In this document: piece by piece, positions 1 to 58,077 of the stretch
How the letters are laid out: the number at the start of each line of letters is the position of its first letter
How positions within the stretch are numbered: position 1 is the first letter of the stretch
DNA from: a virus
Reading direction: 5' to 3' (one strand)
DNA: 58,077 nucleotides
IMG/VR virus record: IMGVR_UViG_3300035034_002703
Location: 1 to 58,077 of that record
The notes under the pieces: generated by a model
Seen by the model: the letters and a program-made list of their open reading frames with translations, nothing else
What the model was told of the DNA's origin: nothing
Databases searched by the model: none
Translations under genes and position numbers: made by a program

Positions 1-127
1 CACGATGCTCGAAGCCTCGCTCGACGAAGAGCTTGAGCTTTCGGCCAACGAGTTCCAACAGTACATGCAGGACAACTGGTCGTGGAAGCGATCATTTGCC
101 ATGAGTTCTGCCAAGTACGGCGCTTAA
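1..127 (+). CDS. C-terminal end of an unrecognised protein (partial)
   Basis: The frame opens at base 2 and ends at TAA 125-127, giving the last 41 residues of a gene that starts before the window. The visible part is acidic at first (EELELSANEF) and ends NWSWKRSFAMSSAKYGA. No family is recognised. A hairpin terminator lies about 60 bases downstream, so this is probably the last gene of a rightward unit. Confidence 0.6.
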   Translation, partial: TMLEASLDEELELSANEFQQYMQDNWSWKRSFAMSSAKYGA

Positions 128-187
128 GATCCCTGTAGGCATTCCCTAGTACAAGTAACGGTGTCACTAAAGTGCACTTACAGGGTG

Positions 188-219
188 GCCCTCTAGCATT
201 CGCTAGGGGGTCTTTTTTT
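188..219 (+). terminator. Rho-independent terminator
   Basis: A GC-rich stem (about 189-197 pairing with 202-210, loop ATTC) is followed by a run of seven T at 213-219. It follows the partial gene at the left edge. The spacer before it (128-187) also holds a 10-base palindrome, AAGTGCACTT (170-179), and an inverted pair CCCTGTA (131-137) / TACAGGG (179-185), which could be an operator or extra RNA structure. Confidence 0.85.
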
Positions 220-232
220 ATCAGGAGCCCTC

Positions 233-499
233 ATGAGCTTTCCGCTCGGAATAATCGTAAAGACTCGCGGCGTAAACAAAGAATACACAGACGAAGAGGT
301 TACACCCATTCTGGCAAGATTCATCAACGAGGACTGGGGCGATGTCCATGAAGATACTGCCTCCGATAATGAGTTGGCGATCCAGACAAATCGGGGTCGC
401 GTTATGGGGGTGTATATGATAGAAGAGAAAAAGATCTGGATCATTACGGATTTCGCCGAAGAAACTGTCACCACCATTCTATTTCCTAATGAATACTGA
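233..499 (+). CDS. Small conserved phage/plasmid protein of the KIWIITE type
   Basis: 88 residues; ATG preceded by AGGAG (223-227) at good spacing. The core DWGDVHEDTASDNELAI followed by KIWIITDFAEETVTTILFP matches a family of short phage and plasmid proteins with the pattern GDWG...D...N...KIWIITE...TTILFP. Members are sometimes labelled type I restriction subunit M, but the length and lack of methyltransferase motifs make that an annotation error. Its biochemical role is unknown. First gene after the terminator and overlaps the next gene by 11 bases. Confidence 0.8.
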   Translation: MSFPLGIIVKTRGVNKEYTDEEVTPILARFINEDWGDVHEDTASDNELAIQTNRGRVMGVYMIEEKKIWIITDFAEETVTTILFPNEY

Positions 500-758
500 T
501 ACCTACCCAAGACTCCTCACTGCACACTATCAAAAGAAATTCTGGCGAGCACCAGCTGGGGAGTACGACCCTAGCTCTCGTGCCTACCCCTACAAATTCC
601 GCGTCTACAATGCAGACCAAGAGCTTCTAGGAGAGGTTCTTACTCGGAACTTAAAAGACGTAATACCGTTTGCAAAACGCATGAGGGGGCGTTATGTTAG
701 GGTATATTTCAGATACTGCCAATCGCTGATTAACACTTATGAAATTTGTTCAGCTTGA
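489..758 (+). CDS. Hypothetical protein
   Basis: 89 residues, ATG at 489, overlapping both neighbours (11 bases before, 20 after). Basic and aromatic-rich in the middle (RAYPYKFRVYNADQELLGEV, FAKRMRGRYVRVYFRY), which suggests a small beta-rich fold. No ribosome binding site is obvious, so translation may be coupled to the upstream gene. No family recognised. Confidence 0.55.
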   Translation: MNTDTYPRLLTAHYQKKFWRAPAGEYDPSSRAYPYKFRVYNADQELLGEVLTRNLKDVIPFAKRMRGRYVRVYFRYCQSLINTYEICSA

Positions 759-1191
759 AAGTCCGTTCGCAGGTGAAGTCTCTCGCAACATCAGGTATGC
801 CCAGATGTGCATGCATGATTGTCTGATGAGGGGTGAGGCACCTTTTGCGTCCCATCTTTTGTACACCCAAGAAAATGTCCTCGATGATGATATCGAAGAG
901 GAGCGTGAGCTTGGTATTGATGCCGGTCTTGAGATCGGTAAGCATGCCGAGCTTACGGTGGTGTATGTTGACTTCGGTGTCTCGAAGGGGATGATGTACG
1001 GTATCAGGCGTGCAAGCGAGCTGGAGCGTCCGGTGGTCTATCGGACGCTCCCAATGTTCCGGTCGCATTTTTTAGTTGACAGTAAAGTCAATGAAGTGGC
1101 CAAAGAGATCTATGTCCGTGAAGGACTTAGTAGCGTAAAAGATGTGTGGGAGAAATACCCCCAACTAAAAGGAGAGTTGCAAGGTGCTTGA
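739..1191 (+). CDS. Nucleoside 2-deoxyribosyltransferase-like protein
   Basis: 150 residues. The order of motifs fits the phage DUF4406/DUF7768-type relatives of nucleoside 2-deoxyribosyltransferase: N-terminal SPFAG, then CLMRGEAPFASHLLYTQ, then EERELGIDAGLEI, then FGVSKGMMYGIRRASELERPV. In this fold the SP.. loop and the GVSxGM segment line the nucleotide pocket. True transferases remove or exchange bases; phage relatives may instead bind or salvage nucleotides. The C-terminal 45 residues (SKVNEVAKEIYVREGLSSVK) are extra to the usual core. Overlaps the next gene by 8 bases. Confidence 0.7.
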   Translation: MKFVQLESPFAGEVSRNIRYAQMCMHDCLMRGEAPFASHLLYTQENVLDDDIEEERELGIDAGLEIGKHAELTVVYVDFGVSKGMMYGIRRASELERPVVYRTLPMFRSHFLVDSKVNEVAKEIYVREGLSSVKDVWEKYPQLKGELQGA

Positions 1192-1588
1192 ATATCTGTT
1201 GGTGAAGACGTCGAACGATGCCAATCGCAGAATTGCTGTAGAAAAAAGCAAAGAAATGGCAAGACATATCTACAGCATGTTTAACAACACAAAGGCCCTG
1301 CGAGGTAAAGATCCTTACATCCAGAGCATCGATAGATTCTTGGATGTAGATCTTATTGAGGCACGCTCGTTTAGTGACTTCTCTCAGTTCAGGGGTTTTC
1401 CTGAAGATCTAGACAGCGCCGACGATGGTTCTGTTCGTTTCAGATTCAAGAGCATGTCCTCGGACGAGATGTATGTCTCTTTCTTTTTACGTCGGGACAA
1501 GAAAAGCTACTACACTCCAGAGTTTGAGTTTTACGAATTGATCGATCAACTTGGTTTCGACGTAGAGGAGTTTAACCTTGAAGCGTGA
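1184..1588 (+). CDS. Hypothetical protein
   Basis: 134 residues with a GTG start, chosen because AAAAGGAGAG lies at 1167-1176 just upstream. It starts MLEYLLVKTSNDANRRIAVE and ends with an acidic stretch. No known motif is visible. It overlaps the gene before it by 8 bases and the next by 11, so it is in the same translationally coupled cluster. Confidence 0.65.
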   Translation: MLEYLLVKTSNDANRRIAVEKSKEMARHIYSMFNNTKALRGKDPYIQSIDRFLDVDLIEARSFSDFSQFRGFPEDLDSADDGSVRFRFKSMSSDEMYVSFFLRRDKKSYYTPEFEFYELIDQLGFDVEEFNLEA

Positions 1589-2204
1589 ATTCATTGCTTA
1601 TATCACTCGTGAAGAATCGTGCGTAGATGACCTTTTCAAGGGGGAGTCTGGACTGTATCCCGACCCAAATCACATTTTAAAAACATACTGCTCACGTATT
1701 CACAAATATAAACTTCGAGAAAAACTTGAAGAAGACGACTCGAAGAAGCAACTTATCCCCTACACCGTTTTGCGTAACAGGGATGGAGAAATCTTTGTGA
1801 CCGAGCGGCTTGAAGGTAGTGGTGAAGAACGCCTTCACAATCAGCTATCGATTGGTGTGGGTGGGCATTTAGATATCTCTATGACGAGCATCAATAAAGA
1901 TCCTATCCGCGCCGGAGCCTATGCAGAGCTTAATGAAGAGCTTTGCATTTCAGGGCTTACTCCGTCAATCCGGTATGTAGGTATCTTGAGTGATGACAAT
2001 AATGACGTGGGTCGCGTGCACCTTGGCTTTGTTTATGCAGGTCAGGTATTCGCTGGATCAGTGGAAGTCAAAGAGACGGAAAAACTCCGAGGATTCTGGG
2101 AGCAGCCGCAAAACATCGACCGAGAGAGACTGGAGAGCTGGTCAAAGATCTTGCTTGACAATCTCTCCACAGTATTCCCAGATTATCCCTATTGTGGGGC
2201 TTAG
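1578..2204 (+). CDS. Nudix-like hydrolase
   Basis: 208 residues, TTG start at 1578 supported by GAGGAG seven bases upstream. The segment SIGVGGHLD, a spacer, then GAYAELNEELCI resembles the Nudix box (G-x5-E-x7-REUxEExGU) of the group whose members read SIGxGGH...RELxEE. The two glutamates of the NEE core are present, but the arginine of REU is alanine here. Nudix enzymes cleave nucleoside diphosphates linked to another group; a phage enzyme might clean oxidised dNTPs, NAD-type or capped substrates. The missing arginine leaves activity uncertain. Confidence 0.65.
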   Translation: MKREFIAYITREESCVDDLFKGESGLYPDPNHILKTYCSRIHKYKLREKLEEDDSKKQLIPYTVLRNRDGEIFVTERLEGSGEERLHNQLSIGVGGHLDISMTSINKDPIRAGAYAELNEELCISGLTPSIRYVGILSDDNNDVGRVHLGFVYAGQVFAGSVEVKETEKLRGFWEQPQNIDRERLESWSKILLDNLSTVFPDYPYCGA

Positions 2205-2337
2205 TGTGTTGTGGGGATGGATGATGGGGATTAATCATCATCTCTATGTCTCTCAAGGCGCGGCAGGTTTTGTTGCAGCATTTACTATTTTTTACTTTTT
2301 AGAAGCTTTTCATGAAAGCTTCAAGGAAAAAAGATGA
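2194..2337 (+). CDS. Possible small membrane protein
   Basis: About 47 residues from GTG 2194; ATG 2221 is an alternative start. The hydrophobic stretch AAGFVAAFTIFYFLEAF could span a membrane and is followed by a charged tail (HESFKEKR). It ends TGA 2335-2337, overlapping the next ATG as ATGA, the coupling used throughout this genome, which supports it being real. No clear ribosome binding site and no recognised family. Confidence 0.45.
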   Translation: MGLSVLWGWMMGINHHLYVSQGAAGFVAAFTIFYFLEAFHESFKEKR

Positions 2338-2801
2338 GTTACGAAGTCAAGCATGTTGTTCAGTTTTTTATCGTCGCTCCGAAATCCGGTCGCCCGGAAG
2401 TCTACCATACCATGATTGATGAGCGAGACGAGGATAAGGTAGCTGCGTCTATTCCTAAGATGGCGTACGCTTTTCAGCTCTTCGATATTGTGCACACGAT
2501 GGTTGACCACGACGACAAAGAGGTTGAGCTTGCTTCTGAGCCAATCAATCAGTCAAAGACGTTTTTCCCGGATGCAGAGATCATGACCACCAAAGAGTTT
2601 CGATTCTCTGGTGAAAAAAATGCTGAACAGATTGCCGAACGCCTCGATCAAGACAGCATCGAGAAGGTCATCGTGACTCGAAGTGGAGGGCTTGTGCCGT
2701 GGGATGAGCAGGCAGAGGTTGTCGAGGTCAAGGGTGAGATTGTGGGTGCTGAGGACATCAAAAAGTCGATTCAAAAGGCGGAAAAGACTCAGCAGATTTG
2801 A
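2334..2801 (+). CDS. Hypothetical protein
   Basis: 155 residues, ATG with AAGGA about seven bases upstream. Two parts can be seen: an N-terminal half starting MSYEVKHVVQFFIVAPKSGR and a charged C-terminal half (VVEVKGEIVGAEDIKKSIQK). No motif recognised. Coupled by ATGA to the small membrane ORF before it. Confidence 0.65.
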   Translation: MSYEVKHVVQFFIVAPKSGRPEVYHTMIDERDEDKVAASIPKMAYAFQLFDIVHTMVDHDDKEVELASEPINQSKTFFPDAEIMTTKEFRFSGEKNAEQIAERLDQDSIEKVIVTRSGGLVPWDEQAEVVEVKGEIVGAEDIKKSIQKAEKTQQI

Positions 2802-2806
2802 CCCCC

Positions 2807-2832
2807 AAGCTCGGGCGGTGTAGCCTGAGCTT
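2807..2832 (+). promoter_or_regulatory. Hairpin abutting a start codon
   Basis: AAGCTCGGG (2807-2815) pairs with CCTGAGCTT (2824-2832) in 8 of 9 positions, and the next ATG follows immediately at 2833. There is no T tract, so it is not a standard terminator. Its position over the initiation region suggests control of translation of the downstream gene, or protection of an mRNA end. Confidence 0.45.
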
Positions 2833-3069
2833 ATGAAAAACTTTCGCCTGAAATACGAGCGCAAGGTTATTTATCGAGAAGGCTTGCCTGAGTGCGAGCC
2901 GGTAGAAATCGATGATACCTTGCGCTCTATTTTGTTGCGGGATACCGATCTAGAAGAAAAAGTCATTGACAGCTTCTTTTCTAATCTTCTAGAAGGTCCT
3001 AACCACATTATCCTCCAGACACCGCATACAATTTTCTATGTCTACACTAAAAAAAGCGTACCTGCTTGA
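2833..3069 (+). CDS. Hypothetical protein
   Basis: 78 residues, MKNFRLKYERKVIYREG at the start, mixed charge, no recognisable motif. It begins directly after a hairpin and has no clear Shine-Dalgarno sequence. It overlaps the following phoH-like gene by 32 bases, a long overlap for this genome, so one of the two starts may be misplaced. Confidence 0.5.
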   Translation: MKNFRLKYERKVIYREGLPECEPVEIDDTLRSILLRDTDLEEKVIDSFFSNLLEGPNHIILQTPHTIFYVYTKKSVPA

Positions 3070-4297
3070 TACGAATATCCTGCTTCACGACCCGGAGTGC
3101 ATTTTTAAGTTTGAAGACAACGCCGTCATCATTTCTTATGCAGTCCTAAAAGAGCTTGATACTTTTAAGAAGGGTGAAGACAACATCAATAAAAACGCTC
3201 GTCAGGTTGTCAGAAACCTAGATAGAGTCAGATCGATGGGGTCCCTCAAAGAAGGTGTAGAGCTTGAGGATGGGGGTAAGCTTTATGTATTTGGGGGGGT
3301 TGATGTTGATAATGTTGATGAGCATCTTTTAGATCTAATCGAAGAGACGGAAAACCCCGTCACTCTGGTGACCAAAGACATCAATCTTCGTATCAGGGCA
3401 GATGCGCGGGGGATTGCAGCTGAGGACTATCAGGCCACCCAGACCAAAAAGAAAGTCGAGAGCCAAGAATTCCAAGCAAGCGCCACAGACATTAACAGTC
3501 TTTTTGAGTACGGATGCCTCGAAGACAAGTTTGGCATGGACATCAATACCCACGCCCAACTTGTCAACGGCTCTCAAAGCGCGCTTGTAAGAAAGCACTA
3601 CGACAAGCTTCGTGTGGCTCTAGCGCACCACGATAGCGTATGTGGCATCAAGCCGCTCAACTCGGAGCAAGTGTTTGCGCTCGACGTTTTAATGGACCCG
3701 TACGTCAAGGTTGTGGTTCTTACTGGCCCCGCAGGCACAGGCAAAACGTTGCTTGCGCTGGCTGCGGCCTTGTCTCAGGTAAACTGTCGACCTAGTAAGT
3801 ATGAGCGCGTACTGGTGATGCGCCCGCTTGTTTCGATGGGTAAAGAGCTTGGATATCTCCCCGGTACAATTGAAGAAAAAATGCAACCTTGGATGAAGCC
3901 TATCTGGGATAACTTGGAGTTTTTGGGTCATGGATCAAAGTTTAAGGATACGTTTGGCGACAAAATGCGCCCTCCTGCTGTCAATTCCGGCAGGGTATCT
4001 GTTGAGCCTCTACCTTTCATCAGGGGTAGGACGCTCCCGGATCAATTCATTATTGTGGACGAAGCTCAAAACCTTACGCCGCACGAAGTAAAGACGGTTG
4101 CAACTCGTGTGGGTAAAAACAGCAAACTTGTCTTGACTGGAGATCCTCACCAGATCGATAATCCCTATATCGACGAAAGGTCGAACGGTCTTAGTTATAT
4201 GGTCGAGAGACTCAGCGGTGAAGAGTTGTTTGCTGCGGTCACACTTCTCAAAAGCGAGCGCAGCGACGTGGCTGCTATTGCTGCTGAGAAGCTATGA
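3038..4297 (+). CDS. phoH: PhoH-like ATPase with N-terminal PIN domain
   Basis: 419 residues with the PhoH2 architecture. An N-terminal PIN nuclease domain starts KKAYLLDTNILLHDP (acidic residue near 11) and continues VLKELDTFKKG. A P-loop ATPase follows: Walker A GPAGTGKT near residues 230-237, MRPLVSMGKELGYLPG, Walker B IIVDEAQN near 338, and LTGDPHQID. Cellular PIN-PhoH proteins couple RNA cleavage to ATP-driven unwinding. Phage phoH genes are common but their role in infection is unsettled. Last rightward gene before a single leftward gene. Confidence 0.92.
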   Translation: MSTLKKAYLLDTNILLHDPECIFKFEDNAVIISYAVLKELDTFKKGEDNINKNARQVVRNLDRVRSMGSLKEGVELEDGGKLYVFGGVDVDNVDEHLLDLIEETENPVTLVTKDINLRIRADARGIAAEDYQATQTKKKVESQEFQASATDINSLFEYGCLEDKFGMDINTHAQLVNGSQSALVRKHYDKLRVALAHHDSVCGIKPLNSEQVFALDVLMDPYVKVVVLTGPAGTGKTLLALAAALSQVNCRPSKYERVLVMRPLVSMGKELGYLPGTIEEKMQPWMKPIWDNLEFLGHGSKFKDTFGDKMRPPAVNSGRVSVEPLPFIRGRTLPDQFIIVDEAQNLTPHEVKTVATRVGKNSKLVLTGDPHQIDNPYIDERSNGLSYMVERLSGEELFAAVTLLKSERSDVAAIAAEKL

Positions 4298-4331
4298 CAG
4301 TTATCCGCCTACCTGAAAACCACCACCGACA

Positions 4332-4694
4332 CTAACCACCATCATCGCGTGTAACCATCTCTTTGACCCACACAATACCAAAACAGCGACGCCAGATATC
4401 ATCCTCTGGCGTCACAAGCTTTACGTCATAGACACCTTTTTCAAAGCTCACAGACGCAGTGACCATAGGGATTAGCTTGAGAGTTGCTGTGCCGTCTGTG
4501 CCGAGGGTGATACGCTCAGTAAGGCTAAGCTCTACGGTGTCTGAGTCGTAGCTTGTACGCACTTGTGACTCTACGCTATACCCGGTAAGGTCCACAGGAT
4601 CGCCGTTATTGTCAGTCTCGGTCCACAGGATCGTCTCCAGTGTCACGCCTTTATAAATAACAATATCTTTTACTTCGGGAGTTTTCGATGTCAT
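4332..4694 (-). CDS. Beta-sandwich virion protein, LtfC/BppU-like
   Basis: 120 residues from ATG 4694 (AAAGGG nine bases upstream); an upstream ATG at 4727 is less likely. The pattern VIYKGVTLETILWTE, DPVDLTGYSVESQVR, GTATLKLIP and EKGVYDVKLVTPEDDIW matches small beta-sandwich proteins near phage tail or baseplate genes (LtfC/BppU N-terminal type), in which a -DLTGY- turn is typical. It is the only leftward gene in the first 8 kb. Its start codon lies one base from the rightward start at 4688. Confidence 0.6.
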   Translation of the reverse strand: MTSKTPEVKDIVIYKGVTLETILWTETDNNGDPVDLTGYSVESQVRTSYDSDTVELSLTERITLGTDGTATLKLIPMVTASVSFEKGVYDVKLVTPEDDIWRRCFGIVWVKEMVTRDDGG

Positions 4695-5200
4695 TTGAAG
4701 TAACCCTTTATCTTGATAGTAAGCCAATCAGTATCGTTGAAAGCTTTCCAAGCACCACCGCTGATTACCCAGTATCAGGCAAAGTGCTTTACGAGGCAAT
4801 CTTTCGAGCAGCCGCAAAATTTGCGTGGGATCAAATGATTGCCAGCATGCTTGTTCAAAAGGATGTTTTTGGTGATCCTCTTTATGCAGACGAAGAGGAA
4901 ATTTGGGAGTTTTGGTATGACTCTGAACACACCACCCAAGGGGTGTCTTTTGGGGAGAAGATGGAGCAAGGTGTGGCAAGCTCAGCCAGAAGCTTTGCAA
5001 ATATCTCTTTCGCTATTGTCGATGAGGTGTTTAATCTTTTGACTGATAACCTGTCGGTAAAGCTCAACAAATACGTCTCTGACTTGCAGGCCAAATTCGC
5101 CGCATGGACGCCAATTTCAAATGATGGTGGCGCTACTCTCAAAACTTTGCTAAGTAGTATTACGTCGAGCCCAACGGACTCGATTGAGATCGACGACTAA
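4688..5200 (+). CDS. Hypothetical protein
   Basis: 170 residues; ATG preceded by CGGGAG at seven bases. N-terminal beta-like part (MSFEVTLYLDSKPISIVESF) then long helices (AIFRAAAKFAWDQMIASMLV, SFANISFAIVDEVFNLL). No family recognised. The start lies head-to-head with the leftward gene start at 4694, with a single base between the two start codons, so any promoter must lie inside the neighbouring coding region. Confidence 0.6.
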   Translation: MSFEVTLYLDSKPISIVESFPSTTADYPVSGKVLYEAIFRAAAKFAWDQMIASMLVQKDVFGDPLYADEEEIWEFWYDSEHTTQGVSFGEKMEQGVASSARSFANISFAIVDEVFNLLTDNLSVKLNKYVSDLQAKFAAWTPISNDGGATLKTLLSSITSSPTDSIEIDD

Positions 5201-5247
5201 ACAACCACTCCTTTGGTGGGATAATTAAGATGAGCGAGCTTTAAGCC

Positions 5248-5598
5248 GTGGCAACCCCTCTAAAAGACAGACCGCCTCTGGCGAGATATCTATCAGAGGA
5301 GATGAGTCGCTACGAGAGGAGTACAAGCGAGCTTGCGAAAGCGGCTGGGGTAGCTCCCCAAGTCGTCGAGTTTCACAGGAATTTTGGCACTTCCGAATCA
5401 GAAGTAGATTACCTTATTTACCATCTGCGCAGGATGGGGTACCCGCCAAAATTCAAGTACGAAGACAAGGCCGTCTGGCAATGCAGGGTTCCACGCCCCA
5501 TCAAGGAGGCGTTGAAGGAGCATTGTGAGGAGCATGGTCTTACCTTATCAGAAGCAGTAACTTCCATATGGAAAGCATTCAGAAGGAGAATTTCATGA
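5248..5598 (+). CDS. Putative DNA-binding regulator (HTH plus RHH-like)
   Basis: 116 residues from a GTG start with weak initiation signals. Residues around STSELAKAAGVAPQVVEF look like a helix-turn-helix. The C-terminal part (RVPRPIKEALKEHCEEHGLT then LSEAVTSIWKAFRRR) looks like a ribbon-helix-helix fold. That is motif reading only. It ends in an ATGA overlap with the acidic alphaCTD-like gene, so the two are probably translated together and may act together. Confidence 0.55.
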   Translation: MATPLKDRPPLARYLSEEMSRYERSTSELAKAAGVAPQVVEFHRNFGTSESEVDYLIYHLRRMGYPPKFKYEDKAVWQCRVPRPIKEALKEHCEEHGLTLSEAVTSIWKAFRRRIS

Positions 5599-6551
5599 AA
5601 GCGAAAATCGACCTTTTCGATTTTCTGAGCGATGAAAACGCAAAGACTCTTGTCGAGCGGGCCAAAGAGAATCGCATGCCCCCCTTGGCATACGCGATGA
5701 TCCTGCTCGATACTTATCTCGAATCGGGGAGCAAGCTTGAAAAAGCTAAGGAGGAGGCCCCCGAGCAGGAAGAAGCCCCTGAACCCGAGCAGGAAGAAGA
5801 AGAGCCTGAAGAGGTTTCTGAACCCGAGCGGGAAGAAGAGCCTGAGCCTGAGCCTGAAGAAGAGGGGTCCGAGGGGGGGGAAGAGCCTGAACCAAAGCGA
5901 GAGGGAACGCCCATGCAGGCGCTTGATCTCCCCACTCGTGGTCAGAATGCGCTTGTGGCTCACGGCGTCGGCTACGTCGATGAGATCGAGGACATGACTC
6001 GCGAAGAGCTTTTCAAGGTGCCCAACATCGGCAAGAAGACGATGGAGCGCATGCTTGAGATCTTTGAAGAGCGTGGCATCGAACTCAGAGACCCCACCAA
6101 AGCAGAAGAGGTTGTTGAGGAGGCTGAGGAGTCTCCTGAGGATCTCGCCAAGCATATCATGGAGATGGACCCAACTCGCGATAACGTGGTGCTGGTGGCT
6201 CGTATGTGGTGCCAAGAGACCAAGCAAGAGCGCGAAGAGGCCATCAAGCTGATGCGCGAAGAGGCTTCGTTCTCTCCGGGCAAACCCGACACCTTCAAAG
6301 GTGCTCTGGTTGCTCTCGCCAACAACCTTCCAATCACTGAAGATCAGATCTCTGACGTCTATGCTATCGCCAATCGTCTCGGTGAGACGAAAAAGCATGC
6401 TGCCCAAGAGAGGCCGCAAGCCATGGCTGGCAAGGACTTGAGAGACCTCACTTACGGGGAGGCCAACCAGCTTATTTCGGAGATGAGTCAGGAGACTGAT
6501 TCTGGAGAAGACTTCTTCAATGACCTTGACGAAGGTTTCTTCGATGAGTAA
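5595..6551 (+). CDS. Acidic protein with RNA polymerase alphaCTD-like domain
   Basis: 318 residues from ATG 5595 (AAGGAG seven bases upstream, ATGA overlap). A short helical head is followed by a Glu/Pro-rich linker (residues about 55-100, repeated EEEPEP). Residues about 107-165 read LDLPTRGQNALVAHGV then VPNIGKKTMERMLEIF, which aligns with the C-terminal domain of bacterial RNA polymerase alpha (LELTVRSANCL, TPNLGKKSL). The DNA-contact residues R265, N268, G296 and K298 of E. coli are kept; S299 is Thr. A further acidic helical region follows. AlphaCTD-like helix-hairpin-helix domains also occur in unrelated proteins, so a link to transcription is inference, strengthened by the phage's own RNA polymerase. 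Confidence 0.75.
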   Translation: MKAKIDLFDFLSDENAKTLVERAKENRMPPLAYAMILLDTYLESGSKLEKAKEEAPEQEEAPEPEQEEEEPEEVSEPEREEEPEPEPEEEGSEGGEEPEPKREGTPMQALDLPTRGQNALVAHGVGYVDEIEDMTREELFKVPNIGKKTMERMLEIFEERGIELRDPTKAEEVVEEAEESPEDLAKHIMEMDPTRDNVVLVARMWCQETKQEREEAIKLMREEASFSPGKPDTFKGALVALANNLPITEDQISDVYAIANRLGETKKHAAQERPQAMAGKDLRDLTYGEANQLISEMSQETDSGEDFFNDLDEGFFDE

Positions 6552-6623
6552 GCTAACAAAAGCTCCTTGAGTTACGCCTAGCGCGCCGCTTTTCCTTGCT
6601 CCTCTGGCGCGCAAAAGGTGTAT

Positions 6624-6658
6624 CGCCCATCGTGGAGTACCACGGTGGGCGTTTTTTT
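6624..6658 (+). terminator. Strong Rho-independent terminator
   Basis: A 12-base-pair stem with one G-T pair (CGCCCATCGTGG / CCACGGTGGGCG, loop AGTA) is followed by seven T (6652-6658). A second inverted repeat, GCGCGCC (6581-6587) / GGCGCGC (6606-6612), lies just before it. Together they close the first rightward transcription block. Confidence 0.92.
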
Positions 6659-6672
6659 ACCTTAAAATACCT

Positions 6673-6960
6673 ATGACCTACCAACCTCTCATAGCCAAAA
6701 TACGCCAACTCCTAAACCACAATAAACCCAAAAAGGACATTCTTGAGATTCTTGAGAAGTGTTCTCTTTGTGGTGATGGGGATTTTGCTAGGGCCTTTCG
6801 TCGTCTTGAGGCGTTAGATTTTCCAGACCAAAAAACGTATCATCAGATATACAATCTGTGTCGCAGGTACGATCTGGAATTTCCGTCTGCACTCGACATC
6901 AACACAAAAGAAAAGGCTCTCCAAAAACTGTCAGAGCTTACTAAAGGAAGCTTATGCTAA
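6673..6960 (+). CDS. Hypothetical helical protein
   Basis: 95 residues, ATG 14 bases after the terminator T tract. Mostly helical by composition (KIRQLLNHNKPKKDILEILE), with CSLCGDGD in the middle and an isolated Cys later, too few for a sure zinc site. Overlaps the AAA+ gene by 7 bases and is probably expressed with it. Family unknown. No ribosome binding site stands out. Confidence 0.55.
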   Translation: MTYQPLIAKIRQLLNHNKPKKDILEILEKCSLCGDGDFARAFRRLEALDFPDQKTYHQIYNLCRRYDLEFPSALDINTKEKALQKLSELTKGSLC

Positions 6961-8288
6961 ACTATGCTGGCGCAGCTTTCGGATACCTTGCCGCCAAATT
7001 CATCGTCGACAAACCAGAGGTACCTGCACCGCTTTACAAGAAGATGATGCCAATCACTCAAGAGGTCGAGAGCTGGGCGAATTGCTTTATGGAGTTTGAG
7101 AGCGATGACCCCTACAGCTGGTATATTACCGGCAGGCGGCTGATGGGAAAGCTTGTCAAGATACCCACTGCCACAGACAGTATTGCTCGATATCTCATGG
7201 GTACAGAATTGGCGGGCATTGGAGGTGTGTACAACGAATACAAGCCTGTCGTTGAATCACTGCTTGATGGGTCTATCAGCCCCGTAAAGGCGGCAGAAAC
7301 AGATAATTACGAACTGCACGAATTTACTTTTGAGGATGCAAATCTTTGCTTCATCTATGATAAGCAGAAAAAGAAATATAAAAAAGAGATATGGGCCCCT
7401 CTTGACTTAGATCTTCGTGTTAAAGCTTACAAGGGCATGAGTGATGCTTACTGGAAAAACAAAAGGTATGTTGAGATAGAAAACGAATCTAGCTCACTTT
7501 CTTTTATGCTCAGAGAAATCCATCCAGTGGGTAACAAATTCATCGGAAAGCATAAAAAGTACCTAGATCAGTGGAGGGCGTTTTTCGCTCGAGATGTTAG
7601 GCGGTGCGTGCTTTTGCAGGGTGAACCCGGAACGGGTAAGTCGACCCTTATTGAGCAGGCGGCGATGAACATTGGAAAGCGTACTTTGTCGGTCGGCCTC
7701 AATATGATTTCTTCTCTTAATCCATACTCATGGGGAACGATGCTCGATATCCTTCAGCCAGACGTCATTATCATCGACGATCTGGACAGGGTTAGAAAGA
7801 CTGACCTAAACAGTAAGCTTTTTTTGCTCGACGAAAAATACGAGGTACCTCTTACCCTCATCACCACCAATCACTATGACGAACTGCCTGACGCGATGAA
7901 GCGTCCGGGGCGAATCGATCAGATGATTCAGATGGGTCAGCCTGAGAAAGAAATTCGGATCGAGATGATCAAGCATTTCGCAGAACGCGAAGGGGTCGAG
8001 CTTGAAGAGGGGGAGTATGACAGGTTTGACGACATCTTAACCAACCACACCCCAGCTTACCTTGTCGAGGTTTTGAGGCGGGTGAGCGTTCTCGGTAAAG
8101 ACTACGAAATTCCCGAAGAGGACATCACTTTTAAAATCGCAGATAACACGAAAGCAGAGAAGATAAGCAGCTCAAAAAGTTATATAATCAGCGAAGATGC
8201 AGAAAGAGCCCTTCGAAAAGGTGGGGTGGCCGGATTTACTGACGCACATATTGCTAGAGATATAGATGACTATTCCGTCGACTCTTAA
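6954..8288 (+). CDS. AAA+ ATPase
   Basis: 444 residues; ATG with AGGAAG just upstream. The ATPase core holds Walker A GEPGTGKST near residue 223, Walker B VIIIDDLDRV near 271, sensor 1 LTLITTNHYDEL, and RPGRIDQ with the likely arginine finger. The arrangement resembles the BCS1/Cdc48 type of classical AAA protein. The N-terminal 200 residues match nothing recognised and probably choose the substrate. It precedes the replication genes; a remodelling or loader role is possible but not shown. Confidence 0.85.
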   Translation: MLNYAGAAFGYLAAKFIVDKPEVPAPLYKKMMPITQEVESWANCFMEFESDDPYSWYITGRRLMGKLVKIPTATDSIARYLMGTELAGIGGVYNEYKPVVESLLDGSISPVKAAETDNYELHEFTFEDANLCFIYDKQKKKYKKEIWAPLDLDLRVKAYKGMSDAYWKNKRYVEIENESSSLSFMLREIHPVGNKFIGKHKKYLDQWRAFFARDVRRCVLLQGEPGTGKSTLIEQAAMNIGKRTLSVGLNMISSLNPYSWGTMLDILQPDVIIIDDLDRVRKTDLNSKLFLLDEKYEVPLTLITTNHYDELPDAMKRPGRIDQMIQMGQPEKEIRIEMIKHFAEREGVELEEGEYDRFDDILTNHTPAYLVEVLRRVSVLGKDYEIPEEDITFKIADNTKAEKISSSKSYIISEDAERALRKGGVAGFTDAHIARDIDDYSVDS

Positions 8289-8481
8289 ACCAAAACGAAT
8301 CGACGTGCCGCTGAATGACGAAGAGTCAGAGGTGGTTTATGTGCGTGTCAAAGAGGCTGAAAATAACGCCCTTAGTTTGTGGGCAGAAAGTTTTAGTATG
8401 TCTCGCTACGACATGCTCAGGTGGGCCCTGAGGGACTGGTACTCAGGGGGACATCTTAAGGGCGGTGATAGCTCCGGGTAG
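8266..8481 (+). CDS. Putative ribbon-helix-helix protein
   Basis: 71 residues, overlapping the AAA+ gene by 23 bases. VVYVRVKEAENNALSLWAES followed by SMSRYDMLRWALRDWY fits a strand plus two helices as in small RHH regulators. The 3' end overlaps the leftward gene ending at 8443 by 39 bases, so the two transcripts are antisense at their ends. Function unknown. Confidence 0.5.
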   Translation: MTIPSTLKPKRIDVPLNDEESEVVYVRVKEAENNALSLWAESFSMSRYDMLRWALRDWYSGGHLKGGDSSG

Positions 8482-8802
8482 TTTGCTCTGGTTTTCCTGT
8501 TTGAGCCTATTCTCTTGAGTCGTATCGAGTGCTTGTCCGCTTCGCATGCGCATCTTGTAGACGTTTCTGTTGCCAGCAATATTACCGGCTGCTGCCCCTA
8601 AGGCACCGCCAGCCATACTCCCTTTAAGCGCACCTATACCCGTAAGATGGCCAGCGGTCGCCCCGAGAGCAAGACCACCGACCATGCCAGCAACCGCTGG
8701 CACGCCACGAGCCCGTCTCTCTTTTCTGTTTCTAGCAACAGGAGGATCGGTGATTGCATCAATCGGGTGATAGTCGTAAGCTACTTTTAACAACATCGAC
8801 AT
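8443..8802 (-). CDS. Glycine-zipper protein with MSMLLKVA N-terminus
   Basis: 119 residues from ATG 8802 (AAGGA five bases upstream). It begins MSMLLKVAYDYHPIDAITDP, one copy of the short N-terminal signature seen in at least eight other genes here. Residues about 40-80 are a glycine zipper (AGMVGGLALGATAGHLTGIG, GSMAGGALGAAAGNIAG) likely to insert in a membrane or self-pack. The tail is polar. It is the only leftward gene in the replication region and starts 11 bases from the polymerase gene on the other strand. Function unknown. Confidence 0.75.
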   Translation of the reverse strand: MSMLLKVAYDYHPIDAITDPPVARNRKERRARGVPAVAGMVGGLALGATAGHLTGIGALKGSMAGGALGAAAGNIAGNRNVYKMRMRSGQALDTTQENRLKQENQSKLPGAITALKMSP

Positions 8803-8813
8803 AGGAGTCCTTG

Positions 8814-11800
8814 ATGATTCATCTGCACGCACACACGCGCTTTTCTGTTGGTGACGCTCTGCCGTCATGCGCAAGTCTGGCAAAGGCTTGTCAGGGTGGC
8901 GTTCTGGCCATGACCGACCATGACACGATGGGCGGCATTGTCCAACATCAGATCGCCTGTAAAAAGTACAACGTCAAACCTATCTTTGGAGTCGAGGCCA
9001 CAGTTGCCGGTGGCCACATCACTCTTCTTGCAAAAGATGATACCGGTCTTTGTTCACTTTTCCAACTTGTTGAGAAATCTTCCAGACCTGAGGGGGCTAG
9101 CTGGCTAGATCTTGATGCACACTCAGACGGCGTCATCGCTCTCAGTGGCGATATGAGCAGCCCCATCTCAATTAGCATTCTTCGAAAGGATACCAACGCC
9201 TTAAGGAAGAATTTAGGTAGGCTCAAAGATATTTTCGGGCCAGATTTCTTCTTAGAGATTATCGACCACGGCCTCGAAGAACAAAAAATTATCAACGGCT
9301 ATCTCAAAACGCTCTCTGAGCGCTACCACATTCCGTGCGTCAAAACCAACGACGTGCATTACCTCAGAAAACAAGACGCCATCGCTCATGCTATTGTGAT
9401 GGCCGATAAGCTCGATAAGCATCTCGACCTCGAATGGGCGCTCTATCACGGCATCAACGAAGCATACCTTAAAGACCTCGGCGAGAATCCTGTTGCAAAA
9501 GAAATCGCCCAAGCCTGCAACGTTGAGCTAAAACTCAACCCTGACTTCCCTTATCTGCCTCAGTTTGAAATCCCTGAAAGGTTTGAAACACAGGCACAGT
9601 ATCTTAGAGATCTGGCCATCACCGGACTCAAGGACAGGCTTGGTGGCTGGATTCCTAGTAACTACCTCGACCGACTCGACCACGAGTTCGATATCATCTG
9701 CAACATGGGTTATGAGGGATACTTCCTCATCGTCTGGGATTTCATCAACTATGCTCATGCCAATGGCGTCCCTGTGGGGCCGGGACGAGGATCTGGTGCT
9801 GGTAGTCTGATTGCGTGGGCCTTAAGAATTACTGACCCAGACCCCATCAAGTACGGCCTTCTCTTCGAGCGCTTTCTCAATCCTGACCGCATCTCGATGC
9901 CTGACTTCGATATCGACTTCAGCCAAGAGAGAAGAGAAGAGGTCATCGATTATGTCAGGGATAAATACGGACACGACCATGTCACGCCCATTCACACCTA
10001 CGGAGAATACAAGGCCAAAAGTTCTTTTCAGGCGACAGGGCGAGTTCTCGGGGTGGCGGCGTCACTGAGAGATCACATCTCAAAGACGTGGCTCGATAAC
10101 ATCGACGGCTCACTCAAGGATGCGTACGAGGCAGGCTCGCTAGACGATGTCACCAAGAAGTTTCCCCACACCAAAGACACCATCGAGTACGGCGGCAAAA
10201 TGGAGGGGGCCTACAGTAACCTCGGTGTCCATGCCGCTGGTATTCTCGTGGCAGATAAACCCGTAAGCTCGTACATCCCTGTAAGTTCAGATGGAATGAG
10301 TCAGCTCCAGTTTACCGATGCTGAGAAGCTGGGGCTTGTGAAATTCGATTTCTTGGGTCTGATGGAGCTTGACGTCATTCGCCACACCGCCCGCATGATC
10401 GGTGGTGATTTTGACATCAGCAGCATCCCCCTGGATGACGAAAAAACAATCAGGCTCCTTCGTGAAGAAAGTCTTGTCGGTCTTTTTCAGGTCGGTGGCT
10501 ATGGTATTTCTGATTTTGTGCACTCAATCAATGTGACATCCCTACACGATATCATTGCGGCAATCGCCCTTTACCGCCCCGGCCCGATGGATGCCGACAT
10601 GCACACAGAGTATGCCGAGCGAAAAAAGGGACTCAAAGATGTGGTCTATCTTCACGAAGATTTGGAGGAAATTCTTAAGGACACCTACGGCGTCATCGTC
10701 TACCAAGAGCAGGTGATGAAAATCGTCCAGAAGATCGCTGGATACTCCTATGGTGAGGCTGATCTCCTTCGCAGAGCGATGGGAAAAAAGCAGAAAAAAG
10801 AGATGGATAAGCAAAGAGGTCCGTTCTTTACTAAGAGTCTAGAGCGTGGCTACGAGATGGAGTTCTTGGAAGAACTCTGGTCGCAGGTCGAGACGTTTGC
10901 AAGGTACGGCTTCAACCTCGCTCACGCCACTTCTTACGGCTTCATCACCTACCAGACGGCCTACCTCAAGGCTCACCACCCCGAAGAGTTCTTGGCGGCT
11001 CAGATGCGCGTCAGGAGTGGAGATCTCGACAAGGTTGCGATCTTTGCTGAGGACGCAAGGCAGATGGGTATCGAGATCGATATGCCGGACATCAATAACT
11101 CGCCAGTCTACTTCGAGGGGGCAGACGGAAAAATCAAATACGGCCTAAGTACGCTAAAAGAAATCAACTTAGACGTTTGTAAGCAGATTGTTCAGAATCA
11201 ACCCTATACAAGCATGGAGGACTTTGTTAAAAGAGTACCCATGAGCACATCGGATCTGAAGGCCCTGCTTTTTAGCGGTGCCCTAGATTCGATTTTGGAC
11301 ACCACTGACCGTATCGATATTTACTCGGAGATAGCAGAGCGCTCCAGCGACCTGCTCAAGAAAGTGCGAAAAGAAAGAGACTCCACACAGGTTTGGATGC
11401 CGGGAATCGAAGATACAGCCTACGTGTTTCGAGGGGCATCAGAAGAAAAATCTCAGTGGGAACTCTACAAGATGGAGAAACACCATCTTGGGTTCTATCG
11501 CACAGGCCACCCCATGAGCGACTACAAAGATCTGTCTAAGAACAGAAACTGTATCCCTGTCGCTGACCTCAGCAAGTTCTTGCACGAGGATGTAAAAATT
11601 GTCGGGATTGTGACCGACTTCTACGAGAAAACCCGCATCGATAAAGAGGGGGAGGAAAAGAAATACGCCCGTGTATTTCTTGAAGATTCTAGCGGTAAAA
11701 CCAATGTCATGTGGTTTGACGGATTTGATCCCGAAATCCTGCAGAGCGACCTACCTCTTTTGTTTGAAGTTAACGTAGGCCTGCATAACGGAGACATCTC

Positions 11801-11846
11801 TCCGATCATCAACAATGTAAATGTACTTACAGAAAACGTCGTTTAG
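8814..11846 (+). CDS. dnaE: DNA polymerase III alpha subunit (C family)
   Basis: 1010 residues from ATG 8814 (AGGAGT five bases upstream; TTG 8811 is less likely). N-terminal PHP domain IHLHAHTRFSVGDA and MTDHDTMGG. The palm holds PDFDIDF near residues 363-369 and KFDFLGL near 509-515, the three catalytic aspartates of the family. GPGRGSGAGSLIAWAL and TPIHTYGEYKAKSSFQ are the usual nucleotide-binding segments. A C-terminal OB-fold (VKIVGIVTDFYE...ARVFLED) is present. It is shorter than the roughly 1160 residues of E. coli DnaE. As a phage replicase it would extend primers; proofreading probably comes from the exonucleases encoded next. Confidence 0.96.
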   Translation: MIHLHAHTRFSVGDALPSCASLAKACQGGVLAMTDHDTMGGIVQHQIACKKYNVKPIFGVEATVAGGHITLLAKDDTGLCSLFQLVEKSSRPEGASWLDLDAHSDGVIALSGDMSSPISISILRKDTNALRKNLGRLKDIFGPDFFLEIIDHGLEEQKIINGYLKTLSERYHIPCVKTNDVHYLRKQDAIAHAIVMADKLDKHLDLEWALYHGINEAYLKDLGENPVAKEIAQACNVELKLNPDFPYLPQFEIPERFETQAQYLRDLAITGLKDRLGGWIPSNYLDRLDHEFDIICNMGYEGYFLIVWDFINYAHANGVPVGPGRGSGAGSLIAWALRITDPDPIKYGLLFERFLNPDRISMPDFDIDFSQERREEVIDYVRDKYGHDHVTPIHTYGEYKAKSSFQATGRVLGVAASLRDHISKTWLDNIDGSLKDAYEAGSLDDVTKKFPHTKDTIEYGGKMEGAYSNLGVHAAGILVADKPVSSYIPVSSDGMSQLQFTDAEKLGLVKFDFLGLMELDVIRHTARMIGGDFDISSIPLDDEKTIRLLREESLVGLFQVGGYGISDFVHSINVTSLHDIIAAIALYRPGPMDADMHTEYAERKKGLKDVVYLHEDLEEILKDTYGVIVYQEQVMKIVQKIAGYSYGEADLLRRAMGKKQKKEMDKQRGPFFTKSLERGYEMEFLEELWSQVETFARYGFNLAHATSYGFITYQTAYLKAHHPEEFLAAQMRVRSGDLDKVAIFAEDARQMGIEIDMPDINNSPVYFEGADGKIKYGLSTLKEINLDVCKQIVQNQPYTSMEDFVKRVPMSTSDLKALLFSGALDSILDTTDRIDIYSEIAERSSDLLKKVRKERDSTQVWMPGIEDTAYVFRGASEEKSQWELYKMEKHHLGFYRTGHPMSDYKDLSKNRNCIPVADLSKFLHEDVKIVGIVTDFYEKTRIDKEGEEKKYARVFLEDSSGKTNVMWFDGFDPEILQSDLPLLFEVNVGLHNGDISPIINNVNVLTENVV

Positions 11847-11855
11847 GAGCAGAAA

Positions 11856-12665
11856 ATGCCAGTATTTTGTGTGCGCGGAAAACGAGCCTTGAACAAGTAT
11901 TCTAGAGATCCAGACTCCTACCAAAACGTGCTTGTGCGCGCGGATAGTAAAGACGATGCACGAGAGGTTGGTCGAAATACCTTGGCCTATGCCTTGGAGG
12001 GGCCAATCGCGGTCACCGGTATTCTGGAGATTGATCACGGCGACAAGACGAGCGTGCCGTTCGGTCTCGATTACAAAAAACCTTGGTATGCTCAGCGCCT
12101 TGTGTTTTTCGATCTTGAGACGACCGGCCTGACCGAAGAAGACCGAATCATCGAGATCGGTCTTGCGGTCTACAACACCGAGACCAAGCAATTCGAAGAG
12201 GCTGAGTCAACCTACGTTAACCCTGAGGGGCGCGAGAGCCACCCCAAGGCTCAGGAAGTCCATCAGATCGACCCCGAGATGCTAGAAGAGGCCCCCATGT
12301 TCGCAGAGGTCGTCGAGGACGTCCTTGCTCCGTACATGGAAGACACCATCTGGATTGCCCACAACTACGGGTTTGACTGGTCGTTCTTTGTGCGCCACCT
12401 CAAGGCGGCTGGCTACGACAAACCTCTGCCGCCGTGTCTTTGCTCGTGTGCCTTGGCGACAGTGACTGATTGTGGACAGGAAGACAACAAGCTCAACACA
12501 CTAAGCGAGCACTTTGATGTGAAGCTTGAAAACCACCACAAGGCGATTGACGATGCCTTGGCTGGCGGTAATGTCTTCATGAAGCTTGCGCGCAAAAACG
12601 CAAGCCTCAGAAACGCCAAAACTACTCGCGAAATCATCGCTTACTTTGACGCGATTGTGTCATGA
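11856..12665 (+). CDS. DnaQ-like 3'-5' exonuclease with extra N-terminal domain
   Basis: 269 residues, AGGAG upstream. Residues from about 80 form a DEDDh exonuclease: Exo I VFFDLETTG, Exo II AHNYGFDWSFFVRHL, Exo III NHHKAIDDALAG. This is the fold of the DNA polymerase III proofreading subunit. The first 75 residues (MPVFCVRGKRALNKYSRD and on) are not part of the family and may bind the polymerase or DNA. Ten bases after the polymerase gene and overlapping the next exonuclease gene by 4 bases, so it is probably the proofreader. Confidence 0.9.
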   Translation: MPVFCVRGKRALNKYSRDPDSYQNVLVRADSKDDAREVGRNTLAYALEGPIAVTGILEIDHGDKTSVPFGLDYKKPWYAQRLVFFDLETTGLTEEDRIIEIGLAVYNTETKQFEEAESTYVNPEGRESHPKAQEVHQIDPEMLEEAPMFAEVVEDVLAPYMEDTIWIAHNYGFDWSFFVRHLKAAGYDKPLPPCLCSCALATVTDCGQEDNKLNTLSEHFDVKLENHHKAIDDALAGGNVFMKLARKNASLRNAKTTREIIAYFDAIVS

Positions 12666-13291
12666 GAATTGCTTTTTTCGATCTTGAGACCACTGGCCTT
12701 AATCCTAAAAAGGAAGGGATTGTCGAGATTGCCGTGGTTGTGTTTGAGGATGGCGAGGAGGTTTTTAGAAAAAGCCACATCGTCATCCCGCACGTCCCCC
12801 TTAAACAGGAGGCGATAAATATCCATGGAATTACTCACAATGTCATCAACGACAAAGGGGTGGCGTGGAAAAGTATCGCCAAAGGATACCACGCATTACT
12901 CAGCAAAGTTGACGCTCACGGTGCCTTCAACAGCGGGTTTGATGTTTCATTTCTCGTGGAGGCCTTCGTTGGCGTCGGTCTTGAATACCCAAAAAAGCCA
13001 GTGGCAGATCCATTTTGGGTTGCACAAAGATTCGTCCCAGAGGACATCTTAAAAAGCAAAAGCTTGGCCAAGGTGTGCCAGTATTTTGGTGTCTCTCTTG
13101 AAAACGCCCACAGGGCTGAACACGATACGTTTGCTACGGGTCAGTTGTTTTACAAAATCCTAGAGGACTTGGAAATTTCAGTCGAGGATGTGCTTGAGCA
13201 CAAGCCGGTCAAAGTCGGTAAATATATGATTGGTAAAGATCCCTTTGAGGCTCTTTACTGCGGACTAAGGAATGTAAGATATGGTCAATAA
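12662..13291 (+). CDS. Second DnaQ-like 3'-5' exonuclease
   Basis: 209 residues, ATGA overlap with the preceding exonuclease. Exo I RIAFFDLETTG, Exo II FNSGFDVSFLVEAF and Exo III ENAHRAEHDTFATGQ are all intact. It is diverged from its neighbour and lacks the extra N-terminal domain. Possible roles are proofreading, repair, or removing RNA primers. Two tandem genes of this type raise the question of divided labour. Confidence 0.88.
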   Translation: MRIAFFDLETTGLNPKKEGIVEIAVVVFEDGEEVFRKSHIVIPHVPLKQEAINIHGITHNVINDKGVAWKSIAKGYHALLSKVDAHGAFNSGFDVSFLVEAFVGVGLEYPKKPVADPFWVAQRFVPEDILKSKSLAKVCQYFGVSLENAHRAEHDTFATGQLFYKILEDLEISVEDVLEHKPVKVGKYMIGKDPFEALYCGLRNVRYGQ

Positions 13292-13312
13292 AAGACTCTT
13301 TGTTAACCAGCT

Positions 13313-13555
13313 ATGCCAAGATAGGCAATCATCGCGTGGGGGGAGGGGGACGGAAAGCCCGCCAAGGTTAAGCCTTTTACCGAAAAAGAGGTGAAAACTT
13401 TTCTGTCAAGACTTCATGGTGATAAGGTTAGTCTTGTGTTTAAGGAGTCAGACCCCTTCGACGAGATTCGAACCTTTAAGGTGGAAGGGGTGAAATGGAA
13501 CAGAATCCATGAAGACCTATTCAAGAGTGGAAGGCTTCGTTACCTCGCTGATTGA
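13313..13555 (+). pseudogene. Small gene with an in-frame stop
   Basis: From ATG 13313 the frame reads M-P-R-stop(TAG 13322)-AIIAWGEGDGKPAKVK and then runs open for about 76 codons to TGA 13553-13555. The open part looks like a real protein (TFLSRLHGDKVSLVFKESD, RTFKVEGVKWNRIHEDLF) and has no other start before GTG 13391. A TGG to TAG change at codon 4 would explain it. TAG serves as a normal stop elsewhere here (11844, 8479), so recoding is unlikely. A run of six G at 13338-13343 also allows a frameshift from ATG 13281. No family recognised. Confidence 0.5.
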
Positions 13556-13620
13556 ATATCTTTTTTTTACGTTAGCCGATATTATCGGCGCAAAAATTAT
13601 CACTTACTTGGCGAATAGGA

Positions 13621-13809
13621 ATGCACAAAGAAGATGAAGACGGGAATCGTTTGTTTCGTTGCACTCACTGCCGTGCGTACGCTCGCACGAGAGGTGTGTC
13701 GCTTAAAATTTTCACTGTTGCTCCTGTTAAAATCCATTCTCGCCGACACATGCTCGGCAAGTGTGGCGTATGTAAAAAGGAGTCATTCATTCCACGATCT
13801 TGGTTATGA
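13621..13809 (+). CDS. Small zinc-ribbon-like protein
   Basis: 62 residues. FRCTHC near the start and GKCGVCKKESF near the end form a four-cysteine pattern typical of a zinc ribbon. AGGA lies right before the ATG, closer than usual. It ends as ATGA with the next gene. About 65 bases without a clear gene lie between the disrupted gene before it and this start. Exact role unknown; binding to nucleic acid or to another protein is the usual job of such folds. Confidence 0.6.
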   Translation: MHKEDEDGNRLFRCTHCRAYARTRGVSLKIFTVAPVKIHSRRHMLGKCGVCKKESFIPRSWL

Positions 13810-14150
13810 AAACACTCAGAGAAGCAGAAGAAGAGCATGACGAGCTACTTGCCTCCATCCAGATGATTGAGGCTCAGTTATCGGACAAGAAGGGGAAGGA
13901 TAACGTACAGCAGTGGCGGTCAAAGGCCACGTACGCCCTTAACAAGAAGCTTGAAAAGTTCCGGCAGCTGAAAAGGTACATCAAGGATAAGCGGGCAGAG
14001 ATTAATCGCTCCAAACTTAATCCTGATGGAGACCTCGTCCAAGAGTCTTACGTCTTGCTAACGAGCCTGCATGATCAGGGGTTTCATTTTGACGACGACG
14101 AATGGGCGCTGATTCATGCCCTTCAGGATCATTGTGAGAGAAATTTATGA
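13806..14150 (+). CDS. Coiled-coil hypothetical protein
   Basis: 114 residues from ATG 13806, chosen for the ATGA overlap (TTG 13800 is the alternative). The first 75 residues are charged heptad-like helix (EEEHDELLASIQMIEAQLSD, LEKFRQLKRYIKDKRAEI). The end is acidic and aromatic. No family recognised. Coupled by ATGA to the HD hydrolase that follows. Confidence 0.65.
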   Translation: MKTLREAEEEHDELLASIQMIEAQLSDKKGKDNVQQWRSKATYALNKKLEKFRQLKRYIKDKRAEINRSKLNPDGDLVQESYVLLTSLHDQGFHFDDDEWALIHALQDHCERNL

Positions 14151-14677
14151 GCTGGATCTTAACTCATTCTGGAAGAAGGTTTGACTACGACAATCCGACT
14201 GAAATCTGCCTAAACGACATTGCTCGTGCTCTGTCGATGCAGTGTCGCTTCAATGGGCATGTCGCTTTTTTTTACTCCGTCGCACAGCATTCTGTGCTGG
14301 TCTCGAAGCTTGTGCCGGAAGAATTTGCACTGGAAGCGTTGATGCATGACGCCACCGAAGCTTATGTCGGTGATGTTCCTAAGCCCTTCAAGGACGATCA
14401 TCTCGCAGATTTTGAAGAACAAGAAAATCGCATCTACTCGTTTATTGCTGAGAAATACGGGCTCAACAAAGAGCTTTCAGACGCGACTAAACTGGCAGAT
14501 AAGCAGGCGCTGATGATTGAGGCAAGGGTGCTCTACAAAGAGCTTCCAGACGACTGGGGGTACCCAGATCTGGAGGTTCCAGACCTCAAGATTCGCCCCA
14601 TGGTCCCCTTCGAAGCAGAGAAGGCTTTTAGGGAAAGATATGGCGAATTACTGCTTGCAAAGTACGCAGACGCATAG
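14147..14677 (+). CDS. HD-domain phosphohydrolase, YfbR-like
   Basis: 176 residues. HVAFFYSVAQHSVLVSKLV, then ALMHDATEAYVGDVPKPFK, then LADKQALMIEAR give the His, His-Asp and distal Asp ligands of an HD-domain metal site in the order seen in YfbR-type 5'-deoxynucleotidases and their phage relatives. Such enzymes remove phosphate from dNMPs. Lying next to SSB and the dNTP genes, it may tune nucleotide pools. Start overlaps the preceding stop as ATGA. Confidence 0.85.
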   Translation: MSWILTHSGRRFDYDNPTEICLNDIARALSMQCRFNGHVAFFYSVAQHSVLVSKLVPEEFALEALMHDATEAYVGDVPKPFKDDHLADFEEQENRIYSFIAEKYGLNKELSDATKLADKQALMIEARVLYKELPDDWGYPDLEVPDLKIRPMVPFEAEKAFRERYGELLLAKYADA

Positions 14678-14719
14678 TACAACGTTCGTACACATTCACG
14701 TCCCTTTTGGAGGTTTCAA

Positions 14720-15097
14720 GTGAACAGCATTTCAGTAGCAGGATTCTTGGGTAAAGACCCCGAGCTTAAGGTCACCGATGGTGGTCTTCAAATCTGTAAG
14801 TTCAGCATCGGCGAAACTTACAGCGCAAAAAAGAATGGCGAATGGAACGACGAAACGCAGTGGCATAATGTCGTCGTGTTTGGAAAACGTGCTGAAACGG
14901 TCAACAAGAATTTCAGAAAAGGCGACCAAATCATTCTGAATGGCGAACTCAGGATGAGCACGTACACCAACAAAGAAGGTAACGAGAAGATGTGGGTTGA
15001 GATCATTATGCGTGATTTCACCTTCGGAAAACAGAAGTCTAAGTCGGGTGGTGACACCCCTCAAGATTCCTTCGATGATGATGATATTCCGTTCTAA
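14720..15097 (+). CDS. ssb: Single-stranded DNA-binding protein
   Basis: 125 residues; GTG start with GGAGG seven bases upstream. An OB-fold pattern is clear: SVAGFLGKDPELKVTDGG, ETQWHNVVVFGKRAE, GDQIILNGELRMSTYTNKEG. It ends DDDDIPF, the acidic tip that bacterial SSBs use to recruit replication and repair proteins, so a partner with an SSB-tip pocket is expected. Preceded by a 42-base spacer that may hold its own promoter. Confidence 0.95.
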   Translation: MNSISVAGFLGKDPELKVTDGGLQICKFSIGETYSAKKNGEWNDETQWHNVVVFGKRAETVNKNFRKGDQIILNGELRMSTYTNKEGNEKMWVEIIMRDFTFGKQKSKSGGDTPQDSFDDDDIPF

Positions 15098-15146
15098 CTT
15101 TGTGTGAGGTCTTCTCATGGTCTAGAATACTCGCAGGAGGCAGGTT

Positions 15147-15845
15147 ATGGCGTTAGCACATGCAAAAAGACCTCAAGCGGGTTTTCGCTGGGAAGATAAA
15201 GCCGCTAAGATGGCTAAGAGAAAGGGCTACGACGTAGAGGCAGCACCTATGCGTCGTAGTCCTTACGATCTACTCATCAACGGTAAGAAGGTTGATGTAA
15301 AGGCGGCTATCAGAACAGAGTACAAAGGTTCTGATGGTTATCCTATCAGGGGCTACGTTTTTACGAACATGTCCCCGATTAAAAAGTGCGATTTTTATCT
15401 TTTACTTTGCCTGTCACCAGATCGAAATCGTGTCGAGAAGACGTACGTAATCCCAGCAGACGAGGTTCTTCAACGCACAGTGACTATTACTGAGCGTACC
15501 AAATACAAGAACTATGAGAATGCGTGGGATAGTATGAAAAAGAAAGCCAACTTGGCAGTCTATCGAACAGACGACAAACAGGGCCTCAACAGGAGCGCTA
15601 GAGCCAAGTCTAGTCCGAAGAGGGGCACAGCCCCGGATACGCTTCGAAAGAAGCTGTACGGCGCTGGTGGAGCTGTGGCAGGCGCAGCAATTGGTGCTGG
15701 CGTTCCTACTGTTGTCTCGATCGGCAAATCGATCGTAGGAAAGCAGGAAGCCCAAGAAAACGCAGTTAACTATAAAAGTATGCTCGGCTCGGCTGGAGGA
15801 TTTGTGGTGGGTGGCATGCTTGGGAGAAGACTCGCAGACAGATGA
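15147..15845 (+). CDS. PD-(D/E)XK-like nuclease fused to glycine-zipper tail
   Basis: 232 residues, AGGAGG upstream. Residues 1-135 match the restriction-endonuclease-like fold: FRWEDKAAKMAKRKGYDVE, SPYDLLINGKKVDVKAA with Asp and D-x-K, CDFYLLLCL, and YVIPADEVLQRTVTITE. From about 160 the protein changes to two glycine-rich hydrophobic segments (GAGGAVAGAAIGAGVPTVVS, GSAGGFVVGGMLGRR) separated by a polar stretch. A nuclease-like head with possible membrane-inserting hairpins is unusual. It could nick or repair phage DNA at a membrane, or be carried in the virion. ATGA overlap with the HU gene. Confidence 0.7.
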   Translation: MALAHAKRPQAGFRWEDKAAKMAKRKGYDVEAAPMRRSPYDLLINGKKVDVKAAIRTEYKGSDGYPIRGYVFTNMSPIKKCDFYLLLCLSPDRNRVEKTYVIPADEVLQRTVTITERTKYKNYENAWDSMKKKANLAVYRTDDKQGLNRSARAKSSPKRGTAPDTLRKKLYGAGGAVAGAAIGAGVPTVVSIGKSIVGKQEAQENAVNYKSMLGSAGGFVVGGMLGRRLADR

Positions 15846-16120
15846 AAAAAAAGAATCTAATCGACGCTATCGCAGAACAAACAGATCTTACTAAAAAAGA
15901 CACCAACGCCTTCCTAGATGCATTCGTTGATGTCGTTAAAAGCTCCGTTTCACGCGGAGAAAAAGTCTTTATGTACGGATTTGGGACCTTCGAGACGACC
16001 CTTCACAAGGGGCGTGAGATGAAGAATCCCAAGACCGGCAAAAAGATGGAAATCCCGTCACGCATTGTACCTAAATTCCGCGTCTCTACGACGTTCAGAG
16101 ATGAAATTAATGGGGAGTAA
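15842..16120 (+). CDS. HU/IHF-like DNA-bending protein
   Basis: 92 residues, the usual HU length. [40 protein letters not shown] and [19 protein letters not shown] follow the family from dimerising helices through the GFGTF core to the DNA-gripping arm, here with EIPSR instead of the common I-P-A. It bends DNA and may aid replication, packaging or late promoter architecture. Confidence 0.95.
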
Positions 16121-16122
16121 AA

Positions 16123-17064
16123 ATGAATCAGTACCTCGACACGATGAGGAAGATCCTCGACGAAGGTGTTGACAAGGGTGATCGTACCGGCACCGGTACG
16201 CGCAGCATCTTTGGTCACCAGCTTCGCTTCGATCTTCAAAAAGGATTCCCGCTTCTTACGACCAAAAAGATCAACTTCCATGCCGTCAAGGCAGAGCTTT
16301 TGTGGTTCTTGAAAGGCTCTACCAATGTGGGGTGGCTACAAGAGCAAGGCGTTCATATCTGGGACGACTGGGCTGATGATGATGGCGAGCTTGGGCCTGT
16401 ATATGGCAAACAATGGCGTAGTTGGCAGGCCCTCTATCAGGAGCTAGAGGATGGTGGTAAGCGCTTCGAGTCCTTCAAAATTGATCAGATCTCGAACGTC
16501 ATCAAGGGGCTCAAAAACAACCCCAACAGCCGTCGCCATATCGTCAGTGCATGGAATGTCGACGCTATCAGTGAGATGGCTCTGCCGCCGTGCCATGTGA
16601 TGTTTCAGTTTTATGTGCGCCCCATATCCATCAATGATATGTGGAACAGCCTAGATGATGACACACAACAACTTCTTGCGCATACGGGAGGCATTACAAG
16701 GCGATCACAGATTGAGGCCGTCTATAAAGGCCCTAAGGGGTATCTCGATTGCCAGCTCTACCAGCGTTCAGCAGATTTTTTCATTGGCGTTCCTTTTAAT
16801 ATTGCGTCATACTCATTACTCACTTCTATGATCGCCCAAGTTACGGGGCTCTTGCCGGGGGAGTTCGTACACACATTCGGCGACACCCACCTTTATTCCA
16901 ACCACCTTCATCTCACCAAAGAACAACTTGCCCGAGAACCCCGGCCCCTGCCAAAGCTTGTTCTAAATTCTAAAATCAAGAACATCGACGATTTTGGGAT
17001 GGATGATATCGAGATCAAAGATTACGACCCGCATCCGTGGATTAAAGCGGAGATCGCGGTGTGA
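16123..17064 (+). CDS. thyA: Thymidylate synthase with internal insertion
   Basis: 313 residues, GGGGAG upstream. Family landmarks are in order: [44 protein letters not shown], catalytic Cys at residue 157 in [43 protein letters not shown]. Compared with E. coli ThyA (264 residues) there is an extra segment of about 43 residues between FQFYV and LDCQLYQRS ([18 protein letters not shown] and on). It methylates dUMP, oxidising methylene-THF to DHF, which the DHFR domain two genes downstream can recycle. Confidence 0.96.
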
Positions 17065-17255
17065 AATGGAAAGCCCAAAGAACCTTCGGTGTAGCGGTCG
17101 GTAATTGTAGGCCCACCGTTAGCGTCAAGTCTGATGACCATAAAGTTGGAGATCTTGTGAGAACAGGAAGAGGTCCATCCGTCTTGCGTGACCGATTGTA
17201 CGTTGTTATTCACATTGAAGACGGCCACGCATGCTGCGTAAGGGTGAATAAATGA
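17061..17255 (+). CDS. Small hypothetical protein
   Basis: 64 residues; GTG start overlapping the thyA stop as GTGA, and ATGA overlap with the next gene, so it is tightly coupled on both sides. The pattern [20 protein letters not shown] then [14 protein letters not shown] suggests a small beta-barrel. No family recognised. Its place between thyA and the DHFR fusion hints at a regulator or subunit in the same pathway, but nothing in the sequence proves it. Confidence 0.65.
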
Positions 17256-18139
17256 AAATCAAAATGATAGCTGCGATGGCTAAAAACGGCGTCATCGGTA
17301 AAGACGGCAAAATTCCTTGGCATTGCCCAGAAGACCTCAAGCTCTTCAAGCAAAAGACGCTCGGAAAGCCCATCATTATGGGCAGGAAAACTTTTGAGTC
17401 ACTGCCGGGAATTCTTCCAGACCGTCGTCACATCGTGATGACAAGGAATCGCCAGTACGAAGCCGAAGGTGCTCTGGTGGCTCATTCAGTGCGCGAGGCG
17501 CTGAATATGTCGTGGGATTCAGATGAGGTGTGGGTGATTGGTGGACGAGAAATCTACCAGCTTTTCACAGACTGTGCCGATGAGCTTCATCTTAGTGTGA
17601 TGCATAAGTCCTACGAGGGCGATGTACGGATGATGGTTCCCACGCAATGGGAGGAAGGCAAGTGTGACATCCATCCTGATTTTAGCCTCCTTATCCTCAA
17701 AAACCCCCGCCCCTACAACCCGCTCGATGTTCGCCCCTCGTGGGATGAACTGTTTATGTCGAAGGCTCACAAGACAGCCGAGAGAGCAACCTGCGACCGC
17801 AAACATGTCGGCTGTGTCATTGTGCGTGACAACCGAGAGCTTGTCAGCGGCTACAACGGAAGCATCCCCGGAGAGCCTCACTGCGACGACGAGGGGCATA
17901 TGATGGTCGACGGGCATTGTGTTCGTACGATCCACGCCGAACAAAACGCGATCGTCCAAGCCGCCCGAGAAGGCATCTCTCTTAAAGACTCCACAGCTTA
18001 TGTGACATGCTCTCCCTGCTGGATCTGTTTCAAGCTTCTGGCGAGCGTGGGCGTAAAAGAAATTGTCTACGACGAATTTTACCGTAATGATAGTGCGGAA
18101 GTGGCAGATCGACTTGGAATTAAAATGAGGCAAATATAA
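17252..18139 (+). CDS. Dihydrofolate reductase-dCMP deaminase fusion
   Basis: 295 residues with two enzymes in one chain. Residues 1-150 are DHFR: IAAMAKNGVIGKDGKIPWH, KPIIMGRKTFESLP, VWVIGGREIYQ. Residues about 160-295 are dCMP deaminase: RKHVGCVIVRDNRELVSGYN, HAEQNAI with the catalytic Glu, and zinc cysteines CSPCWIC. dCMP deaminase makes dUMP for ThyA and DHFR restores THF, so this gene and thyA hold the whole thymidylate cycle. The fusion is unusual; T4 encodes these as separate proteins. Confidence 0.93.
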   Translation: MKIKMIAAMAKNGVIGKDGKIPWHCPEDLKLFKQKTLGKPIIMGRKTFESLPGILPDRRHIVMTRNRQYEAEGALVAHSVREALNMSWDSDEVWVIGGREIYQLFTDCADELHLSVMHKSYEGDVRMMVPTQWEEGKCDIHPDFSLLILKNPRPYNPLDVRPSWDELFMSKAHKTAERATCDRKHVGCVIVRDNRELVSGYNGSIPGEPHCDDEGHMMVDGHCVRTIHAEQNAIVQAAREGISLKDSTAYVTCSPCWICFKLLASVGVKEIVYDEFYRNDSAEVADRLGIKMRQI

Positions 18140-18663
18140 TGCTAATCGGTATCAGTGGACTGAAGGGAAGTGGCAAAACAACTGTGGCTCGGTATCTTCG
18201 AGATGAACATGGCTTTGACATGTTCAACTTTGCAGACCCTTTGAAGCGGGCCGCTCAAGAGGTTTTCTTGCTCTCGGAAGCCCAGTGCTACGACCAAGAA
18301 CTAAAAGAGCAGGTAGATCCGCGCTGGGATAAAACCCCCAGAAAGATCCTTCAGCTTTTTGGTACCGAGGTAGGTCGGGCCATCGATAAAGACACTTGGA
18401 TCAAACGCACCATGTTTGATGCAGAACCCTCAGAGAATGCCGTCATCGGGGATTGCAGGTTTCAAAATGAAGCCGACGCAATCAGAGCCCATGGCGGCAT
18501 TGTATTAGGAATTGACCGAAGAGGGATTGTCCCCGATAACCATCCTTCGGAGATGGAAATGTTCACCAACTGGTCGGACATTGTAGACATCACCATCTCA
18601 AATTCTGGAACTTTGGAAGATTTGCTTAGAACAGTAGAAGCCACGCTGGAGATGGTGCTATGA
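18139..18663 (+). CDS. Deoxynucleoside monophosphate kinase
   Basis: 174 residues, TAATG junction with the fusion gene. P-loop GISGLKGSGKTTVARYL at the start, then FNFADPLKRAAQEVF, LQLFGTEVGRAIDKDTWIKR and VIGDCRFQNEADAIR, the pattern of T4 gp1-type dNMP kinases. It would phosphorylate dTMP and other dNMPs to diphosphates, following ThyA. Ends in ATGA with a frame-disrupted gene. Confidence 0.9.
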   Translation: MLIGISGLKGSGKTTVARYLRDEHGFDMFNFADPLKRAAQEVFLLSEAQCYDQELKEQVDPRWDKTPRKILQLFGTEVGRAIDKDTWIKRTMFDAEPSENAVIGDCRFQNEADAIRAHGGIVLGIDRRGIVPDNHPSEMEMFTNWSDIVDITISNSGTLEDLLRTVEATLEMVL

Positions 18664-18997
18664 TTGTAAAATTGCGAAAGAAAAAGAAAAGAAGAAGTCC
18701 TTCTATCAGCGCCACAAAGGCAAAATCCTTGCTGGTGGGGCGCTGGCTGCTGGCGGTCTTGGGTTGATGGCTATGAGTGGTGGTAAGTCTTCGGTAGATA
18801 GAAGTACCGAAAAGGCCAAAAAGACTGTTCGTAGTGCCACGAGAAAGGCTACCGAGCGTGTCAAAAAGACCAACACACCCAAGATCGACGAAAAGAATTT
18901 CAAAAAGTCTGTTAGAGATAGAGCTGCAGAAAGATTCAATGACGCAAAGGATTCCTTCGGTGAGTCTTTTGCAAATCAATTCAAAAGCACCTACTAA
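18660..18997 (+). pseudogene. Frame-disrupted MIVKIAKE glycine-zipper gene
   Basis: From ATG 18660 the frame reads M-I-V-K then leaves the expected protein. A -1 shift at the A run 18668-18671 gives MIVKIAKEKEKKKSFYQRHK, then GKILAGGALAAGGLGLMAMS and a charged helical tail ending FANQFKSTY at TGA 18995-18997. The restored start is the shared N-terminal signature of this genome and the middle is a glycine zipper, so the shifted reading is very likely the true protein (about 112 residues). Either one A was lost (mutation or sequencing error) or ribosomes slip on AAAA. Confidence 0.7.
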
Positions 18998-19014
18998 GTC
19001 ACAGGAAAAATCAA

Positions 19015-20961
19015 ATGCTTAAATTCGAACTCGACACGAGTTTTCTGGATAACTATACCCAAAAACCGGTTCCGTGGGGATACGGCGACTTGTCTTGGGT
19101 CACCTTCAAACGCACGTATGCACGAGAGATTGACGGTCGTACAGAGGACTGGTGGGAGACCTGCAAACGCGTCATCGAAGGGATGTTTACGGTCCAGAAA
19201 AATCACTGCAAATCCTTGAGCCTTCCGTGGGAAGAATCCAAGGCTCAAAAGTTTGCCCAAGAAGCTTACGACCGCCTGTTTCAATTCAAATGGACACCTC
19301 CGGGTCGCGGTCTGTGGATGATGGGCACCGACTTCATTTTTGATAGAAGTGGTGCACCCCTCAACAACTGCGGATTTTGTTCCACCAAAAACATCGACGA
19401 AGATTTTGCCACCCCGTTTGGTTGGATGTTCGAGATGAGCATGCTCGGCGTGGGGGTGGGTTTTGATACTCGCGGCATCGGCAAGGTAAAAATTGTCGAG
19501 CCTGAGGTTGCAGAAGAACCACACGTTGTGGCTGACAGTAGAGAGGGGTGGCGTGAGATTCTGGAGCGAACCCTCAACGCCTATGTCGGCAAAGGCACAC
19601 TGCCTTCTGGTTGGGATTTTTCTGAAGTTAGACCCAAGGGCGAACCTATCAAAAGCTTTGGTGGCGTAGCCAGTGGTCCTGACCCTCTCGAAGAAGCCCT
19701 CAACACCATCGTCAAATTGTACGACGGTTACATCGGAAAAGAAGTCGATGCCGAGCTTATCGTTGACACCATGAACATTGCCGGTCGCTGTGTGGTTTCG
19801 GGGGGTGTTCGACGCACCGCTCAAATTGCCTTTGCCGACAAAGACAACGAGCAGTTCATGGACCTAAAGCTCGACAAGGAAAAGGTTGGTGCTTACAGGT
19901 GGGCCTCGAACAACTCACTGATGGCTGAAGTCGGGATGGATTATTCTGAGGCTGGTGCCCGAACAGCCGTCAATGGTGAGCCGGGATATCTGTGGCTAGA
20001 AAATGCGCGCGCCTTTGGTCGCATGAAAGATGAGCCTAATTGGGACGACGAGCACGCCGAGGGGTCAAATCCGTGCGTGGAGCAAACGCTGTGGGATAAA
20101 GAACTTTGCTGTCTCGTAGAGACCTACCCCGACAACCACGACAGCTTTGAAGATTACAAGCAGACGCTTCGCGTAGCCTATCAGTACGCAAAGACCGTCA
20201 CACTTATCCCGACGCACGATCCGCAAACCAACGCCGTGATGCTCAGAAATCGTCGCATCGGCCTGTCGATGACCGGCGTGGTGCAGGCCGTCAACAAGCA
20301 CGGCTACCGCGAGTTCTTCAACTGGTGTGACGAGGGCTACGACTACATCCAGACCCTCGACAAGAAGTACTCCGACTGGTTGTGCATCCCGCGCTCGATC
20401 AAGACGACCTCGGTCAAGCCTTCTGGTACGGTTAGCCTTCTGGCTGGCGCAACCCCCGGCGTCCACTGGAGTCACGGCGAATATTATATTCGGCGTATTC
20501 GAGTGCGCGATACTCACGATCTTGTCGAGCTTTGTCGTGAGGCGGGTTACCACGTCGAAAAAGATACCTACGCCCCAAATACGATGGTCATCGAGTTTCC
20601 GGTGCACGTCGATAACGTCGATCGCTCTAAGCACGAGGTCAGTCTTCGAGAAAAAGTAGATCTCGCCGCAGACATGCAATACTATTGGGCTGACAACCAA
20701 GTAAGTTGTACGGCTGAGTTCGACCCGGATACCGAGGGTGACGAGATTGTGCGCGTCCTTGAGACGTACGAGTCAAGGCTTAAAGGTATTAGTTTTCTGC
20801 CGATGCGCGACCACGGCTACGCCCAGCCTCCGTACGAATCGATCACCAAGATCGAGTACGAGGAGATGGTCGGCGAAATTCAGCCTCTTCAAGTTGCTAA
20901 TATTGAACACGATCAAGAAGATAAATTCTGTAGCGGCGAATCCTGCAAGGTGGAATTATGA
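19015..20961 (+). CDS. nrdJ: Class II (B12-dependent) ribonucleotide reductase
   Basis: 648 residues, AGGA upstream. It resembles the monomeric adenosylcobalamin-dependent ribonucleoside triphosphate reductase of Lactobacillus leichmannii: PPGRGLWMMGTD, NNCGFCSTKN, then SNPCVEQTLWDKELC, whose two cysteines are 11 apart as in C408 (radical) and C419, KPSGTVSLLAGATPGVHW, and a C-terminal CSGESC pair with the spacing of C731/C736. It reduces ribonucleotides using host-supplied B12 and needs no oxygen or small subunit. It overlaps the next gene as ATGA. Confidence 0.93.
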   Translation: MLKFELDTSFLDNYTQKPVPWGYGDLSWVTFKRTYAREIDGRTEDWWETCKRVIEGMFTVQKNHCKSLSLPWEESKAQKFAQEAYDRLFQFKWTPPGRGLWMMGTDFIFDRSGAPLNNCGFCSTKNIDEDFATPFGWMFEMSMLGVGVGFDTRGIGKVKIVEPEVAEEPHVVADSREGWREILERTLNAYVGKGTLPSGWDFSEVRPKGEPIKSFGGVASGPDPLEEALNTIVKLYDGYIGKEVDAELIVDTMNIAGRCVVSGGVRRTAQIAFADKDNEQFMDLKLDKEKVGAYRWASNNSLMAEVGMDYSEAGARTAVNGEPGYLWLENARAFGRMKDEPNWDDEHAEGSNPCVEQTLWDKELCCLVETYPDNHDSFEDYKQTLRVAYQYAKTVTLIPTHDPQTNAVMLRNRRIGLSMTGVVQAVNKHGYREFFNWCDEGYDYIQTLDKKYSDWLCIPRSIKTTSVKPSGTVSLLAGATPGVHWSHGEYYIRRIRVRDTHDLVELCREAGYHVEKDTYAPNTMVIEFPVHVDNVDRSKHEVSLREKVDLAADMQYYWADNQVSCTAEFDPDTEGDEIVRVLETYESRLKGISFLPMRDHGYAQPPYESITKIEYEEMVGEIQPLQVANIEHDQEDKFCSGESCKVEL

Positions 20962-21170
20962 GTATGATTATTAAGCAAGCGAGTGTTTTTAAAAAGCTTA
21001 AGAAGATGGTGGGCAAGAAGCCTAAGAAAAATCTTAAGCTTACAGGTGCCATGAGAGAAAAGCTTAAGAGGAGCGGCATGAGTGTTAAAGGTATGAAAAA
21101 TACCTTCAAGGTCAGCAAAAACCAAGGCTCCAACATCAACTCTTGGGCCAACAAAATTACGAGTAGGTAA
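20958..21170 (+). CDS. Small basic protein with MSMIIKQA N-terminus
   Basis: 70 residues, ATGA overlap with the reductase. It starts MSMIIKQASVFKK, almost the same as the genes at 38746 and 39149, then is strongly basic (KKLKKMVGKKPKKNLKLTG, MREKLKRSGMSVKGMKNTFK). No glycine zipper. The charge suggests binding to nucleic acid. Last gene of the replication block, before a terminator. Confidence 0.75.
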   Translation: MSMIIKQASVFKKLKKMVGKKPKKNLKLTGAMREKLKRSGMSVKGMKNTFKVSKNQGSNINSWANKITSR

Positions 21171-21181
21171 AAAAATACATA

Positions 21182-21212
21182 CCCCGACCGTCTCCGGTCG
21201 GGGCTTTTTTTT
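21182..21212. terminator. Bidirectional terminator
   Basis: A perfect 9-base-pair stem CCCCGACCG / CGGTCGGGG with loop TCTC is followed by eight T on the plus strand (21205-21212). A run of A at 21170-21175 gives a U tract for leftward transcription too. It separates the rightward replication block from the convergent leftward methyltransferase-like gene. Confidence 0.93.
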
Positions 21213-21771
21213 ACTTCCTCAACAAGTAAAGCCGGTCATGCAGGCTATCCCATTGAGGGATTGAAAAGTCTTCAACCTCCCAATCCTTCCAGAGATCAAA
21301 GAATTCATCGTCGGCTGTACACCCTCCCCAGCCTTCGCCGATGAATACTATCTTGTTGCCCTTGAAAGCCTTGACAGCTTCCGTCGCCCAATTCTTGTCG
21401 TAGCTAGGCCACGACAAAAACAAGGCCTTTCGGTCGGGGTAAGCCTCGATGGCCTCGATGGCACCCATCTTCTTGACGGGCACCCACTCGTGGGTGTGGC
21501 CATAGTAATTCCCACCAGCACTCGGGGGATCGGCATCTGTGGCAATGATGTCGGCACCGATTTCTGACAACAACATCTCGTTGTAGCCAGTACCACTGCC
21601 GACCGACAGGATTTTATCGCCTGCCACAAAACCAAATATTATGTACAGTGCTTTTCTGTCGAGGATCGACCAAGCGTACTTCTTGGTCAATTCCTTTCTG
21701 GTAAAGTAACGAGATTCGAAGTCATCTTCGCCTTCTCGAAACTTTATTTCTTCTTGGTACTCGGTAAGCAT
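21211..21771 (-). CDS. SAM-dependent methyltransferase-like protein
   Basis: 186 residues, AAGGAG upstream on the minus strand. DKILSVGSGTGYNEMLLSEI is motif I of class I methyltransferases and ADIIATDADPPSAGG the following acidic loop; LFLSWPSYDKNWATEAV sits where the catalytic loop is expected. No target-recognition domain is seen, so the substrate (nucleic acid, protein or small molecule) is unknown. Last gene of the leftward block. Confidence 0.8.
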   Translation of the reverse strand: MLTEYQEEIKFREGEDDFESRYFTRKELTKKYAWSILDRKALYIIFGFVAGDKILSVGSGTGYNEMLLSEIGADIIATDADPPSAGGNYYGHTHEWVPVKKMGAIEAIEAYPDRKALFLSWPSYDKNWATEAVKAFKGNKIVFIGEGWGGCTADDEFFDLWKDWEVEDFSIPQWDSLHDRLYLLRK

Positions 21772-21791
21772 CCCTGCTCCTTTGCATGTGT

Positions 21792-21816
21792 AAAAAAAGT
21801 CCCGTTTCGTGGGACT
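21792..21816 (-). terminator. Leftward Rho-independent terminator
   Basis: On the minus strand AGTCCC...GGGACT closes a short hairpin and is followed by seven T (plus-strand A run 21792-21798). It would end transcripts coming from the structured region and genes to its right, leaving the methyltransferase-like gene to its own promoter. Confidence 0.75.
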
Positions 21817-21821
21817 AGGCG

Positions 21822-22147
21822 TACAGTGATTAACAACCGCCCCATCTAAGCTAACACTGTAACTCGCTTAGATGTTCGTCTCTTTTCCTACGGGTTCGAC
21901 GACCGGCGGTGTCCCGCCCTCTTCTCTGATAGGTCTTGGTTATGAAGAGGGCTAGTCCCCAAGACCTTTGAGATAGATACGACTGCGCTCCCGGTTGTGG
22001 GATTGCAGAAGATGCTGTCACGACAACTTGAGTGTGTCGCCGCGTGACGCGCTCACACATCATTTCTACGCTAGCCGGTGTGAGTCGGCATCGCAACCTT
22101 GTGGGGTGATGACACGCCAAGCACAGTCAGGATCTCTGCTTGGCGTG
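21822..22147 (-). ncRNA. Putative structured RNA with nested pseudoknots
   Basis: No convincing gene lies in this 326-base region, but it is full of long perfect inverted repeats. GCCCTCTTC (21916-21924) pairs with GAAGAGGGC (21944-21952), and AGGTCTTGG inside that loop (21931-21939) pairs with CCAAGACCT (21959-21967): an H-type pseudoknot of two 9-base-pair stems. TACAGTG (21822-21828) with CACTGTA (21855-21861), and CATCTAAGC (21843-21851) with GCTTAGATG (21866-21874), form a second. Weaker interleaved pairs occur at 21983-22027 and 22052-22089, and an 11-base-pair hairpin at 22113-22147. A leftward terminator follows, so the minus strand is favoured. Family unknown. Confidence 0.6.
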
Positions 22148-22152
22148 AAGGC

Positions 22153-22575
22153 CTAGAGCGACAGCGCGTGCTCGCTCCAGAAGGCCTTCGAGTTCTTCAA
22201 CTCCTCACCTTTGAGCGAGGGGTCGAACGGCTCTTTCGGGCTGACCGGCCCACCGAAAGCCGTATACAACACACACGACTCATCACCGTGCGGCCCAGCA
22301 ATCACGCTGAGCTTGCGGGTGGGACGAGGCGCACGATCCACGAGACGGCTCTCACCGTCACGTTCGCCGCGCTTCTCGTACTGCACCTCGTCTTCTTCGA
22401 CGGGATCGTCCCCCATTAGGGGGCCGTGAAGGGCGCAGGGGAGCGTGCCAAGCTCCTCTGGCAATTCGACGGTCTCGATGAAGAACCCGTCGCGTTCTTC
22501 GAACTTCGCTTTCACGAACTCGATCTGAGTCTCACTGAGATTGTGATCGAGGTGGCTGTCTTGTGAAACAATCAT
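22153..22575 (-). CDS. Conserved hypothetical protein
   Basis: 140 residues, AAGGGA upstream. It has well-formed motifs: VELPEELGTLPCALHGPLMG, then DDPVEEDEVQYEKRGERDGE, SRLVDRAPRPTRKLSVIAGP, DESCVLYTAFGGPVSPKEPF, and FWSEHALSL at the end. The pattern resembles an uncharacterised bacterial family, but I cannot name it with certainty. A promoter-like TGGTATAAT lies 20-28 bases upstream of the start. Confidence 0.7.
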   Translation of the reverse strand: MIVSQDSHLDHNLSETQIEFVKAKFEERDGFFIETVELPEELGTLPCALHGPLMGDDPVEEDEVQYEKRGERDGESRLVDRAPRPTRKLSVIAGPHGDESCVLYTAFGGPVSPKEPFDPSLKGEELKNSKAFWSEHALSL

Positions 22576-22594
22576 ACTAATCCCTTAATTAGGA

Positions 22595-22603
22595 ATTATA
22601 CCA
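22595..22603 (-). promoter_or_regulatory. Extended -10 promoter
   Basis: The minus strand reads TGGTATAAT, a perfect extended -10 element (TGnTATAAT) for a host sigma-70-type RNA polymerase, 20 bases before the gene starting at 22575. No good -35 is seen, as expected for extended -10 promoters. It suggests host-driven early expression of the leftward block. Confidence 0.6.
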
Positions 22604-22621
22604 TCGCTACAATTGGATGGG

Positions 22622-22652
22622 CTTGAGCGCCCCCGCCGAAGCGGGGCCTAGC
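22622..22652 (-). repeat. Intergenic hairpin element, copy A
   Basis: The plus strand reads CTTGAGCGCC, a hairpin CCCCGC-CGAA-GCGGGG, then CCTAGC. The flanks CTTGAGCGCC and GGCCTAGC match copy B at 23297-23326 while the hairpin sequence differs, so structure is kept rather than sequence. It lies between two leftward genes. The bases between it and the gene ending at 22704 hold no gene. Possible roles: terminator, processing site or promoter spacer. Confidence 0.6.
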
Positions 22653-22703
22653 ACCCCCCGAAGTTTGCTTACGCGTAACCCACCTTCGGATGTGGGGCTG
22701 GAC

Positions 22704-23207
22704 TTACACCAGCTTGAAAGTAGTGCTTCTGCCGCTGACCTGCTCACCCTTTATCAGGCGAAGCAGCTTCAATGCATCCTCGGCTTTGAGGGGAGCACCG
22801 AACAGCTGATCCGACAGAGGACCAGCGCTTACCCAGATGTCGCTATCATCTGAGTAGCGCTGATGCACCACGATCACCACGTCTTGCGCGCTATACAACA
22901 GCGCGTCCTCGACGCAGCTTTCGGTCGCGAGCAGCTCGTCGTCATCGCTGACGATCGGAGCATACTCGTCTTGCGAGACTTCGATGCGCAGCGCTATGAA
23001 AGCGCGTCCACCATCGTCCTCGCCGACCATGACCTGCTCCTCCAAATCCTCGTGATCGAGGAAATCGAGATACTCGGTCATGCCGACCCCGCGACCGCTG
23101 ATGTCGAGTCTGGGGAGACCCCCCATCTCGCTCATCAGCTTTTGGGCCGGTCCTTCAACAGCCATGGCACGAAACTTCGCGATCAGTCCTTCTTGTTGCT
23201 TAGCCAT
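22704..23207 (-). CDS. Hypothetical protein
   Basis: 167 residues from the ATG at 23207 (AAGGAG upstream), preferred over one eight codons earlier. Starts MAKQQEGLIAKFRAMAVEGP, is acidic in the middle (EYLDFLDHEDLEEQVMVGED), and has a possible small-domain core SQDEYAPIVSDDDELLATES. No family recognised. Confidence 0.65.
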   Translation of the reverse strand: MAKQQEGLIAKFRAMAVEGPAQKLMSEMGGLPRLDISGRGVGMTEYLDFLDHEDLEEQVMVGEDDGGRAFIALRIEVSQDEYAPIVSDDDELLATESCVEDALLYSAQDVVIVVHQRYSDDSDIWVSAGPLSDQLFGAPLKAEDALKLLRLIKGEQVSGRSTTFKLV

Positions 23208-23296
23208 AATAGCTCCTTTAGAGCCAACCATACTTCCTGAAGGTCACACGCTGGCAAAAGCGTGGCAGTGAAGATATGGCAAATTATTTCATAGAC

Positions 23297-23326
23297 CTTG
23301 AGCGCCGCTCTTGCGAGCGGCCTAGC
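23297..23326 (-). repeat. Intergenic hairpin element, copy B
   Basis: CTTGAGC, then a perfect 7-base-pair hairpin GCCGCTC-TTGC-GAGCGGC, then CTAGC on the plus strand. On the minus strand the loop is GCAA, a stable GNRA tetraloop. It shares its flanks with copy A and likewise lies between two leftward genes (stop 23388, start 23207). A further inverted repeat, CACGCT / AGCGTG, follows near 23250. Confidence 0.6.
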
Positions 23327-23387
23327 GGTACACAACCCTTTGGTCAAGCCATTTATATCCCGGCAGTGGGGCTTGCCGGTAATCTTG

Positions 23388-23783
23388 TCATCCAAGCTTG
23401 CGGGTTAGGGTGCGAGCGATCTCGACGTCATGAATGGAGGCATCGAAATGCCCCGGCTTCATGACGAGAAATCCACTTCCTCGCAAGATGATGATGTGGT
23501 CGGAGTTGTACGACTCCTCATCGTCATCGACGCGATTGCGCACAACCTTGATCTGATCCTTAGACCAACAGTTGATGCCGTATGCACCGGAGCACAGAGT
23601 TCCCTTCATCACATGTTCCGAGATGAAAGTCTTTTCTCCTATACTCCTCACATTTGAGCCGGTCGAGTCGTACACGACTGTGACCGGCATCTCAGCCTCC
23701 TTCTTGCCAGTATTATTGTGGCGACTGTTCTCCACCACCAAATCACTCATCTGGAAGAAAGTGTGCGGATTGAGATTCTTCAT
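23388..23783 (-). CDS. Hypothetical protein
   Basis: 131 residues from the ATG at 23783 with GGAGAG just upstream. The ribosome site can pair with CTCC across a seven-A loop (23790-23806), so translation may be controlled. Visible segments are MPVTVVYDSTGSNVRSIGEK, VMKGTLCSGAYGINCWSKDQ and HIIILRGSGFLVMKPGHFDA. No family recognised. It lies about 110 bases downstream of copy 1 of a promoter-like repeat. Confidence 0.65.
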   Translation of the reverse strand: MKNLNPHTFFQMSDLVVENSRHNNTGKKEAEMPVTVVYDSTGSNVRSIGEKTFISEHVMKGTLCSGAYGINCWSKDQIKVVRNRVDDDEESYNSDHIIILRGSGFLVMKPGHFDASIHDVEIARTLTRKLG

Positions 23784-23889
23784 TCTACTCTCCATTTTTT
23801 TTGGAGTTAAATTTCTGGGCTTAAGCACCTAGATAGAGTCATCTGGTCTAGCACCCAACCCTCTGAGATTTACTTGCCGGGGCTACGCA

Positions 23890-23946
23890 AGATATTCCTG
23901 TTCACTATAATTATGCCTGATTTACCCCCCCAAATTTAGCTATTTG
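23890..23946 (-). repeat. Promoter-like direct repeat, copy 1
   Basis: 57 bases that match 24212-24268 at about 51 positions. The core reads TTCACTATAATTATGCC and GATTTACCCCC then AAATTTAGCTA on the plus strand. It carries TATAAT-type -10 hexamers in both directions. Each copy lies upstream of a leftward gene (here the one starting at 23783), so a shared promoter with an operator is the simplest reading. Confidence 0.65.
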
Positions 23947-23958
23947 AGGGGGTAAATC
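23919..23958. promoter_or_regulatory. Inverted repeat, possible operator
   Basis: GATTTACCCCC (23919-23929) and GGGGGTAAATC (23948-23958) form a perfect 11-base inverted repeat around an AT-rich 18-base spacer. It sits between the end of the gene at 23961 and the promoter-like repeat. The same half-site recurs at 24241-24251. Either a protein-binding site or an RNA hairpin ending the upstream gene; there is no T tract. Confidence 0.5.
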
Positions 23959-23960
23959 TA

Positions 23961-24197
23961 TCACCCGTACATGTTGATAATGTGGTCGATATACCCCAAA
24001 AGTATGTCGAGACAGTTCTGGGGTACGTTTCGACGACTTCTAGCTTCGTCGTCTGGATGGCCCACACATTGGATGATTGCGCCATCCTCGTGGGTGAGGA
24101 TTAAGATGTAACCCCACTCGAACTTCTTCTTCATGGATTCGCCATTATGCTCGAATCCTTTTTGAATGATTTTGTCTTCAAAATAAGATACGTCCAC
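23961..24197 (-). CDS. Small hypothetical protein
   Basis: 78 residues from GTG 24197, chosen because AAGGAGG lies five bases upstream; a GTG ten codons earlier has no such site. The sequence is MDVSYFEDKIIQKGFEHNGE, then GYILILTHEDGAIIQCVGHP and DILLGYIDHIINMYG. The middle looks like a two-strand beta hairpin. No family recognised. First gene of the leftward block. Confidence 0.6.
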   Translation of the reverse strand: MDVSYFEDKIIQKGFEHNGESMKKKFEWGYILILTHEDGAIIQCVGHPDDEARSRRNVPQNCLDILLGYIDHIINMYG

Positions 24198-24211
24198 AAA
24201 AACCTCCTTGA

Positions 24212-24268
24212 AGATATTTCCCTTCACTATAATTATGCCCGATTTACCCCCCTAAATTTAGCTACTTG
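24212..24268. repeat. Promoter-like direct repeat, copy 2
   Basis: Second copy of the 57-base element of 23890-23946. Leftward it has CATAAT at 24232-24237, about 35 bases before the GTG at 24197. Rightward it has TATAAT near 24227, about 95 bases before the gene at 24324. It may drive both strands from one intergenic region. Confidence 0.6.
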
Positions 24269-24281
24269 CCATACGTGGCAA
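24266..24281. promoter_or_regulatory. Palindromic operator-like site
   Basis: TTGCCATACGTGGCAA has perfect 6-base arms around TACG. It overlaps the right edge of promoter repeat copy 2 and lies about 43 bases before the rightward gene at 24324, a usual place for a repressor or activator site. Confidence 0.45.
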
Positions 24282-24323
24282 AATAACCCAAAATACAATC
24301 AAATGTTTTTTGAAGGAGTGATG

Positions 24324-24491
24324 ATGGATAAGTACGCAGTTAAAACAGACACTAACGAAAAAACGGCATCAGCAGGACTTTCGTGTCCTCAGTGTGGCAA
24401 AAAACCTGAACGGCATGGAAATGTCCTCAAGTGCCCTCAATGCGGTACAGGACCTTTCGAGAATGATCTATCTAACGAAGAAGAACGTTGA
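24324..24491 (+). CDS. Small zinc-ribbon protein
   Basis: 55 residues from ATG 24324 (AAGGAG five bases upstream). LSCPQCGKKPERHGNVLKCP and PQCGTGPF make a CPxCG...CPxCG zinc ribbon. The N-terminus has AVKTDTNEKTASAG with a K-x-A motif like those in the head region. Probably a protein- or nucleic-acid-binding adaptor; exact role unknown. Confidence 0.7.
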   Translation: MDKYAVKTDTNEKTASAGLSCPQCGKKPERHGNVLKCPQCGTGPFENDLSNEEER

Positions 24492-24792
24492 GCTTATCCA
24501 TATTATCTCACGGACCCATGAGGACGACCAGAAGGACAGGCAATTCTTTCTAGGGGTCTTCGAACCCGGAAATACCGTAAATGACGTAGAGCACGCCCTT
24601 TCGAGAGCAAAGCTCTGGAACAAAGTTTTGGCAACCGAATCTCTATCCGGCGCTGCTGGATACCGAGTCTCTATTATCCCCAGAGGTATCTCTGAGGGGG
24701 CTATCTTCGAGAACATCGAAGAATGCCTCAACTACCTTAAAACTGGGGTCACTTACGACGACATCAATGAAGGTTATCAGGTGAAGTTCTAA
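24463..24792 (+). CDS. Hypothetical protein
   Basis: 109 residues from ATG 24463; the frame is open from 24394, so the start is uncertain and overlaps the zinc-ribbon gene either way. Segments are ELIHIISRTHEDDQKDRQFF, LGVFEPGNTVNDVEHALSRA and AGYRVSIIPRGISEGAIFEN. No family recognised. The 64 bases after it are AT-rich with TTGATT and TATTCT hexamers that may form a weak promoter for the gene at 24857. Confidence 0.55.
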   Translation: MIYLTKKNVELIHIISRTHEDDQKDRQFFLGVFEPGNTVNDVEHALSRAKLWNKVLATESLSGAAGYRVSIIPRGISEGAIFENIEECLNYLKTGVTYDDINEGYQVKF

Positions 24793-24856
24793 AAACTTTA
24801 TTGATTGCCAAAACTCTTCTATTCTACTTGCTGAAGTGTAACAGCGAGGTCTATGC

Positions 24857-25858
24857 ATGAATACGTGGAAATTCGACAAAAAGCCGGGAACGATCATTGA
24901 CTTCCAAGATGACCCCGGAGCGGGGTGGGAGAAGCTTGCAAGCTTCTGGCCTGAAGATATGCCTGAGCCGTCCGTAGGGATGCTCAAAGATGAGGATGAG
25001 TGCGCAGCCACTCTCTCTCATGACGGCATGGAAAAGGTGGCAAGATACCCCATCAATACACCAGAGGATGCGCTTGCAAGCTCAATGTATTTTCTGCGCT
25101 ACGGCGTAGATCAGATTGAGAAAGAGGCGCATATCCCTATTGCCGAAAGCCTCAAGAATGCTCGCATCGCCCATGGCGTGGAGCTTCCAAGAGATTTTGT
25201 GGACTTCTGTAAGTATGCCTCCGAGGAAGAGGATGATGAAGTCTATGCAGACGACACCCTGCCGGTTACGACGCCAAACCAGTGCGCCCAATCCATCGTG
25301 GTATTCAATAAGTATGCCAGTAGATGGAAGTCAGATGATCGCATGGTGGTGGGTAGAAAGCTTGCTCACGCCGCCGAGCATCACGGCCTCGAAGGCGTCA
25401 AGGTTCCTTATTCTGGTGAATCGCTGGTCAAGTCTGCGTCGAACGCCCTTCAAAAGCGTGAAGAGGTCATGGAGGTTTTGACCGACCATCCAGAGCATGA
25501 CAAATACCTCACCAAAATTGCTTTCATGCAAAGCAGGCTTGATGAGGTCTACGGCTACGAAGACCTCGTAGAGCTTGCTGCCGATCTCGAAGAAATCGAC
25601 AAAGAGGCGGGCATGGATGTTGGGTGGAACGATTACTACCCAGACCCCGCATCGACCTTTATCGATGAGTATGAGACCGACCCGCTTGAAGCGCTTTTGC
25701 CCAAGCAGGCTGCTACCAACTGGGACAATGTTGACTGGGAAGGCATGAAAAACGAGATTGATGAAGATCTCGTTGAAAAGATTGCATCCGACCCGGATAC
25801 GATTGTTCCTACGCTGCCGACTCCTTATCAGGACATCCTTAAAGAGTACACGCGATGA
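24857..25858 (+). CDS. Head-region protein rich in K-x-A motifs
   Basis: 333 residues, acidic, with short repeated motifs spread along its length: EKLAS, EKVAR, EKEAH, CKYAS, NKYAS, RKLAH, VKSAS, TKIAF, DKEAG, PKQAA and EKIAS. That is about eleven K-x-A in one chain, well above chance by eye. Between them lie helical, acidic linkers. No enzyme motif. Position before the portal suggests a virion or scaffold/core protein, with the motifs as possible processing or binding sites. Confidence 0.65.
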   Translation: MNTWKFDKKPGTIIDFQDDPGAGWEKLASFWPEDMPEPSVGMLKDEDECAATLSHDGMEKVARYPINTPEDALASSMYFLRYGVDQIEKEAHIPIAESLKNARIAHGVELPRDFVDFCKYASEEEDDEVYADDTLPVTTPNQCAQSIVVFNKYASRWKSDDRMVVGRKLAHAAEHHGLEGVKVPYSGESLVKSASNALQKREEVMEVLTDHPEHDKYLTKIAFMQSRLDEVYGYEDLVELAADLEEIDKEAGMDVGWNDYYPDPASTFIDEYETDPLEALLPKQAATNWDNVDWEGMKNEIDEDLVEKIASDPDTIVPTLPTPYQDILKEYTR

Positions 25859-26028
25859 AACCCTTTGTGTTTACTAAAAAAAGCAAACGACGCCTTGATG
25901 AGAACAGGGCAACGATCGGTGTTTTTGAGAACATGAAGAAAAGAAAAAACACCACACCTAAAGAAGTGGCCTCATTCGATAAGGGGTATGATAAACCTTA
26001 CGGATACGACAAAGAGGCTAAAAACTAA
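25855..26028 (+). CDS. Small basic protein
   Basis: 57 residues, ATGA overlap with the preceding gene. It starts MKPFVFTKKSKRRLDENRAT and ends GYDKPYGYDKEAKN. Strongly basic in the first two thirds, with PKEVA and DKEAK near the end, like the K-x-A motifs of its neighbours. No family recognised. Likely made with the gene before it. Confidence 0.6.
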   Translation: MKPFVFTKKSKRRLDENRATIGVFENMKKRKNTTPKEVASFDKGYDKPYGYDKEAKN

Positions 26029-26049
26029 GCCCCCTACACTCAATGAGCT

Positions 26050-27204
26050 ATGAACAGAAAATTCGACCCGAGCAAGGCCCAGATTGGCCCACACGCCAAT
26101 AGAGGCTCCCGTCTACCCGAATACTCCACCCCCGGAGATTTGCCGTCAATCGATGACGGTTACGAAGACCCGAGTGATTTTGAAAAGACAGCCTACGATG
26201 AGGATGACCTCTCTCTCGATTTTAGCGATATCGAGATGGACAAAGAGGCCCTGAAGACTCGTAGCCCGAACTTCGACACCACCACGATGCCTACGATGCC
26301 CGAGGCATCACCCAACGCAAGGCGTCCAAACGACTGGGGAGATACCGACACAAACCCCCATTCCGCCCCTGCGGACACCAAGGGGATGATCAAAAATCGC
26401 ATCAAGCGCCTCAAAGAAAATCAGGTGCGAGGTCAGGAAAAAGAGTTCTTAAGCAGAGAGAATGAGGCAGATAAAAACGAAAGAGAAAGCTTTAAGGCAG
26501 TCTCCTCCAAGGTCGACAGACATTCTAAAATGGATGGCACTGGCGAGTATGCCGACTCTGGTCCATTTCTGTCGAAGCGAGCAGGCCATCACATCCTCGA
26601 TGTCTTGGAAGATGAGGACGCCAACCCGATTCGCCTGATGATTGCGCTCGACCAAGAGTACGAAGATGAGTGGTATGACTGGGAGCGTGAGACAATCGTT
26701 CAAACGGCAGAACAAGACGGCGTAGAGATTGCCCTTATCAATCAGTACAAGATTATGGCACTCAAGGTGGTTAAGAATTCAGACGAATTCTTCGAAAACT
26801 GGAGAGCCTTTGAAAAAGTATGCGTATCATTCACAGGTCGTCTGCCTGATTGGGGGCATGTTCAAGAGGTCTCTACGCACGATATTGCGGCAGCGGTTGC
26901 TCTTACTCGTCATTATGTTAGAGAGGAGAGGTTCTCCGACGAAGTAAAAGCTTATATTGCTGCCGCCGTTCTTCGTGATGGTTATGTAAAGCTGCCTCCC
27001 GAGCTTTCTTTTGCAAAGGCACCATTTCTAAAAGAACTCTCGCGTGCTACCGATGAAGATGTAATGGAGATGCGCGAAAGAGTGCAGGCAGTACTTGATG
27101 GTGGTGACGATGAAGAATTAGAACCTGAAGATCATATCCAGTATCTTAGACTGCTACGTGTTCAATATCACGTTCATGATAAATTAAATGAAGTGTCACA
27201 ATGA
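26050..27204 (+). CDS. Hypothetical head-region protein
   Basis: 384 residues. The first 180 are polar and disordered-looking, with K-x-A sites (FEKTAYDED, DKEALKTRS, SKRAGHHIL). The rest is helical and folded-looking (DEWYDWERETIVQTAEQDGV, AYIAAAVLRDGYVKLPPEL). It precedes and overlaps the portal gene as ATGA, a place often held by small terminase, scaffold or portal-associated genes. No motif decides among these. Confidence 0.6.
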   Translation: MNRKFDPSKAQIGPHANRGSRLPEYSTPGDLPSIDDGYEDPSDFEKTAYDEDDLSLDFSDIEMDKEALKTRSPNFDTTTMPTMPEASPNARRPNDWGDTDTNPHSAPADTKGMIKNRIKRLKENQVRGQEKEFLSRENEADKNERESFKAVSSKVDRHSKMDGTGEYADSGPFLSKRAGHHILDVLEDEDANPIRLMIALDQEYEDEWYDWERETIVQTAEQDGVEIALINQYKIMALKVVKNSDEFFENWRAFEKVCVSFTGRLPDWGHVQEVSTHDIAAAVALTRHYVREERFSDEVKAYIAAAVLRDGYVKLPPELSFAKAPFLKELSRATDEDVMEMRERVQAVLDGGDDEELEPEDHIQYLRLLRVQYHVHDKLNEVSQ

Positions 27205-29477
27205 GTGCAAACGGCGCAAATATTCCATCTAGTCCCCTCTCTATGCAGAGGCAGCAATATCCTGATCCATTCTTGGATATTGCGAGCACAAAGCTTCCCA
27301 AGACGATGCGGAAGCTTTTTGAGATGTGCTATATCTTTGGCACAACTCATCCTCAGATCTCTCCCATTGTCAGAAAGCTTGCCAAATACCCGATCACAAA
27401 TGTCATTGTGAACGTGGATAATAAGCAGGACTCTCTGAAGAAAAAATGGGAAGATGTCCTTGAAAATCACATGGACATCTACCAGATCGCAGAGGGGGTT
27501 GGGCTTGATTTTTTCGGATACGGAAATGCTTTTGTCACTGTGCACAGGCCGTTTATTCGCCTCTACAAGTGCAAAAGCTGCAAGACCGATCATGTGGCCG
27601 GTCAGGTGAAATACTTTATTCGTGGCAAAGAATTTCACGCCAAATGCCCCGAATGCAAAAGAAAGGTCAAGCTTGAGCCTCGTGACGAGCCTCACGACTC
27701 GATTGAAGATCTGTCGGTGGTTCGCCTCGATCCTGCCAACATGTACGTCGACAGAAACGAGCTTACCAACCACGCGACTTACTACTACAACGTACCGCGT
27801 GAGCTTAGAAAAGATGTCACCAAAAACAACCCGAACCGCGAGCTTATCGACTCTACTCCTCTTCCTTACGTGCAGGCTGCACTCAAGGGTAAGAAGGCAA
27901 AGATTCGCTTCAGAAAGGGCAAGGTGCTGCACCTTTTTGAGTCGTCTCTGAGTGGTAAATTTATGGGCTGGGGCATGCCGATTATCATGCCTGCCCTTAA
28001 AGACGCGTACCTTAACCAGATTTATAAAAAAGCAGACGAGTCTGCCGCAAACGAGCGTGCACTGCCTGCTAGGTTTGTCTTTCCTCAGCCTACCGGCGAA
28101 AGTCCGCTTCGAACGATTTCGCTGTCTCGTTTTACGAAGTTTTTGACGAAATCACTCAAGCGTTGGCGCTACGACAAAAACGCTGTGATGCCTGTGCCAT
28201 TTCCTCTTGGGGTCGCCGAGCTTGGAGGTAACGCACAGCAGTTTAACACCGTGCAGATGCGCCAGATGCAGATCAAGGAGATTATCGGCGCGCTCGGAGT
28301 GCCGGAAGGATTTTTGTCTGACGGCATGACATGGAGTGGTGGTAGCGTCCAGTTGAGGATGCTCGAAAACATGCTCATGTCATACACAAGGTCACTTAAC
28401 CGCCTGTTGTGGTTTGTGACTGACCAAGCATCCAAAATCATCAACCTCCCCCCCTGTGAGGCAAAGTTCAAGCCGTTCAGGATGGCTGATGATGTGCAGA
28501 TGCTTCAAGTTCTGCTCCAGCTTGCCCAGTCGAAGAATGTCTCTTATAAGGAGATTCTCGACCGCATGGATCTTGATTGGGAAGACCAGCACAAGCAGGT
28601 TCGAAAAGAGACCAAGAAGATTCAGAAGGTCCAGATCGAAGAGGCTCTTGCTGAGTCGAAGATGACCTTGCAGGCGATGGCCATTCAGGCAGAAAGCCAG
28701 ATGCGCGGTCAAGGATACCAAGAGCTTAAAGAAGAGGTTAACCAGCACGCACAAGCTGCAATGGCTCAATTGTCAGGTCAAGGAAGCTACTTTGAGACTG
28801 ACGAACAGATGGATCAACAACAAGAGCAGCAGCAGCAAGAAGAATCTAAGATGGAAGAGCGCCAGCAAGAGGCTCAGGTTTCTCAAGAGGAAGCCAAGGC
28901 GAATAAGCTCAAAGCAGAGGGTAGAAAAACCGACGAGCATGCTGACTATTATGCCGATCAAGACGATGCTAGAGAGGCCAGAGAGCAGGTCACTAGCACT
29001 ATTGAGCGATATGCCGATCAGATTATGCAGCTGCCGCCGCAAAAGCAAAGCGAAGTTCTCGGTCAACTTGCAAGCCAAGCCCCCACGCTCGCCAAGCGCG
29101 TTGTAGATGAATTGCGCAGAAGAGAGATGGGTGAAGACGGCGAGCTTCCAGAAGAGGCTGGCGCACCAAAATCGGCAAAAGAAAAAGAGAAGGATGACGA
29201 AACCATTGCCGATAAGGATGACCCAGCAGCCATCGTAAACAAGATGCGCCAAGAGCTAAGTAGCGCCAAAGCGATGGCTCAAAAACTAATGATGCTTGAG
29301 CCCGGAAAGAGAAAGCAGGTAATCAATTACCTGCTTAAAACGGACGGGGCTCTGGCTCTTCAAATTTCACGAGTTCTTAAAAAGGATATGGGCATTGCGA
29401 GTGCCGGTGGAGGATCTTCGAAGAACAAGGTCAACATGAAGCCCGCACCAAAACAAAAGCCCCCACGAGGTAAGTAA
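27201..29477 (+). CDS. Portal protein with zinc-ribbon insert
   Basis: 758 residues. Core portal features: FFGYGNAFVTVHRPF, GKVLHLFESSLSGKFMGWGM, AYLNQIYKKADESAANERAL, and the long helical stem and wing region with GALGVPEGFLSDGMTWSGGS. An insert near residues 115-155 has CKSCK and, after a hairpin, CPECKRK, a CxxC...CxxC zinc ribbon not typical of portals. The C-terminal third is a Gln/Glu-rich coil (QQQEQQQQEESKMEERQQEA). Twelve copies would form the DNA channel at one vertex. Confidence 0.85.
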   Translation: MSANGANIPSSPLSMQRQQYPDPFLDIASTKLPKTMRKLFEMCYIFGTTHPQISPIVRKLAKYPITNVIVNVDNKQDSLKKKWEDVLENHMDIYQIAEGVGLDFFGYGNAFVTVHRPFIRLYKCKSCKTDHVAGQVKYFIRGKEFHAKCPECKRKVKLEPRDEPHDSIEDLSVVRLDPANMYVDRNELTNHATYYYNVPRELRKDVTKNNPNRELIDSTPLPYVQAALKGKKAKIRFRKGKVLHLFESSLSGKFMGWGMPIIMPALKDAYLNQIYKKADESAANERALPARFVFPQPTGESPLRTISLSRFTKFLTKSLKRWRYDKNAVMPVPFPLGVAELGGNAQQFNTVQMRQMQIKEIIGALGVPEGFLSDGMTWSGGSVQLRMLENMLMSYTRSLNRLLWFVTDQASKIINLPPCEAKFKPFRMADDVQMLQVLLQLAQSKNVSYKEILDRMDLDWEDQHKQVRKETKKIQKVQIEEALAESKMTLQAMAIQAESQMRGQGYQELKEEVNQHAQAAMAQLSGQGSYFETDEQMDQQQEQQQQEESKMEERQQEAQVSQEEAKANKLKAEGRKTDEHADYYADQDDAREAREQVTSTIERYADQIMQLPPQKQSEVLGQLASQAPTLAKRVVDELRRREMGEDGELPEEAGAPKSAKEKEKDDETIADKDDPAAIVNKMRQELSSAKAMAQKLMMLEPGKRKQVINYLLKTDGALALQISRVLKKDMGIASAGGGSSKNKVNMKPAPKQKPPRGK

Positions 29478-29785
29478 TGGCAGCAAGCATGAAACCGGCT
29501 CAGAATCCGTTCTACATGGACGATCCTGATCTTCAAAAAGAATACAAGTTTCACTCCGAGATCTTTATCATTGACCTTGAGAGTCCTTTTGCTGCGCACG
29601 AGGAGTATAAACAGCTTATGAATACTCTCATGACTGATCCTCAAAAATACCTTATCCTTAAAGACAGCGCAGGAAAGAGGTTCGACCCAGCCGGAAATCT
29701 ACTCATTCACCTTGAGTACATCGAAGTTTTGTCGGACATGAAAGAAGATGAGGAAGGCTCAAAGTCTGACAAAGTGGATTGGTGA
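29477..29785 (+). CDS. Hypothetical protein
   Basis: 102 residues, TAATG junction with the portal stop. Segments are NPFYMDDPDLQKEYKFHSEI, FIIDLESPFAAHEEYKQLMN and LIHLEYIEVLSDMKEDEEGS, with an acidic tail. No family recognised. Its place next to the portal suggests a head-associated or assembly role. Confidence 0.6.
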   Translation: MAASMKPAQNPFYMDDPDLQKEYKFHSEIFIIDLESPFAAHEEYKQLMNTLMTDPQKYLILKDSAGKRFDPAGNLLIHLEYIEVLSDMKEDEEGSKSDKVDW

Positions 29786-30249
29786 TGGGTATGTTGCTCA
29801 AAGTAGCGTCGGGGCCGAAGAAGGTTTTTAACAAAGCAAAAAAAGACCTGAAGGAAAAGGGTGTGCGTGTCTATAGCATGCATAACAGGATTGCGATCCC
29901 TAAAGATGGCCTCAAGGAAGATCATTTTAAGGATCTCGGGTTTAAAAGCACCTATATGGCCATCCCTGAGCCGGGGCAAGCCCGCCAGAAATCGTGGCGA
30001 CATCCTGACAGGTATCATATCCACGACCACGGAAAGAAGTGGGTGATGCACCAAGACAGGCACAACCCCCTCAATACGGGGCTCAAAGATAAATGGGAGC
30101 ACTGGAAAGATGAGGGGCTTCCGTCTTACAAGCACTACCGTAAATGGGTGAAAGACGAGAAGGGCGGAATTCTAAACTTGATGGAGAAGGCTGATGCCAG
30201 CGGGCGTAGTAAAATCAAAAAGGGACGAAAGGCTTTGGCGAAAGGCTAA
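29785..30249 (+). CDS. Basic protein with MGMLLKVA N-terminus
   Basis: 154 residues from ATG 29785 (TGATG junction). Opens MGMLLKVASGPKKVFNKAKK, a member of the shared N-terminal signature. The body is rich in His, Trp and Lys (SWRHPDRYHIHDHGKKWVMH, DKWEHWKDEGLPSYKHYRKW). No enzyme family recognised. Followed by about 30 bases and then a micro-ORF that carries the same signature. Confidence 0.7.
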   Translation: MGMLLKVASGPKKVFNKAKKDLKEKGVRVYSMHNRIAIPKDGLKEDHFKDLGFKSTYMAIPEPGQARQKSWRHPDRYHIHDHGKKWVMHQDRHNPLNTGLKDKWEHWKDEGLPSYKHYRKWVKDEKGGILNLMEKADASGRSKIKKGRKALAKG

Positions 30250-30282
30250 GAAACAGGCCGCGCTGGAGATTACCGATACATC

Positions 30283-30378
30283 ATGGGTATCTACAAAAGA
30301 ATGAAGGGCATGCACAAGCAGGGCATGCTCATCAAGGTCGCGTCATGCTTGTCAAAATCGCAAAAGCATCTAGTCTGA
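30283..30378 (+). CDS. Micro-ORF containing the MLIKVAS signature
   Basis: A 31-codon frame: MGIYKRMKGMHKQGMLIKVA then SCLSKSQKHLV. It holds the tag-like MLIKVAS internally and overlaps the next gene's start (ATG 30345), whose product starts MLVKIAKA. It may be a leader peptide coupling translation, a remnant of a tagged gene, or chance. Confidence 0.4.
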   Translation: MGIYKRMKGMHKQGMLIKVASCLSKSQKHLV

Positions 30379-30872
30379 GGGCCGGGGATATCCTCTTCTC
30401 AAAGCCCAAAAGTAGCGGCCTCCTGAGAAAAATAACAGTTGAAATGCCTCAGGGCGGGGACCCCTTATCTCATGTGGCCATCGTTGGGCCTAATCGCCAA
30501 TTTGTGGTGGAGGCCTCTATGACCAAGGGGGTAAACAAGATTCCCCTTAAGAAGTGGGTGGCTAAAAACACCTTCGACGCAAGGCGCGTGCAAGCCCCCT
30601 CTACGGCCAGACGTAAAGCAGCAAAGCAGGCCATGGCCATGGTGGGTAAAGAATACAGCCTCAGGGCAGGGGCTCGTGCCATCGCAACGCCAAGAGCGAA
30701 GCCCAAAAACACCAAAAAGATAGTCAAGAAGATCAAGAACTTGCCAGCACTATTTTGCTCTACGCTTATTGTCGGTTCTTTCGATGATGTAGATTTTGGG
30801 ATTAACAAGCATCCATCTGATATACTGCCGGTAGATTTGAAGCGTAGCCCTAAACTAAAGAAAATATCATGA
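30345..30872 (+). CDS. YiiX-like permuted NlpC/P60 peptidase or amidase
   Basis: 175 residues, N-terminal signature MLVKIAKASSL. Then RAGDILFSKPKSSGLLRKIT, the putative His in PLSHVAIVGPNRQFVVEAS, GVNKIPLKKWV, and near the end the putative Cys in LPALFCSTLIVGSFDD. The His before Cys order is that of permuted (YiiX/YaeF-type) NlpC/P60 enzymes, which cleave peptides, amides or lipids at membranes. With an RNA polymerase gene next and the virion tag, it might be delivered into the cell; that is inference. ATGA overlap with the polymerase gene. Confidence 0.7.
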   Translation: MLVKIAKASSLRAGDILFSKPKSSGLLRKITVEMPQGGDPLSHVAIVGPNRQFVVEASMTKGVNKIPLKKWVAKNTFDARRVQAPSTARRKAAKQAMAMVGKEYSLRAGARAIATPRAKPKNTKKIVKKIKNLPALFCSTLIVGSFDDVDFGINKHPSDILPVDLKRSPKLKKIS

Positions 30873-33800
30873 GCCTTGCATTTGATTCTCACAAAAAGAT
30901 GCTGCAGAAACTCGAACGTTATATTCGAGATACTGTAGAGATTAAGAAGGGAGATAGAGAGCTTAAGGTTGTCAGCGTAGATCTCCCCGAGACCGCGACG
31001 AGCGATAATCTGGATGCTCAGAAAAAGGCCAAGGTCACAGGTCTATCTCACACTGTTCCCATTAAGGCGACCATCAAGCTGCTTGAGAATGGCAAACAGG
31101 TCGACAAGGCCAAGGTGACGATCTTTTCTGTACCTCAGGTGACCAAGCGCGGCACTTATGTGGTCGAGGGTAACGAGTACACCTTCCCCCTACAGAAGAG
31201 GCTTATTCCGGGCGTCTACACCCAGAAGAAAAAAGACAACAGCATCTCCTCGTGGATCAACTCCTCGAAGGGCATCAACTACAACGTGACTCTTCGAAAT
31301 GAGAAGGGTGACTTTGTGTTGGAGGCTGGGGGCAGCACCATCAATCTGTATGCACTGCTCTTGGGTCTTGGTGTCCAAAAGAAAACGATCAGAAAGGTGT
31401 GGGGGCAAGAGGTCTACAATCAGAATAAGAATGCCTACGGTGCAGGTAATCCTCAGCGTGCCCTAGAGAAGCTCTACGATAAGCTTCACTACAAAAATGA
31501 CGCCGAGGCTACTAGCAAAGACATCCCCGGCCTTCGTAAATGGATTCTCGACTACTTCGACAGCAAAAGTGAGCTGGATGGCGAGAACGTCGAGCTTACG
31601 CTGGGTAGAGTCGAAAAGAAGGTCAGCCCTAAGCTGTTTCTTCAATGCACTCAAAAGATCTTGGCGATCTCTCGTGGCGATAAGAGTGAGGACAACAAAG
31701 AGTCTCTCGTCCACAACCATGTCGCCGATATTTCTGACTTTGTCTCTGAGCGTCTCAATGACTACCAGTACAGAGGCAAGGTGCAGAGAAATATCAAGAT
31801 TCGCATCAAGAAAAATGACAAAGTAAAAGACATCGTCGGTAAAAAGGCATTCCAAGACGGTCTGATTTCCACATTCACACAGACCACCCTTGCGAGGTTG
31901 CCGAAGCAGAACAACCCGATGGACCAGATGTCTAACTACTCGGAAATCACCGTCATGGGTGAGGGTGGTATCCAGTCTCATCACGCCGTGACAAGGGATG
32001 TTCGGGCGGTAGACCCGACTCACCTTGCCTTCTTGGACCCCTTCCATACCCCGGAAGGATCGAACATCGGCACCACCTTGCATCTTGCTCTTGGTGCGAA
32101 AAAGAAGGGAAAGAATCTTGTAACTAAGCTTTACGACGTAAAGAAGAAAAAAGAAGTAGAACTTAACCCGCGTGAGGTTTTTAAGTCGCACGTCACTTTT
32201 ACTGAGTACTGGGATAAGCAGAAAAAGAAGCTAAAAAGGGACGATGACGGCACCATCAAGGTGACGCACAGAGGTGAGATCAAGCGCGTATCGCCAAGAA
32301 AGGTAGAGTACGTGATGCGCAAAGCCACCGACATGGTCGATGTCAATACGCTTGGCGTGCCCTTTTTGTCTCACAACAACGGCACGCGTGTCATGACTGC
32401 CGCAAAGATGCAGTCTCAGGCAAAGCCGCTTAAGAACCGCGAGAAGCCGATGATTCAGTCGGCTGCAAGCGAAGACACCAACACCACAGTCGAGGATGTT
32501 GTAGGGCGTCACTCTGTCCCCAAGTCTCCTGTAAATGGCACGGTGCACAGGGTCTATAAGAAGAAAGTTGTCATCAAAGATAACAAAGGCAAAAAGCATA
32601 CGGTTGAGATCCCCAGAAACTTCTGGCTCAACGACAACAACTTTCAAGATGCAGAGTCGACTGTAAAGAAGGGTGACAAGGTCAAAAAGGGTCAGCCGAT
32701 CGCTGACAACAACTACACCAAAGACGGCACGCTGGCGCTGGGTACCAACCTTCGCACGGCCTACGTCGCGTACAAGGGATACAACCACGAAGACGGCGTT
32801 GTGATCAGTGAGTCGGCATCCGAGAAGCTGACCTCGATGCATGCTTATCAAAAAGAAATCCCGATCAACGAGAACGAGACGACCAAGAAGACCAAATACA
32901 AGGCCTACTTTCCGACACGCTTCGACAACGAGAAGCTCGATAAGCTCGACAATGACGGGGTTATCAAGGAGGGGTCCAAAGTAAAACCGGGAGACCCTCT
33001 TGTTGTAAAGATGAGAAAGGTCGAAGAAGACACCGTCTCAAAGAAGGTGCAAAATATCTCTCGCCTTCTTACCACTGACTACAGGGACACGAGCTATACG
33101 TGGGACAAGAATGCGATCGGCGAGGTTGCCGAGGTCCACAAAAGAAGAAAAGATGTCCTCGTTGTCATCAAGACTGAAGAGAAGGGCAAAGTCGGCGATA
33201 AGCTGGTCGGAAGGTACGGAAACAAATCGACCATCACCAAAATTGTCCCCGATGACGAAGCGCCGCACGATGAGGATGGCAACAAGATGGACATCCTTAT
33301 CAACCCGAACACGGTGCCAAGCCGCATGAATATTGGTCAGATCTTAGAGACCACAGCTTCTCGTGTGGCTGAAAAGACAGGCAAGCCGTATGTGGCTAAG
33401 CCTTTCGGGGAAAATGCTACAGACAAAATTCAAAAAGACCTAAAGCAGCACGGCCTTAAAGATCACGGAACGCTTCACGATCCTGTAGAAAAGGCCGACA
33501 TTGGCGGTGTTCTTCATGGTAAGCAGTACATCATGAAGCTTGAGCATCAGGTCGAAAAGAAGCTGTCTGTGCGTGGCGCTGGTCCGGGGGAAAGATATTC
33601 TTCGAGCGGACAGCCTGCAAGCGGTGGCGAAGGCGGCGGTCGCGCCATTGGCCTGGGGCCGATGTACGCGATGCTTGCTCACGGCGCAGACGAAAACCTA
33701 AAAGAGATGTACACCTTCAAGGGTGACAAAAACTTCGAGGCTTGGCGTGCAATCGAGAAAGGGTACGCCATGCCTCCGATTGAGATGCCTCATTCGTCAA

Positions 33801-36800
33801 GGCGTTTTGTTTCTATGCTTCGAGGCATGGGGGTTAACCTCAACCAAAACAAGACCAGCGTCCAGATGCAACCCTTTCTCGACAAGGACATCAAAAAGAT
33901 CTCAAACGGAGAGATCAAAGACGCCACCGCGATCAGAGCTAAAGACCTCAAAGAAGAGAGCGGAGGGCTGTTTGACCTCAGTAAGACTGGCGGTGTCGTT
34001 GGCGATAAGTGGACTCACATCAAGCTCGAAGAGCCGATGCCTCACCCAACCTTCGAGAAATCTATCAAGGATGTGCTGCACCTTACGCGCAAGGACTTCA
34101 GCTCGATCATGGATTCCAAAAAGGGCGTGATTGATGGAAAGTTTGTCAAGCCGGACAAGCCCGGAGCAAAGCTTCGTGGCGAGGCAATCAGGTCGCTGCT
34201 AAAAGGCGTGGATGTAGACAAACGCCTGAAAGAGATTGAGAAAGAAGCTCCCGGAAAAAAGGGTACCGAGCTTAACAAGCTTCATCGTGAGGGGCGCGTT
34301 CTTAAAAACTTCAAAGAGCAAAAGATCGGCCTTGACGAGATGGTGGTAGAGAATGTCCCTGTCATCCCGCCCAAATTCAGGCCCATCATTGAGCTTCCTA
34401 ATGGCGATCTTACGGTGGCAGACGTCAACGAACACTACCGTTCTGTTATCCTGATGAACGACCATCTCAAAGAGTTCAAGAAGCAAGATGGGATGGAAGA
34501 AGAGTACGAGCGGGCCGCATCTCACCTGTATAAGGGTGTTAAGGGGACGATGGGCTTTGACAAGGGGCTTGTGGATAACCCGAACGTGCGTGGTCTGGGG
34601 CAGACAATTGCTGGCGCTCAGCCCAAGAGCGGCCACTATCTGTCCAAGACTCTCAAGCGCAGACAAGAGACCAGTGGTACTGCTGTTGTTGGGCCGGAAC
34701 CCAAGCTGGATATGGATCAGATTGGCATTCCTGAGGAGATGGCTTGGAAGATGTTCAAGCCGCATATCATCAGGGAGCTTAAGTCCATGGGCATCCCCAA
34801 AGTTAAGGCTGAGGGGGAAATCGAGAAGCGCACCGACATGGGTAAAAAGGCGCTCGAAAACGCCATGAAGAGCAAGATGGTCATGGCTAACCGCGCACCA
34901 ACTTTGCACCGCTGGTCGATTATGGCGTTCAAGCCTCAGCTGGTTGCAGGTAGTGCTGTGCAGCTACCTGTGGAGGTCTTGAGTGGCTACAACGCAGATT
35001 TCGACGGCGATACTTTTGGCATCCATGTCACGGCGACACCCGAGGCGACCGAAGAAGCCAAGAGCATGATGCCGTCGAACAACCTGTATCTTTCGGGGTA
35101 CCAACGAAAGGTGATGGCACCGGAGCTTTCTCAGGAGTACATTCTTGGCCTCTACAAGCTGACTAAAAAGAAAAAGGGCAGCAAGGTTGAAGAGAAGTTC
35201 AAGTCGGTCAAGGATGCAGCCAAGGCGCTCGAAGATAGAAAAATTAAGCATGATGCCATCATTAAAATTTCTGGCGTAGGAAAGACCACGCCGGGGCGTG
35301 CGCTGGCGATGAGCTATGTGCCTAAAAAGCACCGCAAATTCGACACCGAGCTTTCAAAAAAGGAAGTTCGCAATATGCTCGTCAAGGTTGAAAAGAGTGA
35401 GGGCAAAAAAGAGTACATGAAGATGATGAAGGGGTGGAAAGACCTTGGCAGAAAGTACGCCTACCTTCTGGGGTCGTCCTTCCTTCTGTCGGACATCAAG
35501 CCCCTAGAAGGCGAGCGCAAAAAGCTTTACGAGCAGGCTGACCGTGTGGCCAAGAAGGTTCGCAAAGGGAAAAACAAAAAGAAGCGCGAGGAAAACCTCG
35601 TCAAGATCTATGACAAGGTTGACCAGAAAATCATGAGCCAGACCAAGAAGCTCAGGCAAAATGATGCTGGCAAGGACAACAACCTGTCAGACTTGGTCAA
35701 CTCGGGAGCAAGAGGAAACCCTCATCAGGTCAAGCAGATTGTGGGTACGCTCGGGTTGATGATGGACCATAAACAGGAGGTTATTCCTGAGCCTGTGCGG
35801 GGTAACTATTCGTCCGGTCTCTCAAGCTCTGATTTCTGGGCACACTCCTACGCCCAGAGAAAGGGCATGATCGACAAATCGCAATCAGTTAGCGGTCCCG
35901 GTATGCTCTCAAAAGAGCTTACTAACTCGGCGACCCGCATCAAGATCGCAAAGCGTGACTGCAAGACCCAAAACGGACGCTATGAGAAGGTAGACAAGCA
36001 TCTGATCGACCGCGTGCTCTCAAAGCCTGTGGCTGGGCAGTCCAGAAATACGCTGATCGACGACGATGTGCTGGCTAAGATTCAGAAGCGTGGCGTCAAA
36101 AAGGTTCAGATCCGCAGCATCTTTACCTGTGAGGCAGATGCAGGTATTTGCGCGATGTGCTTTGGACACGATGAGACAGGCCATTTTCCGAGCGTGGGCA
36201 AGAATATCGGCATCTCCGAGATTCAGGCATTGACCGAGAGATCGGTCCAGTTGCCTATGCAGAGCTTCCACACAGGTGGTGCGGCCTCAGCGGAGTCTGG
36301 ACTTGCCAGTGCGTTCGATCGTGCGCTTCAGATCTTTCGTATGCCGGAAAACGTTCAGGGTAAGGCTACGCTTGCAGAAAAATCAGGCACCGTACAAAGA
36401 ATCACAAGCTCTGGGTACGGTGGCAAGATTGTGGTGATTAACGGCAAAGAGCACAAAATCCCCAAAGGCCTCGACCTCAAGGTCAAGATGGGTAGCCGCG
36501 TCAAAAAGGGTGACCCAATTTCAGAGGGAATTGTGAAGCCTCAAGACCTTCTTGAGCAGAAAAATATCGAATCTGTGCAAAATAAGATGCGTGACGATTT
36601 GCACCAGACATACGGATCTGCTGGGGTTAATCTCCACAAAAGAACTTTCGAGGTTGCTGTGAAGTCCATCACCGATCAGGTTCGTGTGACGGACCCCGGT
36701 GACTGTGGTAAATTTGTTCCGGGTGATTATACAACCGACGCAAAAGTCAAGGCTTGGAACAAAAAACACCCAACGAAGCGGCCTATTAAGTTTACCCACA

Positions 36801-36997
36801 TCCTCCCCGGATCGCTACAAGCGCCGCATAAAACGGATGATTGGGCACAACGTATGGCTCTTGGTAGAATTAAAAAGACCCTGCGCGAAGGCGCTGGACA
36901 AGGCTTTAAGAGTGATCGCAAGAAGGGCACACCCTTTGCAGATCTTGCTCTTGGGCCGGGAACTCCAATTAAGAAACCCGGACAGGAAGGACGATGA
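30869..36997 (+). CDS. Single-chain beta-beta' RNA polymerase
   Basis: 2042 residues. The beta part comes first: QNNPMDQMSNYSEITVMG and HTPEGSNIG (about 345-400), GYNHEDGVVISE (about 637), GDKLVGRYGNKSTITKI (about 776), ERYSSSGQPASGGEGGG. The beta' part follows: ISNGEIKDATAI, RAPTLHRWSIMAFKPQ, YNADFDGDTFGIHV with the Mg-binding NADFDGD at 1375-1381, GARGNPHQVKQIVG, SDFWAHSYAQRKGMIDKSQS, zinc cysteines CEADAGICAMC, and a trigger-helix region LTERSVQLPMQSFHTGG. E. coli beta plus beta' total about 2750 residues. No alpha, omega or sigma gene is seen. It sits between portal and terminase genes, which suggests a late or virion polymerase. Confidence 0.97.
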   Translation: MSLAFDSHKKMLQKLERYIRDTVEIKKGDRELKVVSVDLPETATSDNLDAQKKAKVTGLSHTVPIKATIKLLENGKQVDKAKVTIFSVPQVTKRGTYVVEGNEYTFPLQKRLIPGVYTQKKKDNSISSWINSSKGINYNVTLRNEKGDFVLEAGGSTINLYALLLGLGVQKKTIRKVWGQEVYNQNKNAYGAGNPQRALEKLYDKLHYKNDAEATSKDIPGLRKWILDYFDSKSELDGENVELTLGRVEKKVSPKLFLQCTQKILAISRGDKSEDNKESLVHNHVADISDFVSERLNDYQYRGKVQRNIKIRIKKNDKVKDIVGKKAFQDGLISTFTQTTLARLPKQNNPMDQMSNYSEITVMGEGGIQSHHAVTRDVRAVDPTHLAFLDPFHTPEGSNIGTTLHLALGAKKKGKNLVTKLYDVKKKKEVELNPREVFKSHVTFTEYWDKQKKKLKRDDDGTIKVTHRGEIKRVSPRKVEYVMRKATDMVDVNTLGVPFLSHNNGTRVMTAAKMQSQAKPLKNREKPMIQSAASEDTNTTVEDVVGRHSVPKSPVNGTVHRVYKKKVVIKDNKGKKHTVEIPRNFWLNDNNFQDAESTVKKGDKVKKGQPIADNNYTKDGTLALGTNLRTAYVAYKGYNHEDGVVISESASEKLTSMHAYQKEIPINENETTKKTKYKAYFPTRFDNEKLDKLDNDGVIKEGSKVKPGDPLVVKMRKVEEDTVSKKVQNISRLLTTDYRDTSYTWDKNAIGEVAEVHKRRKDVLVVIKTEEKGKVGDKLVGRYGNKSTITKIVPDDEAPHDEDGNKMDILINPNTVPSRMNIGQILETTASRVAEKTGKPYVAKPFGENATDKIQKDLKQHGLKDHGTLHDPVEKADIGGVLHGKQYIMKLEHQVEKKLSVRGAGPGERYSSSGQPASGGEGGGRAIGLGPMYAMLAHGADENLKEMYTFKGDKNFEAWRAIEKGYAMPPIEMPHSSRRFVSMLRGMGVNLNQNKTSVQMQPFLDKDIKKISNGEIKDATAIRAKDLKEESGGLFDLSKTGGVVGDKWTHIKLEEPMPHPTFEKSIKDVLHLTRKDFSSIMDSKKGVIDGKFVKPDKPGAKLRGEAIRSLLKGVDVDKRLKEIEKEAPGKKGTELNKLHREGRVLKNFKEQKIGLDEMVVENVPVIPPKFRPIIELPNGDLTVADVNEHYRSVILMNDHLKEFKKQDGMEEEYERAASHLYKGVKGTMGFDKGLVDNPNVRGLGQTIAGAQPKSGHYLSKTLKRRQETSGTAVVGPEPKLDMDQIGIPEEMAWKMFKPHIIRELKSMGIPKVKAEGEIEKRTDMGKKALENAMKSKMVMANRAPTLHRWSIMAFKPQLVAGSAVQLPVEVLSGYNADFDGDTFGIHVTATPEATEEAKSMMPSNNLYLSGYQRKVMAPELSQEYILGLYKLTKKKKGSKVEEKFKSVKDAAKALEDRKIKHDAIIKISGVGKTTPGRALAMSYVPKKHRKFDTELSKKEVRNMLVKVEKSEGKKEYMKMMKGWKDLGRKYAYLLGSSFLLSDIKPLEGERKKLYEQADRVAKKVRKGKNKKKREENLVKIYDKVDQKIMSQTKKLRQNDAGKDNNLSDLVNSGARGNPHQVKQIVGTLGLMMDHKQEVIPEPVRGNYSSGLSSSDFWAHSYAQRKGMIDKSQSVSGPGMLSKELTNSATRIKIAKRDCKTQNGRYEKVDKHLIDRVLSKPVAGQSRNTLIDDDVLAKIQKRGVKKVQIRSIFTCEADAGICAMCFGHDETGHFPSVGKNIGISEIQALTERSVQLPMQSFHTGGAASAESGLASAFDRALQIFRMPENVQGKATLAEKSGTVQRITSSGYGGKIVVINGKEHKIPKGLDLKVKMGSRVKKGDPISEGIVKPQDLLEQKNIESVQNKMRDDLHQTYGSAGVNLHKRTFEVAVKSITDQVRVTDPGDCGKFVPGDYTTDAKVKAWNKKHPTKRPIKFTHILPGSLQAPHKTDDWAQRMALGRIKKTLREGAGQGFKSDRKKGTPFADLALGPGTPIKKPGQEGR

Positions 36998-37290
36998 GCA
37001 CATTAATCAAAGTTGCAAAAGAAAACACGATGGAGCGTATCAACCGCGACGCCAAATATGTGGGCGTTAGGCTTCCTGAGTCGGCAGATCATGTCGGACA
37101 CAGGGTCATTGGTTCTGTTGGGGGTGGTCTTGCGGGGGCTGGTCTTGGGGTTGTGGGTGGGCCGGTAGGTATGGCTATTGGCGGTGCTGTTGGGTCGACT
37201 CTTGGGGTTGGTCTTGCTGATAGGGCGTATGACAAGAAGCACGGCAAATATGGCCCCAACCCCAGAAAAAAGAAGAACAAAAAGAAATGA
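36994..37290 (+). CDS. Tagged glycine-zipper protein (MSTLIKVA)
   Basis: 98 residues, ATGA overlap with the RNA polymerase gene. Starts MSTLIKVAKENTMERINRD, then GSVGGGLAGAGLGVVGGPVG and MAIGGAVGSTLGVGLADRA, a long glycine zipper able to form packed membrane helices, and a basic tail (NPRKKKNKKK). First of a row of such proteins following the polymerase. Confidence 0.75.
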   Translation: MSTLIKVAKENTMERINRDAKYVGVRLPESADHVGHRVIGSVGGGLAGAGLGVVGGPVGMAIGGAVGSTLGVGLADRAYDKKHGKYGPNPRKKKNKKK

Positions 37291-37814
37291 GCGTATACGT
37301 AGATAAATTGAACCACTGGGGCCATACCGATCAGGTCTACGACTTGTGGCAAAAGGATATGGAGTGGCTAAGGCGACACCAGAAAAACTTAAGCAAGTCG
37401 TCTATTTTTCCGAGACAGGCACTGGATATGTGGACTGATTTTAAATGGGGTCAGCTCGAAAAAGAGGCCTCTAAGTTTAAGCGCGAAGTCCAAGACGAAG
37501 AGGATTTTCGCACTAAGCAGGAGCGGTTTCGAAGAAAGGTCGATCGCGGGATCAAGGGTGCTCTTGCGGGAGCCACCGTGGGTGCTGTAGGTGGAGGCGT
37601 TCTTGGAGGGAGGGCTGGTCTTAATCGCGCTAACACCAAGATCAATACCTACAATAACGCCGTTTCAAAAATTCCGTTTATTGGCAAGAAGATGAAGCAA
37701 TCCCCCTCATCTGTCGGTGGTGATGCCTCTATTGCTGGGGCTGGCGGTGGTGCCGCTCTTGGTGGGTTGGGTGGCGCTGCGGTTGGTGGTGCTCTAGGAT
37801 ACTTTACAGGTTGA
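37287..37814 (+). CDS. Glycine-zipper protein
   Basis: 175 residues, ATGA overlap. The N-terminal 75 residues are helical and aromatic (HTDQVYDLWQKDMEWLRRHQ), with LEKEAS like the K-x-A motifs nearby. Two glycine-rich segments follow, GALAGATVGAVGGGVLGGRA and AGGGAALGGLGGAAVGGALG, separated by a polar stretch with IPFIGKKMKQ. It looks like a helical hairpin inserted in a membrane. No N-terminal MIVK-type signature. Function unknown. Confidence 0.7.
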   Translation: MSVYVDKLNHWGHTDQVYDLWQKDMEWLRRHQKNLSKSSIFPRQALDMWTDFKWGQLEKEASKFKREVQDEEDFRTKQERFRRKVDRGIKGALAGATVGAVGGGVLGGRAGLNRANTKINTYNNAVSKIPFIGKKMKQSPSSVGGDASIAGAGGGAALGGLGGAAVGGALGYFTG

Positions 37815-37815
37815 T

Positions 37816-38274
37816 ATGCCAAGCAAAGCTCTAAAACAGATGAAAAAGAACACCAAGAAGGGCCACCGCATTGCCGAGATTGGGAAGGGTAAAATCCCCA
37901 CCAAACAGGTAAAGGTGACTGGCATGCTTGGGGCGACCTATGTCTTGCGGGGGCAGTCTATTGACAAGTTGGCAAAAATTACCAGCCACCAAGATAGACA
38001 AAGAATGCGTCAGTATCGAAGGCGCAACAAAGCAAAGCTTAAGCGCAAATCCAACCGCAGAAAGCGCAAACAGGACATGGGGATTAAGAGAAAGAAGAAG
38101 AGGCTGGGTACTGCTTCTGGTGGATATAGCTTTGTTTATGATGGTGGGTCAAATAAGCCTAAGCAGGGCAGGTCTGCATCGTCGCCTTCCAGAGGCGTAT
38201 CTGCGTCAGGAACAAGTTTTAATCCGGCAGGAAATACACGCTCTACTTACCGACCAAGCAAATTGGGAAGATAG
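37816..38274 (+). CDS. Very basic protein
   Basis: 152 residues with many Lys and Arg (RRRNKAKLKRKSNRRKRKQD, MGIKRKKKRLG) and a Ser/Gly-rich tail. VKVTGMLGATYVLRGQSIDK may be a small folded core, and DKLAK fits the K-x-A theme. It probably binds nucleic acid, perhaps as an internal virion protein that neutralises DNA. No family recognised. Confidence 0.65.
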   Translation: MPSKALKQMKKNTKKGHRIAEIGKGKIPTKQVKVTGMLGATYVLRGQSIDKLAKITSHQDRQRMRQYRRRNKAKLKRKSNRRKRKQDMGIKRKKKRLGTASGGYSFVYDGGSNKPKQGRSASSPSRGVSASGTSFNPAGNTRSTYRPSKLGR

Positions 38275-38613
38275 ATGATTGTTGAAATGGCGAAAAATGC
38301 AGGCCTCATTGGGGGTATCAAATCCAGATTGACTGGTGAGCATGCAGTCAAAAAGGCCCTAGATCGTGTCGGTGGGGTCGAGAAGGGCAAAAACAAGCTC
38401 AAGAATTTCAAGCTAAAGAATGGAAAAGTTGTCCACCATCACGGCAATGGTAAGGTTAGCGTGCTTGATCGTGCCAAGAAGGGCACGAAGAAAGGCTTGG
38501 TAGACACGTTAAAAAAGCACAAAGGAAAGGCTGCTCTGGGTGTAGCTGCTCTAGGTGCTGGTGGATACGCACTTCACAGAAAAAACAAAAAGAAGAAAGA
38601 AGATGATCGTTAA
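38275..38613 (+). CDS. Tagged protein with C-terminal glycine-rich helix (MIVEMA)
   Basis: 112 residues, starting directly after the preceding stop. MIVEMAKNAGLIGGIKSRL is a variant of the N-terminal signature (E for K). Basic body, then a C-terminal hydrophobic segment KAALGVAALGAGGYALHRKN and a KKKKEDDR tail. It resembles the frame-disrupted gene at 18660 in pairing a tag, a basic part and one glycine-rich helix. Confidence 0.65.
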   Translation: MIVEMAKNAGLIGGIKSRLTGEHAVKKALDRVGGVEKGKNKLKNFKLKNGKVVHHHGNGKVSVLDRAKKGTKKGLVDTLKKHKGKAALGVAALGAGGYALHRKNKKKKEDDR

Positions 38614-38749
38614 GATTGCCAAAGAGAGGGCTATCCTGATGGAGGATAAGGGGCGGGATATTTTTCCGGTCGAGCCTCCTGAGTGGCTTACTAGAAATGA
38701 GCTTATGGAGTGGATTGCTCGAAGGCTCAAGAAAAGGAAAAAGAAATGA
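38603..38749 (+). CDS. Small tagged protein (MIVKIAKE)
   Basis: 48 residues from ATG 38603, overlapping the preceding gene by 11 bases. It begins MIVKIAKERAILMEDKGRD, then PVEPPEWLTRNELMEWIARR and a KKRKKK tail. The start is almost exactly the restored start of the gene at 18660. No membrane segment. Ends in ATGA with the next tagged gene. Confidence 0.65.
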   Translation: MIVKIAKERAILMEDKGRDIFPVEPPEWLTRNELMEWIARRLKKRKKK

Positions 38750-39147
38750 GCATGATTGTAAAACAAGCAGGATTTGACGAGGGCTTTAAAAAGTTCAGAT
38801 CAAATGTAGGAAAACATGTCGCCAAGAGGCATGCACTCAAAGGTGCTATCGCTGGTGGTGTTATTGGTAGTGCCGGTAATGCGTACAGGGCGCACAAAAA
38901 AAATAAGAACCTACCAAAGGGGCACAAAAAGAGTGTTGGCGGCGCAGCACTTAAAGGTGCTCTTGCTGGTGGTGCTGGTGGTGCTGTTGTGGGTAGTGGC
39001 AGTGGGTACTTGAAAGGCACAGGTCAAGTTGACGGCGTCAAAAAGACGCTCAAAGGTCTTTATGGTGCTGGTGTTAGTGATTCTGATAAACATGGCCTGA
39101 AGGTGAATTCAAACCTCCTTGGTCGTCTTATGAAGAAGAGGAAATAA
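38746..39147 (+). CDS. Tagged glycine-zipper protein, paralogue 1 (MSMIVKQAGF)
   Basis: 133 residues from ATG 38746. MSMIVKQAGFDEGFKKFRS, then KGAIAGGVIGSAGNAYRAHK, KNKNLPKGHKKSVGGAALKG and ALAGGAGGAVVGSGSGYLKG: two glycine-rich helices joined by a basic loop. The next gene has the same layout and the same first ten residues, so the two are tandem duplicates. Likely membrane- or core-associated virion protein; function unknown. Confidence 0.75.
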   Translation: MSMIVKQAGFDEGFKKFRSNVGKHVAKRHALKGAIAGGVIGSAGNAYRAHKKNKNLPKGHKKSVGGAALKGALAGGAGGAVVGSGSGYLKGTGQVDGVKKTLKGLYGAGVSDSDKHGLKVNSNLLGRLMKKRK

Positions 39148-39148
39148 A

Positions 39149-39568
39149 ATGAGTATGATTGTAAAGCAAGCAGGATTTAGCTGGAAAGATATGGCGAGTG
39201 ATGCCGGTAAGAGTCTGGCAAAAAATCGTGGTCTTGGTGGTGCTGCTGCTGGTGCTGCGGTCGGCGGCGGTATTAACGCGCTACGCACTCACAAGAAGAA
39301 TAAAAACAAGCCTCAAAACCAAAAGAAGAGTCTTCTTGGAGGGGCTGCTAAAGGTGCTCTAGCTGGCGGTGCTATTGGTGGTGGTCTTGGTGCAGCTTCT
39401 GGGCACAAAAGCGGAAAGAATTCCGTCAACAAGCTTAAGAAATACACCAAGGCAATCCAGTCAGGAAAGCTTAAGGGCAACAAACTTAAGACTGTTCAAA
39501 ATGCTGGCCAGAAGCAGGTGAATCACCTGAGCGGAATTCTCGGCAAAAACATGAGTAAGTATAAGTGA
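39149..39568 (+). CDS. Tagged glycine-zipper protein, paralogue 2 (MSMIVKQAGF)
   Basis: 139 residues. MSMIVKQAGFSWKDMASDA, then GGAAAGAAVGGGINALRTHK, KNKNKPQNQKKSLLGGAAKG and ALAGGAIGGGLGAASGHKSG, then a basic helical tail with LGKNMSKYK. Same plan as the gene before it. Overlaps the terminase gene start as a 4-base overlap. Confidence 0.75.
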   Translation: MSMIVKQAGFSWKDMASDAGKSLAKNRGLGGAAAGAAVGGGINALRTHKKNKNKPQNQKKSLLGGAAKGALAGGAIGGGLGAASGHKSGKNSVNKLKKYTKAIQSGKLKGNKLKTVQNAGQKQVNHLSGILGKNMSKYK

Positions 39569-41130
39569 GTACCACCCTTTCAAACTGGATTAGGAATGCG
39601 ATCTACCTAGATTCTAGGACTCGCTTCCAGTTCAATGGCCGGATGTGGGTTCCGGCCATTTTTGATACTGCCAACAACAGGCGTGTGCTCAAGATGAGCC
39701 GTCAGGTTGGTAAGTCTAGCAGTGGTACGGCTGAAGAGACGACGCGGTGTGTTTTATGGGACCACTTTAACGTCCTGTATGTAGCGCCCGAGCAAGACCA
39801 AGCCAGAAAGTACAGCCAAGACAAAGTAAAGCCGACCATCAAAAACTCACCCATCATCAACAGAATGATGGGGACGTACGATAACGTCCACGAGAAAGAG
39901 TTTGCGAACGGCTCAAAGCTGTACATGAAGTACGCCAAGCACAACCCCGACAGCTGTCGTGGTATTACGTGCGACATGGTGCATTACGACGAGGTCCAAG
40001 ATATGGATCTCGATGATATTGCGCCGATTATCGACGAGTCTTTGTTCACCTCGTCATGGAAGCTTCGTCTCTACACAGGCACGCCCAAGTCTTTCGAAAA
40101 CCCAATCGAGAGAAAGCTGTGGGCTAAGAGCGATAAGCGTGAGTGGTTGATGCGCTGCTCTCACCACAGCCCCGCCAAGTGGATCAATGTTGGTATTCGC
40201 AACATTGGCAAGCATGGACCTATCTGTCACCACTGTGGCAACCTACTCGATGTCGACGACGGTAGGTGGGTTCGTCACAACAAAAATGGCGACATCGCTG
40301 GCTTTCACGTCAACCAGCTTCACTGCAAGATCTCTCATGCAGACCTAAAAGATGGAAAATGGATTCCCAATCAGGATTCTTGGGATGAAATTATCAACAA
40401 GCTCGAAGAATATCCTCGTGGACAGTTTCTAAACGAGGTTCTTGGAGAGTCTGCGGATACAAGCGATAAACCCCTGACTGAGGCTATGCTCGCGAATACG
40501 TCGCTGCCAGAAATCAGGATTATGCCTGAGCCGACCGCGAGAATGATGAAGACTCCTCGCTTTGCGGGGATTGACTGGGGTCACGGAGAAGCTGCCACGG
40601 TCTTAGCGATCGGCCAGTTCAACCCTGAAGACCCTAGTAGGTTTTGCTACGTCTACTTCCAGAAGTGGGAAGGCTCAGATACGTCGCCTGCGATCTGCAT
40701 CCCTGAGATTATGGCGGCTCTCAAAAAGTACAAGGTGGCACGCGTTCACTGCGACTATGGTGGTGGGTTCGGAATGAACCACTTGCTTCATGAGCAGTAC
40801 GGCAAGAACAAGGTGACGACGAACTACTGGTCGAACTCGGCAACCTCTGCTGATCAGACTTGGAGCGTCAAAGATTCCATCCCCAGACTTACGCTCAACA
40901 AGTCAAACAAGATCGCCAACTACATCCAGCTTATCAGGCGTCAAAAAATCCAGTTTCCTAACTGGGATGACTTTTGCCCCAAGTACTCTGATGACTTCCT
41001 CAACATCCGGCGTGAGGAGGACAGAAATGAGAACATCAAGTACGTCAAGGCCGGGAATGACGATGGCCTTCACGCTGCGCTGTACGCCTATGTGATTGCC
41101 GTAGCGGCCAGTCACTCAAACGGGTTGTAA
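39565..41130 (+). CDS. terL: Terminase large subunit
   Basis: 521 residues. ATPase part: Walker A-like MSRQVGKSSSGTAEE near residue 45, VLYVAPEQDQARKYS, Walker B MVHYDEVQDMD near 139, and YTGTPKSFENP (coupling motif). Nuclease part: GIDWGHGEAATVL near 335, VHCDYGGGFGMN, and NDDGLHAALYAYV with the last acidic ligands. A CxxC-containing loop (PICHHCGNL) lies between, perhaps binding zinc. It packages DNA through the portal. Ends overlapping the leftward gene at 41112 by 19 bases. Confidence 0.92.
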   Translation: MSTTLSNWIRNAIYLDSRTRFQFNGRMWVPAIFDTANNRRVLKMSRQVGKSSSGTAEETTRCVLWDHFNVLYVAPEQDQARKYSQDKVKPTIKNSPIINRMMGTYDNVHEKEFANGSKLYMKYAKHNPDSCRGITCDMVHYDEVQDMDLDDIAPIIDESLFTSSWKLRLYTGTPKSFENPIERKLWAKSDKREWLMRCSHHSPAKWINVGIRNIGKHGPICHHCGNLLDVDDGRWVRHNKNGDIAGFHVNQLHCKISHADLKDGKWIPNQDSWDEIINKLEEYPRGQFLNEVLGESADTSDKPLTEAMLANTSLPEIRIMPEPTARMMKTPRFAGIDWGHGEAATVLAIGQFNPEDPSRFCYVYFQKWEGSDTSPAICIPEIMAALKKYKVARVHCDYGGGFGMNHLLHEQYGKNKVTTNYWSNSATSADQTWSVKDSIPRLTLNKSNKIANYIQLIRRQKIQFPNWDDFCPKYSDDFLNIRREEDRNENIKYVKAGNDDGLHAALYAYVIAVAASHSNGL

Positions 41131-41297
41131 AAGAAGGGGTCTTCGGGAGATTCGGGAATGTTTTCCAGATCCAAGAGTCTATCCAGCTCTCCCCACCCCT
41201 CTTCTGCCTTGACTGATTTATCCCCTTCTGATTCTTCATTGTGGCGAGGGTCCGGCGTTGAATTCGGGATAGGCGGTATGTCGTCTAAGTTTTTCAT
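41112..41297 (-). CDS. Small acidic protein
   Basis: 61 residues, ATGA overlap with the leftward gene before it. MKNLDDIPPIPNSTPDPRHN, then DLENIPESPEDPFFYNPFE. Acidic and proline-rich with an aromatic end, which looks like a binding peptide rather than a folded domain. Convergent overlap with the terminase gene. No family recognised. Confidence 0.6.
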   Translation of the reverse strand: MKNLDDIPPIPNSTPDPRHNEESEGDKSVKAEEGWGELDRLLDLENIPESPEDPFFYNPFE

Positions 41298-42109
41298 AGA
41301 TCGAATGTGTGCTCGTAACTTTCAGGATCTTTGTCTGACTCACCAGAATCATCTACTGGGTCGTAACCCTCGATATCTTCGACATCCTCAGCAGTCTCAG
41401 AAGGCCAGAAGATCTCTTGTTCGAACTCTTCGGGGATCTTACCTTCGCCGCCACTGTTAAGATCGGCAAGCATCTTAACGCCATCAAGCGCTCTTTTTTG
41501 CCACTTCAATGCGAGGTCGTCACCGTGAAGCCCGTACTTTCTTACCTCTTCTGAGCGAAAAAAGGCGCGGTACATCATGTGCTTTACGATATCGCTCTTA
41601 TCGATGCTAACGTCACCGCCAGACTCGAAAATGCGATACTCACTTCGCCACTTTGCTGGCACAGGCGGCACAACGTCATCGAGATTCCAGCCCTTTGTCT
41701 CGTAAAATCGGGCGAAGTCGTAGTTGTTTAGCGTCTCCGTATCGCAAAAAAAGTCGCGATACATCAAGATAACCTCTTCATCGAAGTTATCCTTGAACTT
41801 ATTGTACAGCACATCCTGAATGATGTCGGGAGTGCATCTCTCAATCAGAAGCTGATTTGCAATCCTTCTGATAGGCTCACATTTGTACATGGCGATTGCT
41901 TTCGCAACCTTGGGGTCATTCTTTTTGTGGTGCCTGACAAGACGCAAGAGCCCCGTCTCTTCGAGGATTTCTTTTTTATCCTCGAAAGTTTCAAGCAAGT
42001 ACCTTTTGAATTGCAAGATAGGCTCAGTTACTTCGGGGTGTGTCGAATCGACAAACGCCTGAAACAAGGCCCATCTCCAATTAGGCTGTTTGGGTACTCT
42101 TTTTCTCAT
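41294..42109 (-). CDS. Hypothetical helical protein
   Basis: 271 residues. Mostly helical (WALFQAFVDSTHPEVTEPIL, RRIANQLLIERCTPDIIQDV), with an acidic C-terminal tail (SETAEDVEDIEGYDPVDDSG). Overlaps the leftward gene before it by 4 bases. Next to the large terminase but on the other strand. Small terminase or head-assembly roles are possible; no motif supports either. Confidence 0.6.
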   Translation of the reverse strand: MRKRVPKQPNWRWALFQAFVDSTHPEVTEPILQFKRYLLETFEDKKEILEETGLLRLVRHHKKNDPKVAKAIAMYKCEPIRRIANQLLIERCTPDIIQDVLYNKFKDNFDEEVILMYRDFFCDTETLNNYDFARFYETKGWNLDDVVPPVPAKWRSEYRIFESGGDVSIDKSDIVKHMMYRAFFRSEEVRKYGLHGDDLALKWQKRALDGVKMLADLNSGGEGKIPEEFEQEIFWPSETAEDVEDIEGYDPVDDSGESDKDPESYEHTFDL

Positions 42110-44100
42110 TTCGAATCCAATTCAATTTGCAGATTCTGCAGCGTGTACTTAGCCTTACCAATACCCCTGAGGGCCTTGGCCACCGACTTCTCATCAATCG
42201 CCCTCTCTCCTTGGCGAGCAGCCATAAGGAGTTTGGCGAGCCTGTCCTCGACCTCCTGAAAAAGAGGCAGAGACTTAGCAAGACTCTCAAGCGTGTCATC
42301 GCTTACAAACTGGAGCGACAGAATAGCGTCGACCGTTTTGGGGTCTTCCATCGGCTCGGGGTTCTTAGACTTCAAGACATCATCTGTCGCCTCAAGTGTC
42401 TCTTCTGCGACTTTTCTGATCTCACTTACGTAGTAGTCTGCGTTGGGAATCTCAGTTTTTTGTTCTGCAAGCTTGACCGTCTCGCCCATCGGCATCAGGC
42501 CGTAAAGCTTCATGCTGTCACTATTTTTAAGGGCGCTTGCCTTTTCCAGAACGTAATCATCGGCCCCGTAAGATGCGAGCTTAACCCTCATCTCGCTGGC
42601 GTCCATGTTATTGAACGTGACAAATCCGCGCTCGGTTTTACCGTCTAGCGAGTAGCGGCTGGCATTTTTGTGAAGTGTAGCCACAGGGCGCTTATCTTCG
42701 GCAATCTTGCTGATATTGCCACGGTCGACGAACTCAGTGTGCTTGCCAATCTCAACAAATCTGTAGCTTCCCGGCACATAGTAAGCAGGCGCATCAAAGC
42801 TCATACCCCGGTGGTGCTTACCAATTCGTCTCGGCTTTCTTAGTTGGGGTAGGATAACCAGATAGCACATCTCCATGGTGGCAGGCACATAGACTTTGAG
42901 GGTCGGCGGCTCTCCCGGCATCATAATGACCTGCTTGACCTCAAATACTGGCGTCGTCACAGGAAGGGTGGTCTCGTCCAGAAACACACCCTTTTTTCCT
43001 GCCTCTAATACACTTCTGCCAGCGGGGTGACTGAAGCAATCTCTATCGCAGGAGTTGCCCACAAAAGCCTTGCCGCGATCAAAAGCTCCGTCTTCAGCAA
43101 TAACCATCTGCCGTTTGATTTCGGTGCCATCGAAGGCGATACCATTGCAAGAGACCATTGCTTTGACGCCATTTCCGTCAGGCGTCACCACGCGGTAGTA
43201 GCCGCCTTGCTCGATGGGAGATGGCGTGCACCCAAGAGATGCGACATCGACACTTTTGAGGGTCGGAATGTCACGGATCATTGCCCATCCTCGGGCTTTG
43301 ATTTGATCCATGATTGCCGTGTAATCGGTTTGCAGGCTGTCTTTCAAAGCCTTCGGGTGCATCACTTTCGTGACGCCGTTTGCGAAGACAATCGCAAATC
43401 TTCCATCTCGCCTAAAAGTGACGTGAGCCACAGTCGGGGATTTCCCACCATCCTCTTCTAATCCAGTAGATAGGTTTTGGAGCGAATCTCTGAGTCCGTA
43501 CGTCTGCGCAAAATCGTTAATACCATTGTAGGTACCAAGGATACTCATAAGGTGGCGAATCTCTGCAGGCCTTTTAACGACCTCGGAAAGAATGCCAGAC
43601 CCAGCGCGACTCATTGAGCGAGGCGCACCGTACGAAGACGGATACCCCGAATATTCAAGAGGCGTAATATCACCTGTATGGTCGCCGATGTAGCGATCAG
43701 CCGGTGGCACTTGACCATACTCACTGTCGTCATCGACCTTGAACATCCTTCCGGGCTGTTGCCCATCAATCGCCGACCTTAGAGATTGATTGTTCAGATG
43801 CTGAAATCTTCCGTCTGCAAACAAGACGTCCAGCCTATCGAGCTTAGCCTTGTCGCTGATTTCGTCCGGGCGAATCGTAAACAGGATTGCGGCTTTTTTT
43901 CCCAGAATGACGTACCCAAAAGCAGTTTTCTCCTCAGGATCAACCTTGTCGAAAACAAGCTTTGACTGAGACAGGTCCACGTAGGGGTGCTCGCTCTTAA
44001 GAGCTTTTAGAACCTCTGCGGGCCACTGCTTATAATTTTCAGGAATGCGCGTTTGGGCGCATTTTTCCATAGGCTTGTACTTTAGTTTGTACATCATCAT
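42106..44100 (-). CDS. Large head/virion-region protein with K-x-A motifs
   Basis: About 664 residues; several in-frame starts (GTG 44106, ATG 44100, 44097, 44094), with GAGG placed best for the third ATG. The N-terminal 140 residues include LVFDKVDPEEKTAFGYVILG. The middle has beta-rich repeats (HVTFRRDGRFAIVFANGVTK, VFEVKQVIMMPGEPPTLKVY). The C-terminal part is helical and carries SKIAE, HKNAS, VKLAS, VKLAE and RKVAE. No family recognised; context suggests a structural protein. Confidence 0.65.
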   Translation of the reverse strand: MMMYKLKYKPMEKCAQTRIPENYKQWPAEVLKALKSEHPYVDLSQSKLVFDKVDPEEKTAFGYVILGKKAAILFTIRPDEISDKAKLDRLDVLFADGRFQHLNNQSLRSAIDGQQPGRMFKVDDDSEYGQVPPADRYIGDHTGDITPLEYSGYPSSYGAPRSMSRAGSGILSEVVKRPAEIRHLMSILGTYNGINDFAQTYGLRDSLQNLSTGLEEDGGKSPTVAHVTFRRDGRFAIVFANGVTKVMHPKALKDSLQTDYTAIMDQIKARGWAMIRDIPTLKSVDVASLGCTPSPIEQGGYYRVVTPDGNGVKAMVSCNGIAFDGTEIKRQMVIAEDGAFDRGKAFVGNSCDRDCFSHPAGRSVLEAGKKGVFLDETTLPVTTPVFEVKQVIMMPGEPPTLKVYVPATMEMCYLVILPQLRKPRRIGKHHRGMSFDAPAYYVPGSYRFVEIGKHTEFVDRGNISKIAEDKRPVATLHKNASRYSLDGKTERGFVTFNNMDASEMRVKLASYGADDYVLEKASALKNSDSMKLYGLMPMGETVKLAEQKTEIPNADYYVSEIRKVAEETLEATDDVLKSKNPEPMEDPKTVDAILSLQFVSDDTLESLAKSLPLFQEVEDRLAKLLMAARQGERAIDEKSVAKALRGIGKAKYTLQNLQIELDSK

Positions 44101-44102
44101 CC

Positions 44103-45059
44103 TCACGGTTTTTTGATCTCTTGCAGAGCCGTCCTTATACCCGCAATAGACGGGACAGTTAGAAGGGGTTGAGGCCCCATCGACGTCATAACTTGTGTTT
44201 GGAGCAATTGCTGTAAAAGCTGATCTATCTGACCAAGGAGTTCGACAGGGCCGTTACCAATCGCAATATACCCATCGACACCTTTCGATGTGATCTCAAT
44301 ACCGCCGTCAGAATTCATCGTAACAACGTTCGCTCCGTCGTTGTTTTCTAGTGTTACCGTACCATCTTCCTTTGCAATAATGGTAATTTTTTTATCTCCG
44401 TCCTTCCTTGTAGTAACCTCAATGAGGTTTTCACCCGGAGACACTTCCATGGACACGGTATTGCCGATGTCTTTTTCTGGATCGTCTTCGTAGTTGTAAT
44501 CACGGTCGATAGACTCGTGATCTAGGGTGGTTCTCCATTTGTATTTGGTTGTGCAAGACTCTCCATCTTGTTCAGCACAAAAATACATAGGATCTGAAAT
44601 CGTCTCTAACTGTCTGGAGTAATTGATTATTTTGCTCATGCCGGGGTGCCAGTGAGTCACACAGGACATCCCGGAATCGACAACTGCGCCGCCGCCTTTA
44701 GATACGGCCATGCGCGAGAAGTTGCCGAAATCATCGTAGACGCAGATCTCTTTTGCATCGTCAAAACTGGATAGATCGCTTCTACGATTACGAACGCTGG
44801 GGTTTCCCTCGCTGTCGAGCTGAACAGGATTAGTGGTCCCCAGATAAAAATGTTTTGCACCATCACTGAGCACAACACACTCATCTCCAACTTGAGGAAG
44901 GCCCTCTGCCCCAATAATAATGAGATTAATCTGAGACAGAGTGCCGCCAGTAAACACCCTCAAGTCCACAAGACCTGAGGGGTAGACTTTCTCAACTTGG
45001 CACTCGTGAATATCAAGCGCAGAAGTAGAAATCGCATCTTTGATCGGTTTTCTATTCAT
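44103..45059 (-). CDS. Baseplate spike-like protein (gpV/gp5-type)
   Basis: 318 residues. N-terminal OB-fold pattern: CQVEKVYPSGLVDLRVFTGG, LPQVGDECVVLSDGAKHFYL, as in gpV-type spikes. After a linker with CVTHWHPGMS comes a repeating beta-strand region (NLIEVTTRKDGDKKITIIAK, EDGTVTLENNDGANVVTMNS, DGGIEITSKGVDGYIAIGN) typical of a triple-stranded beta-helix needle. The tip would pierce the outer membrane. It is far from the sheath genes and on the opposite strand. Confidence 0.65.
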   Translation of the reverse strand: MNRKPIKDAISTSALDIHECQVEKVYPSGLVDLRVFTGGTLSQINLIIIGAEGLPQVGDECVVLSDGAKHFYLGTTNPVQLDSEGNPSVRNRRSDLSSFDDAKEICVYDDFGNFSRMAVSKGGGAVVDSGMSCVTHWHPGMSKIINYSRQLETISDPMYFCAEQDGESCTTKYKWRTTLDHESIDRDYNYEDDPEKDIGNTVSMEVSPGENLIEVTTRKDGDKKITIIAKEDGTVTLENNDGANVVTMNSDGGIEITSKGVDGYIAIGNGPVELLGQIDQLLQQLLQTQVMTSMGPQPLLTVPSIAGIRTALQEIKKP

Positions 45060-45108
45060 TTTTTGGTCAACCTATAAATTTTATGTACGATGAATGCAGG
45101 AGGTTGTA
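45060..45108. promoter_or_regulatory. Divergent promoter region
   Basis: The 49-base gap between the leftward start at 45059 and the rightward start at 45109 contains TTGGTC, then the AT-rich near-palindrome CCTATAAATTTTATG, giving TATAAA rightward and CATAAAAT leftward. The rightward gene has AGGAGG before its ATG. This is the only place from which both the leftward virion genes and the rightward head genes can start. Confidence 0.5.
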
Positions 45109-45912
45109 ATGCTAAAAGAAGCAAACAAAATTGCCAGAGAAATCGCCGATAGTTTCCTTGATGGTGGGTCGGACCCAACAGAGGAAATGGTTAAAGTTGC
45201 TAAGTCTAGCAATCTGACTGCCAGACAGATTGACCTATGCTCTCGGCTTGCCAATCGTAAGATTATTGTCGGTCTCCACAAGGAAGCTGTCAAACAAGAC
45301 GGTGTGGACCCTCATTTTACCTTTCCGACTGTCAAGACGGCAAAGGTTCTTGCGGTTATCCGCAAAAAACCCAGCACGGCAGTCGCCATGCCGCCCCCTA
45401 TGAGCAGCAGCATGGACTCTGTTCTTCCTCGTGCGGAGGGGGCAGATCAGTTCCGAGAACAGCGAGCAACCCCTGAGCAGGTGGCTAAAGACCTCAATCT
45501 AGAACAACACTCCAAGGATATGGCCGCTCGTGCTCTTCAGATTCTGCGCGATCAGATGAAAAGAAAAGAGTCAAAATACCGTGCGCTTCGTATGGCATTT
45601 GAAGCAGCCCTTGGAAGGCTTGACAAAAAAGCTGAACAGCAACTTCTCGGCGGCACACCCGTAGAAGTTCTAGGGGCTCTTGATAGAGTCAGCGGTTTTT
45701 CAATTAATAAAATCGCCACCAGAGTCAGTGGTTGGGGTCATCGTATCAATCATATTGATGAAGAATTTGAGTTAGACGAAGACCACGAAGTCGTAAAACT
45801 TGCCAATAGTGTGGCCGGATACCACGATGAGCTTGAAAAAGCGGCATCACAGCTACAAGAAGCTAAAGATCAGTACGAAATCGCTCAAATGCAATTTAAA
45901 CGGATGCAGTAA
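45109..45912 (+). CDS. Head-region coiled-coil protein rich in K-x-A motifs
   Basis: 267 residues from ATG 45109 (AGGAGG upstream). It starts MLKEANKIAREIADSFLDGG and carries VKVAK, HKEAV, VKTAK, DKKAE, NKIAT, VKLAN and EKAAS. Long helices dominate the second half (AARALQILRDQMKRKESKYR, EKAASQLQEAKDQYEIAQMQ). The layout suits a scaffold or internal core protein acted on by the maturation protease encoded two genes later. Confidence 0.65.
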   Translation: MLKEANKIAREIADSFLDGGSDPTEEMVKVAKSSNLTARQIDLCSRLANRKIIVGLHKEAVKQDGVDPHFTFPTVKTAKVLAVIRKKPSTAVAMPPPMSSSMDSVLPRAEGADQFREQRATPEQVAKDLNLEQHSKDMAARALQILRDQMKRKESKYRALRMAFEAALGRLDKKAEQQLLGGTPVEVLGALDRVSGFSINKIATRVSGWGHRINHIDEEFELDEDHEVVKLANSVAGYHDELEKAASQLQEAKDQYEIAQMQFKRMQ

Positions 45913-46748
45913 TGGGAATCTTAAGCGGAGTAGCAAAAGCCGGTCTTGGGACGGCCAAACTCACAGGTAAGGCCGGACTAGCAACAGGTAAGGTTGTCGG
46001 CAAGCCGGTAGCCAAGCATGTTGCCAGCGGCACACCTCTTGGGATTGTTACTGGCAAGCCTATGAGTAGAAAAGCTCAAGAGCAATACACCAAGGTGAGA
46101 GAAAAAAGAGATCAAATCGGTGAGAAATCAAAAGGAAAAGGCCTGAGTCAACTCAACAAAAAGAAGAATCCTATGGGTAACAATATTAGAAAAAATGTAA
46201 AAACAGCAGCCCTTGAGATTGACGAGGATGGCAGGAAGCGTCTCCATAACCTCTATGGAGATATGCTAACCATGCATAAAGAAGCCATGGTGGGAACTAT
46301 TGCTGCTGGCGCTATTGGTGCAGGTTTGGGTCATGCCGCTATTCAGGGCGGCATTCATGGGGCGCAGCATCTTTATAAAAATCGCAAGACTGAAAAGGTG
46401 TGGGATAAGCTGAAGCAAAGCCACCCGAAGCTGACCAAGTCAAAGCAGGATCGCGAAAATTTTGAGGTCTTGCAGCAGTTTGCCCCAGATCTGGCATCTA
46501 ACCCCACGGTAGCAAGGAGCTATCTGGAGCGGGCAAAGATGACCAACATGACCCCTCACGAATTTGTGCAAGACCTTGCTAACACGCAAAGCACGATTCA
46601 GCAGGGTCAGGTCGGAAAAGCCATGAGCGGGGCAGGTCAGCATGCGCTTCGAGACGGCATGACGGGGGCCAAGCTGAAGATGGACAAGAAATCCTCGCTT
46701 AATAAGTCGACGCTTCAAATGAAACTGGATCAACTGGACCCGCGATGA
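45912..46748 (+). CDS. Basic protein with central glycine-rich helix
   Basis: 278 residues, TAATG junction. The N-terminal third is Gly/Lys/Ala-rich (GLGTAKLTGKAGLATGKVVG). A hydrophobic glycine-rich segment follows near residue 130 (MVGTIAAGAIGAGLGHAAIQ), preceded by VKTAALEI and HKEAMVG. The rest is helical and polar. Between two head genes, so possibly a virion protein that reaches the membrane on ejection. Confidence 0.65.
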   Translation: MGILSGVAKAGLGTAKLTGKAGLATGKVVGKPVAKHVASGTPLGIVTGKPMSRKAQEQYTKVREKRDQIGEKSKGKGLSQLNKKKNPMGNNIRKNVKTAALEIDEDGRKRLHNLYGDMLTMHKEAMVGTIAAGAIGAGLGHAAIQGGIHGAQHLYKNRKTEKVWDKLKQSHPKLTKSKQDRENFEVLQQFAPDLASNPTVARSYLERAKMTNMTPHEFVQDLANTQSTIQQGQVGKAMSGAGQHALRDGMTGAKLKMDKKSSLNKSTLQMKLDQLDPR

Positions 46749-47887
46749 TTGAAAAACGTACACCTTTTGAGGCTCAAGATCAGTACGGCGAGAAGGCTCG
46801 TCTCCTCGACTTTTCTGGCAACGCGATGCAAAAGCTTGCCAGTAGCCTAGAGACGTATGTCCCCGCCAAGCTACAAAAAGCCATCAGGGACGTCCAACAA
46901 TCACCAGACCCGAACTTTGCCTATCTTTATGATCGGGCGCTAGGTGCGGGGGAGGTGTACGGGGCTAACAACAACGGTGACTTTTTTCCGAAGAAGTCTC
47001 TTCAAAGCCACCACGGAACATTTGTAACTCATGCGCATCTCTTCAGGCATCACCAAAATAAGGACCCCCGCAATAAGGTGGGTGATGTTCTTGCCTCTGC
47101 TTACAACGATAAGCTGGACACTGTCGATCTGTTGATCCGGGCACCTAAAAGTGAGATTAGCAAAGACCTCGACAAGCTTGAGAGGGGCGGCGTCATTGCG
47201 ACCTCTATGGGTGCGGGTGTGCCGTTTGATCAATGCAATATCTGCGGCAAAAAGGCACGCACAAGAATGGCGTATTGCACCCACCTTAGAAATCAGATGC
47301 TCAAGGTGATGCCGGATGGACGTCAAGTCTATGCCATCAACGAGTTTCCCAAGTTCAAGGATATCTCGATTGTTGTCATCCCTGCTGCACCAGAGTCAGG
47401 CATCATCAACAAGGTGGCATCCCTAAAGAGAAATCTCGCCAGCAGGGGCATCATCAAAAATGCCTACATGAAAAAGGATGACATCGGCTTTGACTCCAGA
47501 GAGGGTCGAGGTGTTGTCAGGCCAGAGATTGTAGATTCCACCAATCACCTCGATCGGGAAGATGCACTGCAAACCATCCATGAAGCTTACGGGCCGTTGA
47601 GGCCAGATGAGTTTCAGGCAGTGCTCAATAAAGATGCATCGCTTCTTCGTCCTGACTGCATTCCGTATGTGAATATGGAGAGCACGCCCAGCAGAGCCCT
47701 GAAGGGATACCCCATCATGAAGCTTGCAGAAGTCTTCAGGGGCATCAGAACGCTCGACCTAGATAAGAATGCCAAGGATGCGCCTGCCGACTTTTTGGAT
47801 AAATTCGAAAAGAGGGCGTACCTTAGCTATAGAAATGCATGGCCGGTCCACAAAAGACTTGAATGGAAGAATATCTTCCTGAGGTAA
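46745..47887 (+). CDS. Head maturation protease
   Basis: 380 residues. GAGEVYGANNNGDFFPKKSL, then FVTHAHLFRHHQNKDPRNKV with the putative catalytic His, DTVDLLIRAPKSEIS, and VIATSMGAGVPFDQCNICGK with the putative Ser near residue 154 followed by a CxxC...C zinc-like site (MAYCTHLRNQM). This arrangement is typical of prohead proteases of T4-like and large phages. It cleaves scaffold, capsid and internal proteins during maturation. It also has K-x-A sites (QKLAS, NKVAS, NKDAS, MKLAE, DKNAK, EKRAY) and could be self-processed. Confidence 0.82.
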   Translation: MIEKRTPFEAQDQYGEKARLLDFSGNAMQKLASSLETYVPAKLQKAIRDVQQSPDPNFAYLYDRALGAGEVYGANNNGDFFPKKSLQSHHGTFVTHAHLFRHHQNKDPRNKVGDVLASAYNDKLDTVDLLIRAPKSEISKDLDKLERGGVIATSMGAGVPFDQCNICGKKARTRMAYCTHLRNQMLKVMPDGRQVYAINEFPKFKDISIVVIPAAPESGIINKVASLKRNLASRGIIKNAYMKKDDIGFDSREGRGVVRPEIVDSTNHLDREDALQTIHEAYGPLRPDEFQAVLNKDASLLRPDCIPYVNMESTPSRALKGYPIMKLAEVFRGIRTLDLDKNAKDAPADFLDKFEKRAYLSYRNAWPVHKRLEWKNIFLR

Positions 47888-47889
47888 AT

Positions 47890-48537
47890 ATGATTTACGA
47901 CAATATTTTTTCAGATGAGCCAGAATCGCTCATTGAAAAGAGGCTTCAAGAGCGCCCCGGCGACGAGAGTGAGACTCTTAAAGAGGCTGGATTCTCTGGC
48001 GTCTGGAACGGTTTTATTCAAAAAGCCATCACCGATGGGTGGGGGGATGCCGTAAGATCTGCCGCCGTCATGGACAAAGAAGCGTCCGGGGATACCTACG
48101 TTCAGGGTAAAAACGAGGCCCTAGATTTCATTGAGGCGATGAATAAGCGGGCTGATGTGCGTGGGTGGTACAAGTTTATGAAGCACGCCCACAAAGTTGC
48201 AAAGGCTGGCAAGGATGTCATCGAGTTCTGCAAAGTAGCCCAAGAACTGGACTTTGATGCAGACCCTCTAGAAGTGGGCGGATTTTATCTTGGCGCAGAA
48301 GAACTTCTGGAAGCCGATGATGATATCATAAAAGTGGCACAAATGGGACCTAAGTTCCTAGAAAAAGAAGCAGAAGGCATCAAGCCGCCAAAACCACCCT
48401 CTATTAAAGGCTCTAAGCCAAATATTGGCGGAAGTCTTGGCAAAAAGATCGATAAAAAGAAGTTAAAGGCCCCTAGTCTTGGAAAAATGAGTCGAACCAA
48501 GCTAAAAGGTCGCCTTGGACAGGTTGTTAGTAAATAA
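47890..48537 (+). CDS. Head-region protein rich in K-x-A motifs, basic tail
   Basis: 215 residues from ATG 47890 (GAGG six bases upstream). Contains LKEAG, DKEAS, NKRAD, HKVAK, CKVAQ, IKVAQ and EKEAE. The C-terminal part is basic and flexible (GSKPNIGGSLGKKIDKKKLK). Directly after the protease gene, where scaffold or core genes usually lie. Confidence 0.65.
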   Translation: MIYDNIFSDEPESLIEKRLQERPGDESETLKEAGFSGVWNGFIQKAITDGWGDAVRSAAVMDKEASGDTYVQGKNEALDFIEAMNKRADVRGWYKFMKHAHKVAKAGKDVIEFCKVAQELDFDADPLEVGGFYLGAEELLEADDDIIKVAQMGPKFLEKEAEGIKPPKPPSIKGSKPNIGGSLGKKIDKKKLKAPSLGKMSRTKLKGRLGQVVSK

Positions 48538-48603
48538 ATGTCCAAAAAAGTTTGACGCCCTTTTTCATGGGGGTCAAAATGATTTTCGACTTAGAGCAAT
48601 TGT

Positions 48604-48617
48604 TGTCAAATTTGACA
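48604..48617. promoter_or_regulatory. 14-base palindrome in a promoter-like spacer
   Basis: TGTCAAATTTGACA is a perfect palindrome. Just upstream, TTTGAC and GTCAAA flank a T-rich spacer, and TTGACG (48553-48558) with CAAAAT 17 bases on could be a weak promoter. The spacer 48538-48638 holds no convincing gene and lies before the capsid genes, so this may be the control region of the major head operon. Confidence 0.45.
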
Positions 48618-48638
48618 GAGTTTTTTTCAGGAGACGAT

Positions 48639-49268
48639 ATGTCGTTCGAAAATGGTTACGCAGACGCAATGTACGAGTTTGGTGATATGCTGGAAAAAGG
48701 CGCAAGCCTCGGCGATTGCCTTGAGGCAGCCCAATTCACCGTGAACCAAGACGCAGAGAAGCTTGCTTCTGAGGGCGTCGATGCTGATTACCAGCTTGGC
48801 GTTGAGTCGGTCTGTTATGACCTTCTCAAAGAAGCAGCCAGCTACTTCGGTCAGTACGAAGTGATGGACGAAGACGAAGCTACCTTCGACATCTTCGATA
48901 AGGTTGCTGGCAAACGCTACGACAAAGCCAAAGCTCTTGCCATGGAAGGTCGTGGCAAGTCCTACGGCCAGCATGTCGATGCAATCGGCAGAGGCGTCAA
49001 AGGCGTCGGTAAAAAGATGAAAGAGCTTGGAACCAAGGGTTATCAGGCTGCTGCTCGTGGTGTCATGGGTGGTCAAGATGCCGGTAAGCTTCGTAGTGGT
49101 GCTGGTATTGTTGGTGCTGCCGGTCTTGCTGCTGGCGGTGGTATTGCTGCTCACAAAGCGTACAAAAACCGCAAGAAGAAGAAGCAGGGCAAGAGTGCTA
49201 GCGTGAATCAGTACGAAATCAACCACGCACTGGAGACTCTTGATGCAGCCGGACTCCTCGACGATTGA
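48639..49268 (+). CDS. Glycine-zipper protein with K-x-A motifs
   Basis: 209 residues from ATG 48639 (CAGGAG five bases upstream). The N-terminal half is acidic with EKGAS, EKLAS, LKEAA and DKVAG. A basic stretch follows, then the zipper GAGIVGAAGLAAGGGIAAHK near residue 165 and YKNRKKKKQGKS. It joins both themes of this region: repeated K-x-A and a membrane-type glycine segment. Confidence 0.7.
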   Translation: MSFENGYADAMYEFGDMLEKGASLGDCLEAAQFTVNQDAEKLASEGVDADYQLGVESVCYDLLKEAASYFGQYEVMDEDEATFDIFDKVAGKRYDKAKALAMEGRGKSYGQHVDAIGRGVKGVGKKMKELGTKGYQAAARGVMGGQDAGKLRSGAGIVGAAGLAAGGGIAAHKAYKNRKKKKQGKSASVNQYEINHALETLDAAGLLDD

Positions 49269-49458
49269 GGCACTGGTTACGGAATTGCTCCTCAAGCATG
49301 AAGAGATTCCGCTTGAGGAGCAATTTCTAGCCTTCCTTACTATGGAGCCGTTTGTACAGATTCTTCGCAAGGAGGGTTTCGATAACGGTGACATTCTTAA
49401 ATTGTGCCGACAAATCGAAGCGAGAAAGAAAGATGGGCATCAAGAATACGATTCATAA
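49243..49458 (+). CDS. Small hypothetical protein
   Basis: 71 residues from ATG 49243, overlapping both neighbours by about 26 bases. MQPDSSTIEALVTELLLKHE, then FLAFLTMEPFVQILRKEGFD: helical throughout. No motif recognised. The double overlap is unusual but the reading looks protein-like. Confidence 0.5.
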   Translation: MQPDSSTIEALVTELLLKHEEIPLEEQFLAFLTMEPFVQILRKEGFDNGDILKLCRQIEARKKDGHQEYDS

Positions 49459-49789
49459 AAAATTCCTCAAAGTGGCCGAACAGAGAGATGCTCTCTCAGA
49501 GGAAGTCAAGCAACTACGCGAAAAGCTCGCTTCGTATCAGCGACGTGATCGTGCTGAAGAAGTTCTTATTCAGGCGCGTGAATCTGATGCATGCCCTCCC
49601 GGCCTACGGGCAGATACGGTAGATGGATTTCTTTCCAAACGAGCAAACCTAGAAGATAAGCCCCTTGAGGGTATCGACAAAATTGCCACCATGCTTGAAT
49701 GGTGGGGAGAGGGAGACGCCATGGAGGTTGCAGAACTCGATGACGGCTCTACTGATGATTTGACGGGCTGGTTGAGAAGCCAAGCTTAA
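49433..49789 (+). CDS. Small K-x-A-rich protein
   Basis: 118 residues from ATG 49433. MGIKNTIHKKFLKVAEQRDA opens with a tag-like LKVA eleven residues in. A coiled coil follows (ALSEEVKQLREKLASYQRRD), then SKRAN and DKIAT and an acidic end. No family recognised. It lies just before the decoration and capsid genes, suggesting a virion or scaffold role. Confidence 0.6.
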   Translation: MGIKNTIHKKFLKVAEQRDALSEEVKQLREKLASYQRRDRAEEVLIQARESDACPPGLRADTVDGFLSKRANLEDKPLEGIDKIATMLEWWGEGDAMEVAELDDGSTDDLTGWLRSQA

Positions 49790-49818
49790 AAATAAATGTT
49801 TGATTGAGGTGACACAAA

Positions 49819-50361
49819 ATGGCTAAAAGTAAAGAATATATCAATCCAGTTCGTCCCCGCGACATCTCGGACATCATCTCCGAAGAAGTGGCGACTAGCT
49901 CGGCAGACTTTCTTCCGGGCACCCTGTGCGTCAAAGACGACGACGGACTTCTCGTTAAATGCGACCCTCAAGGTGATGCTACGCACCGCGTGCGAGCACC
50001 TTTCATCCTGTGGATCGACCTTTCTACTCGTGCTGATGCCGATTTCGTCGACAAAGACGGGAACGACCGAAAGCAGGCCACCTGCCTATCGCAGGAATTC
50101 ATTGGCTATGTCAATGAGGCTGAGCTTTTCAGCACCACCAGTAACAATATTGCCAGCACGCTAAATGCGGCAACCCGAGGCGATCTGGTTCTTCGATCGC
50201 TTGAAGATCCCGGCAAATTTATGGCGCTTACGCCTACCGAGATCGACGGCGAAGTTACGGCAACCAACTTCACCCAGACCGAGCTTGCTCTGATGATTGT
50301 CGGTCAGGTTGAAGATGCTGCCAACTCCAGCGGATTCGTGAAGGTGCGTTTCCAGCTGTAA
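49819..50361 (+). CDS. Head decoration-like protein
   Basis: 180 residues, directly before the major capsid gene. MAKSKEYINPVRPRDISDII, then LPGTLCVKDDDGLLVKCDPQ and TELALMIVGQVEDAANSSGF VKVRFQL show a beta-rich fold with the valine/glycine pattern of capsid decoration or head-stabilising proteins. The position supports this; no direct family match is claimed. Confidence 0.5.
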   Translation: MAKSKEYINPVRPRDISDIISEEVATSSADFLPGTLCVKDDDGLLVKCDPQGDATHRVRAPFILWIDLSTRADADFVDKDGNDRKQATCLSQEFIGYVNEAELFSTTSNNIASTLNAATRGDLVLRSLEDPGKFMALTPTEIDGEVTATNFTQTELALMIVGQVEDAANSSGFVKVRFQL

Positions 50362-50400
50362 TTCTGAATGTGTAAATGTGTGAATGGATAGGAGAGAAGA

Positions 50401-51390
50401 ATGTCGAATTTTTATGACGCACAGCTGAACGAAGTCTTTCTTCAGCTGCTAGACGACCCGGAGATGCACAAAGAAGCTGAGCAGCGTGCATCTGAGTACC
50501 TGAAGGTCCAGATCTATGAAGATAGCTTCATGGAGCGGATTCTTCCGGCTACCCCGATTTCGCCAGCTCAGTGCGATAGAACGGTCGATTCGCCGAACTA
50601 CGTGAAAGTCATTGATAAGGAATTCGCCGACGTTGGTGCGGTGACCCTTGGCTTCCGTGGTCGAAGTGACTACCAGTTTGTCGAAACTGACCGCTATCAG
50701 GTCAACTTCTTCAAAATTGAATCGGAAGAGTACGAGGTCACCGAGGGTGAACTTCGTGGCATGCGCCAGCCGCTGCAAAACCTGATTCGTCACCACATCG
50801 CGTACTACATTCGCAAAAAGATGGACGAAGCGTTCATCGGTCTTTGCGAAAAAGCCGTGAACGGCGATCCCAGCGTTCAGGTCATCGACGAGCGTAGCTC
50901 CCCCGATGGTGCCAACGGTGGTAGTGGTAGTGGTGCTCAAATCATCACCCCCGAGCTTATCGTTAAGCTGCGAAACATCCTTGATGGTCGCAACACTAAC
51001 GGTAGGTACATGGAAGCTGCCACGCTTCTGATGAGCCGCTCGATGTTCAACTACGTTTCGACGTGGATTCAGGGCCAGAAAGAGGGTGGATCGCACTCTC
51101 CGGGTCTGTCGAGTGGACTGGGTACCGAGTTCTGGCGTGACGGATATCAGTACGACAAGCTTGACAACCTTCGTGTTGTCACGACCGTCAAATCTGATCT
51201 CGTCCCCGAAAACGTCGTGTACGTCTTCGCGCCGCCCGAGCTTATCGGTCATCACTTCACCTTCAATGACGATCGTTTCTCGATTCTTCGAGAGCACGAC
51301 CGCATGAGATGGAAAGGATGGCGTACCTTCGGTTGCGCAATCGGTAACGCCTACTCGGTGGGCAAACTGATTCTGGAACCGATCGTCTGA
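50401..51390 (+). CDS. Major capsid protein, HK97-fold type
   Basis: 329 residues. Features fit an HK97-like capsid protein: a short N-terminal arm, FMERILPATPISPAQCDRTV, the E-loop/spine region (KIESEEYEVTEGELRGMRQP, HIAYYIRKKMDEAFIGLCEK), a glycine-rich loop (GANGGSGSGAQIITPELIVK), and a P-domain/A-domain end (NVVYVFAPPELIGHHFTFND, TFGCAIGNAYSVGKLILEPI). The N-terminus includes HKEAEQRAS, one more K-x-A, 25 residues in, possibly a processing site. A strong terminator follows, as is usual for a highly expressed capsid gene. Confidence 0.78.
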   Translation: MSNFYDAQLNEVFLQLLDDPEMHKEAEQRASEYLKVQIYEDSFMERILPATPISPAQCDRTVDSPNYVKVIDKEFADVGAVTLGFRGRSDYQFVETDRYQVNFFKIESEEYEVTEGELRGMRQPLQNLIRHHIAYYIRKKMDEAFIGLCEKAVNGDPSVQVIDERSSPDGANGGSGSGAQIITPELIVKLRNILDGRNTNGRYMEAATLLMSRSMFNYVSTWIQGQKEGGSHSPGLSSGLGTEFWRDGYQYDKLDNLRVVTTVKSDLVPENVVYVFAPPELIGHHFTFNDDRFSILREHDRMRWKGWRTFGCAIGNAYSVGKLILEPIV

Positions 51391-51404
51391 TCCTAACCAG
51401 CTTT

Positions 51405-51435
51405 AGCCCCCCGGTTAGCCGGGGGGCTTTTTTTT
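51405..51435 (+). terminator. Rho-independent terminator after the capsid gene
   Basis: A perfect 10-base-pair stem AGCCCCCCGG / CCGGGGGGCT with loop TTAG, followed by a T run (51428-51435). It lies 15 bases after the capsid stop and should cut readthrough into the neck and tail genes, setting a high capsid-to-tail ratio. Confidence 0.95.
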
Positions 51436-51448
51436 ATAGGAGTTTACA

Positions 51449-52012
51449 ATGATGGACATTCTGAAAAACCCCAACACTCGTATTCGATTCAGCAACCCCA
51501 ACCGTACGCGTTACCGCATTGGCACCAGCACGATTTTGCCAGAATGTGAGAGTGACATCGGTTTTCGTGACCTCGTACCGGACAGGCTTCAATTTCTAGA
51601 AGATGTCGGCGTTGAGTGTCTCGGCGTTGTTCTTGATGGAAAGCTTTACTCTCTAGAAGAGTGCCCGCTTGAGGTTGAGGAAGAACCTGAAGTTGAGGAA
51701 GAGCCTGAGACCGAAGAAGAGCCTGCACCGGAGCCGGAAGTTGAGCCAGAGCCTGAGACCGAAGAAGAGCCTGCACCGGAGCCGGAAGTCGAAGAAGAGC
51801 CTGTCGAGGAGCCTCAGGAAGAAGAGGATGTTGAGGAGGATGAGGATGTCGATGATTTCTTCGCAGTCGAAGAAGAAAAACCGACAGAGTCAGATTTCGA
51901 TGGTATGCTCAAAGACGAACTGATCGAGCTTTGCGAAGAGCATAGCCTCGATACTGATGGTCTTAAAGCAGATCTCATTGAAAGGCTGATCGAAAATGGC
52001 GTCTTACCGTGA
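51449..52012 (+). CDS. Acidic repeat protein with C-terminal SAP/HeH-like motif
   Basis: 187 residues, AGGAG upstream. A folded head (RIRFSNPNRTRYRIGTSTIL) is followed by an EEPEP repeat region (about residues 70-130), with a 16-residue unit given twice. The end, FDGMLKDELIELCEEHSLDT then DGLKADLIERLIENG, is a SAP/HeH-type helix-extended loop-helix that binds DNA. The plan (acidic Glu/Pro linker plus small DNA-binding end) parallels the alphaCTD-like gene at 5595. Located at the head-neck junction. Confidence 0.7.
   Translation: MMDILKNPNTRIRFSNPNRTRYRIGTSTILPECESDIGFRDLVPDRLQFLEDVGVECLGVVLDGKLYSLEECPLEVEEEPEVEEEPETEEEPAPEPEVEPEPETEEEPAPEPEVEEEPVEEPQEEEDVEEDEDVDDFFAVEEEKPTESDFDGMLKDELIELCEEHSLDTDGLKADLIERLIENGVLP
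51701..51789 (+). repeat. Tandem 48-base repeat in coding sequence
   Basis: A segment of about 41 bases starting GAGCCTGAGACCGAAG at 51701 recurs exactly at 51749, a 48-base period, so each unit encodes 16 residues of the acidic EEPEP linker. The identity at DNA level points to a recent duplication or slippage. Repeat number may vary between related phages. Confidence 0.75.
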
Positions 52013-52463
52013 CATCGAAGTTCCCGAGCTACTCGTAGATGATCTGCGTATGTACCTCGGTGACCTTCCTGAGTTAAATCGCCTGATCGAAGGGACCGAG
52101 CTGTCTGACGAGAAAATTCGTCTGGCAGTTCGTCTCTTTATAGGTCACTTCAATAATTCACCACCGCCTCTGGAGACGAAGTATGGGGCAGATAACTTTC
52201 CAGACCCCATGCTCATGTTTCACGGAACCGGCATCGAGCTTTTGAAGATGGCCGGTATCGTTCAGTCCAGAAACTTTCTCAACTTCAATGATGGCGGCGT
52301 GCCTGTCACCGTGAGTGATAAGGCGCAAGACTACCTGTCTTGGATTAACAACTTCTTTCAGACGTACATCCAAGACTTCCAGAATACGAAAGTTTCGCTC
52401 AATGCCGAAGAAGGTTTTGGGTATATCGATTCGCCAGAAGCTTGGTTTCCTGACTTTATTTAA
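51996..52463 (+). CDS. Putative head-tail connector (neck) protein
   Basis: 155 residues, overlapping the preceding gene by 17 bases. Helical and polar: ELLVDDLRMYLGDLPELNRL, EKIRLAVRLFIGHFNNSPPP, then DNFPDPMLMFHGTGIELLKM and a C-terminal aromatic end (SPEAWFPDFI). The size and position between capsid and sheath fit an adaptor that docks on the portal. Motif evidence is weak. Confidence 0.5.
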   Translation: MASYRDIEVPELLVDDLRMYLGDLPELNRLIEGTELSDEKIRLAVRLFIGHFNNSPPPLETKYGADNFPDPMLMFHGTGIELLKMAGIVQSRNFLNFNDGGVPVTVSDKAQDYLSWINNFFQTYIQDFQNTKVSLNAEEGFGYIDSPEAWFPDFI

Positions 52464-53242
52464 TGGCAAACTTCAGGCACATATTTGTAAGTGTCTGGCC
52501 CAGTAAAGGTTGGCGAATTCAATGGAAGATCGACGACCTTGAGCCCGTCCACGAGATCAGTATAGAGCGGGCGCATGGACCAGAGGGGCCTTGGGAAGAA
52601 TTGGCCCGCGAGGCGTGGGATGTGGTGACGTATGTCGATTCCGGCATCCCTATGCGTGCATTCTGGGACGAGACGTTTTACCGCATCAAGGTATACGACG
52701 GCCAAACCGTCATCGCGACCTCGAAAGCCCAGACCCGAGGAACCGAAGAAAATCGCATCGCTGCCGAGATTATTCGCCAGCACGAGCTTTTGTTATACGG
52801 CGCAAACTCGCATCCGGGGTATTTTGGTAGATGGATGGCCTGCTACAAAAAGACCACTTACGGTACTTGGTGTGAAAACTGCGTCGACCCGGACACTCAA
52901 GAAGCATTCAGGGACGATTGCCCCGTATGTCAGGGCACCAAATACATCGAGTCGTACGCCAATCCTGTAAAGTTCAAGGGTAGGTGGATGCAGCAGAACC
53001 AAAAAACAACCGTGACCACTGGCATCGGCAAACAGCAGACCGAAGAGAAGATGTTGTTTCTTGCGTCTTACCCTGTTCTTGAGCCGGAAGATGTCATCGT
53101 GGAAAAGGTGCACGGCAGGCACTGGCGCGTAAAAAATATCACTGCCAGCGCAATGAACGACATTATCACCAGCCAGAAGGCTGTGTGCGAAATGATCCCC
53201 GTTGATTTCGTTGAATCTAAACTGGATTATCCTGATGAGTAA
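52463..53242 (+). CDS. Putative neck protein with Fn3-like and zinc parts
   Basis: 259 residues. An N-terminal beta-sandwich resembles fibronectin type III (WRIQWKIDDLEPVHEISIER, TFYRIKVYDGQTVIATSKAQ). It is followed by CENCVDPD...CPVCQG, a CxxC/CxxC zinc-like site, and a beta-rich C-terminal part (MLFLASYPVLEPEDVIVEKV). It lies among the neck genes. Role inferred from position. Confidence 0.5.
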   Translation: MANFRHIFVSVWPSKGWRIQWKIDDLEPVHEISIERAHGPEGPWEELAREAWDVVTYVDSGIPMRAFWDETFYRIKVYDGQTVIATSKAQTRGTEENRIAAEIIRQHELLLYGANSHPGYFGRWMACYKKTTYGTWCENCVDPDTQEAFRDDCPVCQGTKYIESYANPVKFKGRWMQQNQKTTVTTGIGKQQTEEKMLFLASYPVLEPEDVIVEKVHGRHWRVKNITASAMNDIITSQKAVCEMIPVDFVESKLDYPDE

Positions 53243-53909
53243 TGCTCCGATTACATTTCTTAACAGGGGTGAGAAAATCCTGATGGCCTTCTTCAAGGCT
53301 TTTTTTAAACAGGAATACCTCTTTGGGCATATCAAAAACGAATTTCTATACACTGACAACTTTGAAGATGGGTCGCTCATTATCAAGATGAGTGAGACTC
53401 AAGAGGTGGAAACCACCAATGCAGTGCCTGCGCTGCACTATCAGGAGGGTGGCTTCTCTGAAGAAAACAGAATTATCGATAATCGAAAGCTGCATGAAAT
53501 CGGCCAGCAAGAGTTTCACAAGAGCGGATTTTTTCTTCCTGTGACCATTCATTGTCTGTCTAGGAGAAAAGCTTCAGCAAAACTTTTGCAAGCTGTGACA
53601 TCTAATGCCATTATTATGTTCAGGAAAGCGATTTACGAGATGGGCGTTGATTATATCAGCCCCATTCAAGGTCAGCCTCCTCGGCGTCTTTCGGATGCGC
53701 AAGATGGCTCTGGACCTTATGATTGTGCGATTTCTTTCCAACTAAGAAACGAATTAGATTGGTTTCTCGGCTACAGCGGCGACATCGAAGAGAAAGTTAG
53801 TATTCAAATTTTGGCCGCTCTCGATGAAATCGAGTATGATAATAACGGCAATCCAGTGGGACCGGTTGGTGAATGGTTCGAACAGATGGTGGAGATAGAT
53901 AATGGCTGA
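53235..53909 (+). CDS. Putative neck or tail-completion protein
   Basis: 224 residues from ATG 53235, overlapping the preceding gene by 8 bases. MSNAPITFLNRGEKILMAFF, then LHEIGQQEFHKSGFFLPVTI and FQLRNELDWFLGYSGDIEEK. No family is certain. Immediately before the sheath gene, where myovirus tail terminator or completion proteins are usually encoded. Confidence 0.5.
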   Translation: MSNAPITFLNRGEKILMAFFKAFFKQEYLFGHIKNEFLYTDNFEDGSLIIKMSETQEVETTNAVPALHYQEGGFSEENRIIDNRKLHEIGQQEFHKSGFFLPVTIHCLSRRKASAKLLQAVTSNAIIMFRKAIYEMGVDYISPIQGQPPRRLSDAQDGSGPYDCAISFQLRNELDWFLGYSGDIEEKVSIQILAALDEIEYDNNGNPVGPVGEWFEQMVEIDNG

Positions 53910-56625
53910 TTACAGAAAACCGGATGCGTACGTTCGCCAAGAGATCGTAGAAGATGTCATTGTGGCGGTCGACCCCGAGCTTCCTACATGCGTCTTAGGC
54001 CCGCTTTATCAAGTGGTCGAAGAAGGAAAATGCTCTAGTGACTTCGATCCTCTAAATAGTGATCCTCAAGTATTTGAGTGGCCCGACCTCAAGGTTGGTG
54101 CTGTCGTCGATCTTCAGGGGACCAGAAACGGATATATCGACTCGCAGCGCAGGCGTCTAGCGCCTTTCGTTCCGAAATTTTATCTGGTCGACGGGACCGT
54201 TAAGCATGAAATTTCTGATGATGACGTAGAGGGTTTAAATCAGAGCGGGTTTAAGATTAAGCAATCTGCTCGTGAGGGTAAAGAGCATGCCACCATTGGC
54301 TTTTATGTTGTGGCTGGCAAATTTTATCACCCCACTGGTTTTGATGGAGCTTTTGGTGATGTTCAGGTCGGGGATCGCCTAGACCTAAATGGAAGCGATT
54401 TCACAGTCGAATCCGTCACCAATCGTGAAATTCTGGTTGAAGAGCAGTTGGTGGGTGTTACGCCTCCTGCAAAAGTCACCCCAGATGTTGATAATGGCCC
54501 CCACATCGATGTTAGCTCACCTCTTGCTGGGCGCGTGGTTATCTCCAATGATACCGAAGATTGGGATACTGCCTCTGGTCAAGTTATTGAAGTCGGGGAT
54601 GTCGTAAGAACCTACCAGCCGATGGTGGGGCTTACAAAAATCGAAGGAACCATGCAGGCCGTGACCTCTGACACTGTTACTGTTGCTTCGCCTGCAACTG
54701 AATTTGGGGTTAATATCTCCACGGATGATGTTCAGGGGTATCTTTGCCTAGTCAACAACAAAACCCAAGGAACCACCGAAAGAGCGAACTTAGAGTCCAT
54801 CGATACCACCACCGGGGAAATTGTCTTCTACAGCACCCTCTCCGGTGTGGTTGATGGTGACACGGTTGACGTGACAATCCTTTCACCTCAGGAAGGGCAC
54901 ATCGAGTCGTTTAACGCCACTAAAGACGAAATGACAGTGGTTGTGCCTCAGACTTTTTCGGCAACTGATGTCCCTGTGGATATTTATTACGCCGCTGAGT
55001 CTGATGTTAAAGTTTATCCCGCCTTCGACGTCAAGGCTGACTACCGTGCACTTCGTAAAGATCTCGCCAACGAGGTCATCGAGGTAGGCTCGCAGACTGA
55101 ACTTCTGACGGAAGTTGGCGAAGATGGTGTCCATTTCAAAGATGGTCTTGCTTGGACCACCGATGTTGTGCTTGGCGCACAACCCACGGCGAGCAACACC
55201 TACTTTATTCCGGTCGACCTTGAGCCATCAGGCTCGACGGGGCTTCCTGAAAATATCGACAAATCGACTGGGTACGGCACTGCTCTTGAAGCCGCAGAAT
55301 CTGTCGACGCCTACAACATGGTTGTGAGAGATCGATCGGTGCAAAGCGATCTGATCACTCACGTCAATAATCAGTCGACGGTCGATCAGGCAAATGAGAG
55401 ACGAGGATTCTTGTCTCTTGAAATGCCGATGGGCAAAAAAGACTCCAAGCAGGGTCAAGTCAGTCCCGGTCAAGTTGCTGGCGGTATGGGGGACGGTACC
55501 AACACCACTCTCACTGACGGTGACGATCAGCTTAACTTCCTCGATTACGTCGTCGAAGGCACCAAGGTTGTGGTGACGTACCCTGAAGAGCTTGAAGGAA
55601 CTTATACAGCTCTTGGCACCACCACAAGTGACGCACTCATCCTTGACGGTGATGGCTGGCCTGTAGAGAAAGAGTTTACGACAAGCTCTTTCACTGTGAC
55701 TACTACTGCTGGCGTTCACACTTTTGGCGGTGTGACTGGCGGCTTCCCGCATGTGGAGGCTGGCGACTATGCAGAATTTGTCAGCGGCGCAGACGTCTAT
55801 CGTCTAAAAATCACCTCGACCACGGCAGATGGTTTTGTGGCTGTCGATGAGGTTCCCGGAGATCTCGACCTCAGTGGAGCTACCACCACCGAGCTTTCGG
55901 TGATTCGTTCGTGGGAAGATGTCAGATACCACATCGACCCGCTGTCGAAAAACGAGCAGGTCGATGAACTTATCGCCAGAAAGCCTGTCGATGACAGACG
56001 CTTTACGGTCACGCTCGACTACACGCCCACGATGACTGTTGGCGTGAATACCTCGGGCGATGACATCGACGAAGAGCTTGATGCTGCGGTGACTCTTGCG
56101 GCCATCGCCGCAAAGCGAAGTGGCTCGAAGTCACACCAAGAGGTCACTGGTCTATTCCTTGGGTCGGGAGTCAAAACCTGTCCCTACACCAAGGGATACT
56201 TCACCAAAGGGCAGATGAACAAGCTTGCTGGTGCTGGGTTCACGCTACTTGAGTCGGTCTCAAAAGATAGCCAACCCTATATTAGGGACATGGTGACTTC
56301 GTCTACGGGTGGGCTTGTCGAGCGAGAAGAGATCGTCACTACGAATGCTGATTATCAATCCAAGGCACTTCGTAGAACGTTCGCGCTCAAGCCGGGGCGT
56401 CGTCCGAAAATCATCACCAAGAAATTGGTGGGTCTTCGCACGATGCAGGTCGATACGATTCTGGGCAACTGGAAAAATGAGACCCCCGAGCCGCGTCTGT
56501 ATGATTACAGACTGGTTGAGGTTGGTAGAAGCGAGACCAACAAAAGAAAGATCGATGTTGTGTATGAAGGTAAGTTTGTGGTCGCCGAAAAAGAGATCGA
56601 ATTCACGATCCAGATCACTGTTTGA
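53902..56625 (+). CDS. Tail sheath protein
   Basis: 907 residues, longer than the roughly 660 of T4 sheath. It starts MADYRKPDAYVRQEIVEDVI, the usual sheath N-terminus. The central region has several beta-rich inserted domains, often external. The C-terminal core reads FTLLESVSKDSQPYIRDMVT, then STGGLVEREEIVTTNADYQS, RTFALKPGRRPKIITKKLVG, and DVVYEGKFVVAEKEIEFTIQ at the end, as in contractile sheath subunits. It contracts to drive the tube through the cell envelope. Followed by the tube gene, the usual order. Confidence 0.82.
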   Translation: MADYRKPDAYVRQEIVEDVIVAVDPELPTCVLGPLYQVVEEGKCSSDFDPLNSDPQVFEWPDLKVGAVVDLQGTRNGYIDSQRRRLAPFVPKFYLVDGTVKHEISDDDVEGLNQSGFKIKQSAREGKEHATIGFYVVAGKFYHPTGFDGAFGDVQVGDRLDLNGSDFTVESVTNREILVEEQLVGVTPPAKVTPDVDNGPHIDVSSPLAGRVVISNDTEDWDTASGQVIEVGDVVRTYQPMVGLTKIEGTMQAVTSDTVTVASPATEFGVNISTDDVQGYLCLVNNKTQGTTERANLESIDTTTGEIVFYSTLSGVVDGDTVDVTILSPQEGHIESFNATKDEMTVVVPQTFSATDVPVDIYYAAESDVKVYPAFDVKADYRALRKDLANEVIEVGSQTELLTEVGEDGVHFKDGLAWTTDVVLGAQPTASNTYFIPVDLEPSGSTGLPENIDKSTGYGTALEAAESVDAYNMVVRDRSVQSDLITHVNNQSTVDQANERRGFLSLEMPMGKKDSKQGQVSPGQVAGGMGDGTNTTLTDGDDQLNFLDYVVEGTKVVVTYPEELEGTYTALGTTTSDALILDGDGWPVEKEFTTSSFTVTTTAGVHTFGGVTGGFPHVEAGDYAEFVSGADVYRLKITSTTADGFVAVDEVPGDLDLSGATTTELSVIRSWEDVRYHIDPLSKNEQVDELIARKPVDDRRFTVTLDYTPTMTVGVNTSGDDIDEELDAAVTLAAIAAKRSGSKSHQEVTGLFLGSGVKTCPYTKGYFTKGQMNKLAGAGFTLLESVSKDSQPYIRDMVTSSTGGLVEREEIVTTNADYQSKALRRTFALKPGRRPKIITKKLVGLRTMQVDTILGNWKNETPEPRLYDYRLVEVGRSETNKRKIDVVYEGKFVVAEKEIEFTIQITV

Positions 56626-56637
56626 TTGGAGTAAAAA

Positions 56638-57303
56638 ATGGCTGAAGTAGATCTATACCAACAGTCCAATCTGGACAACTGGGCCTTTCGAAGCTTCCAC
56701 GTTGGTCTTGACGAGGGTGGTAAAAATACCAACCCCGTTACGGCTGAGAATGTCATGGTAGCTGCAGGACCTCCTCGTCTATCTCAAATTGGTCAAGATT
56801 TTGGCGACAAAGTCTTTCCACTCGGGATGATCGAGAACGTCTCTATTGGTCAGCAGAAAATGCTACAGCCCATCCGAGAGATTGGTTCTCGTAGGGCGTA
56901 CATCATCGGTGGTTACTCGACGGGTAACCTGATGATTTCTCGTGTCCTCTACAGCCACGCGTCATTGCTGCGCGTGCTTACGGCTGCGAACGACGACCAA
57001 GAAGGGATCGATAATCCTGCTGGTGCAAACGCTGGTCAAGGTTTTGATGGACAAGATTCTGTCGCAAACCTGACGGCTGAGAAATCATGGTACATCAACC
57101 TTCAGTCGGAGCTTTTTGACCGACCCGTAGGATTGATGTTCTATATGCTGGATCAGAGAAATAACCCCTACGGCGCAATGTATGCTGAAGAGGTTATGGT
57201 GCAGTCGCACAACATGGCACTAGCCTCTCAAGGTCTTGCTGTTGCTGAGCAGGTATCGATGATGTTTGATCGTATTATGCCGGTTGCTGCCACGACGGGA
57301 TAA
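56638..57303 (+). CDS. Putative tail tube protein
   Basis: 221 residues, directly after the sheath gene. VTAENVMVAAGPPRLSQIGQ, EIGSRRAYIIGGYSTGNLMI, SRVLYSHASLLRVLTAANDD and FDRPVGLMFYMLDQRNNPYG suggest a beta-barrel tube subunit. Position is the main support; tube proteins vary greatly in sequence. Confidence 0.62.
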   Translation: MAEVDLYQQSNLDNWAFRSFHVGLDEGGKNTNPVTAENVMVAAGPPRLSQIGQDFGDKVFPLGMIENVSIGQQKMLQPIREIGSRRAYIIGGYSTGNLMISRVLYSHASLLRVLTAANDDQEGIDNPAGANAGQGFDGQDSVANLTAEKSWYINLQSELFDRPVGLMFYMLDQRNNPYGAMYAEEVMVQSHNMALASQGLAVAEQVSMMFDRIMPVAATTG

Positions 57304-57305
57304 AA

Positions 57306-57749
57306 ATGTTTAGAATCGTAAGGGATGTTTACACTACACTTACCGGTGGTGTGCTGGCTTTTGCCACATACTACGACACTGATCCATCTCTAGAAGATGG
57401 TGATGCGCTCCCCTTTAGGGTGGACGGCACTGGCAAGCTGCTCGTTTCTGGCAGTGGTGGGTCTGCCACCACCACCGTACATTCAGCAGACGGCTCAGAA
57501 GAAGAGTACGTACTGGATACGTCTTCCTCATCGATGGGCATGGTTACGTTTTATGCCCCCGGAGGAAGTGCTATCTATGCCATCGAAGAATCTGTAGATG
57601 GTACGAGGTGGGACGAAATTAAAAGCGGATCAGTTACAGCAGACACTCTAGAAGTTGTGAGACTATCCTCCATTTATGGTGGCTCACTAAAAATCAAAGT
57701 GATCTCGACCGTAGCCGTTGAGGTCGAGGCGATCACTAAGAATGCTTAA
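57306..57749 (+). CDS. Hypothetical tail-region protein
   Basis: 147 residues. Beta-rich, Ser/Gly/Thr-rich: GGVLAFATYYDTDPSLEDGD, VSGSGGSATTTVHSADGSEE, LEVVRLSSIYGGSLKIKVIS. Sits between tube and LamG genes. It may be a small tail or fibre-attachment protein; no family recognised. Confidence 0.6.
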   Translation: MFRIVRDVYTTLTGGVLAFATYYDTDPSLEDGDALPFRVDGTGKLLVSGSGGSATTTVHSADGSEEEYVLDTSSSSMGMVTFYAPGGSAIYAIEESVDGTRWDEIKSGSVTADTLEVVRLSSIYGGSLKIKVISTVAVEVEAITKNA

Positions 57750-58077
57750 TCCACACATTCTAAAGCAAATCTTCGGAAGCAACCTTGTCGGCGGCTGGTG
57801 GATGGGGGACCACGAAGGCAATGTTGTGCCTGATTTTTCAGGCAATGGCCACGATGGTGTGGCAACGGACGTTGCTTTCGATCAGCCACCTCTTGCGTCG
57901 GGTCTGGTGGGGCGAAGTGGTTATTTCGATGGGGTGTCGGGAAGTATTGAAATAAACAACCCCCTCAATTTCGCACACCAGAACGGAGAACTGACACTAG
58001 AAACAGTCGTCAGTCTAGACGGAATTGGCGAAGAGGCATGGTGGGGCTTATGCGGGAATTTAATTAACTTCAGCAGC
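57743..58077 (+). CDS. LamG/concanavalin-like tail protein (partial)
   Basis: The gene begins at ATG 57743 and runs off the right edge. The 111 visible residues start MLNPHILKQIFGSNLVGGWW, then FSGNGHDGVATDVAFDQPPL and GLVGRSGYFDGVSGSIEINN, the opening of a laminin-G/concanavalin A-like lectin fold. Such domains occur in phage tail fibres and bind surface glycans. It could be a host-recognition protein. Confidence 0.7.

Follow-up and report, generated by a model that had tools for sequence, protein, structure and literature searches.

A probable single-chain β–β′ RNA polymerase in a clade of tailed phages

In cellular RNA polymerases (RNAPs), α is taken to be needed for the assembly of the large subunits. 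What, then, is encoded by a phage gene that appears to hold both large subunits in one reading frame, and how might its product assemble, recognise promoters and serve an infection? The gene lies at 30869..36997 (+) in a 58,077-bp IMG/VR virus record, the whole of which was analysed and is referred to here as the window. A sequence-only reading had described one uninterrupted frame with β motifs followed by β′ motifs. The ORF does begin with ATG and stays open for 2,042 codons with no internal stop (2042 aa plus stop), and every motif quoted in that reading is found in the chain.

Profile searches recognise RNAP families in both halves, as the sequence-only reading had anticipated. Pfam places Rpb2 domains 3, 6 and 7 (7 weakly) and then Rpb1 domains 1–5 on the one chain, and NCBIfam matches both rpoB (7e-89) and rpoC (1.6e-160), with scores far below the equivalog cut-offs, as befits a distant relative. 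The β′ half matches solved RNAPs at E 1e-104. E. coli β aligns up to residue 991 (β part, residues 1–991, 30869..33841, +) and E. coli β′ from residue 1008 (β′ part, residues 1008–2042, 33890..36994, +). The domain order and both barrels are those of the cellular two-barrel type, and the DxDGD Mg site, the barrel lysines, the bridge helix and the trigger-loop histidine are all present. On the plus strand these include β E641-D642 (E. coli E813-D814; 32789..32794), GDKLVGRYGNK with the catalytic lysines K778 and K786 (E. coli K1065, K1073; 33194..33226), NADFDGD with the Mg-binding aspartates D1377/D1379/D1381 (34991..35011) and the trigger-loop SFHTGG with H1801 (E. coli H936; 36263..36280). 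Across 112 phage RNAPs, the equivalents of D460/D462/D464, R425, D814, R1106, R780, G794 and E925 are identical in every member, among them the Mg-binding aspartates on which the earlier claim hung. K1065 (111), K1073 (110), H936 (111), Q929 (111) and R678 (108) are nearly invariant. From sequence and model, the gene almost certainly encodes a DNA-dependent RNAP of the cellular two-barrel type, with β and β′ as one polypeptide.

The chain had also been described as about 700 residues shorter than E. coli β plus β′ and hence as possibly a reduced core. The arithmetic is right (1342 + 1407 − 2042 = 707) and a genuine domain has gone: the 32-residue, four-cysteine zinc-binding domain at the N-terminus of β′ (E. 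coli C70/C72/C85/C88), whose site falls at residues 1041–1042 (33989..33994, +), is absent from 112/112 phage RNAPs. The term is nonetheless overstated, because about 470 of the 707 residues correspond to four long E. coli segments (117, 112, 54 and 187 residues) absent here, so that the loss is mostly one of long E. coli-type insertions. The bridge helix, the trigger loop, both barrels and the second zinc site (C1698/C1754/C1761/C1764; 35960..36160, +) are retained, the cysteines of the last being kept in 108 of the 112. In the rifampicin pocket of the window's chain, Q513 is replaced by R, D516 by K, H526 by N, R529 by E and S531 by T, and rifampicin insensitivity is therefore predicted. Some single-chain relatives (L145, L150, L161, L163, L170, L178, L183, L185 and L196) carry insertions of 300–400 aa at three conserved β sites, near window residues 398, 630 and 787. 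LAGLIDADG or intein domains were detected in two of the three insertions tested, and the insertions thus look like inteins, some of them beside a catalytic lysine.

The two halves meet at residues ~992–1007 (33842..33889, +), in a hairpin some 15 residues long that is conserved and whose β′ side stands in for the first ~27 residues of E. coli β′. Its length varies little within the family, and fused bacterial enzymes have longer linkers. A structure model of residues 330–1528, covering both barrels and the junction and built with an alignment of 84 sequences (two database phages left out), folds confidently (pLDDT 89.9, pTM 0.81); the same prediction made from the single sequence was useless (pLDDT 34.6). 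Bacterial β chains are the closest folds (9fog_C, E 1.2e-49). In the model the junction forms two strands and a turn (block pLDDT 82–91), and the C-terminus of β passes through this tight hairpin into the N-terminus of β′. An artificial fusion of E. coli β and β′ reportedly remained functional, and a working weld is plausible on that ground. The chain might instead be cut after translation into β-like and β′-like parts, the working enzyme being multi-chain as in cells. Proteases process head proteins in many phages, and the split relatives described below presumably work with two or three chains, so that an unbroken backbone is sometimes dispensable. Such cleavage is nevertheless quite improbable, given that the hairpin at the junction is short and ordered, that a long flexible linker is absent, and that the clear fissions of relatives lie elsewhere (~501, 1092 and 1467) and not at 991–1008. 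An enzyme that works as one uncleaved chain is very probable.

The fusion is far from confined to the window. Three alignment queries, run against viral contigs, gave at least 81 distinct full single-chain RNAPs in IMG/VR (the window's included; a lower bound, with a few ending at a contig edge or late frameshift), of median length 2078 aa and mostly 2,000–2,150 aa. Alignment queries were required, since a single-sequence pattern search of the same kind of contigs gave no match. Among the matches listed, the nearest full single-chain relative is ~61% identical over ~1,990 columns. This breadth bears on whether the frame is an assembly artefact or bacterial contamination. Some public phage records are indeed contaminated with host rpoBC, and several phage-labelled records, such as L098 and L099, are actually bacterial rpoBC contigs. 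Given at least 81 distinct single-chain proteins on independent contigs, flanked by phage genes and set apart from bacteria in the tree, we reject artefact, chance or contamination as having a negligible probability. The converse mislabelling also occurs: L206, assigned to a Thermoguttaceae MAG from goat duodenum, is a 183-kb contig with an Arash-type phage RNAP and is probably a misbinned phage.

Other relatives carry the same enzyme in pieces. In two-chain forms, including Salmonella phage Arash and Vibrio phage D69, β plus N-β′ (~1525 aa) is separated from C-β′ (~610 aa) at a site corresponding to residue ~1467 (35267..35290, +). Three-chain forms (~1130, 385 and 607 aa) are additionally cut at residues 1087–1104 (34127..34180, +); this is not the cellular boundary, because the first protein extends ~90 residues beyond it into β′. 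Two cases with "four" chains have an additional cut in β near residue 501–511. The β part is broken at that same place in Vibrio phage D181 (L004) and in L052; the two D181 pieces flank a homing endonuclease gene, and the near-identical D69 is unbroken. In contigs L153 and L154 a cut near residue 957–967, close to the β/β′ boundary and with gaps below 20 bp, may be a split, an intron or a sequencing error, and L158 has its phage RNAP in several ORFs with small gaps. A search of 50,697 deposited phage records found no one-chain member at the sensitivity used; the matches that spanned most of the query came from the split Vibrio phages, and Arash followed. The sequence-only reading was thus right about a one-chain RNAP in a tailed phage, which is backed by the domain order, the conserved residues, the related sequences, the trees and the confidently predicted fold, and it missed both the wide spread of the fusion and the re-split chains of cultured relatives.

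The order of events can be read from the trees. Rooted on 18 bacterial rows (an outgroup made up of bacteria alone), the phage RNAPs form one clade with SH-aLRT 100, apart from bacteria. Its basal branches are single chains. The split forms sit deeper within it, their successive neighbours being the single-chain L171/L172/L182 and then L178. On a 38-row tree one state change suffices. A topology grouping all single chains against the split forms plus bacteria was rejected (AU p 0.0064). These trees come from short searches and contain long branches and several unsettled deep forks, and yet a single origin of the weld is independent of those forks, because one-, two- and three-chain forms all have it. 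The sequences therefore indicate one fusion, followed by later fissions away from the normal β/β′ boundary in the branch that holds the cultured phages.

How such a chain would assemble and find promoters is the next question. The α N-terminal domain (PF01193) was found in 0 of 53 related records, with controls positive in 13/14, and ω (PF01192) in 0 of 24, with controls positive in 14/14. The lack of σ and ω in the 58-kb window alone weighs little, because this record may be incomplete. The absence of these genes among relatives is consistent with the earlier suggestion of a core able to work without α and ω, and independence from host α and ω is probable. The weld may take over part of the α/ω job by holding the large halves together, and the chain would then assemble without host subunits.

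Sigma factors are distributed unevenly. Sigma region 2 was detected in 15 of 17 split-RNAP genomes. Of the single-chain records, the first 13, which include five of 124–181 kb, had none, and 5 of 21 further ones scored over the cut-off; a profile of the split-clade σ had no match in the first set. A rule that one-chain phages lack σ was accordingly dropped. The window's clade shows no recognisable σ. The window does encode a candidate accessory factor at 5568..6551 (+), a protein with an RNAP α C-terminal domain (PF03118, residues 108–164). In the window and near relatives it measures 320–400 aa and keeps the equivalents of E. coli R265, N268 and G296, and it could bind AT-rich upstream DNA. 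Its versions in the window, L101, L102 and L104 have acidic linkers and a conserved tail, and the protein is mainly limited to the window's subclade. A motif search of intergenic 7-mers gave nothing but poly-A/T runs, and a search for a second, T7-type RNAP had no match, although its positive control gave none either. It is conceivable that the phage chain still recruits host α, ω or σ as a hybrid enzyme, since its β/β′ core resembles that of bacteria closely enough for alignment over the full length and the α-CTD protein, as well as the σ70 proteins of some relatives, could be read in that way. We consider this unlikely: the σ-contacting β′ clamp residues of E. coli (R275, R278, R293, E295) are not retained in the window's chain, the N-terminal zinc domain of β′ is missing from all 112 phage RNAPs compared, and phiKZ-type phage RNAPs function without α and ω (PMC7598289).

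The surroundings of the gene bear on its role. An ATGA overlap of 4 bp links its start to the end of the gene before it; that gene encodes a permuted papain-like amidase (Peptidase C92; 30345..30872, +), for which only one further match was seen among the 80 loci listed in a later scan. The portal gene lies further 5′ (27201..29477, +), and in most relatives its homologs likewise precede the RNAP gene and share its strand: portal adjoins RNAP in 56 of the 80 loci listed, always in this arrangement and within 1.5 kb in 44. Downstream are the terminase large subunit (39565..41130, +), which scores 20.8 bits against PF03237 (cut-off 22) and higher against PF05876, and the major capsid protein (50401..51387, +), a homolog of Arash gp226 (E 3e-20). 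Late genes of the window match Arash gp222, gp226, gp233, gp234, gp236 and gp237, all annotated as structural or capsid proteins. The window also encodes a DNA polymerase III-type replicase, ribonucleotide reductase and PhoH, and Rfam and tRNA scans of it gave no matches. Two neighbouring features stand apart: a 666-aa protein at 42106–44106 (−), with homologs near terminase in most single-chain loci and no match to any family or solved structure, and a block of minus-strand ORFs at 21200–24230 with higher G+C and reversed skew, which looks like a variable insertion and had no homologs among the relatives compared.

In Arash virions, gp206 (β plus N-β′) is the top protein with 3516 spectra, exceeding the capsid protein, and gp216 (C-β′) has 1210; its authors mention either early transcription or carry-over (PMC10585845). 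Presence in the virion is not proof of packaging, because carry-over is possible and 116 proteins were detected in these virions (PMC10585845). Arash is moreover a two-chain relative, ~33% identical over the shared part. A packaged early-gene polymerase is favoured, because the RNAP gene lies 3′ of portal, the Arash enzyme is found in virions and the window's late genes match Arash structural proteins; by analogy with Arash, we lean slightly towards packaging. The enzyme would be made late, alongside portal, terminase and capsid proteins, packed in the head and carried out of it along with the ejected DNA, and would then transcribe the earliest phage genes without being inhibited by rifampicin. 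The main rival is a non-virion polymerase, made after infection to transcribe the middle and late genes, with early transcription left to host RNAP and the Arash virion signal being carry-over as its authors allow. Exactly one β′ locus per genome was found in 26/26 genomes, in contrast with the separate virion and non-virion enzymes of phiKZ-type phages (PMC7598289), and this fits the rival, under which the σ genes of the split clade could serve either polymerase. The lead of gp206 over the capsid protein and the location in a portal–terminase block rather than among replication genes both speak against it, and we regard it as a serious but less probable reading. Packaging therefore remains our preference. 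The whole explanation, of a one-chain RNAP with subunit-independent assembly, late synthesis, packaging and early transcription, is on balance likely. The most specific statement, a lone-chain cell-type RNAP without α, ω or classical σ, packed in the head and ancestral to the two-, three- and four-chain enzymes through fissions off the β/β′ boundary, is put forward tentatively.

If a natural single chain replaces the α scaffold, a minimal cell-type RNAP encoded by one gene would become available for structural and in vitro use, as would a natural test of how small such an enzyme can get. Furthermore, the clade forms a natural series from one to two, three and four chains, which shows where the enzyme tolerates cuts, and its deep branch outside cellular life is of use to work on the origins of RNAP. 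With two-chain relatives already in culture (Salmonella phage Arash, Vibrio phage D69), these questions are open to laboratory tests today.

Several known systems resemble this enzyme in part. First of all, RNAPs of the phiKZ/AR9 type are also phage two-barrel enzymes without α and ω, with a virion form (PMC7598289, PMC13282480), but they comprise four to five or more polypeptides, are very divergent and come as two enzymes per phage; here there is one chain and one enzyme, and neither split β and β′ nor a virion and non-virion pair in the genome was found for the window's RNAP. Second, crAss-like and P23-45/YonO-type enzymes are likewise one phage-encoded chain with two barrels, and P23-45 has a virion form (PMC10770324); the crAss type escapes rpoB and rpoC profiles (PMC7481178), whereas the window's chain is recognised by both. 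Third, the yeast virus-like element proteins K2ORF6p/K2ORF7p have β fused to part of β′ with C-β′ separate, as in Arash (PMC6211774), but they are highly divergent and from an unrelated host, and the resemblance is in layout only. Fourth, the fused rpoBC of Helicobacter and Omnitrophota also holds β and β′ in one ORF; these proteins are bacterial, 2607–2896 aa long with a longer linker, and nest among bacteria in the tree, so that homology with the Helicobacter fusion is rejected and the fusions are independent. The Omnitrophota lineage (L269, L277), with its 2607-aa ORF, is independent of Helicobacter as well as of the phages.

The closest cultured systems are Arash and Vibrio D69/D148/D181, which share a homologous RNAP (~33% identical over the shared part for Arash), the same β–β′ weld and a capsid homolog; in Arash the portal (gp204, so annotated) also adjoins the RNAP. 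They differ in having two chains (1525 and 606 aa), with β also interrupted in D181, and in the presence of a σ gene in Arash and D69. Finally, the mReC phages of Weinheimer and Aylward (2020) are tailed phages with contigs above 200 kb, portal and terminase nearby and a deep RNAP clade with NADxDGD (PMC7481178). Our clade is likely to be mReC, the comparison being made by description. The cores of both are alignable to cellular enzymes and form a clade apart from cells, in our tree apart from bacteria, and the chain is recognised by rpoB and rpoC profiles (NCBIfam and Pfam standing in for COG0085/0086), exceeds 800 aa and has NADxDGD. That the fusion is merely an unremarked property of these published phages is a reasonably likely reading, which the fit of the single-chain set to the mReC description supports; on the other side, the paper's text describes two subunits and uses "fused" for crAssphage only (PMC7481178), and its capsid family PF07068 matches neither the window's capsid protein nor Arash gp226. 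In the open-access papers searched, we found no description of a β–β′ fusion for these phages. What is already known, then, comprises phage two-barrel RNAPs, the mReC phages, cellular rpoBC fusions and the fusion of the yeast element.
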